Shown one piece after another: positions 1 to 41,056 of a stretch of 41,056 nt of DNA. Under the pieces are notes generated by a model. That model was not told the DNA's origin. It made no database searches and worked only from the letters and a program-made list of their open reading frames with translations. The stretch's first letter is position 1. The number at the start of each line of letters is the position of its first letter. Both the position numbers and the translations under genes were made by a program. This stretch comes from Clostridiales bacterium. Lineage in GTDB: Bacteria; Bacillota; Clostridia; Caldicoprobacterales; UBA3941. The stretch spans positions 1 to 41,056 of the forward strand of contig JAAYGY010000080.1 in NCBI GenBank assembly GCA_012735575.1. Reading direction: 5' to 3'.

Positions 1-571
1 AATACTTTGTAACAAACTCTCCTTTTATAAGATCAAATCCTCCCAAACTGGCAGCGTTAGTCGGGTCTGTAACAGGTAGTTCCATGCCTGATAAAGCCAT
101 GGCCACATAATCGCCAATGGTGCATAGTTTATGGGCTTCACCGGGTACAAGATTGTTTTTGACATTATACATGTGTGTAGAAAGACCATACCCTGGGTAT
201 ATTTCCGTTCCTGTTTTTATACTAAGATATTCAGCATAGCTTATGTTGTCGTCGTAGATTTGAGCCCCGCGATTATCCTGCCAAGTATAAAGTGGAGTAA
301 CTGGTTGACCCTTTCGATCTGTATATAGAATGCCATGCATTTGTCCAGTAATGCCAATCGCTTTGGGTTTTCCACTTCTTTTAAAGGTATCAAGCATATC
401 ATGGACACATTCTAATATTTTTTTAGGATCTTGCATGTGTTCCCAAGGAAATCTTCCCTTTAAGTTACCTGGATTTGGATAAGATAGTGTTTTTACAGGT
501 TTTTCTGTTTCCGAATCCCATAACACTCCGCATACCGTAGTTGTGCCGATATCCAGCCCAAGAACTAACAC
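1..571 (-). CDS. FGGY-family carbohydrate kinase, sedoheptulokinase-like (C-terminus beyond window)
   Basis: This is the N-terminal ~190 residues of an FGGY sugar kinase, which phosphorylates a sugar or polyol with ATP in the cytoplasm. The start is a GTG 6 nt after a GGAGG site at 578-582. The first residues read VLVLGLDIGTTT, the phosphate-binding strand of the actin/hexokinase fold. ITGQMHG and TWQDNRG follow, both typical of the FGGY N-terminal domain. The stretch TIGDYVAMALSG...DPTNAASLGGFD resembles sedoheptulokinases more than xylulokinases or glycerol kinases. The C-terminal half lies off the left edge, so the substrate cannot be fixed. It reads in the same direction as melA, but a hairpin at 631-666 separates them. 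Confidence 0.82.
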   Translation of the reverse strand, partial: MLVLGLDIGTTTVCGVLWDSETEKPVKTLSYPNPGNLKGRFPWEHMQDPKKILECVHDMLDTFKRSGKPKAIGITGQMHGILYTDRKGQPVTPLYTWQDNRGAQIYDDNISYAEYLSIKTGTEIYPGYGLSTHMYNVKNNLVPGEAHKLCTIGDYVAMALSGMELPVTDPTNAASLGGFDLIKGEFVTKY

Positions 572-630
572 AATATTCCTCCATTCTAAACTGATAAAAT
601 ATAGGGTTATTTTATACAAACATAAAAGAA

Positions 631-666
631 GGCACTCATCCGCCTAAGGAAGACAGATAAAGTGCC
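631..666 (-). terminator. Probable terminator after melA
   Basis: A 6-bp GC-rich stem (GGCACT/AGTGCC) with a long loop is flanked by AAAAG and CTTTT. It lies just past the melA stop codon and before the kinase ribosome site. The loop of about 24 nt makes it a weak candidate. Confidence 0.45.
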
Positions 667-681
667 CTTTTAAATTACTTC

Positions 682-2001
682 TTATTTAAAATGTGGCAAC
701 CAATCTTTGTTTACCTCAAACATTTCATCTACCATATCCTGGATTTCCTGCAGGCTCAGTACTGCTGATGTTAATGGATCCATGCAGATAGCGTGGAATA
801 CCTTTCTCTTGTCCCCTGTTAGAGCGGCTTCTACTGCCAATTCTTCACATCCTGCATTGACGTTGTTTAGTATAGCCAGTTGTGGTGGCAGTGGTCCTAC
901 ATGGATAGGATCAAGACCGCGTCTTGAAGCCAATACAGGTACTTCAACGCAGCAGCCCTCTGGCAGGTTGTCAATTAGTCCAAAGTTACGGACGTTACCA
1001 TTGAATTCGAACATTGTTCCGTCTCCAAATATAGCATTGAAAATGTATGCTGCATACTCATGGCCTCTCTCAAGATTGATTTTATCCTGCTTTAGCCATT
1101 TCTCTATATCTTCTTTCCAGTTATCCTCACGAGCCAGGTATTCTTTTAGAATATAGGCATATTCACCTGGATTCCATCCAGTGCCGTGAGTGCAGTATTT
1201 TTCTATGAGATCAGGTCTCTTCCTAAACCACGCATTGTATTCGGAGTTGTGACCACTGGATTCGGTTACATAATAGTCAAGATGTAAGAACATCTCGTTT
1301 CTGACCTGCTCTTCATTGTATATGTCAGGATTCTCAGTAATGGCCTTACGGATAAGTGGATAAGCGTCTTCGCCATTCCATTTGTATTCTAGATAGAAAG
1401 CCTGATGGTTTATACCGGCACATTTATAGGTAATCTCTTCCATAGGAGCACCAATCCATTTAGCCAGCATATAGGCAGTACCCTGAACGCTATGGCAAAG
1501 TCCTGTAATAGCCAGGTTAGGATATTCGGCCTGCATAGCGCGGCATAGCATAGCCATAGGATTTGTATAGTTAAGTACTATAGCATTAGGACAATACTCA
1601 TTGATATCCTTACAGATATCAAGCATTACTGGGATTGTTCTCAGAGCTCTGAATATACCTGCTGGTCCTCTGGTATCCCCAACGTTGATATCGACACCAT
1701 ATTTTTTAGGAATCTCGATATCATGTCGCCATACCTGTACTCCACCCTGGAGAATGGTAATAACTACTCCGTCTGCATCCTTAAGTGCTTCTACCCGGTC
1801 AGTTGTTGCAATAACCTTTGCATCATAATTTCCTTCTTCTACAATTCTGTTTACTGCTTGGTTAATATAGGATAGGCGTTCTTCATTGATGTCCATGAGT
1901 GCAATAGTTGCGTCTTGAAAAGCTGGGAAGGATAGAATGTCTCTTACTAGACTTCTAGTAAAGCCAAAGCTGCCCGCACCAATAAAAGCAAACTTTTTCA
2001 C
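682..2001 (-). CDS. melA: Alpha-galactosidase, glycoside hydrolase family 4 (MelA-like)
   Basis: GH4 enzyme of 439 aa, the usual length for MelA, which hydrolyses alpha-galactosides such as melibiose and raffinose in the cytoplasm using NAD and a divalent metal by redox-assisted elimination. The N-terminal Rossmann motif is FIGAGSFGF (residues 6-14). The metal-binding Cys169-His170 lies in GLCHSVQGT and a second conserved His in [11 protein letters not shown] (about H199). The C-terminal block [20 protein letters not shown] closely resembles E. coli MelA as remembered, which favours alpha-galactosidase over the alpha-glucosidase or alpha-galacturonidase branches. The start is a GTG 9 nt after AGGAG. 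An AraC regulator is transcribed divergently from the shared 209-bp region, so it is the likely controller. Confidence 0.9.
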
Positions 2002-2029
2002 TGGTCAACACTCCTTTATAAAATTTTGC

Positions 2030-2125
2030 TTAGATAAGCAATATACCAAAGGATTATACACTAAACACAAAATACTTAATGTATTTTGCAAAGATATGAT
2101 AGTATATGTAATATTGCTTATCTAA
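2030..2125. promoter_or_regulatory. melA/AraC divergent control region with 15-bp inverted repeat
   Basis: An exact 15-bp inverted repeat (TTAGATAAGCAATAT at 2030-2044 and its complement at 2111-2125) brackets the melA promoter. A minus-strand TATAAT (-10) lies at 2053-2058, with no good -35 box, which fits an activator-dependent promoter. A second palindrome (AAAATAC, 5 nt, GTATTTT; 2069-2087) lies immediately upstream of that -10. The proximal repeat arm falls at the predicted melA start of transcription and the distal arm about 80 bp upstream. This geometry suits an AraC-type regulator that loops DNA. The protein-DNA link is inferred. Confidence 0.55.
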
Positions 2126-2210
2126 TTTTATTTTATCCAAGACACCAAAAAAGTAAATGGTATAAAGTCTAATATATATGTTATAATGTCATATATATGG
2201 GGGTGTTAAA

Positions 2211-3065
2211 ATGAATGAATTCAGTTGTGATGTAGCTTTTGGATATGGCAATTCGTCGGTAAACAAAAACCATGATCTCATAGTATATCACTACGGATAT
2301 GAAAAGTGTAAAGCTGATCATTACTGGACAGGAGTCAGAGATCATTATCTAATTCATTATATATCTTCAGGTAAAGGCACCTTTGTTTATAACAATAAAA
2401 CCTATCACCTTGAAAAAGGACAGGGCTTTTTAATATGTCCCAATGTCCTGTCCTATTACCAGGCTGATACAGAGCGACCATGGGAATACTGTTGGGTAGG
2501 CTTTCATGGCAGGAAGGCTCACAGTTATTTATCCCGATTAAACTTAAGTTTTGACCAGCCAATATTTAGTTGTCAGCCCAACAATTCCATCCCACTCATA
2601 GTAAACAAAATGATAGAGTCAAAGAGCCTGACAAAAGGAAGAGACTGGTTTTTAACAGGGCTTGTCTATCAATTCTTTGCTGAAATAATGCAGAACGAAA
2701 GATGTCCTAATCAGGGGCAAGATAACATAAATTTTTCAGACATGTATGTGAAAAAGGCGGTGGACTTTATCGAAAAAAACTACTCCCGAAAAATCACTGT
2801 TGAGGATATTGCAGATTATGTAGGAATTAACCGCAAGTATTTAAGCAGTCTTTTTAAGGAGATAATGCGTACATCTCCCCAAAGCTTTCTAATAAATTAT
2901 CGGATGAACAAAGCATGCCTGCTTTTGTCTCAAAACCTTCTTTCCATAGCTCATGTAGCACATTCTGTGGGATATGATGATCCTCTTCTGTTTTCTAAAA
3001 TGTTTAAAAAATGCAAGGGTATGCCGCCTTCCCAGTACAGAAAGCGGCTTATGAGTCAATTATAA
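2211..3065 (+). CDS. AraC-family transcriptional regulator (probably of melA)
   Basis: A 284-aa AraC/XylS regulator. The N-terminal half (about residues 25-110) is a cupin-like sugar-sensing domain (HYISSGKGTF, KGQGFLICPN). The C-terminal ~100 residues carry two helix-turn-helix units: ITVEDIADYVGINRKYLSSLFKE and IAHVAHSVGYDDPLLFSKMFKK, ending with the family signature PSQYRKR. The ATG is preceded by GGGGGTG. It is divergent from melA, so activation of the alpha-galactosidase in response to an alpha-galactoside is likely. The ligand itself cannot be read from the sequence. Confidence 0.9.
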   Translation: MNEFSCDVAFGYGNSSVNKNHDLIVYHYGYEKCKADHYWTGVRDHYLIHYISSGKGTFVYNNKTYHLEKGQGFLICPNVLSYYQADTERPWEYCWVGFHGRKAHSYLSRLNLSFDQPIFSCQPNNSIPLIVNKMIESKSLTKGRDWFLTGLVYQFFAEIMQNERCPNQGQDNINFSDMYVKKAVDFIEKNYSRKITVEDIADYVGINRKYLSSLFKEIMRTSPQSFLINYRMNKACLLLSQNLLSIAHVAHSVGYDDPLLFSKMFKKCKGMPPSQYRKRLMSQL

Positions 3066-3127
3066 TTTTTTACCGTGTCTCCTTAACAGTTATAAATTGC
3101 AATATATAATGGCTATTGGGATGCTAA

Positions 3128-3165
3128 GGAAAAGATTCCAGCCTTATAAGACTGGAATCTTTTCC
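3128..3165. terminator. Bidirectional terminator between AraC gene and GH2 gene
   Basis: A perfect 14-bp stem (GGAAAAGATTCCAG / CTGGAATCTTTTCC) with a 10-nt loop lies between two convergent genes. The plus-strand side runs into TTTAT. It can serve the AraC gene on the plus strand and the GH2 gene on the minus strand. Confidence 0.85.
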
Positions 3166-3182
3166 TTTATATAGCTATTCCA

Positions 3183-5432
3183 CTATTTTACATTGATAGT
3201 AATCTTCTTCTTGCCCAGGACGCTGGATGTTATCTCAATATTGACAACTCCCGGCTCATTGACTGTCTCAATCCAGAAACCAACAGCACCGCCCTTAACT
3301 ACTACTTCGCTAGGACCTTGTACCCTTGCAGGTCCATCTACCTTGATCTTTATAATATCGTCAATAAAGGGCAAGATATTTCCGCACTGATCCAGTATTT
3401 TTACAACTATTCTGGTAGCATCTTTTTGAGTAGATACCAGCTCAGTATCATCGGCTTCCACATACAATTCTGTGGGTACAGGTGCCTTGGTAAATCTCTT
3501 TTCTATTACCACTTCACCTTTATAGTAACCCCTAATTACAGCATCCTCCCACTTCATGCCCCAAAGGCCTAGCATTTTCTCATCGAGAACAGACAGATCA
3601 ATAACTACTGGAGGATATGGGATCCCTGCATAGGTTTGTCTATCAGGGTAGATTTTCCTAATGGGCTCAAAGTCGCCGTATTGGAAATCGATGTAGTCAC
3701 AGTTGGTGAAAATCACCAAAGGAAGTACACCGCCTATGCTTCTTTCACCTCTGGTCCAGAAGGTAACAGGCTGCAGCACCGGCTCTACTTCAGGAGATAC
3801 CTGGGATTTGTAAGCATAAGCTGCAAACTTGTGTATTCTGAACATATCCATTACACCATGGTAGCAGATACGGTCTCCGGCACCAAAATCCTTGTGGGTG
3901 TTGTAGTCAAAGGCTACCCAGCCTATAGCACCTGAGATACTGTCATCCAGGTAAGAGGCATTCTGAACTCTCAAATGACGCAGAGAATGCTCCATCTGTC
4001 TTTCTTCCTGATCAAATCTCTTTGTAGGATACATATGCCCGTTATATTCTGTAACCATATAGGGTACGTCATGATCAAGACCAGTAACTTCCTGCTGTTT
4101 TCTAAGGGGTCCTCTTACTCCGTCGTGTATAAAATCGTTCATGGTGTATACGTCTTCCAGCATGTTGCTTCCTGTAATATATCTAACACCACCGGTCTGC
4201 CTTGTGCTATCCAGGCTTCTTGCTATAGCGTTGGTAGCTGTATAGAGTTCATCGTCATCCTGAGATTCATTTATACGAACTCCCCACAGGATAATAGATG
4301 GATGGTTCCAGTCTCTGACTATCATCTCTTCAACGTTTTGCTTGACTACTTCTTTCCATTCATCATCGCCAATGTGCTGCCATCCAGGAATTTCTTCAAA
4401 GACTAATAATCCAATTTCATCACACTTATTTAAAAAGTGTTTGGACTGTGGGTAATGGGATGTTCGAACCAGATTTAGATGAAGGTCATTTTTCAAAATG
4501 TCAGCATCCTTCTCCTGCACCCTCTTTGGCATTGCATAGCCTACATAGGGGAAGGCCTGGTGTCTGTTTAAACCTCTGATTTTCACATGCTTACCATTTA
4601 AGAAGAAGCCCTTTGGTGTAAATTCAGCTTTTCTAAATCCAAACCTGTCCCTATACTCATCGGAAAAGTCTCCTCCAGTAACTGTGACGGACATCTCATA
4701 TAGATTTGGATTATCAATATCCCACAGCTTTATGCCTTCCAGATTATCTATGTCAAATTCAAAGGTCTTCTTTGTCTCTTCTATGCTTCCCTTGAAGCTG
4801 CCCTTGTAAACCTCTTCGCCCTGGTATTCATTTATTTTGATTTCAAAATCAAGATCACAGGTGTGTGAGTTAATATTGTCTACCCATACCTTTACATGAA
4901 CCTTCTTTTTGTCCTCTAATACATCAGGGGTTTCGATTTTAATGTTGCTGATAAAAATATCATCATATACCCCAAGAGAAACATCGCGGTAGATGCCTCC
5001 ATAGGTGAGGTAGTCAATTTGGCCTCCAAAGGGAGGTATATCGCTGCGCTCACTGGAATCTACTACCACAGTTAAAATATTGTTTGATGATGACCAGTCA
5101 TAATAAGGGTCAATCCTGATATCAAAGGGTGTATAACCTCCCTTATGCTCTCCTATGAATTCACCGTTTAGGTACACCTTTGCATATGCCATTACACCTT
5201 CAAAGTGAACATATACAATTCTATCTTTATACTCTTCTTTTAAATCTAAAGGATACTTATAGCAGGATACAATCTGGAAATCTTCCTCGTTGAAATAGTT
5301 GTAGGGAAGTTCTACATTGGTGTGAGGCAGATTAACCTTTTCAAATCCTTTCAAACTACCTGACTTTTCCATCCCCTCCTGGTATTCTTTATTATAATAC
5401 CAGTTGTTGCTCATCAATAATATTTCTCTCAA
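3183..5432 (-). CDS. Glycoside hydrolase family 2 (beta-galactosidase-like)
   Basis: A 749-aa GH2 enzyme. Residues about 1-155 form the sugar-binding jelly roll (KVYLNGEFIGEHKGGYTPF), 160-265 the immunoglobulin-like domain, and 270-560 the TIM barrel. NESQ (Glu389) fits the acid/base and TEYNGH (Glu462) the nucleophile. The C-terminal ~150 residues are beta-sandwich-like, and no export signal is seen, so it is cytoplasmic. The sequence resembles the shorter LacZ-like clostridial beta-galactosidases. Beta-glucuronidase or another GH2 activity is possible. The start is a TTG, chosen because GGAGG lies 7 nt upstream; an ATG seven codons later lacks such a site. It begins 42 nt after the FtsX-type permease gene with no terminator between them, so co-transcription is likely. 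Confidence 0.85.
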   Translation of the reverse strand: MREILLMSNNWYYNKEYQEGMEKSGSLKGFEKVNLPHTNVELPYNYFNEEDFQIVSCYKYPLDLKEEYKDRIVYVHFEGVMAYAKVYLNGEFIGEHKGGYTPFDIRIDPYYDWSSSNNILTVVVDSSERSDIPPFGGQIDYLTYGGIYRDVSLGVYDDIFISNIKIETPDVLEDKKKVHVKVWVDNINSHTCDLDFEIKINEYQGEEVYKGSFKGSIEETKKTFEFDIDNLEGIKLWDIDNPNLYEMSVTVTGGDFSDEYRDRFGFRKAEFTPKGFFLNGKHVKIRGLNRHQAFPYVGYAMPKRVQEKDADILKNDLHLNLVRTSHYPQSKHFLNKCDEIGLLVFEEIPGWQHIGDDEWKEVVKQNVEEMIVRDWNHPSIILWGVRINESQDDDELYTATNAIARSLDSTRQTGGVRYITGSNMLEDVYTMNDFIHDGVRGPLRKQQEVTGLDHDVPYMVTEYNGHMYPTKRFDQEERQMEHSLRHLRVQNASYLDDSISGAIGWVAFDYNTHKDFGAGDRICYHGVMDMFRIHKFAAYAYKSQVSPEVEPVLQPVTFWTRGERSIGGVLPLVIFTNCDYIDFQYGDFEPIRKIYPDRQTYAGIPYPPVVIDLSVLDEKMLGLWGMKWEDAVIRGYYKGEVVIEKRFTKAPVPTELYVEADDTELVSTQKDATRIVVKILDQCGNILPFIDDIIKIKVDGPARVQGPSEVVVKGGAVGFWIETVNEPGVVNIEITSSVLGKKKITINVK

Positions 5433-5474
5433 CTCTATTCCTCCTTTGTAGTTAGAATCTATACTATGGATTTA

Positions 5475-8348
5475 TTAATCCTCTCCCAGTTTAATAGCCT
5501 GGTGGATCTTTATCCTGGATATAATCATGCTTAATATACCTATACCTACAGCCATCATAGAAGCTACCACTGCATAAATCTTTGTAAAGTCCTGTCTTGC
5601 AGCCACCACCTTGAAGGGAGGTACCTGTTCGGCGGCACTATAAATCATCTGTAACAGGGGCACAAAGAGATCACTGGTTAATCCCCCTACTATTATTCCT
5701 ATTAGAATTGCCGTAGCAGAAATAAGCAGCTGCTCCCAGGCCAGTAATCCCATAATTTTTCTTATGGACATACCCATGGCTCTAAATATACCAAACTGCA
5801 GTACCCTTTGCCTTATGGATAAAATCCAATAGATTAAAAATCCAATGGTACTTACAGACATGGTTACTATAAAGCCCAGGGTCAAAGCTCCATTGGTTCC
5901 CTGGAGCATGGGATCATTTTTAACTTTTATAATTTCCTGACTTGTGTCTATCAAGGTTTCAATGGCTATATTTTTCTCCTCTATATCCTCATATATCTGT
6001 TGACTGGTAGCACCCGGCTTTTTCTTTAGCCATACCTCATATGGCTCCAGAGCATTATTTGCCTGTATATAATCCAGTTGTGCTACTATAAGGCCTGGCT
6101 TATCTTCTCTGCCCTCCGCAGGAAGAGGATTGAAAGTAGGCCAGTAGTCAATAAATTCATATACAACTATCTCCAGATAACTCTGGTCTCCCCAGCTTAT
6201 CCATAAAGAGTCGCCCTTTTCTATATCATGCTCCTCCCTGAGATTGCTGGACACCAGAGCAGCTCTTGGATCACCCATGGCTAACAGGTTTAAATAATGG
6301 TACCAGTGGGTTTTCAAAAGATCATTCCTGAACCATGCCACCTTTCCAAACTCGTCAGGAATAACACCAAGGAGTTCTATTTTGCTTCCCACCCTTTCTC
6401 TGGTAGGCATCTGTACTATAATATCTTTTCTCCTAAATACCTTTGTTGCCATTTCTATGCCATCAAGTTGAGTAAAGGGGGTGAAAGGAGGCTCTCTATA
6501 CTGGACAGGCCCATCTGACCAGGCAGCAGAAGAAACGTTATAGGAACCGCCTGTTCCTGATGGCATACCAACGCTTATTTCATAGGTTGGCTGGTTACTC
6601 TCCCATAATGCCATTATGTTTATATCTGCGCCAGTGGCATACTTTATCTTTTCCTCTATATTATTATTTATAGTCCGAGCTGAATTGGCATTAAATATAC
6701 CAACAGACAAGGTTAGAATCAAAAACAGCATCAAGAAACGGTCCTGCCCTCCAGATCTGCCCACCTGTATAAAGGATGCATACAAGACTGGCGGCCATAC
6801 CTTTCTTCCCAAGAAAAATATAAACCGGACTAAGTATGGATATATCCTCAAAAATACAAGCCCTACTCCCATTATAAACAGAGTAGATATTAGGAACAGT
6901 ACAGGATCTATAACCAGCTCGGTACCGCTAACACCGGTAATTTCCAGAGTTTGCTGACGTAAGTTATAGCTATATAGTCCATATCCAGATATGGCTAATA
7001 GCAAGATGTCCAGGAAAAACCTCTCCCATAAGGGTCTTTTTGTGGGCCTTACCTTCTTTGCCTTATGCTCAACTATTGTAGTTCTGGATGAAGTAAAGGC
7101 TGGTATTAGCATAGTAATAATTGCCAGTCCCACAGCAGCCAGAGAATAAAGATAGGCTCTTGAATTTAAGGACAAGGGCAAGGCTGTCCTTTGGACGAAT
7201 TCTAAAAATCCGTTGGATGCTCCCAGCAGAGTGCATATGAATAGTCCCAAAGGTGGCCCGGCCAAAAGGGCAATTCCACCTAACACCAGACTTTCTAACA
7301 AATATCCAATAAATACCTGTAAGCTGCTGGCACCTCTGCTCTTCATTACAGCTATTTCGTTTTGTTCCTGATCTATGATAAGTCGGGATACCATAAACAG
7401 GTAAAATCCCAGCATTATCAATATAGGAACCTGGACAACCCATAGGGTGGTTTTAAGCTGTTTCTCCCTTTCATAGTACTGCTCTAACACTGTGATAGCA
7501 GGCATATTAAATTCTACCCTGCGCTCATTAAACCAGCGATGTTGCTTTTTATGTGCATCCAGTATCCTGGATGCCCTTTCTAGGGTTATTTTATGATAGT
7601 CAAAGGCATAATACCACTGTGCCCTGGTAGTCATATTCAATTCGCCATAGATAAAATCTTCCATAAACAGGCTCTCATCCATCATAAAACTGCTGTTATA
7701 CGCAGACAAGCCCTGGAACCAGTAAGGATCGCTACCATCCTTAATGGTAAAAATACCCACCAGTTTTACCTTTAGGGGCTTGTTGATCCTATTTATAAAA
7801 TCCTCCAGTACATATACCTCGTCCAGCCTGAGATCCATCTTCTTCATAGTTTGTTCATTAACTATTACTTCATACACGCCATCCTTTTTTTCAGAAGAAT
7901 ACATTCGCCCCTTAATTATCTCGGCATGTTCCTCCAAACCATGGAGGGTCTGCAGGTTCATGCTCCTTCTAATGGGTTTTTCTTCCCGCTGGACTTCTGG
8001 TGTGGCATTTAGATATTCCACTGCAATGTTTCGGGTAAAGGACCTTACAGGCAGGCCAATCTCACCAGGTACATCATTTGTTATCTTATTATCAAAAAGA
8101 CGAAAAGCCTTAACCCTGGAGTCCTTATCAAAGTTGGAATAGATATTGACAGCAACATGGTATCTTCCCGGAAAATGTCCCGTGGATATCTGATAGTTTT
8201 CCAAATCCCGAGTTAGCATCCGCTGAAGTACACCGTCTGTATATATAGGTATACTGCTAACCATAGCCACTGCTAATATAAATCCAATAAGCAGGCAGAG
8301 GACCATCCACTTATTGTTTATCATCTTCCTTAATACCATAATCAACAC
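5475..8348 (-). CDS. FtsX/MacB-type ABC transporter permease
   Basis: A membrane protein of about 957 aa with one transmembrane helix near residues 15-35, a large extracytoplasmic region, and two FtsX-like membrane blocks. The first block includes VVQVPILIMLGFYLFMV followed by the cytoplasmic EIAVMKSRGAS motif. The second, at the C-terminus, includes LQFGIFRAMGMSIRKI. This is the layout of large permeases that work with a MacB/LolD-type ATPase and a HlyD-like adaptor. The GTG start at 8348 lies 8 nt after a run of G; an upstream in-frame TTG at 8354 is too close to it. The adaptor gene ends 15 nt upstream. No ATPase gene is present in the window, so the partner must be elsewhere or the pair acts differently. 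The cargo is unknown. Confidence 0.85.
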   Translation of the reverse strand: MLIMVLRKMINNKWMVLCLLIGFILAVAMVSSIPIYTDGVLQRMLTRDLENYQISTGHFPGRYHVAVNIYSNFDKDSRVKAFRLFDNKITNDVPGEIGLPVRSFTRNIAVEYLNATPEVQREEKPIRRSMNLQTLHGLEEHAEIIKGRMYSSEKKDGVYEVIVNEQTMKKMDLRLDEVYVLEDFINRINKPLKVKLVGIFTIKDGSDPYWFQGLSAYNSSFMMDESLFMEDFIYGELNMTTRAQWYYAFDYHKITLERASRILDAHKKQHRWFNERRVEFNMPAITVLEQYYEREKQLKTTLWVVQVPILIMLGFYLFMVSRLIIDQEQNEIAVMKSRGASSLQVFIGYLLESLVLGGIALLAGPPLGLFICTLLGASNGFLEFVQRTALPLSLNSRAYLYSLAAVGLAIITMLIPAFTSSRTTIVEHKAKKVRPTKRPLWERFFLDILLLAISGYGLYSYNLRQQTLEITGVSGTELVIDPVLFLISTLFIMGVGLVFLRIYPYLVRFIFFLGRKVWPPVLYASFIQVGRSGGQDRFLMLFLILTLSVGIFNANSARTINNNIEEKIKYATGADINIMALWESNQPTYEISVGMPSGTGGSYNVSSAAWSDGPVQYREPPFTPFTQLDGIEMATKVFRRKDIIVQMPTRERVGSKIELLGVIPDEFGKVAWFRNDLLKTHWYHYLNLLAMGDPRAALVSSNLREEHDIEKGDSLWISWGDQSYLEIVVYEFIDYWPTFNPLPAEGREDKPGLIVAQLDYIQANNALEPYEVWLKKKPGATSQQIYEDIEEKNIAIETLIDTSQEIIKVKNDPMLQGTNGALTLGFIVTMSVSTIGFLIYWILSIRQRVLQFGIFRAMGMSIRKIMGLLAWEQLLISATAILIGIIVGGLTSDLFVPLLQMIYSAAEQVPPFKVVAARQDFTKIYAVVASMMAVGIGILSMIISRIKIHQAIKLGED

Positions 8349-8363
8349 AGTCAAGTCCCCCCC

Positions 8364-9371
8364 TTATCTAACTATGAGCAGTTCTCCTTCTTCCAGTCCC
8401 TTCTTAATCTCAACCTGTGTAGGAGTCTCTAATCCTACCTCCACATCCTTTTCTACCTTCAGTCCATTTTCCAGCACCAGTACATATTTTCTACCCATAT
8501 AGTTTCGTACCAGGTTTCTGGGAATTACAATAACGTCCTCCCGCCTGTCAAGAATGAGATTTACTTGTGCTGTATCCCCAAGCTCAACATCTTCAGGTAT
8601 GTTTTCCACGTCAATTCGTACTACTTCCCTTAACTCATCCGGAACATCTATAGGAACTTCAGCCGGTGTCATTACCACTTTACCTGTATAGGTTTGTTTA
8701 TTTATGGTAACCTCGGTTTCCATGCCCAGCTTAAAATCTCCTATATTGGTTCCGGTTACCTGGAGTTGCAGCTGAGTAGGATCTGCTATACGAATTAGGG
8801 GATGATAGGCATTTACATAATCTCCTTGGTTTACATTATGGTCTATGTATACCACATTCCCCGATATATCAGCAGTTAGTTTGCATTCATTGAGCTCCCG
8901 TTTTAGATTATCTAAAGTCAATTTTGCAAGGTCTACATCGTATTGGGCCATCCTCCGTTCATATTTGTCGTCAGAATAAGACTTTACCTGACTTAATCTG
9001 GTTTGGGCCTTTTTCAGATGAATCTCTTGCATCTTGACTTGGTTTTCAAGATCTCCACTGTCCAGTTCAGCAATAAGCTGACCCTTTTCCACAAATTCTC
9101 CTTCTTTTACATGTATCTCCTTTAAGCGCCCTCCCCTGTTTCTAAAAAACATGGTAGCCTGCTCGATGGAAACAAAGGTTCCAGACGCTGATACTTTCTT
9201 TTCAATTACACCCTTCTTAACTTCTTCTGTTTCATAGGTAATTTCAGGTGGTTCAATTAACGGAGGTGCTAACACCTCTTCCTCTTCGGGAAATAAATAG
9301 CATCCTGAAAGGCTTGTCATAAGCAGTGCTGTCACGATAATAATTAACAAAACTCCCCTTGTTTTTGTCAC
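8364..9371 (-). CDS. HlyD/MacA-family efflux adaptor lipoprotein
   Basis: A periplasmic-adaptor-type protein of about 335 aa. It begins with a lipoprotein signal (hydrophobic stretch, then LSGC with Cys24) and an acidic linker. A split biotinyl/lipoyl domain (GRLKEIHVKEGEFVEKGQLIAELDSG), a coiled-coil hairpin (about residues 115-165) and beta-barrel and membrane-proximal domains follow, the last ending in ITKKGLEEGELLIVR-like residues. It would link the permease encoded directly downstream to the cell surface. The start is a GTG at 9371 with a GGGGG site 7 nt upstream; the in-frame TTG at 9389 has no such site. A minus-strand TATAAT lies at 9446-9451. Confidence 0.85.
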   Translation of the reverse strand: MTKTRGVLLIIIVTALLMTSLSGCYLFPEEEEVLAPPLIEPPEITYETEEVKKGVIEKKVSASGTFVSIEQATMFFRNRGGRLKEIHVKEGEFVEKGQLIAELDSGDLENQVKMQEIHLKKAQTRLSQVKSYSDDKYERRMAQYDVDLAKLTLDNLKRELNECKLTADISGNVVYIDHNVNQGDYVNAYHPLIRIADPTQLQLQVTGTNIGDFKLGMETEVTINKQTYTGKVVMTPAEVPIDVPDELREVVRIDVENIPEDVELGDTAQVNLILDRREDVIVIPRNLVRNYMGRKYVLVLENGLKVEKDVEVGLETPTQVEIKKGLEEGELLIVR

Positions 9372-9513
9372 ACTACCGCCCCCATCCAATAAGTATAATT
9401 ATTTGATTTGTTATTATGAATAGACAGAAATGCAATCTAAACCTAATTATACTACATATCTATTAACAATAAAAGGTTGTTTTTTATATAGGCAGTTTTT
9501 TACTAAAAATTTC

Positions 9514-9560
9514 AAGGCGAAGAGCCTGTAAACTTGTTGAGCTGACAAGGTCTTCGCCTT
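9514..9560 (-). terminator. Terminator after the GH42 gene
   Basis: A 10-bp stem (AAGGCGAAGA / TCTTCGCCTT) with a 27-nt loop is followed on the minus strand by GAAATTTTTA. It separates the GH42 gene from the adaptor-permease-GH2 unit. Confidence 0.7.
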
Positions 9561-9592
9561 CTATTCATTGGTTCTACAGAATATCTTTACTC

Positions 9593-11659
9593 TTACCTGA
9601 CAGGTCTTTTTAAAATTCTCAATCCATAAGCTGGTAGTGTGATTTCTCCTTTGACCTGGCCTCCATCTATCATGTCGGTTAATTCCTCATCTCCCAGGTC
9701 AACAGTTCTTTGATCACCGGCAAAGTTCATGACAAAGATGAAATCATTATCTCCATCGCTTCGTTTTTGGGCTGTTACACCTTCAGGCAGGTCTATATCC
9801 AGTACTCTTTGAATATCTAGGTCCTCTATTAATCTGCCGTAGAAATCGGACAAGAAGTCATCCCCGCTTCTAAAAGCTATATAGTAGCACTTACCCTTGC
9901 CAAACTCATTGACTGTAAGTGCAGGTCTTCCTGCATAGAAGTCCTCTTTGTAGGTGGCAAGAACCTTTGCAGTTTCTGCATGGATAAGATCACACAATTC
10001 TACAGTCTTGTATTCCTTTTCCAGCTTTAATGGATTGTCTTTGTCAAATACGGCATAGTTATAATCCTCATCATAGAGAGCATCTATCTCTTCACTCCTG
10101 ATACCTGTCACCTTGCGCAATGGCCCAGGGAATCCTCCCAGGAAGCATAGATCATTTTCATCTACTATACCACTCCAATAGGTGACTATCAGGGTCCCAC
10201 CTGATTCTACAAACTTCTCCATCCGCTCAGCTACTCCCGGTCTTACCATATAGAGCATAGGAGCAATTAATAGCTTGTATCTGGAGAAATCACAATCCAT
10301 ATTTATAACATCTACTGGAATTCCACGTTTCCAGAATGCCTTATAATGCCGCTCACAGGTTAGCTGATAATCCTTTTTCTCACGGCGTGGCCCTTGAGCA
10401 TCATCTATAGCCCAGCGGTTCTCCCAGTCATAGATTACCGCCACTTCAGGTCTAACAGTGGTACCCACCACATCATCCAGTTTCTCTAAAATCTTGCCCA
10501 CGTCCGCCACATCTCTAAATACTCTTGTATTTTCATTTCCAACATGGTCCACTACTGCACCATGAAATTTTTCTGAGGAACCACGGCTTTTACGCCATTG
10601 GAAATACTGTACCGAGTCAGAACCATGAGCTACTGCCTGGATTGATGATAATACATGCATTCCCGGTCTTTTTAACTTGGCTACAGGCTGCCAGTTAGTG
10701 GCACTTGGGGTGCTTTCCATAAGCATAAAGGGCTTTCCGCCTTTTAAGGAACGGTTTATATCATGAAGGAATGCTGTGCTACATCCCACTTCCCAATTAT
10801 CCTTGCTGTGCCACATGGGATAGCTGTCCCAGGATACTACATCCATATGGGGAGCTAGTTTCCAGTAATCCAACCCTGGATAGGTTCCCATGAAATTAGT
10901 TGTAACAGGAATATCCGGAGTAATTTCCTTTAGGGTGGCAATTTCATGCTTAAAGAAATCCAGTGTCTGATGGGTTACAAACCTCTTCCAGTCTAGATTA
11001 TGGCCGTGAACCAGGAATTCACCATGAGGAGCCGGTGATTCTATCTGAGACCAGTCGGTATATGTATGGCTCCAGAAAGCTGTCCACCAGGCATGGTTTA
11101 ATTTATCCAGATCATCGTCATATTTTTCCCTTAACCAGTTTCTAAAGGCCTCCTGGCAAAGCTCACAATGACATTCACCACCGTATTCATTGGACACATG
11201 CCAGAGAACAAGAGAGGGATGATTTCCATAACGCTCTGCTAGTTTTGTATTGATAATTCTGGTTTTTTCCCTATACACTGGGGAGGTGTAGCAATGATTG
11301 TGACGTGTACCATGAAGATTTCTGCGCCTGTTGGCCTGTACCCTTAAAACCTCTGGATACTTGGCAGACATCCATGCAGGTCTGGCACCTGTAGGTGTGG
11401 CTAATATGACATAGGCATTATTTTTATAGAGCTTTTCCATAATCTCATCCAGCCAGCCAAACTCAAAGCGGCCTTCTTCCGGCTCTAAAGCTGCCCAGGC
11501 AAATATGCCCACAGACATGCTGTTGCTATGAGCCAGTTTCATCAATCTCATATCTTCGTCCCATACCTCAGGAGTTCTCATCCATTGATCCGGGTTATAG
11601 TCTGCCCCATGGATCATATGTTTTACCTTGTGATGAATAGGAGGATACTTCTTAACCAT
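9593..11659 (-). CDS. Beta-galactosidase, glycoside hydrolase family 42
   Basis: A 688-aa GH42 enzyme, typical length for LacA/BgaB-type cytoplasmic beta-galactosidases. HVSNEYGGE carries the acid/base Glu158 and FMLMESTPSATNW the nucleophile Glu315. Cys123 plus the cluster CHCELC (Cys163, 165, 168) match the structural zinc site of the family. A TIM barrel (to about residue 385), a trimerisation domain and a small C-terminal beta domain (ITLPAYGLRIL) follow in family order. The ATG has AAGGTGG upstream. A terminator isolates it downstream and an AraC regulator lies divergently upstream. Together with GH2 and GH4 it makes this a galactoside locus. Activity on galactan-derived oligosaccharides rather than lactose is possible. 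Confidence 0.92.
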   Translation of the reverse strand: MVKKYPPIHHKVKHMIHGADYNPDQWMRTPEVWDEDMRLMKLAHSNSMSVGIFAWAALEPEEGRFEFGWLDEIMEKLYKNNAYVILATPTGARPAWMSAKYPEVLRVQANRRRNLHGTRHNHCYTSPVYREKTRIINTKLAERYGNHPSLVLWHVSNEYGGECHCELCQEAFRNWLREKYDDDLDKLNHAWWTAFWSHTYTDWSQIESPAPHGEFLVHGHNLDWKRFVTHQTLDFFKHEIATLKEITPDIPVTTNFMGTYPGLDYWKLAPHMDVVSWDSYPMWHSKDNWEVGCSTAFLHDINRSLKGGKPFMLMESTPSATNWQPVAKLKRPGMHVLSSIQAVAHGSDSVQYFQWRKSRGSSEKFHGAVVDHVGNENTRVFRDVADVGKILEKLDDVVGTTVRPEVAVIYDWENRWAIDDAQGPRREKKDYQLTCERHYKAFWKRGIPVDVINMDCDFSRYKLLIAPMLYMVRPGVAERMEKFVESGGTLIVTYWSGIVDENDLCFLGGFPGPLRKVTGIRSEEIDALYDEDYNYAVFDKDNPLKLEKEYKTVELCDLIHAETAKVLATYKEDFYAGRPALTVNEFGKGKCYYIAFRSGDDFLSDFYGRLIEDLDIQRVLDIDLPEGVTAQKRSDGDNDFIFVMNFAGDQRTVDLGDEELTDMIDGGQVKGEITLPAYGLRILKRPVR

Positions 11660-11760
11660 CAGTCTTCCACCTTTCCTTTTATTAATATAAATAGTAAGTT
11701 TATAACCTTATACCTATGATTTGCTTTGCAGGGAAAAGGAAATAAAACATTTTCCTGTAT

Positions 11761-11788
11761 ATTATGCCATCTTGCAATTTACCAACAA
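11761..11788 (-). promoter_or_regulatory. Candidate promoter of the GH42 gene
   Basis: Minus-strand TTGTTG (11783-11788), a 16-bp spacer and CATAAT (11761-11766) resemble a sigma-A promoter about 100 bp upstream of the GH42 start. ATATTGAYAT repeats lie just upstream. Confidence 0.4.
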
Positions 11789-11814
11789 TGCATATATGAT
11801 TATGATATATAATT

Positions 11815-11888
11815 ATATTGATATTATATATTATACAATTTGCTATATCAATCTTACTATATTGACATAGATATAAACATATTGACAT
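11815..11888. promoter_or_regulatory. ATATTGACAT repeats, probable AraC-type operator cluster
   Basis: ATATTGACAT occurs exactly at 11859-11868 and 11879-11888, start to start 20 bp apart (two helical turns). A variant ATATTGATAT is at 11815-11824, and an inverted relative lies near 11844-11854. Direct repeats spaced two turns apart are the usual AraC-family site. The cluster lies between the GH42 gene and the divergent AraC gene. Confidence 0.5.
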
Positions 11889-11915
11889 TATTCCTGCTGG
11901 AGGTTTGATGAAAAA

Positions 11916-12755
11916 ATGATTAAAACAATATTCCCCATGGTTACAGAAAATCAACACAAACTACCCTTTGTAGTAAAAGGCATAGGAGTGCAGGCAAATC
12001 AGGAACACATACTAAGATCCAATGGTTTTCCACACTATCACTGGGCTCATTGTGGTGATGGTGAAGGCAAGCTGATAATTGGAGGAAATGAATATAAAAT
12101 TACTCCCGGTACTGGTTTTTTCTTTAGACCTGGCCTTCCCCATGAATATTATCCAATAGAGGAGCCCTGGCAGATATATTGGCTAATATTTGATGGAGCC
12201 GCTCTGCCCAAGCTGCTTTCCTATATGGATTTTCCAGAATGGGGGATTATGAATATACAAAACATGGCCATCATCAATAATAGTCTTAAAAAGATATATA
12301 TGTGCTTAAACTCTGACAATCCGGATAAGCATTTAAAATCCTCAGCATTATTATATGAATTCCTGATAGAATTAAAAAACTCCACCCTTTGGTCAGGTGG
12401 AGTTCAAAATGAAAAAGTTCTGCAGTTGCTGCCGGTGATTTCCCATATGGAAAACAACTATGACAAATATTCCTCTTTAGAGGAAATGGCAGATATTATT
12501 GGTGTAACCCCATATCATCTATGCCGCTTGTTTAAACAAGCCTTTCACCTAAGCCCATTTAAATATCTCACACGTCTTCGAATTCAAAAGGCAAAGGAGT
12601 TACTGGTTTCTTCTCCAGATATGAGTATAAAGGATATAGCCAGATCTACTGGCTACAGCGACCCTAGCTATTTTTGTTCAGTGTTTAAGGAGCATGAAAA
12701 ACTAACACCTCTAGAGTTTAGAAAGATGCATGGTTTTGTACAATTTTTTACGTAG
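11916..12755 (+). CDS. AraC-family transcriptional regulator (probably of the GH42 gene)
   Basis: A 279-aa AraC-type regulator. The N-terminal cupin domain includes HYHWAHCGDGEGKLIIGG and FFRPGLPHEYYP. The C-terminal double helix-turn-helix spans about residues 180-275 (LEEMADIIGVTPYHLCRLFKQ and IKDIARSTGYSDPSYFCSVFKE, then TPLEFRKM). The ATG lies 12 nt after GGAGG, a longer gap than usual; a nearer ATG at 11908 stops after two codons. Divergent placement suggests control of the GH42 gene and its own transcription through the ATATTGACAT repeats. Its 3' end overlaps the convergent MATE gene by 8 bp. Confidence 0.88.
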   Translation: MIKTIFPMVTENQHKLPFVVKGIGVQANQEHILRSNGFPHYHWAHCGDGEGKLIIGGNEYKITPGTGFFFRPGLPHEYYPIEEPWQIYWLIFDGAALPKLLSYMDFPEWGIMNIQNMAIINNSLKKIYMCLNSDNPDKHLKSSALLYEFLIELKNSTLWSGGVQNEKVLQLLPVISHMENNYDKYSSLEEMADIIGVTPYHLCRLFKQAFHLSPFKYLTRLRIQKAKELLVSSPDMSIKDIARSTGYSDPSYFCSVFKEHEKLTPLEFRKMHGFVQFFT

Positions 12756-14148
12756 CTTTTTCAGCAGTTCTGAGACGGGCGATGGCCTTTTCCTTCCATG
12801 GTCCTTTTAGATAATAGCTTGCAGCTATAACAATACCTAATACCCAGCCTATAGGATAGCTGAAATATAGGTTGGCTCCTCCAAAGTAATGATCCAAGAT
12901 ATAGGCTGCAGGTACCCTTGCCAGCCACATGGAGATTAAAGACCCAATCATTGGAACAAAGGTTTCTCCCGCACCTCTAAGAGCACCATTTAAAATAAAC
13001 AATATACCTAGTAGAAAATAGAAGGGTAAAACCCTGTTTAGGTACTGGACCCCTGCCTCTATTACCCCAGGATCCTGGCTAAACAACCTCATAAGCAGAC
13101 CTCTGATGGGCATCAAAATAACGGCTATGCCAAGAGATACTCCTATGGTTAGCATTAGAGCAGATTTTACACCTTTATTTACCCTGTCCCTAAGGCCCGC
13201 ACCAATATTTTGTCCTACGTAAGTTGTAATAGCAGCAGAAAAACTAACCAAGGGAAGGAAGGCAAAGGCATCAATCTTTGTTGCACCATTAAAGCCTGCC
13301 ATAAAGATAGAGCCATGGCTGTTTATCAAACCCTGCAATGCTACAGATGCAAGTGAGAACAACAAATTCTGAATTCCTGTAGGTATTCCAATTCTAATGG
13401 CTTCCTTAAGGATATAGGCATCAAATTCCAAATTTCTTATGGATAATTGGAAAATATCCCCTCTTTTGTTTATATAATAAACACCAAATAAGAAGGAAAA
13501 TAACTGAGCCATAACCGTAGCCCAGGCTACACCGGCTACATCCCAGTGGAAAACTATAACAAATACCAAGTCTAAAACAATATTGACCACAGTAGAAATA
13601 ACCAAAAATAATAAGGGTCGTTTGCTGTCACCCAACCCCTGGAGTATACCACTGTTTATATTATATCCAAAACTTGCTAGTGTACCTATGAAAATAATAC
13701 GCATATAGGTAACGGCCATGGGCAGAGTTTCCGTTGGTGTTTTCATAAGAATCAGCATAGGACGGCTGATTAAAACACCGATTATTGAGATAGGGATGGA
13801 TACTACAAACAAAAAAATGTAGACCGTATCTACAGCCCTCTTTACTCCACGCATATCATTGGCGCCATAGTATTGTGATATTAAAATGGTGGCTCCCTGA
13901 CCAACTCCATTAAAAAGAGATATGATCATAAATATGACCGGAAAAGCTGTACCTACGGCAGCTAGAGCTGCGGTACCATTAGCTGCAAAATTACCCACCA
14001 CCATGCTGTCTACCATATTATATAATTGCTGCAATATATTCCCTGCTAGTAAGGGTAGTGCAAAAAAAAGAATAAGACGGGTAGGATTACCCTTAGTCAT
14101 ATCAATTCCTGTTGATCTTTTGTTTTCTTTTTTAGTGACCTGCGCCAT
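12748..14148 (-). CDS. MATE-family efflux transporter
   Basis: A 466-aa polytopic membrane protein with about 12 helices and two MatE repeats. The first repeat carries PLLAGNILQQLYNMVDSMVVG and GQGATILISQYYGA; the second carries TTYVGQNIGAG and RVLPFYFLLGILFILNGALRGAGET. MATE proteins export cationic drugs or metabolites in exchange for Na+ or H+. The substrate cannot be told. The ATG follows AAAGGAG. It is transcribed away from tRNA-Ala as a single gene, and its stop codon lies inside the end of the convergent AraC gene with no terminator visible between them. Confidence 0.9.
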   Translation of the reverse strand: MAQVTKKENKRSTGIDMTKGNPTRLILFFALPLLAGNILQQLYNMVDSMVVGNFAANGTAALAAVGTAFPVIFMIISLFNGVGQGATILISQYYGANDMRGVKRAVDTVYIFLFVVSIPISIIGVLISRPMLILMKTPTETLPMAVTYMRIIFIGTLASFGYNINSGILQGLGDSKRPLLFLVISTVVNIVLDLVFVIVFHWDVAGVAWATVMAQLFSFLFGVYYINKRGDIFQLSIRNLEFDAYILKEAIRIGIPTGIQNLLFSLASVALQGLINSHGSIFMAGFNGATKIDAFAFLPLVSFSAAITTYVGQNIGAGLRDRVNKGVKSALMLTIGVSLGIAVILMPIRGLLMRLFSQDPGVIEAGVQYLNRVLPFYFLLGILFILNGALRGAGETFVPMIGSLISMWLARVPAAYILDHYFGGANLYFSYPIGWVLGIVIAASYYLKGPWKEKAIARLRTAEKAT

Positions 14149-14256
14149 ATCTTAGCTCCTTTCTGGTTAAACCATAGTTATATAGATAAGATCAATTCAT
14201 ATTATATGTTAAGCATAATAAAATAACAAGAAAAGATAAAATTCATAAATCTAAAA

Positions 14257-14282
14257 AGCTGATGCTTATACAAGCATCAGCT
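14257..14282 (-). terminator. Terminator after tRNA-Ala
   Basis: A perfect 11-bp stem (AGCTGATGCTT / AAGCATCAGCT) with a 4-nt loop is followed by TTTTT on the minus strand, 13 nt past the CCA end of the tRNA. Confidence 0.88.
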
Positions 14283-14294
14283 AGTCTTTAATTT

Positions 14295-14371
14295 TGGTGG
14301 AGATAAGGGGACTCGAACCCCTGACCTCTTGACTGCCAGTCAAGCGCTCTCCCAGACTGAGCTATATCCCC
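14295..14371 (-). tRNA. tRNA-Ala (anticodon GGC)
   Basis: A complete cloverleaf can be folded by eye: acceptor GGGGATA / TATCTCC, D-arm GCTC/GAGC, anticodon stem CTTGA/TCAAG with loop CTGGCAG (anticodon GGC), and T-arm AGGGG-TTCGAGT-CCCCT. The CCA end is encoded. The acceptor stem contains the G3:U70 wobble pair that marks alanine tRNAs, confirming identity independently of the anticodon. Confidence 0.96.
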
Positions 14372-14404
14372 AGGTTATAATACCTATTTGTACTGACAAA
14401 TGAT

Positions 14405-14433
14405 ATTATAACCTAAAGGTAGACATTTGTAAA
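14405..14433 (-). promoter_or_regulatory. Promoter of tRNA-Ala
   Basis: Minus-strand TTTACA (14428-14433), a 17-bp spacer and a perfect TATAAT (14405-14410) lie about 35 bp upstream of the tRNA 5' end. The -10 box is part of the right arm of a long inverted repeat (14372-14414). Confidence 0.7.
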
Positions 14434-14447
14434 GGGGATTTTTAATT

Positions 14448-15893
14448 TTAATAGGCTCTGGCAAAGTATACCATATGTTTAGCCTTTTCGCCGCAGCAGA
14501 TGCAATGATCATAGAGATGTTCCTGTTCAAAGGGGATGCATCTGGCTGTAGCACTGGTTTCATCCTTTATGGCATCTTCACATTCTCTCTCTCCACACCA
14601 CATAGCCTTTATAAAACCTTTTTTGTTTTGCATAATATCTTTAAACTCATCCATATTTTTGGCTATATGGGTGTTAGCCTCCCTCATGGCCAAGGCTTTC
14701 TGGTAAAGGTTTTCATGAACATCATCCAGCATTTGTTGAATGGTTTGTACCAGGTTTTCCATGGGAACAAAGGTCTTTTCATGGTTATCCCTGCGGACCA
14801 GAACCACCTGCTTTTTCTCAATGTCCTTGGGACCAATCTCCAGCCTCATTGGAACCCCTTTTAACTCCCATTCATTAAACTTCCAACCTGGGCTATAGGT
14901 ATCCCTATCATCTAACTCTACCCTGATGCCGGCCGCCTTTAACTCTTCAAAAACCTCCCTGGCCTTTTCCAGCACTCCTTCCTTGTGGATGGCAATGGGC
15001 ACCATGGCTACCTGAACAGGTGCTACCTTTGGAGGTAGTACTAATCCTCTTTCATCACCATGAACCATGATAATAGCCCCTATTAGCCTTGTGGTTACTC
15101 CCCAGGAGCTTTGCCATACATATTTTTGCTTTCCGTCCCTATCCAGGAATTGAATATCAAAAACTTTTGCAAAGTGCTGCCCTAAATTATGGGAAGTACC
15201 CGCCTGCAATGCCTGCCCATCCTGCATTAGTGCCTCAATAGTATAGGTTCTAAGAGCACCGGCAAATTTTTCTTTTTCAGTTTTCTGTCCCGCAACCATT
15301 GGTATTGCCAGAACGTTTTTAGAAAATTCCTCATAGACACCCAGCATTTTCATGGTCTCTTCCTGGGCCTCATCCTCTGTTGCATGAGCTGTATGACCCT
15401 CCTGCCATAAAAACTCCAGGGTTCTCAAAAATGGCCTGGTAGTCTTTTCCCAACGGACTACGTTGCACCACTGGTTATATAAAATAGGAAGATCCCTATA
15501 GGATTGAATCCATTTTGCATACATGGCACAGATAATGGTTTCGGAAGTAGGCCGAACCACCAAACGCTCTGCCAACTCCTCATCTCCGCCATGGGTTACC
15601 CAGGCAACTTCTGGAGCAAAACCTTCTACGTGGTCTGCCTCCTTTTGAAGCAGACTCTCTGGTATAAATAGGGGGAAATAGGCATTTTTGTGACCTGTAG
15701 CCTTAAATCTCTCATCCAGCTCGTTTTTGATATTCTCCCAAATTCCATATCCATAGGGCTTAATAACCATGGACCCTCTTACTGGAGAATAGTCTACCAG
15801 GTCAGCCTTTAATATAACGTCAGTATACCATCTAGAAAAATCTTCTTCCCTAGATGTAATATGAGCTACGAATTCCTGATTATTCTTGCTCAT
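14448..15893 (-). CDS. proS: Prolyl-tRNA synthetase, short (eukaryote/archaeal-like) type
   Basis: A 481-aa class II aminoacyl-tRNA synthetase charging tRNA-Pro. The class II core shows [31 protein letters not shown] (motif 2) and [11 protein letters not shown] (motif 3). The anticodon-binding domain follows, then a C-terminal zinc-type domain with WCGERECE...CICCGEKAK and a terminal tyrosine. This is the ~480-residue form without the internal editing insertion, not the ~570-residue bacterial form; the short form is common in Clostridia. The ATG follows GGAGAG. Expression is controlled by the T-box leader directly upstream. Confidence 0.96.
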
Positions 15894-15933
15894 TTAAACT
15901 CTCCTTTCCTAGAATTTACAGAAAATTAAAAAT

Positions 15934-16108
15934 CCTCCATCCCTAAAGGACGGAGGTTATCCGCGGTACCACCTTAATTAGCTAAAATAGCTCACTCGTC
16001 ACATAACGGCCTAGTCGCCGGCAAGGAATACTTATATTTCATCCCTGCTGCTCCGGGGCGGGTTCGGAAAATCCTACTATTCCCCTTCATAGCATTTAAT
16101 ATTCGTTT
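15934..16108 (-). promoter_or_regulatory. T-box leader (tRNA-Pro sensing) with terminator, upstream of proS
   Basis: The conserved T-box AAGGTGGTACCGCGG lies at 15961-15975 (minus strand). It is followed by a terminator (CCTCCGTCC / GGGATGGAGG, 15934-15956, then ATTTTT) that competes with the antiterminator, as in transcriptional T-box riboswitches. A short stem III (AGCTA/TAGCT) precedes it. The specifier element appears reduced to one small hairpin at 16055-16085: GGGG/CCCC closing stem, an AGUA-containing left strand, GGA/UCC cap, and a right strand GAA-CCC. CCC is a proline codon in the place expected for the specifier. Uncharged tRNA-Pro(GGG) would permit read-through into proS. Confidence 0.88.
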
Positions 16109-16114
16109 TCAATA

Positions 16115-16143
16115 ATTCTATCACTAAAAGAAAAATTATGCAA
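16115..16143 (-). promoter_or_regulatory. Promoter of the proS T-box transcript
   Basis: Minus-strand TTGCAT (16138-16143), exactly 17 bp, then TAGAAT (16115-16120). The predicted transcript start is near 16108, just upstream of the T-box specifier hairpin. Confidence 0.7.
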
Positions 16144-16173
16144 TACCATATATTGAAAAATCTTTGCCATTAG

Positions 16174-16341
16174 TTAATTGGCAGATTTTTTGGTTATTAT
16201 AGAATAATATTCTACTATTAATTTATCTAATTGCTGACTAACTAATAATAACTCAGTATCATTGACATTCTTTTCTATAAGCACGTTTAAATGTCTTCGT
16301 AAACTCTCTATATTTTCATTTAATTTTTCTAATTTTCCCAT
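16174..16341 (-). CDS. Spo0E-like aspartyl-phosphate phosphatase
   Basis: A 55-residue protein too short for most gene finders. It reads MGKLEKLNENIESLRRHLNV at the start and contains SQQLDKLIVEYY, the hallmark S-Q-x-L-D-x-L-I motif of the Spo0E family. Two antiparallel helices are expected. Family members dephosphorylate the sporulation regulator Spo0A~P and so delay sporulation. The ATG follows AGGGTG. It lies alone between dmkB-like and proS on the same strand. Two 13-bp repeats resembling Spo0A boxes lie upstream at 16448-16460 and 16489-16501. Its presence suggests a spore-forming host. Confidence 0.82.
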   Translation of the reverse strand: MGKLEKLNENIESLRRHLNVLIEKNVNDTELLLVSQQLDKLIVEYYSIITKKSAN

Positions 16342-16568
16342 TTAATCACCCTGTTTTAATAAATATTAGCTCCCCTCTATTGCAAATAAAGATAAAAATA
16401 ACAACTCCAACCATATACGCCATATCATATATTCTTTTAAATATAGTATACGACAATTTTTTGTAGTATCCTTCTTTATTACCAAAAAATATGACAATTT
16501 TACAAATAATTCATAAAAAATTCATAAATATAACTAATTCATGGAATATATATGCGTATTATGGAGCC

Positions 16569-17537
16569 TTAATATTCTCTTTTTTCCAGTTCCATTACCA
16601 GATCCCCAAGATACTCCCTGGCCGGTATGTCCGGCAGAGATTTTAGGTTGTTTATAGCCCTGGTTATGTAGCGATTCGCCAGCTTTTTGGAATAGTCCAT
16701 AGCCCCACTCTCCTGAACCCATCTTTGAACACACTTGAGTTCATCATGGGTAAACCGTCCAGTTTCAACTATTCCCTTTAGTTTTTTCTTATAGTAGGGA
16801 TCCTGTGCAGTATAAATAACAGGTAGTGTAAACACACCACTGGCAAAATCGGCCATTAAAGGTTTACCCACTATCTCAGTATCTCCCTCAAAATCCAAAA
16901 TATCATCTACTATTTGAAAGGCCATGCCTACATTTTTTCCAAATTGCCAAAGATTCCAGGTATCTCTGGATGAACATCCGGACTCCTCAGCTCCAACTCT
17001 ACAACTTAAAGAAAATAACAAGGCTGTTTTTCTTGCTATACGCTTTAAATAAGTATTGACACTAATATCCAAGTTATATCTGTGCTGGTATTGATCTATC
17101 TCTCCTTCACATATAGCTTTCAACACATTAGATAATTTATGCATATTTTCTAATTCCACATTTTGTGTAATCAAAGAAAAGGACCTGGTTAACAGAAAAT
17201 CACCGGTAAATACGGCCATATCCTTTCCCCATTTAGACTGGACAGTGGGAATCCCCCGTCGGATATCTGCATCATCTATTATATCATCATGAACCAGTGT
17301 AGCCATATGAAGTATTTCAATGCCCGCAGCAATAGGCATAAGCTTTTTCCTGTTATAATCTCCAAACTGACCTGACAGCAAAACCAATGCCGGTCTAAGT
17401 CTTTTGCCACCGGCATCAAGTAGCTCCTGCACGGTTTTTGACAGGATAGACTGTCTGGTTTTTAATGCTTTGCGTATATATTTTTCCACTTCCATCAGTT
17501 CATTGTAGATATCCGAACCCTCGTTCCAGATCCTCAT
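16569..17537 (-). CDS. dmkB: Polyprenyl diphosphate synthase (DmkB / heptaprenyl synthase component II-like)
   Basis: A trans-prenyltransferase of about 322 aa that elongates farnesyl diphosphate with isopentenyl diphosphate to make a quinone side chain. Both Asp-rich motifs are present: DDIID (84-88) in HMATLVHDDIIDDADIRRG and DDILD (211-215) in QIVDDILDFEGD. GKRLRP near residue 45 and the ARKTALLF region also match the family. The ATG at 17537 is 8 nt after GGAGG; a GTG one codon earlier and a TTG at 17552 are alternatives. It is the last gene of the apbE-eetA-eetB-dmkB run (27-nt gap). In Listeria this position is held by DmkB, which makes the prenyl chain of the demethylmenaquinone dedicated to extracellular electron transfer. 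A general isoprenoid role cannot be excluded. Confidence 0.88.
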   Translation of the reverse strand: MRIWNEGSDIYNELMEVEKYIRKALKTRQSILSKTVQELLDAGGKRLRPALVLLSGQFGDYNRKKLMPIAAGIEILHMATLVHDDIIDDADIRRGIPTVQSKWGKDMAVFTGDFLLTRSFSLITQNVELENMHKLSNVLKAICEGEIDQYQHRYNLDISVNTYLKRIARKTALLFSLSCRVGAEESGCSSRDTWNLWQFGKNVGMAFQIVDDILDFEGDTEIVGKPLMADFASGVFTLPVIYTAQDPYYKKKLKGIVETGRFTHDELKCVQRWVQESGAMDYSKKLANRYITRAINNLKSLPDIPAREYLGDLVMELEKREY

Positions 17538-17564
17538 CACTAAATCCTCCAATAACCTGTATCC

Positions 17565-18074
17565 CTAATTCCTTATCTCCAATTTTTTCTCAAGATAACC
17601 TAGTATATACCTGGTTACCAAACCATTAAAATAACCAGTTACAACAGCGGCCAACATAAGAACAGGTAAATAGGTATATAAAATTCCTATTGTCCCGAAT
17701 ATCCATGAAGCCGTTAACAGCTGCCCTATATTATGAAATACCGCCCCCGCTGTACTTATTCCCATAAGGGAGAAATAAATGTCAAGCTTTAGATATAGAA
17801 CAGACATTATAAATCCACTTAATATACCGCCTGACAGGCTATATAAAATTCCAGTTACGCTACCCCCCAGCAAAGGACCTAGCACAGATCTTATAACAAC
17901 CACTATCAAGGCTTCCTTAAAACCAAACAGCACCAAGGTTACCATGGTCATTATATTGGCCAGACCCAGCTTTGCACCTGGAGCCAACACTGGAATAAAG
18001 CTTTCTATATAATGTAAAACCAGAGCCTGGGAAATTATAATTGCCAGTATAGTTATCTTTCTTGTTTTTGTCAT
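17565..18074 (-). CDS. eetB: Gx transporter family membrane protein (EetB-like)
   Basis: A 169-aa membrane protein with about five helices, of the family once annotated heptaprenyl diphosphate synthase component I and now called Gx transporter, with ECF S-component-like character. Typical parts are PGAKLGLANIMTMVTLVLFG (about residues 32-51) and RSVLGPLLGGSVTGILYSLSGG (about 62-83). It lies between a NusG-II protein and a prenyl synthase with short gaps (18 and 27 nt), as eetB does in Listeria. EetB is needed for extracellular electron transfer there, but its biochemical role is unsettled. Confidence 0.85.
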   Translation of the reverse strand: MTKTRKITILAIIISQALVLHYIESFIPVLAPGAKLGLANIMTMVTLVLFGFKEALIVVVIRSVLGPLLGGSVTGILYSLSGGILSGFIMSVLYLKLDIYFSLMGISTAGAVFHNIGQLLTASWIFGTIGILYTYLPVLMLAAVVTGYFNGLVTRYILGYLEKKLEIRN

Positions 18075-18092
18075 AGACCCAAACCTACCACC

Positions 18093-18494
18093 TTATGAGG
18101 CTGTATCATCTACAGCATTGTCTCGTTGACTCTCTCCTATAATTCTAACCACTAATTTATGGGGAATACATACTATGGATTGACCCGGTTCCCTTATGAC
18201 AGGAGAACGAACGCAAAGTTTATCAGGACAATTAGCCTCTGTTACACTCACTCCTTGAGAGGAAATGCCAACAATATTATATCTTCCCTGTCCTGTATCC
18301 ACTCTAATCTCCTTAAGTTCTCCCTCTTGCTCTTCTTGCCACATTTCCACGGAATCTATAACTTCCCCATCCAATTCAATTTGAACCAAAAGGTTATTTC
18401 GATTACTACCCATGGTCTTAAGCCCCAAAAAACTAAGACCTATGAGAACTAATATAAAAACGTAGACAAAAATATCACCGATCTTTGGTTTCAT
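18093..18494 (-). CDS. eetA: NusG domain II protein, membrane-anchored (EetA-like)
   Basis: A 133-aa protein with one N-terminal membrane helix (about residues 8-27) and an extracytoplasmic NusG-II-like beta domain. The conserved core is CPDKLCV (Cys89, Cys94), followed by SIVCIPHKLVVRI (Cys109), as in the stand-alone NusG_II family. It has no link to transcription despite the domain name. The ATG lies 7 nt after GGAGG and starts 18 nt after the apbE stop. Gene order matches Listeria EetA, a membrane component required for flavin-based electron transfer whose precise role is not known. Confidence 0.85.
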   Translation of the reverse strand: MKPKIGDIFVYVFILVLIGLSFLGLKTMGSNRNNLLVQIELDGEVIDSVEMWQEEQEGELKEIRVDTGQGRYNIVGISSQGVSVTEANCPDKLCVRSPVIREPGQSIVCIPHKLVVRIIGESQRDNAVDDTAS

Positions 18495-18512
18495 CGATTT
18501 CCTCCACGACCA

Positions 18513-19577
18513 TCAGTCCACTATCCTGTAATTATCATTTGAAGGGATCAGGCTAGCCTTTAAACCTTCTGTTGTGTAGATTTCTTTATCCGTAGTAACA
18601 GCTATACCTTCTATATTATCAAGACCTTCTATTAATTTTAGGCCTTCCTCCCTGCCCATAACAAAAAGTATAGTAGAAAGGGCATCAGCATCAATAGATG
18701 AACTGGTAATAATGGTACAGGCTATCAAGCCCGCCTGAGCAGGATACCCGGTTCTGGGATCAAAGATATGATGGTATCTCTCTCCTGTTTTCTCATAAAC
18801 CTCTTCAATATATCTCTCATAATCCCCGGAACTAACAACGGTGGCATCTGTCACCCCGACTATGGTAAAATGGGGTTGCCCTGTCTCTTCAGTTCTGGGA
18901 TCCTGGATACCTATTCTCCAGGGCCTTCCATCTGGATTGGACCCTATGGTGATTACATTTCCTCCCAGGTTTAGCAGCGCACTTTCTACACCTGCCTCCC
19001 GCAGAATCCTAACTGCCTCATCTGCTGCAAACCCCTTGGCAATAGCGCCTAAATCTATACCCATGCCCTCATTCTCCAGGAATACAGTCTTTTTATCCTC
19101 GTCCAATACAACCTTATTATAGTCCACCAAAGCCAGCTTTTCCTCTATCTCTTCCTGGGAAGGCACCCTGGGCTTGTCCGATGTAATACCCCACAGCTCT
19201 ACTATAGGCCTTATGGTTATATCCAATGCGCCATTGCTAAGCTTTCCATACTCCACAGCCTTCTTTATTACATAAAATGTATCATCATGCACCTTAACAG
19301 GCTCTACTCCTGCTGCTTTATTGATCTTGACTACATCGCTGTCCTTATGGGTAGAGCTCATATGACTTTCTATCTCTTTGATTCTGTCAATAGCCTTATT
19401 CATAGCTTTTTTGGCAGACCTGTCCCCGTAAACCCTGAAGGTCATCACTGTATCCATGGCAAAAAAGCTCTTGTCATGCTGCCCTTGGGTATTTGAAATA
19501 CAGCCAGAAACAAGAAATAATACCAATATTAATACAATTAAAACAGCAAAAAACCTTTTTATTTTATTCCTCTCCAA
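18513..19577 (-). CDS. apbE: FAD:protein FMN transferase, lipoprotein (ApbE / FmnB-like)
   Basis: A 354-aa ApbE-family enzyme that attaches FMN from FAD to a Thr/Ser of exported proteins. It has a lipoprotein signal (LVSGC, Cys26), so it acts outside the membrane. Family marks are AMDTVMTFRV (40-49), GIDLGAIAKGFAAD (173-186), LLNLGGNV, HHIFDPRTGYPA (269-280) and SSSIDADALSTILFVMG, the last supplying the metal-binding Asp and Thr. The start is taken as the TTG at 19577 with weak GGTG upstream; no better in-frame ATG exists. Its likely substrate is the FMN-binding lipoprotein encoded just upstream, as FmnB acts on PplA in Listeria. Confidence 0.93.
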   Translation of the reverse strand: MERNKIKRFFAVLIVLILVLFLVSGCISNTQGQHDKSFFAMDTVMTFRVYGDRSAKKAMNKAIDRIKEIESHMSSTHKDSDVVKINKAAGVEPVKVHDDTFYVIKKAVEYGKLSNGALDITIRPIVELWGITSDKPRVPSQEEIEEKLALVDYNKVVLDEDKKTVFLENEGMGIDLGAIAKGFAADEAVRILREAGVESALLNLGGNVITIGSNPDGRPWRIGIQDPRTEETGQPHFTIVGVTDATVVSSGDYERYIEEVYEKTGERYHHIFDPRTGYPAQAGLIACTIITSSSIDADALSTILFVMGREEGLKLIEGLDNIEGIAVTTDKEIYTTEGLKASLIPSNDNYRIVD

Positions 19578-19675
19578 TGGTAAACACCAACTTTATACAA
19601 TTATATATTATTATAGTTCTATATCCTAATATATTACCACAGCCAAAGCTTTTAGGCTAGCTTTTCATAAAAACA

Positions 19676-19697
19676 GGCCTGCCTCAATTGGCAGGCC
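19676..19697 (-). terminator. Terminator after the pplA-like gene
   Basis: A perfect 8-bp GC-rich stem (GGCCTGCC / GGCAGGCC) with a 6-nt loop is followed by TGTTTTTAT on the minus strand. It makes the lipoprotein gene its own transcription unit, apart from apbE-eetA-eetB-dmkB. Confidence 0.88.
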
Positions 19698-19726
19698 GAT
19701 TTGTGCTTTAATTATCTTAAGCCTTC

Positions 19727-20305
19727 TTATTTTGCATCGCTTAATGCTTTCTTAACTAAATCTACAAATCCATTAACCTTGATAGTAACACCAGCTACGG
19801 CATCTGTTGTACCATCATCTTTAACATCGATAGCGTCTACGTCTTGCTTTTCTACTAGGAAAGTCTCAACTTTCTCAGCTTGCTCATGCCATTCAGCTAT
19901 AGCGCCACCTTTTTCAACCATACCGTAGTCTCCATCTTTGGATGCGGTCTTTTTATCCTTGCCCCCATCCTCAGCATCACTGTTCCAATCAACACTGGAT
20001 ATTTTACCATCTTTAACTTCGATGGTTACTTTATCTTTCCATCCATTGTGGAACTCATCTTGTTCAGCTGTATAAGTACCATCTTTTAGACCGGCATCAG
20101 CATCTGTGCCAGCATCGTCCTGAGCGTCATCTGCATCGTTTGCAGCATCATCCCCAGCATTATCAGCAGTATCATTTGCTGCATCGTTTGTATCATTAGT
20201 TGCAGGGGGCTGTGTTGTGTCTCCATCGTTTTTGCTTCCAGCACAAGCAGTGAATACAGATACAACTAGTACCACCATAAGTAAAACACTGAGTAGTTTT
20301 TTCAT
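19727..20305 (-). CDS. pplA: FMN-binding-domain lipoprotein (PplA-like electron carrier)
   Basis: A 192-aa lipoprotein: signal sequence with Cys21 after VFTA, an Asp/Asn/Ala-rich linker (about residues 24-72) and one FMN-binding domain (about 73-192). The domain opens LKDGTYTAEQDEF and ends with the flavinylation site DAVAGVT (168-174), where Thr174 should carry FMN bound through phosphoester. The usual motif is closer to D-x-x-S-G-A-T, so Ala171 and Val173 are deviations. Listeria PplA has two such domains; this has one. It would carry electrons from the membrane quinone pool to extracellular acceptors. The ATG lies 12 nt after AGGAGG. A Fur-like palindrome sits in its leader. Confidence 0.85.
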   Translation of the reverse strand: MKKLLSVLLMVVLVVSVFTACAGSKNDGDTTQPPATNDTNDAANDTADNAGDDAANDADDAQDDAGTDADAGLKDGTYTAEQDEFHNGWKDKVTIEVKDGKISSVDWNSDAEDGGKDKKTASKDGDYGMVEKGGAIAEWHEQAEKVETFLVEKQDVDAIDVKDDGTTDAVAGVTIKVNGFVDLVKKALSDAK

Positions 20306-20342
20306 ATTAGATTGAACCTCCTATTTTATCTAATAATATTGT

Positions 20343-20394
20343 TTGTAATGATTACATCTTTATTTGTAATCATTCATTGACATTGCTAATTGTA
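20343..20394 (-). promoter_or_regulatory. pplA-like promoter with Fur-family-like operator
   Basis: A minus-strand -10 box TACAAT lies at 20389-20394, with a poor -35 about 16-17 bp upstream. Just downstream of the predicted start is a perfect 13-bp palindrome TGTAAT-G-ATTACA (20344-20356). Its core TAATnATTA is shared by Fur, PerR and Zur operators. A second, half-degenerate copy begins at 20365. The two together also form a 10-bp hairpin (20347-20374) in the leader RNA. Binding here would block transcription. Confidence 0.5.
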
Positions 20395-20623
20395 TCACAA
20401 TGCTCTTATTTGTTCATAAGGCATTATTAGCAAATAAAAGGCATTTCGCCATTGTTTTTATTTATAAACAACTTTATTTTTTTAAAACATATTATTTTAT
20501 ATTATTCCTTAAATTTCTTTAAATAATCACCTTATGCCCATTAAAAACGCTACTTTATTATATCTGATTTTTGTGATAAAATAGGCTTGATTTTTATATA
20601 TTATATATAGGAGGTACAAATTC

Positions 20624-22423
20624 ATGTCGACCAAACGCATCGTTATTCTGGGAGCGGGATACGGTGGCCTTCAAGCTGCCAAAACCCTTAATAAGCAGCT
20701 TAGAAAACATGACGACGTTGAAATAATGCTTATAGATCAGAATAACTACCATACTTTGCTTACCGAGCTTCATGAAGTGGCAGGCAATCGTGTTGAACCC
20801 AATGGGGTTAAGGTATCAATCGAACACGTTTTGGAATATACCAAGGTTCAATTTGTTCAGGACCAGATTGTAAAGGCAGATTTAAAGGACCGAAAACTTT
20901 ATTCCAAAAACCATGAGTATGATTTCGATTATCTCATCCTTGGTATTGGTAGTGAGCCGGCTTATTTCAACATTGAGGGCATGGAGGAAAATGCTTTCAC
21001 TTTATGGTCCCTGTCTGACGCTGTAAAGATCTACGATCACATTATCCATATGTTCCAGCAGGCTGTGGAAGAGAAAGATCCTGATAAGCGTAAGGAGCTT
21101 TTAACCTTTGTGGTAGGCGGTGGCGGATTTACCGGTGTAGAAATGATGGGTGAGCTTATCGAATGGACAAACACCCTGTGCAAACAATACAATGTTCCAA
21201 AAGAGGATATTCGCCTGGTTCAGGTTGAAGCCCTTCCCAACCTTTGTCCTATATTAGATCCTAAGCTAGTTGCAAAGGTGGAGAAATATCTTAAGAAAAA
21301 GGGCGTAGAAGTTTTGACCAACTCTCCTATTACCGCTGTTTCTCCTAATACCATGACCGTTGGGGAGGACCAAGTCATTCCTACCCGAACTGTAATATGG
21401 ACAGGCGGTGTCAAGGCTAAAGGCTTTGTCAAGGAACTAGGCATCTCTCTGGGTGCCAGGGATAGGATAGTGGTTAATGACTATCTCCAGACCAAAGAAT
21501 ATCCATATGTATATGCTATAGGCGATAATATGGAGTTTCAGGATAAGGACGGAAAGGTGTTGCCACCCCTGGTAGAGACAGCCATTCAATCCGCTGATTG
21601 TGCAGCCTATAACATAGCTGCCGATATAAAGGGCAGGGACAAGAAAAAGCTGGAAGCCAAACTCCATGGAGTCATGGTTTCAGTAGGTTCCTTCTTTGCT
21701 GTAGCACAGCTATCAGGTATGCCTTTCTTGTCGGGACTGCCGGCGACTATTATAAAGCATATGGTAAACATGCATTATCTCTTTGGCATTGGAGGACTGG
21801 AGCTTATATGGGAGTATCTGAACCATCAGTTCTTCCATAAGACCAGAAAATATAACTGGTTTGTAGAGACTGGAATAGGACATGTAGGACGAAGAAACTT
21901 TACCTTCTGGCTGGTACCCTTGCGTATCTGGCTGGGAGTTATGTGGCTGGTATCGGGTATCCAAAAGATACAGTCCGACTGGCTGGGCGATTGGGTACTC
22001 ATAGGCCTTTCAGGGGCCACAGATGCTACATCATCAGCTTCCATTACTCCCCTTGTAGGACCAAATTCCCCAGGCTGGTATGTAGCTATTGCGGAGAACA
22101 TAATTATGCCCAACGCATTGCTCTTCCAGAAACTTATCGTTATTACCGAAATTGGCCTGGGCCTTGCCTTTATATTTGGTTTCTTTACCTTTATTGCGGC
22201 CATAGTATCCATTGGTATGCATATTAACTTTGCTCTGGGAGCAGGCCTGCCTCAGACCAACGGACTTCCCGATCTTTGGTGGATTGCCGCATCCTTTTCT
22301 ATGTTTGCAGGTGCAGGTAGAGCCTTTGGAGTGGACTATTATCTTATGCCCTTCCTTAGAAATCAGTTGAGATACTTCCAGAAAAACAGAAGCATAAACA
22401 TACTAAAAGGTTGGAAATGGTAA
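20624..22423 (+). CDS. ndh2: Type II NADH dehydrogenase with C-terminal membrane domain (Ndh2)
   Basis: A 599-aa protein. Residues 1-400 are a non-proton-pumping NADH:quinone oxidoreductase: FAD motif VILGAGYGGLQAA (7-19), NADH motif VVGGGGFTGVEMMGE (about 162-176) and YAIGDN near residue 298. Residues about 425-585 form a DoxX-like block of about four helices (FWLVPLRIWLGVMWLVSGIQK; LIVITEIGLGLAFIFGFFTFI), absent from ordinary ~400-aa Ndh enzymes but found in the Listeria Ndh2 subfamily used for extracellular electron transfer. The ATG lies 8 nt after AGGAGGT. It is divergent from the pplA-like gene and monocistronic. It would feed NADH electrons to the EET-dedicated quinone. Confidence 0.93.
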   Translation: MSTKRIVILGAGYGGLQAAKTLNKQLRKHDDVEIMLIDQNNYHTLLTELHEVAGNRVEPNGVKVSIEHVLEYTKVQFVQDQIVKADLKDRKLYSKNHEYDFDYLILGIGSEPAYFNIEGMEENAFTLWSLSDAVKIYDHIIHMFQQAVEEKDPDKRKELLTFVVGGGGFTGVEMMGELIEWTNTLCKQYNVPKEDIRLVQVEALPNLCPILDPKLVAKVEKYLKKKGVEVLTNSPITAVSPNTMTVGEDQVIPTRTVIWTGGVKAKGFVKELGISLGARDRIVVNDYLQTKEYPYVYAIGDNMEFQDKDGKVLPPLVETAIQSADCAAYNIAADIKGRDKKKLEAKLHGVMVSVGSFFAVAQLSGMPFLSGLPATIIKHMVNMHYLFGIGGLELIWEYLNHQFFHKTRKYNWFVETGIGHVGRRNFTFWLVPLRIWLGVMWLVSGIQKIQSDWLGDWVLIGLSGATDATSSASITPLVGPNSPGWYVAIAENIIMPNALLFQKLIVITEIGLGLAFIFGFFTFIAAIVSIGMHINFALGAGLPQTNGLPDLWWIAASFSMFAGAGRAFGVDYYLMPFLRNQLRYFQKNRSINILKGWKW

Positions 22424-22441
22424 ATCAACCCAAAAACAAAG

Positions 22442-22467
22442 CGGTAGGCTAAACAGCCTACCGTTTT
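22442..22467. terminator. Bidirectional terminator between ndh2 and pflA
   Basis: A perfect 9-bp stem (CGGTAGGCT / AGCCTACCG) with loop AAAC is followed by TTTTATG on the plus strand and CTTTGTTTTTG on the minus strand, serving the two convergent genes. Confidence 0.88.
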
Positions 22468-22509
22468 ATGTTTATCAGCAATGGAGTACCCTCTCCACTG
22501 CTGTTATTT

Positions 22510-23256
22510 TTATTCAGTTGTCTTTAGCTTTAGAGGCAGCCCCCGCTTTGCAAAGACTTCCTTGGCCTTGTCTACTTCCTCACTGCCAGGTACCGGGACT
22601 CCCTTTAAGGGGTATTCGTAACCCAGCTCCTCCCACTTATAGGCTCCCATATCGTGATAAGGAAGAATTTCCACCAGCTCTATATTGGGATAGTCCTGAA
22701 GCATTATAGCCAGGCGCTCCAAATCTTTGGGATCATCGGTGTAGCCGGGAATTATAACGTACCTGATCCATACCGGTTTACCTATTTCCCTAAGATGGTC
22801 TAAAAAGGTCAGTATCTTGCGGGTTCCTACTCCTGTTATCAGCCGATGTTTTTCCTCTACTACATGCTTTATACTCAGCAGTACCAGATCAGTAACCTCT
22901 AAAAGATCCCCCACCTTGTCTACATCTACAAAACCTGATGTATCCATGGTGGTATTAAGACCCATTTCCCGGACTCTGGCAAACAGCTCTTTGGTAAACT
23001 CAGCCTGCAGTACAGGATCGCCACCTGTGGCTGTGACTCCTCCTCCAGAGCGTTCTAAGAAATATCTATATTTACTTATATCCTCCACCAGTTCATCCAC
23101 GGTAACTTCTCTGCCTGCCTTGGGATCCCAGGCATCTCTGTTGTGACAGAAAATACACCTCAGAGGACAGCCCTGCATAAAGACAACGTACCTTATGCCT
23201 GGACCGTCCACTGTACCCATGGTCTCGATGGAGTGTATTCTACCCTTTATGCTCAT
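22510..23256 (-). CDS. pflA: Pyruvate formate-lyase activating enzyme
   Basis: A radical-SAM enzyme of about 248 aa that installs the glycyl radical on PflB using S-adenosylmethionine and a 4Fe-4S cluster. The cluster motif CPLRCIFC (CxxxCxxC) lies near residue 30, with GGGVTATGGDP and DTSGFVD following as in PflA. Length and order match E. coli PflA. The ATG at 23256 is preferred; an in-frame TTG at 23268 overlaps the pflB stop but sits too close to the AAGGGG site. Either way it is translated directly after pflB from the same transcript. Confidence 0.94.
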   Translation of the reverse strand: MSIKGRIHSIETMGTVDGPGIRYVVFMQGCPLRCIFCHNRDAWDPKAGREVTVDELVEDISKYRYFLERSGGGVTATGGDPVLQAEFTKELFARVREMGLNTTMDTSGFVDVDKVGDLLEVTDLVLLSIKHVVEEKHRLITGVGTRKILTFLDHLREIGKPVWIRYVIIPGYTDDPKDLERLAIMLQDYPNIELVEILPYHDMGAYKWEELGYEYPLKGVPVPGSEEVDKAKEVFAKRGLPLKLKTTE

Positions 23257-23264
23257 TTTTGTTA

Positions 23265-25493
23265 TCAAACCCCTTCAAAGAATGTTCTCCTAATAACATC
23301 CTCCTGTTGCTCTCTGGTTAGTTTTATAAAGTTAACAGCATATCCGGACACCCGAATGGTAAGCTGAGGATATTTCTCTGGGTGCTCCATGGCATCCAAT
23401 AGGGTTTCCCTCTCAAATACGTTAACATTCATATGATGTCCCATCTTATGGAAATAACCGTCCATCATGGCCACCAGGTTGCTGATCCTGGATTCCGTAT
23501 CACGGCCCAGGGCTTTTGGTACTATGGAGAAGGTATAGGATATACCGTCCTCAGCATACCTGTAGGGAAGTTTTGCCACTGAGCTAAGTGAGGCAATAGC
23601 TCCCTTTTTATCCCTGCCATGCATAGGATTTGCACCGGGTGCAAAGGGCTCTCCAGCCTTTCTTCCATCAGGGGTATTTCCAGTCTTTTTACCATATACC
23701 ACATTGGAGGTAATGGTCAGGATAGACAAAGTAGGTATGCTATTTCTATAGGTCTTTTGCTTTCTCAGCTTTCTCATAAAGTTCTCCACCAGAGAAACAG
23801 CAATATGGTCTACCCTTTGGTCGTTGTTTCCAAACATGGGGAATTCCCCATCAATCTCAAAATCTATGACCAAGCCTTCCTCATTTCGAATAGGCTTAAC
23901 CTTGGCATATTTTATAGCACTTAGAGAATCCACCACTACCGACAAGCCTGCTATACCACAGGCCATGGTTCTAAGTACTTCCATATCATGAAGTGCCATC
24001 TCCAAGGCTTCGTAGCAGTATTTGTCATGCATATAATGGATTATATTAAGGGCGTTAATATAGACCCTTGCCAGCCATTCCATAATCTGATCGAATCTCT
24101 CCATAACCTCATCATAATCCAAGTACTCTGAGGTAATGGGCTTAAATTGGGGTGTAACCTGTACTCCTGATATTTCATCTCTTCCGCCGTTTATAGCATA
24201 CAGCAGTGCCTTGGCCAGGTTTGCCCGAGCTCCAAAGAACTGCATTTGCTTACCCGTTCTCATAGCGGATACACAGCAGGCAATGGAGTAATCATCGCCC
24301 CACATGGGTCTCATTAAATCGTCGTTTTCATATTGGATTGAGCTGGTCTTTATAGACATCTTGGCACAGAACTTCTTAAAGTTTTCAGGCATGGACAGAG
24401 ACCATAATACAGTCATATTAGGTTCTGGTGCAGGTCCTAAATTGGTCAGGGTATGAAGGAATCTGTAAGAGTTTTTAGTCACCAGGGTCCTGCCGTCTAC
24501 GCTCATGCCACCAATGGCCTCTGTTACCCAGGTAGGATCACCACTGAATAGTTCATTATATTCCGGTGTTCTCAAAAAGCGTACCAATCTTAACTTTATA
24601 ACAAACTGATCTATTAACTCTTGTGCTTCCTCTTCGGTTAGGGTGCCCTCTGCCATATCTCTTTCAATGTAGATGTCTAAGAATGTGGATACCCTTCCCA
24701 GACTCATTGCTGCACCGTTTTGTTCCTTTACTGCACCTAAAAATGCAAAGTATAGCCACTGTACAGCTTCAAAAGCGTTCCTTGCAGGCTTGGAAATGTC
24801 ATACCCATAGCTTTGAGCCATAATCTTTAAAGCTTCCAGAGCCCTTATCTGCTCTGTGGTTTCCTCCCGCTGCCTGATGATTTCATCCTCCATCCAGGCC
24901 GTTTCAAGGAGGCCCATCTGCCTTTTCTTCTCCTGTATCAAGCGGTCTACACCATATAGAGGAACCCTACGGTAATCGCCTATTATTCTACCCCTGCCAT
25001 AGGCATCTGGTAGTCCGGTGATAATACCGGCACTTCTAGCCTTTCTTATTTCAGGGGTATAAGCATCGAAAACTCCCTGGTTGTGAGTCTTGCGATACTC
25101 TGTGAATACCTTTTCCACTTTAGGATCCAGCTTGTATCCATATGCCTCACATGCGTTTTTTACCATACGTATGCCACCAAAGGGCATGATAGCTCTCTTT
25201 AGAGGCTCATCGGTCTGAAGTCCTACAATAATCTCCAGATCCCTGTCAATATAACCAGGTCCATGAGAAGTAATAGTAGATACGGTTTCGGTATCTATAT
25301 CAAGAGTTCCGTTTCTCTTGTTCTCTTCCTGCAACAACTGAGAAGTCTTTTCCCACAGCTTTTTAGTTCTTTCAGTAGGTCCTGCTAAAAAGGAGTCGTC
25401 CCCTTCATAGGGCTTATAATTTTGCTGAATAAACTCCCTTACATCTATCTCAGTTTTCCAATATCCGTCGGAGAAATCTCTCCATGCATCCAT
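23265..25493 (-). CDS. pflB: Formate C-acetyltransferase (pyruvate formate-lyase)
   Basis: A 742-aa glycyl-radical enzyme converting pyruvate and CoA to acetyl-CoA and formate under anaerobic conditions. Both signatures are intact: the catalytic Cys pair in IACCVSAM (407/408 counting from 25496) and the glycyl-radical loop [10 protein letters not shown] near the C-terminus (Gly718). The CC pair and full length identify true PFL rather than glycerol or choline lyases. The ATG at 25493 lies 8 nt after AGGAG; a TTG one codon earlier is less likely. pflA follows immediately. With Ndh2 nearby, the cell has both a formate-forming route and an external electron sink. Confidence 0.96.
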
Positions 25494-25666
25494 CAAATCA
25501 TCTCCTTGTCTGTCTATTTTGCAATATTTTCTAAAGGCTTTGTAAAAGCCCTTATATTCTTGTAAACCAGGGGGACCCTTAGGTAATATTTATACCCCAC
25601 TAATTTTGTCGGAAAACATCAAAATTTGTACAATATATCTGCAATGCTATTTTAACCAAAATAAAA

Positions 25667-25703
25667 GAAAATAGCAGTAACAAATGATACCACTGCCATT
25701 TTC
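25667..25703 (-). terminator. Terminator after the PspC-domain gene
   Basis: An 11-12-bp stem with one mismatch (GAAAATgGCAGT / ACTGCtATTTTC, minus strand) and a 13-nt loop is followed by TTTTATTTTG. The rest of 25497-25750 is AT-rich; no further gene or clear promoter for pflB was seen there. Confidence 0.7.
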
Positions 25704-25750
25704 CAGATATCAGGTAATTATTGTTAAGATTTTTTTCAGTTTAATGCCAA

Positions 25751-26167
25751 TTAATTGCCTTCCCTGTTCTTCCATGAAGAATAAATTATAACAATGCCAA
25801 TAATGATTATAAGCAAGGGCCAGAAAGCATTTTTAAGTATACGCCACAAAAAGGGAAACAAACCGCTTATAAGGGCTATTATTCCAATTAATATTAAGAC
25901 GGTCCCTACAATAACCATAACCTTGGTTTTATCCATAGACTGAGTAACATCAATAAAATCGGCATTATACTGCTGGCCATAGGGTCTTTCCGGTATTATT
26001 ATGGCTGCTATAATATATATTAAAATTCCAGTTCCAAAAGAGGGTATGGAAACCACTGCCCATATTAGCCTTATTAATGTAGCATCGATATTGAAATATT
26101 CTGCTATACCACCGCATACACCTGCCAGCATCTTTTGATTTCTTGATCGATATAACTTATTATCCAC
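25751..26167 (-). CDS. PspC-domain membrane protein
   Basis: A 138-aa protein with an N-terminal PspC domain (LYRSRNQKMLAGVCGGIAEYFNIDATLIRLIWAV, residues 5-38), a first helix over about 33-58, and two more helices at the C-terminus (VMVIVGTVLILIGIIALISG and FWPLLIIIIGIVIIYSS). PspC domains take part in cell-envelope stress responses; the C-terminal part resembles LiaF/LiaI-like membrane segments. The GTG start lies 7 nt after AGGGGG. It has its own terminator and no evident partner gene. Confidence 0.88.
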   Translation of the reverse strand: MDNKLYRSRNQKMLAGVCGGIAEYFNIDATLIRLIWAVVSIPSFGTGILIYIIAAIIIPERPYGQQYNADFIDVTQSMDKTKVMVIVGTVLILIGIIALISGLFPFLWRILKNAFWPLLIIIIGIVIIYSSWKNREGN

Positions 26168-26312
26168 TACTTAACCCCCTAGGTTTTCATACTATAAATT
26201 TATACTTAATTATATCATAATTTTCACAAAGATGATATTAAAAAATATGCTCTTGAATCTTCACTTTATCACTGATTTGGAGGCGAACACTATATTCCCA
26301 TAGTGATAATGA

Positions 26313-26342
26313 TTGAACATCATCTTCGATATAGAGTATAAT
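26313..26342 (+). promoter_or_regulatory. Promoter upstream of the small-gene pair
   Basis: TTGAAC (26313-26318), 18 bp, TATAAT (26337-26342). A small palindrome CACTAT-6-ATAGTG (26288-26305) lies directly upstream and could be an operator. Confidence 0.55.
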
Positions 26343-26380
26343 ATCCATGTAATCAGGCGGTTGAAGGGGGGAATTGGGCT

Positions 26381-26767
26381 ATGTCTATAAAAAGATTCTA
26401 TAAGATGGTCTTTACCATATCTATTATGGTCTGCCTAATTAGCCTGATTCTAATTAGCCTGGTTATGCCTTCCCTTTGGCCAATATGGACAGTGGATATC
26501 AGTAATATAGAAGCAAATCCCATGCTGACCTCTCCCCTTTTTGAATATGACTATTATATATCAGAAGAAACAAAGCAAAACAAACCTTTAGTTGAAGGGT
26601 TCTATCAGACCCATCCTTTTATAAAGGTTTGCCCATCATGTAATATATCTTATTTTAAATCTTATGTTAGTCAACTAAACCTAACTGACAACAGGGTGAA
26701 AATAAGATATTTGATATTAGCCCACTTCCACGGGAGCCGATATAAGGATGCATTTTCACTTGCCTAG
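26381..26767 (+). CDS. Hypothetical membrane-anchored protein
   Basis: A 128-aa protein not recognised. It has one N-terminal hydrophobic helix (about residues 10-32) with a positively charged start, suggesting an uncleaved anchor or signal and an external remainder. A CPSC pair lies at about residues 84-87. The ATG is preceded by AAGGGGGG, and a good promoter lies 40 bp upstream, which supports a real gene. The stop codon is 24 nt before the next small gene, so the two may be co-transcribed. Confidence 0.5.
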   Translation: MSIKRFYKMVFTISIMVCLISLILISLVMPSLWPIWTVDISNIEANPMLTSPLFEYDYYISEETKQNKPLVEGFYQTHPFIKVCPSCNISYFKSYVSQLNLTDNRVKIRYLILAHFHGSRYKDAFSLA

Positions 26768-26791
26768 CTAAGAAAAAGGAGGTGAACATCC

Positions 26792-26908
26792 ATGGCTCCT
26801 GATGAAATCGCTGTTTTAGCAGCAGTGGTATTATTTGCTGTGGGCGGATTTTTCCTGGCTCATTTAGCAAAGAAAGCTGAAGATAATAACAAGGATAACA
26901 AAAAATAA
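26792..26908 (+). CDS. 38-residue single-helix membrane peptide
   Basis: A very small open frame with a near-ideal ribosome site (AAAGGAGGTGA, 6 nt before the ATG). It starts MAPDEIAVLAAVVLFAVGGF, has one membrane helix (about residues 6-25) and a charged tail rich in Lys, Asp and Asn. No family is recognised. The quality of the ribosome site and the clean helix-plus-tail design argue for a translated peptide. It follows the 128-aa gene by 24 nt. Confidence 0.55.
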   Translation: MAPDEIAVLAAVVLFAVGGFFLAHLAKKAEDNNKDNKK

Positions 26909-26936
26909 TATTGAGAATAATAATTTTAAATTATTA

Positions 26937-26965
26937 TTGCTACCCGGTACCAATTAGGGTACAAT
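26937..26965 (+). promoter_or_regulatory. Promoter of the DUF1292 gene
   Basis: TTGCTA (26937-26942), a 17-bp spacer and TACAAT (26960-26965), 43 bp before the GTG start. Confidence 0.55.
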
Positions 26966-27007
26966 GAAATCATAATTAAATTGACAAGGACAGGGAGGTG
27001 TCCTCTT

Positions 27008-27298
27008 GTGGAAGATAGGGATATATTAGTCCTCTTAGATGATAATGATGAGGAAATTGAGATGGAAATTCTTGATTATTTCTACCATGATGATGAAGAG
27101 TATGCACTGCTAACCCCTTTAGATGATGATTGTGGTTGTGATAGTTGCGACTGCCATGAAAGAGATCTCTACATAATGAAGGTAGTGATAAATGGAGATA
27201 TGGAAGAATTTCATCCCGTCGAAGATGAGAAAATGGAATCACTTATACAGGCTGTAGAGGCTCTGTACGGCGATGAAGAGGATGATGAATTAGAGTAA
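27008..27298 (+). CDS. DUF1292-family protein with Cys cluster
   Basis: A 96-aa acidic protein of the DUF1292 (YrzB-like) family, recognised by the opening DILVLLDDNDEEIEMEILDYF and EEYALLTPLD. A compact cluster CGCDSCDCH (Cys42, 44, 47, 49, His50) sits in the middle and could bind a metal. The function of the family is unknown. The start is a GTG 7 nt after GGGAGGTG; upstream codons in frame lie before the ribosome site. It has its own promoter and terminator. Confidence 0.8.
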   Translation: MEDRDILVLLDDNDEEIEMEILDYFYHDDEEYALLTPLDDDCGCDSCDCHERDLYIMKVVINGDMEEFHPVEDEKMESLIQAVEALYGDEEDDELE

Positions 27299-27303
27299 GA
27301 TTG

Positions 27304-27335
27304 AAAAGCACCTTTCCCTAGGGATGGTGCTTTTT
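27304..27335 (+). terminator. Terminator after the DUF1292 gene
   Basis: AAAAGCACC / GGTGCTTTT stem (9 bp) with an inner TCCCTAGGGA fold, followed by TTATT. From here to 27466 no gene or other element was seen. Confidence 0.85.
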
Positions 27336-27466
27336 ATTGACCAACAAAGCAGCCTGTAAAGTTTCCTATAACCAAGGATAATCTGAAAAGAAAACTCATA
27401 CAAGAAATTTCAATAAAGAATCCATTACTTTTGGCAGTGATTACAAATGAAAAGGAACATGATTAT

Positions 27467-28528
27467 CTATGCTTCCTCAATAAAAGCCATGATATTTTCT
27501 ATTGGCACTTCAGGTTCCAATACATGAGTTGGCGAAAGAATCAAGGCACCATCATAGCCTATCTCCCTTTTTCTGGCTTTAATAACCTCCCTGACCTCAT
27601 CAGGTGTTCCAAAGGGCATTGTAGATTGGGTACCAATAGTACCATCTATTACTATATATTTCCCAAATTCCTCTTTAACACTTTTTATGTCCAGACATTC
27701 CGGTTGCACCGGGTTTAAAATGGTTACACCGATCTCTATTAGCTCAGGTATTATATCCCATATATTGCCATCACTGTGATACCAAATTTGTATATCGGGC
27801 TTAATCTTTTTTGCAGCCTGGTACACTGTCGCCCATCTGCACTTAATAAATTTACGCCATAACTCTGGAGAAAACATCAAATCTCTCTGATTGGCCACAT
27901 CATCACCAGTAACTAATATATCAACCCCGGCTTTAGCTGCAGCTATAGCCTTTTTTAGATTTCTCTCCATAATTTTATCCAATATAAAATGGCAGATTTC
28001 CTGATTACTTATCATATCCATTAAAAATTCCTGATAACCTCGAATTTGCCATGCATCCTCATACATATGGGTCAGACTGCAGCATGTAACAAGACCCTCA
28101 TGATGAGCTTTTTCCACCTTTTCTTTCATATTCTTATGGGTATAGCCTTCCACGTTTGGATATGGAAAATCTTCAATATCCTTTAATGATGATGCATTTC
28201 TAAGAGGGCTGATATAGCGGGTAAAGTGATACATACTACCTGGTATCTCCAATACCCCTAATCCGTTTATATATGCATTATCAGGGATTTCTATATCTGA
28301 AAAATAGGGACTAAAATCAGGTGGCTCAATATCAGATGCAGGTTCCATATTAACTTCAACCGGTGCATACATAGCAAAATATTTTCTTAGGCTTATGCCA
28401 TCATCTATATTTAATTCAGTCCTTATTCTTCTTTCCAATTCCGGTGTAAAATTTGCATAAAAAAGAAATTGATCATGTTCTTCATGTGCAATCGTTGCCT
28501 TAAATAATTCTAATTGAGTCAATGTCAA
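27467..28528 (-). CDS. Uroporphyrinogen decarboxylase-family protein (second of pair)
   Basis: A 353-aa protein of the URO-D superfamily (COG0407-like). The core parts are GVDILVTGDDVANQRDLMFSPELWRKFIKC and IWYHSDGNIWDIIPELIEIGVTILNPVQ, ending ALILSPTHVLEPEVPIENI as URO-D folds do. No other haem-biosynthesis gene is present, and such proteins next to sugar genes are usually not haem enzymes. Methyl transfer to a corrinoid or thiol is a family possibility, but the substrate is unknown. The start is a TTG 8 nt after GGGAGG. It is the last gene of a three-gene run with its paralogue and a membrane sensor. Confidence 0.8.
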   Translation of the reverse strand: MTLTQLELFKATIAHEEHDQFLFYANFTPELERRIRTELNIDDGISLRKYFAMYAPVEVNMEPASDIEPPDFSPYFSDIEIPDNAYINGLGVLEIPGSMYHFTRYISPLRNASSLKDIEDFPYPNVEGYTHKNMKEKVEKAHHEGLVTCCSLTHMYEDAWQIRGYQEFLMDMISNQEICHFILDKIMERNLKKAIAAAKAGVDILVTGDDVANQRDLMFSPELWRKFIKCRWATVYQAAKKIKPDIQIWYHSDGNIWDIIPELIEIGVTILNPVQPECLDIKSVKEEFGKYIVIDGTIGTQSTMPFGTPDEVREVIKARKREIGYDGALILSPTHVLEPEVPIENIMAFIEEA

Positions 28529-28608
28529 GACCTCCCGTGCCCCAAATCAGCCTATATTATTGAATTAAAAAAATAGTTTAAGTTGAATAGATATTAGTTA
28601 ATTAGCAG

Positions 28609-29724
28609 TTAATACTTTCCTAACTCTAAAGCAGCCTCAATGAAAGTTATATAGTTTTCTTCAGTTTTGGGTGAAAGGGGTACATTTATGGGACTAGCTG
28701 TGGGCATAATAACGTATCCTCCACCATCCTTTGCTGCCTCCATACATTCTTTCACCTGTTGGTATACTTCATCCCTGGTTCCGTTTTCAAGTAACTTTAA
28801 CTGTATATTTCCAAATATACACATTTTGCTGCCAATACGCTTCTTAACCTCAGCCAAAGTTATGTCACCATCAGGTGGCCCCTCGCATGGATCAATGGCG
28901 TCTGCTCCAGTTTCTCCTATCATATCCAATACCTTTTCTATTCTGCCATGGGAATGGATTCTGACCTTGCCACCATAGCTTTGGATCAGCTGTGTCATCT
29001 CTTTTACATAAGGGTATACAAACCATTGGAAATAAACTGGTGGTAAATAGGGTGGTGTCATATATTCTGGTCCCACAATGCGGTATAAGTCTACCACACC
29101 ACTCCTTAACATTGACTCCAGATTTGTCATGGTTCTATAATGTATTTCTTCCAAAGCTTTTTTAAAATGATCTGTTTCTGTAAGAGCCCAAACTGTAGCC
29201 TGACCAAACTCCATTAATTCCATTGCTGTACATACAGGATCGGCAACGGATGCCATAATAATTCCACGCTGGCCTACCTCTGATTTAATCCTCTCATAAT
29301 CACTATAATCATATGTGACCTTCTCATAAGGAACTGACAGGTAGGCATCTACATCATCAATATCCTTACACAAATGTTCAGTAGTCCATTGTGTATGAAC
29401 ATTATCAAATATCTGTATAGTTCTGCTAAGATCCCCCTTTGGGGTATGGAAAACTTCTCTTATTACCAAGTAATTATCTTTTCTATATCTATCCCTGGTA
29501 ACTTCAACCGGGTATGATGAAAGAGCTAAATTCTGGTTAGATGCAGGATTCCACATACATACACAATCAGTATATTCTCGTATAAAATCCATTAACCTCT
29601 TGTAAGAGGGCTCATTATTTTCAAATGCCAAGGAATTATATCCACATAGTTCATAGGTAGAAATGGGTACTCTATCCACAGGTTTTCTTTCTAATACTCT
29701 TAATAAACGCTCCCTTGAATTCAT
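28609..29724 (-). CDS. Uroporphyrinogen decarboxylase-family protein (first of pair)
   Basis: A 371-aa URO-D superfamily protein, paralogous to the next gene (80-nt gap). It opens MNSRERLLRVLERKPVDRVP, the classic N-terminal block of the family. VRIHSHGRIEKVLDMIGETGADAIDPCEGPP holds the His and Cys positions that bind zinc in the MtaA-type methyltransferase relatives, and the tail is GGGYVIMPTASPINVPLSP. No corrinoid protein is encoded nearby, so a methyltransferase role is only a possibility. The ATG follows AAGGTGATC. It starts 36 nt after the sensor chimera. Confidence 0.82.
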   Translation of the reverse strand: MNSRERLLRVLERKPVDRVPISTYELCGYNSLAFENNEPSYKRLMDFIREYTDCVCMWNPASNQNLALSSYPVEVTRDRYRKDNYLVIREVFHTPKGDLSRTIQIFDNVHTQWTTEHLCKDIDDVDAYLSVPYEKVTYDYSDYERIKSEVGQRGIIMASVADPVCTAMELMEFGQATVWALTETDHFKKALEEIHYRTMTNLESMLRSGVVDLYRIVGPEYMTPPYLPPVYFQWFVYPYVKEMTQLIQSYGGKVRIHSHGRIEKVLDMIGETGADAIDPCEGPPDGDITLAEVKKRIGSKMCIFGNIQLKLLENGTRDEVYQQVKECMEAAKDGGGYVIMPTASPINVPLSPKTEENYITFIEAALELGKY

Positions 29725-29760
29725 ATGAGATCACCTTTTTTCTTGTATTGAGTCTGGTTA

Positions 29761-31122
29761 TTATTCCCACCAGTACCGTTGGTATTTTATTAGGGACTTG
29801 CACAGAGCCTCTACATTCTCCGGTGGAGTAGGAGGATATATTCCTGCAATAAACTCCAATCCACCTTCAGGACTTCCCAGTTTCATAACTTCTTCCTTTA
29901 AACATAAAGTATAATAATCAAATTGAAACAGAGACTTATTCCCTTTTATAAGCATTTGCATCTCATTGTCTATAGAAATTCCGTAAAGAATTTTAAGTAA
30001 AACTCCATTTCTAATTGAAAGCTTTAACCTTTCATTTTGTTCTTTTAATAATTCTTCATTGGCAACTGTGGTTGATATCAAGGTCTTTAACTGATAATAA
30101 TTAATTTCCTGATTGTTCATCCAGTCATTGGGATAATATCCCAAAGACCTGCACATCTCTCTTAATGGTGCTACTTGATTAGATGATAGATAGTAGGCTA
30201 TTAGAACTATAATAATCAGTACAAGGAGAGAAATGATGGATACACCTATCCTAATATTGTGTTTAGCATGATTGTATGCGCTTGTTGGTATGTTCATCTT
30301 ATACTGCCAACCATTAACGGGCGATACATATGTTAGTTCCTTTGCAATATTATGAACAGCTTCACCACTTAATATATGCATTATACTTTGATTATCTTTA
30401 TCATACAAAGTCACAGAACAGGGAGAGGTTTCAATTCTTCCTTTAATAGTTTTTTCAATGTTCGATATTGGAATATGAGCAATCATCATGGATTTATTAA
30501 ACCTATTATGGTTTAATGGAGAAATATAAATAAGGGTCTCACCAGCCCTTTGGCCTCCTCTAATAAGAGTATTGACATTTAAATTCTTAGTATAATAGAT
30601 TTCATTCCCGTAAATTTCTTGAGCAATATCAATGATATCCTGATATTTAAAATCCTGGCATTCAAATACTTCGTTATAAAAAATATCTCCTGAGCTAACT
30701 CCATGAGAGGATATGACATAATTTTTGTCTAAAAATAGTACTGACAAACCAACAACAAAAGGATTTAAGACTTCATATGTACGTAGTTCCTCAACATAAT
30801 TTGTTATTTCGGTAACACTAACTCTTTTGCTGTCTATTTTATTATTTTGCATATAAGTAAGTTTACGAATCCAGGATGAATTTGCTAACTTAACCGCCAA
30901 GGTATTTAGGTCATCAATCCGCATATCAATGTCAGAGCCTATATTTTGTAAAAGCCCACTGTAATAATGTGTCACTTCATTTTCTATTTGCTTATCTAGC
31001 TTATTATAGTATGCTGCGCCTAATAAAAAAATGGGACAATATAATAATAAGAAAAACATTATAAAGAAGTAGGCAAAACTCCCTTTCTTTATTCCTGACC
31101 ATTTGCTAAATCTTTTCTTCAT
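29761..31122 (-). CDS. Membrane sensor lacking its AraC domain, apparently fused to a URO-D tail
   Basis: A protein of about 453 aa. The N-terminal ~415 residues look like large two-helix AraC-type sensors: a helix at about 16-38, an extracellular sensory domain, a second helix (SIISLLVLIIIVLIAYYLSS, about 290-310), and the cytoplasmic linker with ANEELLKEQNERLKLSIRNGVLLKIL. Those proteins normally run to ~750 aa and end in an AraC helix-turn-helix. Here the reading frame instead passes into GGLEFIAGIYPPTPPENVEAL, a typical C-terminus of URO-D-family proteins, and stops. The join is near 29875-29900. The simplest reading is a deletion that fused the sensor to a third URO-D gene. The ATG at 31122 lies 9 nt after AAGGA; a GTG at 31128 is too close. 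Confidence 0.65.
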   Translation of the reverse strand: MKKRFSKWSGIKKGSFAYFFIMFFLLLYCPIFLLGAAYYNKLDKQIENEVTHYYSGLLQNIGSDIDMRIDDLNTLAVKLANSSWIRKLTYMQNNKIDSKRVSVTEITNYVEELRTYEVLNPFVVGLSVLFLDKNYVISSHGVSSGDIFYNEVFECQDFKYQDIIDIAQEIYGNEIYYTKNLNVNTLIRGGQRAGETLIYISPLNHNRFNKSMMIAHIPISNIEKTIKGRIETSPCSVTLYDKDNQSIMHILSGEAVHNIAKELTYVSPVNGWQYKMNIPTSAYNHAKHNIRIGVSIISLLVLIIIVLIAYYLSSNQVAPLREMCRSLGYYPNDWMNNQEINYYQLKTLISTTVANEELLKEQNERLKLSIRNGVLLKILYGISIDNEMQMLIKGNKSLFQFDYYTLCLKEEVMKLGSPEGGLEFIAGIYPPTPPENVEALCKSLIKYQRYWWE

Positions 31123-31128
31123 AGTCAC

Positions 31129-31413
31129 CCATCCTTTTGTTTTATTATAATTAAAGATATGACCGCTACATAAGCAAATTCCCTTTTTTTATTCAGGCCT
31201 TATTAAACGCACTTGGGATGAAGCCCTAATATTTTGAATTTTTCGTTAATTAAAACCAACGTATTATATCATTCACTTATTTATATAAATAGCATTCATA
31301 ATAGATAGCAAGAACAATATGATATCAAAACAGTAATTTATTAAACTTATTCTTTATAATAATTATTCTACATAGTTTGTATACACTCCTTTAATTACCC
31401 AAAAAGAAAAAAA
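31129..31413 (-). other. Intergenic region upstream of the sensor chimera
   Basis: An AT-rich stretch without a gene. A minus-strand TATAAT lies at 31263-31268 and could be the -10 box of the sensor/URO-D unit; the -35 is poor. Nothing else was recognised. Confidence 0.35.
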
Positions 31414-31444
31414 GGTTCTCATTGCTCATATTGCAACAAGAACC
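31414..31444 (-). terminator. Terminator after the GH3 gene
   Basis: A 12-bp stem with one mismatch (GGTTCTTGTTGC / GCAATGAGAACC) and a 7-nt loop is followed by TTTTTTTC on the minus strand. Confidence 0.85.
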
Positions 31445-31500
31445 CTATTCAATTTATTAAAGCCTATAATTCTACAGTCTATTTTCTATTTTATAGTCTG

Positions 31501-33621
31501 TTATATATTTATATCAATAGAAAGGGTTTCAACTCCTGTAAGTTCTAAGCTTCTCTTGTCTGGCTGGCTTACTCCTGCGAAAAGGGTAAAGCAGTCGCTG
31601 TCGATATATCTATTCCCTTCATCATCCACTATGGTCATAGCCTTATTTCTAATTGTAAACTCTACCACCTTGCTTTCACCCTTCTTTAGATGGATCCGTT
31701 TAAAGCCGCATAGGCTATGATTTGGAACTGCAAATTTTGACTTATTGTCTTTAATATAGAACTGTACTACTTCATCGGTATCATAATCGCCTATATTTTC
31801 AATTTCCACCGACACCTCAATATCAGAATCCTTTGTAACCTCATTTAATACTTTTAGGTTGCTTAATCTAACTTTACTGTAAGTCATACCATATCCGAAG
31901 GGATAAAGAGGCTCTGTTTCTATATAGCGGTAGGTCCTTCCCTTCATGGTATAATCAGTAAACTCAGGAAGGTCATCCACATTTCTATAGAATGTTACAG
32001 GCAATTTACCGGCAGGTGAGAAGCCTCCAAAGAGACACTCTGCAACCGCCTGTCCACCTCTTGCTCCAGGATACCAGGTCTGGATTATGGCATTACATTT
32101 TTCATCAGCAAAGTTTATACCCATGGCACTACCTGTAGATAATAGAAGGATGGTGGGTTTTCCTACAGCCACTACCTTTTCCAGGAGATTTTGCTGTACT
32201 TGTGGAAGATTTAAATCTTTCTTATCTCCGGATGCAGAAAAGTTTCCTGTATCCCCTTCTTCGCCTTCCAGTGTTTCATCCAGACCTAAGCAAAGTATGA
32301 CAACATCACTATGCTCGGCTACAGTTAAGGCTTCTGCTATCCTGTCATGTTTTTGAGCCAGAGGCTCTACCCTGTCCTCATAGAGATGACAGCCTTCAGA
32401 GTAATAGACACGGATATCATCATCTTCAACATAGTCCTGTATCCCTTCCAGAATGGTTATATACCTGGAAGGAGTTCCGTAATAATTGCCTTTCAGGGCC
32501 AGACGACTGTTGGCATTGGGGCCGATAACTCCTATGGACTTGATCTTATCCTTATTAAGGGGCAGTATGCCATCATTCTTTAGCAGAACTAAACTCTTTC
32601 TTGCAGCCTCCAGAGCCACCTCATTATGCTCTTTACAATCTACTACTGAATAGGGGATATTGTCATATTCACATTCATCAAACATACCCAGCTTAATTCT
32701 GGTTGTAAAAAGTCTTACAGCAGCTCTGGTTATATCCTCCTCTGTTATCAGGTTTTCTTCAAGGGCCTGGAGCATATGTAGATAGGTATTGCCGCAGTTT
32801 AGGTCACATCCGGCCTTTAGGGCCAGCGCAGCGGATTCTGGTGCAGTAGAAGTTACAAAATGCCTGGTATGGAAATCCCGTATAGCCCAGCAATCAGAAA
32901 CCACATGGCCTTCAAACTTCCATTTTTCTCTCAATATATCCTGAAGTAAAGTATAACTTCCACAGCAAGGTTCTCCATTTGTCCTGTTATAAGCTCCCAT
33001 AACGCTTTCCACCTTGCCTTCTACCACGCATTCTTCAAAGGCAGGAAGATATGTTTCCCACATATCCTTTTGACTGGCTATGGCATCAAATTCATGCCTA
33101 AGGGATTCAGGTCCACTGTGAACTGCATAGTGCTTGGCACAGGCTGCTGCCTTAAGATATTTCCCTTCACCCTGCAGGCCTTTAATAAATGCAACTCCCA
33201 GCCTGCCTGTCAAATATGGATCCTCACCATAGGTTTCATGACCCCTGCCCCATCTGGGATCCCTGAAAATATTAATATTGGGAGACCAGAAAGTTAGGCC
33301 TTTATATATGTCGTGATCTCCATGTTTTACTGCCTCGTTATATTTAGCCCGTCCCTCTGTGGAAATAATATCAGCTATTTTCTGCAGAAATTCATCATCG
33401 AACATGGCCGCCATACCTATTGCCTGTGGAAACATGGTAGCAGTGCCGCCTCTTGCCACACCATGCAGGGCCTCATTCCACCAGTTATAAGCTGGAATAT
33501 TAAGCCTTTCTATGGCAGGTGCATTGTATCTAAGCTGTGATGCCCTTTCTTCTATGGTCATCTGCTCTACTAACTCCCGTGCCCTTTTTTCAGCTTCCTG
33601 GGTTGTAATCCTTTCACTCAT
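31501..33621 (-). CDS. Glycoside hydrolase family 3 (beta-xylosidase/beta-glucosidase)
   Basis: A 706-aa GH3 enzyme with no signal peptide. Residues 1-~330 form the TIM barrel: NWWNEALHGVARGG, NINIFRDPRWGRGHETYGEDPYLTG, the KH substrate site (163-164), and HVVSDCWAI with nucleophile Asp243. The alpha/beta sandwich follows, with GLDETLEGEEGDTG probably holding the acid/base residue. A fibronectin-like C-terminal domain (VVQFYIKDNKS) completes it. The NWWNEALHGVAR block and the xyl genes nearby favour beta-xylosidase, though beta-glucosidase or arabinosidase cannot be excluded. The ATG has GAGGAGG upstream. The xyl-operon terminator at 33739-33769 lies between it and the preceding gene, so it is a separate unit. 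Confidence 0.9.
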   Translation of the reverse strand: MSERITTQEAEKRARELVEQMTIEERASQLRYNAPAIERLNIPAYNWWNEALHGVARGGTATMFPQAIGMAAMFDDEFLQKIADIISTEGRAKYNEAVKHGDHDIYKGLTFWSPNINIFRDPRWGRGHETYGEDPYLTGRLGVAFIKGLQGEGKYLKAAACAKHYAVHSGPESLRHEFDAIASQKDMWETYLPAFEECVVEGKVESVMGAYNRTNGEPCCGSYTLLQDILREKWKFEGHVVSDCWAIRDFHTRHFVTSTAPESAALALKAGCDLNCGNTYLHMLQALEENLITEEDITRAAVRLFTTRIKLGMFDECEYDNIPYSVVDCKEHNEVALEAARKSLVLLKNDGILPLNKDKIKSIGVIGPNANSRLALKGNYYGTPSRYITILEGIQDYVEDDDIRVYYSEGCHLYEDRVEPLAQKHDRIAEALTVAEHSDVVILCLGLDETLEGEEGDTGNFSASGDKKDLNLPQVQQNLLEKVVAVGKPTILLLSTGSAMGINFADEKCNAIIQTWYPGARGGQAVAECLFGGFSPAGKLPVTFYRNVDDLPEFTDYTMKGRTYRYIETEPLYPFGYGMTYSKVRLSNLKVLNEVTKDSDIEVSVEIENIGDYDTDEVVQFYIKDNKSKFAVPNHSLCGFKRIHLKKGESKVVEFTIRNKAMTIVDDEGNRYIDSDCFTLFAGVSQPDKRSLELTGVETLSIDINI

Positions 33622-33738
33622 TCTCTATCCTCCTCTATTAAATCTTAATATTTCAAGATTTTAAGGAACAGTATTAACTATTATGGCAAATTCATTGTAT
33701 CGCCTGTTAATAATGTATTATTTAATAAGGATTCTATA

Positions 33739-33769
33739 TATAATGGGCTACTGCCTGTAGCCCATTATA
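33739..33769 (-). terminator. Terminator at the end of the xylA-xylB-thuA-gfo operon
   Basis: A perfect 13-bp stem (TATAATGGGCTAC / GTAGCCCATTATA) with a 5-nt loop lies 9 nt past the stop of the Gfo/Idh/MocA gene. The T-tract is weak. Confidence 0.75.
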
Positions 33770-33777
33770 AGTTCATA

Positions 33778-34872
33778 TTATAATTCATTTGGATCTGAGA
33801 TTGGCAAGGGTTCAGGTTGTTTGCAGGTACTCTCCAGTTCAATGTGTTTTCCTTGGTTGGATGCATCATGGAACCCATGCATTACATCTAAGACATGATA
33901 TAGCATATCTCCATTGGCTCTATGTAATCCGCCTTCCCTAAGAGCTCTGGCCATATCTGAAACTCCCAGCCCCCGGCTGTTTTCAGCATAGCCATGGGAC
34001 AGTGGCATCTCGATCCAGTCCTTATCCCCTGCTCTCTTAATTAATACTGGACCACCGAAGGTATTTGGATCAGGTACTATCATGCTGCCTGTAGTTCCAT
34101 AAACTTCGATCCTTGGCAGCTGTGAACCCCATACATCAAAGCTGGTCAATATAGTACCAATGGCACCAGATTCAAAATCCATTATACCAGCAACATGGGT
34201 AGGCACATCTACAGAAATCTTGGTACCGTATTTAGGTTCACTGGTAATTAGTCGTTCCGGGAAAGTTATTCTGGCAGAGCCGGTAACCCTTTTTATAGGT
34301 CCCATGAGGGATATTAGAGCAGTTAGATAGTAAGGTCCCATATCAAACATGGGGCCTCCCCCTACCTTGTAATAAAACTCAGGGTCAGGATGCCAGCTCT
34401 CATGTCCATGGTTTACCATAAAAGCAGTGGCACCTATGGGCTGACCAATCCAGCCATCCTCAATGAGCTTTCTACAGGTTTGAAGCCCTGCACCAAGGAA
34501 GGTATCAGGTGCGCCTCCCACCAGCAAGCCCTTTTCCTTGGCAGTCTCTAAAATCTTCTTGCCATCCTCACGGGTTATAGCCAGTGGTTTTTCTACATAT
34601 ACATGTTTTCCAGCCTCCAAAGCAGCCAGACAAACCTCTGCGTGTGCTTTAGGTATGGTAAGATTTATTACTATTTCAATTTCCGGATCACTTAGAAGTT
34701 CCTCAACTGAACAAGCCTTTATATTATACTCCTCAGCCTTTTGCTCCGCTCTTTCACGGATAAGATCAGCACATGATACAACTTCCAGATTGTCAAAAAC
34801 CTGGGTACAGTTTTTTAGATATATATCACTAATATTCCCACAGCCAATAATGCCAACTTTTACCTTACTCAT
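33778..34872 (-). CDS. Gfo/Idh/MocA-family oxidoreductase (ThuB-like)
   Basis: A 364-aa NAD(P)-dependent sugar dehydrogenase. The N-terminal Rossmann motif is [16 protein letters not shown] (5-20), the catalytic-site motif YVEKPLAIT (about 92-100), and the C-terminal alpha/beta domain holds [21 protein letters not shown] with the conserved Asp and Tyr. These enzymes oxidise or reduce a sugar hydroxyl or carbonyl, often at C3. It follows the ThuA-like gene by 12 nt. A ThuA plus Gfo/Idh/MocA pair is the makeup of rhizobial thuAB, which forms 3-keto disaccharides. Its actual substrate is not shown by the sequence. Confidence 0.88.
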
Positions 34873-34884
34873 CTATATCACCCA

Positions 34885-35601
34885 CTAAAACATTCTTCTA
34901 AGGTTTTCATAGGTTTTTGTACCTTGTTTTTTGGCAATCTCTTTGCCCTCTGCTGCCCATAAAAATCCTCTACGCATAATTTCTGGCAAAGGATCTTTCT
35001 CCAAAACATCTGCATGGTGGCCTAAGGCGTTATAGAAGACCCTTCCTGCACCCCATTTCTTTGTCCAGATCTGAGGTACATCTACTGCACCATTAGCAGC
35101 ATGAGGTCCATCCACTACAGGAAAACGGGTGGTGGCCAATACTTCTATGGCAGGATCAACATGTAGATAATACTGCTCAGTCTTTACTGTAAAGTCTTCA
35201 ATACCCTCAACTATTGGGCTGGAGCCTCTCTTGATGTTTATAACATGCTCTACTCCATCGCCACCGGGATGGGATACCCAGTTTCCGCCGGTCATAAACT
35301 GCCATTGTACACTGGTTCTAAAAGCATCACACATTCCTCCATGACAGCCAGCAAGCCCTACCCCTGCCGCTACAGCCTCAATAACAGGCCACATCTGATC
35401 AGGGGTAATCTCTCCCATGGTCCATATAGGAATAATTAGATCAAGAGTTAATAATTTCTCCTTATCCAGGAATGCGTCTAAGGTTTCGGAAATTTCAACC
35501 TCAAAATCTGATTCCTCTAAAATCCTTTTAAAGAGCTCAGATACCTGTACCGGTTCATGACCATCCCAACCCCCGCGTACAATTAAAGCTTTTTTACTCA
35601 T
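34885..35601 (-). CDS. ThuA-domain protein (trehalose-utilisation type)
   Basis: A 238-aa ThuA-like protein with a class I glutamine-amidotransferase-like fold. It opens KKALIVRGGWDGHEPVQVSE, with LIIPIWTMGEITPDQM and GVGLAGCHGGMCDAFR in the middle and GRVFYNALGHHADVLE near the end, all family hallmarks. The amidotransferase triad is not kept as such. ThuA proteins act in disaccharide catabolism and on 3-keto sugars. It sits between xylB and the dehydrogenase in one transcript. The ATG follows AGGAGGGG. Confidence 0.88.
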   Translation of the reverse strand: MSKKALIVRGGWDGHEPVQVSELFKRILEESDFEVEISETLDAFLDKEKLLTLDLIIPIWTMGEITPDQMWPVIEAVAAGVGLAGCHGGMCDAFRTSVQWQFMTGGNWVSHPGGDGVEHVINIKRGSSPIVEGIEDFTVKTEQYYLHVDPAIEVLATTRFPVVDGPHAANGAVDVPQIWTKKWGAGRVFYNALGHHADVLEKDPLPEIMRRGFLWAAEGKEIAKKQGTKTYENLRRMF

Positions 35602-35631
35602 GATGATTCCCCTCCTAAATTTATATATGTT

Positions 35632-37107
35632 TTAATCTATCCTCATATCTTCAAAGAGACCCTTTAAGGTTGGATAGATACTCTTAAATATCTCATATCT
35701 TTGATTATATAAATCTACAATTTCGGGATCTGGTTCTACTGTTTCTTTGACCTTTACCAACTTTTGTGCAATCTCTTCTACTGAGCTGTATACACCACAG
35801 CCAACTGCCGCTAACATTGCACCTCCAAGGGCTGGCCCTTCCTCGGCTTCCAGAATATCTACCTTTAGATTAAGAACATTAGCCAGTATCCTTCTCCACA
35901 GAGGGCTTTTTGCCCCGCCTCCGCACATTTTGGTTCGCTCCACCTTTATGCCCAGGGATTTTGCAATCTCGTAGGAATCCCTAATGCCAAAGGCTACACC
36001 TTCCATCATTGCCTGGGTCATATCCTCTCTGCTTGTATCCATGGTCATACCGATAAAAGTACCCCTTGCATTGGGATCGTTGTGAGGAGAACGCTCGCCC
36101 ATGAGATAGGGAAGGAAGTATACCTGGTTTTTGCCTAGATTTTTGATGTTCTTCTGTTCCCCTGCAAAGTCAGTGGTCTTTAGTATATCTTCCATCCACC
36201 ATTTGTTGCAGGATGCAGCACTAAGGACAACTCCCATGAGATGATAGTTGCCATCAGCATGAGCGAAGGAGTGAAGAGCATTGTTTTTGTCCACCCCAAA
36301 GCTGCGGCTGGATATAAATATGGTTCCGGAAGTACCCAGGGAAACATTGCACTTGCCTTCACCAACGGTTCCGGTTCCAACAGCAGCTGCAGCATTGTCT
36401 CCTGCTCCTGCTACAACTTTTACATCTTTACTAAGGCCTAATTCCTCAGCGACTTCTTCTTTGATGGTTCCTACAACCTCAAAACTTTCGTATACTGTAG
36501 GTAATTGCTCCTCATCAACCCCGCAGATTTCTATCATCTCTTTTGACCAGCACTTGTTCTTAACGTCATACAAAAGAGTTCCCGATGCATCAGAAGGATC
36601 TGTGCAATGTACTCCAGTCAGCCTATAGGCTATATAGTCCTTTGGCAGCATGATCTTGGATATACGGTTAAAGTTTTCCGGCTCATGCTTTCTCATCCAT
36701 AGTATCTTTGGTGCGGTAAATCCAGCAAAGGCAATATTGGCCGTATACTCAGACAGCTTATCCTTACCAATCTCCTGGTTTAAATACTCTGTCTCCGCAG
36801 CCGTCCTGTTATCATTCCAGAGGATGGTTGGACGAATCACCTTATCCTCCTGGTCTAAAACTACCAGGCCATGCATCTGACCGCCAAAGCCTATACCTGC
36901 CACCTCGTCTTTGTCTATATCAGATAATAGTTCTTTAAGTCCATCCTTTGTTTGCTCGTACCAGTCTTCCGGATTTTGTTCAGACCACCCAGTCCTGGGA
37001 AAGATGATGGGGTAGTCCCTTGATACACTTTTTTTGATTACCCCATCCTGGTCCATAAGCAACAGTTTTACGGCCGATGTACCTAAATCTATTCCAATAA
37101 AGTACAT
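35632..37107 (-). CDS. xylB: Xylulokinase
   Basis: A 491-aa FGGY kinase phosphorylating D-xylulose to xylulose 5-phosphate. YFIGIDLGTSAVKLLLMD (2-19) is the phosphate motif, GFGGQMHGLVVLD and TILWNDNRT the sugar-binding region, GAGDNAAAAVGTG contains the catalytic Asp, and GGGAKSPLWRRILANVL the C-terminal ATP site. Length and motifs match XylB. The ATG follows a GGGGGG run. It starts 42 nt after the xylA stop. Confidence 0.95.
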   Translation of the reverse strand: MYFIGIDLGTSAVKLLLMDQDGVIKKSVSRDYPIIFPRTGWSEQNPEDWYEQTKDGLKELLSDIDKDEVAGIGFGGQMHGLVVLDQEDKVIRPTILWNDNRTAAETEYLNQEIGKDKLSEYTANIAFAGFTAPKILWMRKHEPENFNRISKIMLPKDYIAYRLTGVHCTDPSDASGTLLYDVKNKCWSKEMIEICGVDEEQLPTVYESFEVVGTIKEEVAEELGLSKDVKVVAGAGDNAAAAVGTGTVGEGKCNVSLGTSGTIFISSRSFGVDKNNALHSFAHADGNYHLMGVVLSAASCNKWWMEDILKTTDFAGEQKNIKNLGKNQVYFLPYLMGERSPHNDPNARGTFIGMTMDTSREDMTQAMMEGVAFGIRDSYEIAKSLGIKVERTKMCGGGAKSPLWRRILANVLNLKVDILEAEEGPALGGAMLAAVGCGVYSSVEEIAQKLVKVKETVEPDPEIVDLYNQRYEIFKSIYPTLKGLFEDMRID

Positions 37108-37149
37108 AAAATCCCCCCCAAACAGTTTATGTCCCTTTCACCAATACAG

Positions 37150-38469
37150 TTAGCCAAAGAGGACGCTGTTTATAATACTCTCTAAATACTCCTGTCTGCC
37201 AGATCCGGGTAGTTCTGGTGCACCTAATTTTTCGGCGTATTCGGCTAACTCAGCTAAATTTGTCTCGCCTTTTACTATTTTAGCTCCAATACCGCTGTTA
37301 AAGCTGGAATATCTCTCTTTTACAAACTCATCAATTCTGCCATCTTCTATTAAGGCCGCAGCTTTAATTAGACCTAGGGCAAAGGTATCCATACCCAGGA
37401 TAAATCCATAGAACATATCCTCGGCAGTGTAGCTTGGACGGCGGTTCTTGGCGTCAAAGTTAAGTCCTCCATTTTTTAGCCCTCCAGCCTTCAAAACTTC
37501 ATACATGCACATGGTTGCCTCATATACGTCAAAGGGGAAGTGATCTGTATCCCATCCCAACAGTAAATCGCCCTGATTGGCATCAATGCTGCCTAGCATA
37601 CCATGTATAGCACTAACCCTAAGCTCATGCTGGAAAGTATGCCCTGCCAGTGTGGCATGATTTGCCTCAATATTTAGCTTGAAATCTTTATCAAGTCCGT
37701 ACTCCTTTAGAAAAGCGATTGCTGCGGCTGCATCAAAATCATATTGATGTTTAGTTGGCTCTTTGGGTTTAGGTTCGATATAGAAATCTCCATCAAATCC
37801 AATACTGCGTCCATAATCTACTGCCATCTTCATCAGCCTTGCTATATTATCCAGTTCGAATTTCATGTCAGTGTTTAGCAGGGTTTCATAGCCTTCTCTA
37901 CCGCCCCAGAATACATAGCCTTTTCCTCCTAATTTTACTGTTATGTCCAGGGCTTTTTTAACCTGGGCAGCAGCAAAACAGTATACATCTGCTGAATTGG
38001 TACTTCCAGCACCATTCATGTATATTGGGTTGCTAAATAGGTTTGCTGTACCCCAAAGGAGTTTTTTGCCTGTAGCATCCATTTTCTCTTTAATATAGTC
38101 AGTAATCTCGTCTAGGCGGGCATTGGTTTCAGCTATTGTATCAGCTTCAGGCACCAAATCCACGTCATGGAAACAGAAATACTCTATACCCAATTTGTCC
38201 ATCAATTCAAAGCCTGCGTCTACTTTGGCCTTTGCATGCTCCATTGTGCCAACTTCTGCGCCAAAGCTTTTATCTGCGGTACCTACTCCAAACATATCTG
38301 CACCTGTTGCACATAGAGTGTGCCACCATGCCATGGAAAAACGAAGATGTTCTTTCATGGGTTTACCCATAATCTCCCTGTCAGCGTCATAGAACTTAAA
38401 TGCCAAGGGATTTTTACTTGATGGTCCTTCATATTGTATCTTGGGAATGTTTTTGAAGATTTCACCCAT
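37150..38469 (-). CDS. xylA: Xylose isomerase
   Basis: A 439-aa class II (long N-terminus) xylose isomerase converting D-xylose to D-xylulose with two divalent metals. The active-site His is in [11 protein letters not shown] (His101, Asp104). Metal ligands are Glu232 and Lys234 in [14 protein letters not shown], Glu268 and His271 in [11 protein letters not shown], Asp296, and Asp307/309 in LGWDTDHFP. The ATG lies 7 nt after GGAGG. It is the first gene of the operon xylA-xylB-thuA-gfo. An upstream -10-like TATAAT (38905-38910, minus) lies 430 bp away, beyond a decayed gene, so the true promoter is unclear. Confidence 0.97.
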
Positions 38470-38505
38470 TGCATATCCTCCTTTTTTTGTTTTTAGTTTT
38501 ATTTA

Positions 38506-38788
38506 TTAATCATGCGTTAATTTATTTACCCTCTTTAAGACTTCTCCAGCCTCATCCTCAGTATCTGCTTCTATTAACAAATATAAGCCTCTAGATGATA
38601 GATTTTCCATTAATGTTTCAAATTCTTTAACACTAGAATGTAATAACAGACATTTACCTGCTTTTTGAATATAATAGAACCATTCTGGTTATTTTCACTG
38701 GTTATCCTATAAACCTCTTCATTAACTTTTAACCACACTTTTTGTATTTTTTGTAATGCCTTATGAACTGCTTTTTTTCAAATAACAT
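38506..38788 (-). pseudogene. Decayed small gene upstream of xylA
   Basis: Three overlapping frames on the minus strand read like one broken ~95-residue protein. It begins MLFEKK at 38788, shifts frame at a run of seven A, and continues AVHKALQKIQKVWLKVNEEV and on to SIIFKK. It shifts again near 38665 and ends EFETLMENLSSRGLYLLIEA...VLKRVNKLTHD at 38506. Each piece has coding-like composition, but no single frame is open. No family is recognised. No ribosome site precedes the ATG. It fills most of the 486-bp gap between xylA and the AraC gene; the remainder is AT-rich with nothing clear. Confidence 0.4.
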
Positions 38789-38955
38789 ACTAACTAAAAA
38801 TCAGATTTATAATACATTTTGGGTTTTATAACCTATTTATTGCTAATTTATTACTAATGGGATATATTCTTTTTGTCTTTTATGGATAAATTCTTATTTA
38901 TTAAATTATACACTTAAAAAATATATAAAGCTGGTCATTGCTTGCCTATCACTTC

Positions 38956-39828
38956 TCAAAAATTGCTATTTCTATCAGATGCACTTCTTTTTCTATACTC
39001 AGTAGGCGTGCATCCTTTGATTTTCTTAAAGACTCTGTTAAAGGTTTGTATGCTGTTAAAACCGGACATATATGCAGCCTCTGTTATTGAAATATCCATA
39101 TCCAACAGATATTCCTCAGCTTTTTTCACTCTTACTGAATTTAAATACTCATTTAATGTCATACCGGTTGTATCTTTAAAAAACCGTGTAAAATGATATG
39201 GACTATAATTTGCTATATCTGCTACTTTATCAAGGGTCAGATTTTTATCATAATTTGAGTCTATGTAGGCAAAAACCCTGTCCAACCTTTTAAGGCGGCT
39301 GATCTGGCGGTTTTTCTCCCGGGAAGAAAAATGTTGCATGGGTACCTGTCTAATCATTATTACCATAAGATCAAAGAGCCGTGCCTTTAAGGCCATTTGA
39401 TATCCTTCTTTTTGCTCTTTATTCTCCTTTATCATAGCCAGTATCTGCTTTTCTATGGCCATATGGGTTTGCCTGTCCATATTTGAACCCAACTTTTTGG
39501 AAAGTCCCAGTAGCGGCCTTACAAATTGACCATCCCGAAGAATTGATGAAAAAGAACCGAATAAAGATAAGCCAAACTGAATAATCACCGATTGGTTAGG
39601 TTCAGCGGGTGGATTAAAATAATGTACATTTCCACGACCAATCAATAATATGTCCCTGGGCTCCAATAGATACGTCTTATTATTAAGCCCTACCTGCATA
39701 TTGCCTTCTAGCATGTATACCATTTCAATTTCCTCATGCCAATGGGGAGGAAATTCTAAAGTATCAGCAAATTTTAGGATAAAAGGAAAATCTGGCTCAA
39801 CCAAATTCTTCTGATGCATTGCCATCAT
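38956..39828 (-). CDS. AraC-family transcriptional regulator
   Basis: A regulator of about 290 aa with an N-terminal cupin domain (FPPHWHEEIEMVYMLEGNMQVGLNNKTY, LIGRGNVHYFNPP) and a C-terminal double helix-turn-helix (LTLDKVADIANYSPYHFTRFFKD; ITEAAYMSGFNSIQTFNRVFKK; CTPTEYRKR). The ATG at 39828 lies 8 nt after GGCGG; a GTG at 39837 would overlap that site. It reads the same way as xylA, downstream of the FAD oxidoreductase gene with a 76-nt gap. It could control the xyl genes or the oxidoreductase unit; the sequence does not decide. Confidence 0.88.
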   Translation of the reverse strand: MMAMHQKNLVEPDFPFILKFADTLEFPPHWHEEIEMVYMLEGNMQVGLNNKTYLLEPRDILLIGRGNVHYFNPPAEPNQSVIIQFGLSLFGSFSSILRDGQFVRPLLGLSKKLGSNMDRQTHMAIEKQILAMIKENKEQKEGYQMALKARLFDLMVIMIRQVPMQHFSSREKNRQISRLKRLDRVFAYIDSNYDKNLTLDKVADIANYSPYHFTRFFKDTTGMTLNEYLNSVRVKKAEEYLLDMDISITEAAYMSGFNSIQTFNRVFKKIKGCTPTEYRKRSASDRNSNF

Positions 39829-39912
39829 AATAAACACCGCCTATGAGTTTTAAATGTACCCTATATTGATTATATACTTATTATAGAATTGGTTGCAAAT
39901 TGAATTATTAAA

Positions 39913-41056
39913 TTAGTTAGCATTAATAATTACTCCTTGTTCTATTAATAGGGATTGGAGTCTGTTAATATCCAGAGAATTAAAATCATCATAGTTTTCC
40001 CTGGTCAAAAGGGCAGCGGCTGTTCCTGCAGCCTGTCCTGTTACTGCACAGGGTGGAATAACCCTCATTATATCCCATAGATCTCCATAGGCGGAAACAC
40101 ATCTTCCCGCAGTTATAAGATTTTTAACCCTGGCCCCTATAAGGCTTCTAAAGGGTATGTAATACATTGGTCCTCTATTTCTCCAGTCTCCGGTCATCCC
40201 TATGGTATCATTAAAATAATATCTTTCATGATGCTTATCCATTGTAATTTGCCCATCCAGCCTTCTGGTCATACGAAACTGAGGAATTGCAGGGATTATT
40301 AAGGGATATATTTTTTCATTTCCTTCAATTTTTCTTAATTCATGGATTTTATCTATTATAAACTTCCTGGCGTCTATATTTAAGGCATTCACATCTTTCC
40401 AGTTATCGCCGGCATAGGTCCTGCTTCCAGGAGGTGTTGGTTTGTATAAGGGATCGGATAATTGATGCAGCTGAATTTTTTGTCCATCATAGGAGTAGAA
40501 CCAGCCTGCTCTTCTGTTTGTATCCACAGAAATAGTTTTCTCTCCTGCCATATAGCAAACATCAGCATCCCCGGTAGCATCTACAACAGCATTGCATCTG
40601 ATAGCACTTCTGCCTCCCTTGTTCTCTATTATTATGGCTTCTATACTATTATTATCCATAACCACACTACAAAACCTGGTATCATAATAGATTGATACTG
40701 AATGTTGCAAAAGCAGCTCTTCCATTGCAATAGCAAAGGAGGCTGGATTAAACTCCAGTTGATAACGCGCTTCTTTTCGCTTTGAAACATCTCCCCCCTG
40801 CTTCCAGCAATCCGGTATCTGTCCAGGGCCGTATTTAATAGAAACTTTTAGTAATTCTTCACCTATACCTCCTATAACCTGGTTTCCCATCCCATCGCAA
40901 AGAGGCAGGTATATAGCCACTAGTCCTAGAGTAGCTAATCCTCCAAGCATATTTTCCTTTTCTATTAAACATACACTGACATTATTCCTGGCAGCAGCTA
41001 GTGCAGCAGCTACCCCGGCTACTCCACCGCCCACTACCACAAGGTCGAAGGTATCT
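39913..41056 (-). CDS. FAD-dependent oxidoreductase (FAD_oxidored type), N-terminus beyond window
   Basis: About 380 residues of a flavoprotein, open through the right edge. The dinucleotide motif DLVVVGGGVAGVAAALAAAR and IEKENMLGGLATLG mark the FAD-binding start, so only a few N-terminal residues are missing. NAVVDATGDADVCYMAGE and LITAGRCVSAYGDLWDIMRVIPPCAVTGQAAGTAAAL are the conserved C-terminal blocks of the family. Such proteins are often found in sugar-utilisation clusters; their substrates are mostly unknown. It precedes the AraC gene by 76 nt. Confidence 0.85.
   Translation of the reverse strand, partial: DTFDLVVVGGGVAGVAAALAAARNNVSVCLIEKENMLGGLATLGLVAIYLPLCDGMGNQVIGGIGEELLKVSIKYGPGQIPDCWKQGGDVSKRKEARYQLEFNPASFAIAMEELLLQHSVSIYYDTRFCSVVMDNNSIEAIIIENKGGRSAIRCNAVVDATGDADVCYMAGEKTISVDTNRRAGWFYSYDGQKIQLHQLSDPLYKPTPPGSRTYAGDNWKDVNALNIDARKFIIDKIHELRKIEGNEKIYPLIIPAIPQFRMTRRLDGQITMDKHHERYYFNDTIGMTGDWRNRGPMYYIPFRSLIGARVKNLITAGRCVSAYGDLWDIMRVIPPCAVTGQAAGTAAALLTRENYDDFNSLDINRLQSLLIEQGVIINAN

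Follow-up and report, generated by a model that had tools for sequence, protein, structure and literature searches.

The analysed stretch (hereafter, the window) comprises 41,056 nucleotides from a Clostridiales bacterium, a sugar-fermenting anaerobe related to Caldicoprobacter. It carries six genes that had been predicted to form a set like the extracellular electron transfer (EET) genes of Listeria, five on one strand and ndh2 divergent from them (Table 1). An ORF check of the window found all six reading frames open in these positions and orientations, and all six products scored above the Pfam gathering cut-offs.

Table 1 Features of the locus and its pfl neighbours (positions in the window)
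Feature	Position	Strand	Characteristics
dmkB-type long-chain polyprenyl diphosphate synthase	16569..17552	-	327 aa; PF00348 229.5 bits; motifs DDIID and DDILD
eetB, ECF-type substrate-binding subunit	17565..18074	-	169 aa, six helices; PF07456 147.9 bits
eetA, one N-terminal membrane helix and NusG domain II	18093..18494	-	PF07009 (NusG_II) 89.5 bits
apbE/fmnB, lipoprotein FAD:protein FMN transferase	18513..19577	-	PF02424 320.3 bits; lipobox LVSGC
GC-rich strong hairpin, gap between FMN lipoprotein gene and apbE	19676..19697	.	terminator-like on both strands
pplA-like FMN-binding lipoprotein	19727..20305	-	192 aa, single domain; FMN_bind 28.5 bits (cut-off 22)
divergent intergenic region	20306..20623	.	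should hold both promoters (from sequence)
ndh2, type II NADH dehydrogenase	20624..22423	+	599 aa; Pyr_redox_2 139.3 bits and C-terminal DoxD/DoxX
convergent terminator, ndh2/pflA gap	22438..22467	.	end (22467) is the right edge of the region originally noted
pflA	22510-23268	-	TIGR02493 above cut-off
pflB	23265-25496	-	TIGR01255 above cut-off

The six-gene Listeria-like set was confirmed by the Pfam assignments, by gene-for-gene matches to FLEET/EET reference loci and by synteny, with orthologues of Ndh2, EetA, EetB, DmkB and FmnB lying together in one cluster. The predicted Listeria-like order eetA-eetB-dmkB also agreed with the five reference loci, namely those passing NCBI's curated PplA cut-off, wherever eetA was detected (it was not matched in one of them, L192). 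The pflA and pflB genes are neighbours outside the EET machinery. Their adjacency to the ndh2 locus is shared by members of the same genus, by a further genus of this family and by one other family, but it is absent from the Caldicoprobacter loci; the proposed link to pflBA thus finds modest support, in part of the order. By attenuating readthrough, the hairpin that separates the lipoprotein gene from apbE may cause an excess of the lipoprotein to be made. A Rex-type operator between the divergent genes was rejected: the intergenic region contains a single match with three mismatches (20383-20400), and the window count (7 vs 4.9 expected) is at chance level. The promoter scan was likewise at chance level.

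Ndh2 shares 36-42% identity with the reference Ndh2 proteins, and solved NDH-2 relatives span its residues 1-398 (E 1.1e-75). The extra C-terminal membrane domain expected of it was recovered as DoxD/DoxX and in the reference alignment, which covers the C-terminal part up to residue 582; this membrane part has low confidence in the structure model. The operational definition of FLEET (PMC8238504) asks for a flavinylation-associated gene cluster that encodes a type II NADH dehydrogenase with a transmembrane helix, and here Ndh2 with its C-terminal membrane part adjoins apbE and the FMN_bind gene.

The window had been thought to contain no flavin exporter. This was incorrect: the "Gx" membrane protein (PF07456) is EetB, an exporter subunit, and a part of the exporter is therefore present. 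The EetB model (pLDDT 91.9) has a six-helix, RibU-like ECF-S fold, with RibU 5kbw (TM 0.74, Z 15.8) and other ECF-S proteins as the closest folds. The Pfam name of PF07456, a heptaprenyl diphosphate synthase subunit, is ruled out by this fold and by work in Listeria, where EetB is the substrate subunit of a FAD exporter and FAD binding and export were demonstrated (PMC9973259). By analogy, the EetB of the window is a predicted FAD exporter subunit. EetA is 28-32% identical to reference eetA, with its membrane helix at residues 5-23. The best solved relative of ApbE is Listeria FmnB (7esa, E 3.4e-73), and ApbE aligns identical residues at the catalytic Asp301-Ser257-His273 and at Arg262 named in PMC8906456, if the FmnB numbering is taken, in our own reading, as the 7esa chain numbering + 20. 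The genome was covered by searches and by reading chosen stretches of it. For flavin transport it gave, besides EetB, a single ECF ATPase/ECF-T set but no second ECF-T (FmnA): the 96.3% complete genome holds one CbiQ-family (ECF-T) gene, which adjoins the ECF ATPases. The complete Listeria EET set comprises eight proteins, including FmnA as a dedicated second ECF-T (PMC8906456), and EcfT could not stand in for FmnA in Listeria export (PMC9973259).

The FMN-binding lipoprotein foreseen at the locus scores above the FMN_bind cut-off but departs from PplA in having a single FMN domain, whose site, DAVAGVT (near residues 168-174), differs at two positions from the consensus ApbE site D-x-x-[S/T]-G-A-[S/T]. 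Family siblings carry DTIAGVT and DAIAGVT, and the AGVT variant is present in every member of this family (f1) compared. The best solved relative is 2kzx (E 6.9e-41), with the site DAISGAT, while the NCBIfam PplA model (NF041941) gave 58.9 bits, below its cut-off of 325, mainly over the signal peptide and first domain. By sequence, the protein is PplA-like and no textbook PplA, and its AGVT site makes the efficiency of flavinylation uncertain.

DmkB is 32-38% identical to dmkB of the FLEET reference loci and scored 317.6 bits against TIGR02748 (HepT), below the cut-off of 456.55. In agreement with the original prediction, no UbiA-type gene was present among the window ORFs scanned, and the search for dmkA and DHNA genes in the genome yielded a candidate for dmkA only. 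A UbiA-type (MenA/DmkA-type) gene lies off-locus at G000:C30, its best NCBIfam models being 1,4-dihydroxy-2-naphthoate polyprenyltransferases with scores below their cut-offs; such genes adjoin ndh2 in some relatives and, among 61 genomes, occur in 27 of the 29 with Ndh2 vs 5 of the 32 without. As for DHNA synthesis, no marker was found: MenD was far below cut-off in all 61 genomes (the sub-cut-off hits were read as other TPP enzymes), and the only PF02621 hit, a candidate for the futalosine route (MqnA/D), was rejected, because the gene encodes a solute-binding lipoprotein of the ABC type and adjoins an ABC permease gene. The quinone route is therefore incomplete without outside supply, and DHNA is probably taken up from outside, as in Lactiplantibacillus plantarum, whose FLEET needs external DHNA or a similar quinone (PMC8837199, PMC10746273). 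Since L. plantarum also lacks a complete route, an endogenous DHNA supply is no defining feature of FLEET.

Could these genes have come together by chance? The genome contigs compared gave 45 loci in which an ndh2 homologue is flanked on either side by more than 5 kb. In 42 of these, eetB, dmkB or apbE lies nearby, which excludes chance clustering; eetA, eetB and dmkB occur together in 26. The same divergent layout is seen in Caldicoprobacter, Defluviitalea, Acetivibrio and others, and Caldicoprobacter oshimai DSM 21659 has the same locus (L092). In family f4, the locus has ndh2-eetA-eetB-dmkB but neither apbE nor an FMN lipoprotein gene, and none of four neighbourhoods showed an FMN lipoprotein next to apbE away from the locus. 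In two genomes of family f3 the locus retains eetA, eetB and apbE but has lost the FMN lipoprotein gene, ndh2 and dmkB; UbiA and Ndh2 are missing from all four f3 genomes. Coupling of ApbE or EetB presence to Ndh2 was not significant, as expected if both also serve Rnf.

This raises the question of what the flavin genes are for. A full rnfCDGEAB-type operon lies on another contig of the genome, with the canonical site SGAT in its RnfG, and profile searches found only one ApbE and one EetB; the locus thus probably flavinylates RnfG too, with eetA, eetB and apbE serving both systems. One might go further and propose that eetB-eetA-apbE mainly mature RnfG, with Ndh2 and DmkB reducing membrane quinone for redox balance and no electrons leaving at the surface. 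The persistence of eetA-eetB-apbE in family f3 without ndh2 and the occurrence of eetB next to Rnf genes in 572 genomes of Clostridia (PMC9973259) point in this direction. Nevertheless, Rnf lies on another contig and the flavin genes adjoin ndh2 and the surface FMN lipoprotein gene in many genera; moreover, Ndh2 without an acceptor would have no electron outlet, and cytochrome bd was found in none of the 61 genomes. We therefore regard this possibility as improbable.

Still less probable, and indeed very doubtful, is that the quinone pool ends in some other reductase (acting on fumarate, sulfur or organic acceptors, and perhaps a flavinylated enzyme outside the cytosol) and that the lipoprotein is a carrier that does not act on minerals. 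Listeria EET powers a flavinylated fumarate reductase according to work cited in PMC8238504, and the window contains a PF12831 FAD oxidoreductase (39913-41040), although unlinked to the locus; no conserved reductase adjoined the locus among the neighbourhoods compared. A weightier objection, albeit one we consider rather unlikely to hold, is that DAVAGVT is not flavinylated and that the locus works only via soluble shuttles (DHNA, riboflavin) from Ndh2. The two-position departure from [S/T]GA[S/T] in every family member seen would fit, as would the riboflavin-supported iron reduction of L. plantarum without PplA (PMC9888254). Set against this, no family member has lost the Asp or the acceptor Thr, an A-to-V change at the corresponding position left ~50% flavinylation in another protein (PMC12052999), and locus L194 has the natural site DAIAGAT, with Ala at the Ser/Thr position.

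Thus, we consider it likely that the locus is of the FLEET type, i.e. a flavin-based electron export locus, on the basis of gene identities, orthology, synteny and co-occurrence, and with cytochrome bd absent from the genomes searched. Counting against it are the lone FMN domain and unusual site of the lipoprotein, the failure to find FmnA or MenD, the sub-cut-off scores of the off-locus prenyltransferase and the f4 loci that lack apbE and an FMN lipoprotein gene. The Listeria-like interpretation holds in sequence, synteny and the PMC8238504 definition, while its points on the exporter, DmkA and DHNA had to be corrected. The Listeria monocytogenes system (Light et al. 2018, via PMC9973259 and PMC8906456) likewise has an Ndh2 extended by a C-terminal membrane part, EetA, EetB, DmkB, lipoprotein FmnB (ApbE), an FMN-binding lipoprotein and the order eetA-eetB-dmkB. 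There, however, ndh2 heads eetA-eetB-dmkB, and PplA has two TGAT-type sites; here ndh2 is transcribed away from the other five, dmkA is off-locus, no FmnA was found and the single-domain lipoprotein carries an AGVT site. The L. plantarum system (PMC8837199, PMC10746273) shares a fermentative host, a prenyltransferase with a prenyl synthase and an incomplete DHNA pathway, whereas the present host is clostridial, also has an Rnf complex and has a predicted quinone requirement. In the EetB/Rnf flavin export clusters of Clostridia (PMC9973259), eetA, eetB and apbE likewise supply FMN to extracytosolic proteins, but here they adjoin ndh2, dmkB and the FMN lipoprotein gene, with Rnf encoded elsewhere. 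The ApbE-NosR module proposed for an iron-reducing Clostridium (PMC13134045) is also a flavinylation-based route from quinone to the outside in fermentative Clostridia; it uses a membrane NosR-like multi-FMN protein, and the available part of that paper describes no FLEET-type ndh2 locus. Hence, this kind of system is already known, and the locus is a further member with a few unusual features.

For such a FLEET-type locus, we infer electron flow, FAD export, flavinylation and extracellular reduction as follows. Ndh2 would oxidise cytosolic NADH and pass the electrons to a naphthoquinone, either demethylmenaquinone (made with the DmkB prenyl chain and the off-locus MenA/DmkA-type enzyme) or DHNA itself. 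FAD would be exported by EetB with the genome's single ECF ATPase set and ECF-T, and the lipoprotein ApbE would use it to attach FMN to the surface lipoprotein encoded next to it and to RnfG. The reduced flavoprotein would then deliver electrons to ferric iron, flavins, humics or a partner's acceptor, and NAD+ regeneration would be freed from its dependence on fermentation. More tentatively, it is possible that the family as a whole runs such a chain, its surface flavoprotein being fixed on the non-consensus site DxxAGVT, with one ApbE, one EetB and one general ECF-T shared with Rnf, and with a community-derived quinone precursor.

With its altered FMN site, family f1 offers a test of how much sequence variation ApbE tolerates, and the gene loss in family f3 is a natural dissection that sets the flavin supply module apart from the NADH/quinone module. 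If the system is active, anaerobic digester and thermophilic sugar fermenters could dump NADH electrons outside the cell, with iron, humics, biochar or partner organisms as possible sinks, via quinones made by others.

The six ORFs of the locus lie where the original prediction had placed them and belong to the families it named, all scoring above the Pfam gathering scores. Five form a leftward run, separated by a gap of 318 bases from the divergent ndh2; both promoters should lie in this gap. Beyond the terminator that closes ndh2, pflA-pflB follows in the orientation opposite to ndh2. Judged from its sequence, the locus fits the published operational definition of flavin-based extracellular electron transfer (EET), a type II NADH dehydrogenase with a membrane helix in a flavinylation-associated gene cluster (PMC8238504), which upholds the claim of a Listeria-like EET locus, although it is not the complete Listeria set. 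Its electron flow and extracellular activity are inferred.

Features of the window
Feature	Position	Strand	Basis or remark
FMN-binding lipoprotein gene, apbE, eetA, eetB, dmkB	20305 to 16569	-, leftward	ORFs and Pfam
ndh2	from 20624	+, rightward	ORF and Pfam
Convergent terminator	22438-22467		closes ndh2
Near-perfect GC hairpin	19676-19697	terminator-like on both	spacer between lipoprotein gene and apbE
T-box leader	15943-16099	-	precedes proS; 102.1 bits to Rfam RF00230
Sugar-use genes	682-14148 and 31501-38469		GH4, GH2, GH42, GH3, FGGY kinase, AraC regulators
Two neighbouring URO-D family proteins	27467-29724	-	PF01208

The sugar-use genes are consistent with the saccharolytic host proposed earlier. 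In anaerobes, URO-D family proteins are often methyltransferases. The GC hairpin might set an excess of lipoprotein over the transferase.

Reference loci were obtained by searching the NCBI PplA model against 399 genomes from the class of Paenibacillus macquariensis, of which five exceeded the curated cut-off. All five loci contain dmkB, eetB and ndh2, with pplA, fmnB and a menA-type gene divergent; eetA was detected in four. Identities to the window proteins were 36-42% for Ndh2 (coverage to residue 582), 37-42% for ApbE, 32-38% for DmkB, 33-38% for EetB and 28-32% for EetA. The proposed agreement with the Listeria eetA-eetB-dmkB order is thus borne out. The loci differ in how the genes are split between strands: ndh2 heads this series in the reference loci, whereas in the window it diverges from all other locus genes.

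The window organism belongs to the same order as Caldicoprobacter, and dmkB-eetB-eetA-apbE with divergent ndh2 was found in C. oshimai, C. algeriensis, Defluviitalea, Anaerobacterium, Acetivibrio and Ruminiclostridium. The Lutispora locus is partitioned differently between strands, and that of Halanaerobium has dmkB and apbE, with eetA and eetB not detected. Flanks longer than 5 kb on each side were available for 45 loci; 42 of these include one or more of eetB, dmkB and apbE, and 26 contain eetA, eetB and dmkB together. In the neighbourhoods compared, pflBA adjoins ndh2 in the window's genus, in relative G002 and in several genomes of family f4, and is not beside ndh2 in Caldicoprobacter.

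Listeria EetB is the ECF-S subunit of an exporter that delivers FAD for flavinylation (PMC9973259). The predicted model of the window protein (pLDDT 91.9) matches Thermotoga RibU best (TM 0.74; Z 15.8, rmsd 3.0 over 162 residues), and ECF S-subunits fill the top rows of both structure comparisons. Therefore, the statement that the window has no flavin exporter was wrong: the PF07456 protein is EetB, a predicted FAD-exporter subunit. The Pfam name, prenyl synthase component, is ruled out by the Listeria work and the modelled fold. For ApbE, the closest solved relative is Listeria FmnB, whose key residues Ser257, Arg262, His273 and Asp301 (PMC8906456) line up with identical residues of the window protein if the chain numbering is shifted by 20, a shift that suits all four.

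The FMN-binding lipoprotein matches the solved structure 2kzx, with the site DAISGAT. The window site is DAVAGVT and its siblings carry DTIAGVT and DAIAGVT; in most other clostridial relatives the site reads TGAT or SGAT. Since the protein falls below the PplA family cut-off and departs from the flavinylation consensus D-x-x-[S/T]-G-A-[S/T], we did not file it as PplA. In one tested protein described in PMC12052999, an A-to-V change at the flavinylation site gave about half flavinylation. Because of the AGVT site we retain, as a less likely alternative, electron transfer by shuttles only, without a flavinylated lipoprotein.

A reading in which the flavin genes serve Rnf maturation only would account for eetA, eetB and apbE but not for why they so regularly accompany ndh2. 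In the genome, ApbE, EetB and ECF-T (with adjoining ECF ATPases) are each encoded once, and there are two FMN_bind genes, the second being rnfG in an Rnf operon, with a canonical SGAT site (QAISGAT). Very probably, then, the locus also provides the FMN for Rnf. Family f3 makes the same point: Ndh2 and UbiA are absent from its four genomes (4/4), and the two neighbourhoods examined (L199, L200) keep eetB-eetA-apbE beside proS, with dmkB, ndh2 and the lipoprotein gene gone. Here the flavin supply module and the NADH/quinone module have been separated naturally. In family f4 (loci L047-L050 and L195-L198), ndh2 accompanies eetA-eetB-dmkB, apbE is located elsewhere, and no FMN-binding lipoprotein occurs at the locus; ApbE matches number two or three in some f4 genomes. 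An oxygen-linked role is weakened, as searches of all 61 genomes compared turned up no cytochrome bd. At ~4911-5115 of locus L037 (contig C50 of the window's genome), the ecfA1 reading frame is intact; after the ribosome-binding-like GGGGGGAGG, ATA occupies the expected start, with no ATG, GTG or TTG, reflecting either an unusual start or an assembly error.

An off-locus UbiA-type gene of the genome (contig C30, 127620-128336) best matches NCBIfam 1,4-dihydroxy-2-naphthoate polyprenyltransferases, with scores below the cut-offs. UbiA occurs in 27 of the 29 genomes with Ndh2 versus 5 of the 32 without (Fisher p 4.6e-10, uncorrected for relatedness), a pattern seen both inside and outside the order, and relatives' loci L104, L125, L139, L152 and L158 themselves contain a menA-type gene. 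On the DHNA side, MenD was below the cut-off in all 61 genomes, and the genome's sole PF02621 match is a transporter lipoprotein, not a quinone-route gene. L. plantarum reduces iron only when a quinone such as DHNA is supplied (PMC8837199, PMC10746273), dmkA and dmkB being dispensable for this activity (PMC9888254). The best reading is that the window organism would be a similar quinone precursor auxotroph. The locus is a known kind of system, distinguished by its unusual flavinylation site, off-locus prenyltransferase and shared flavin supply.
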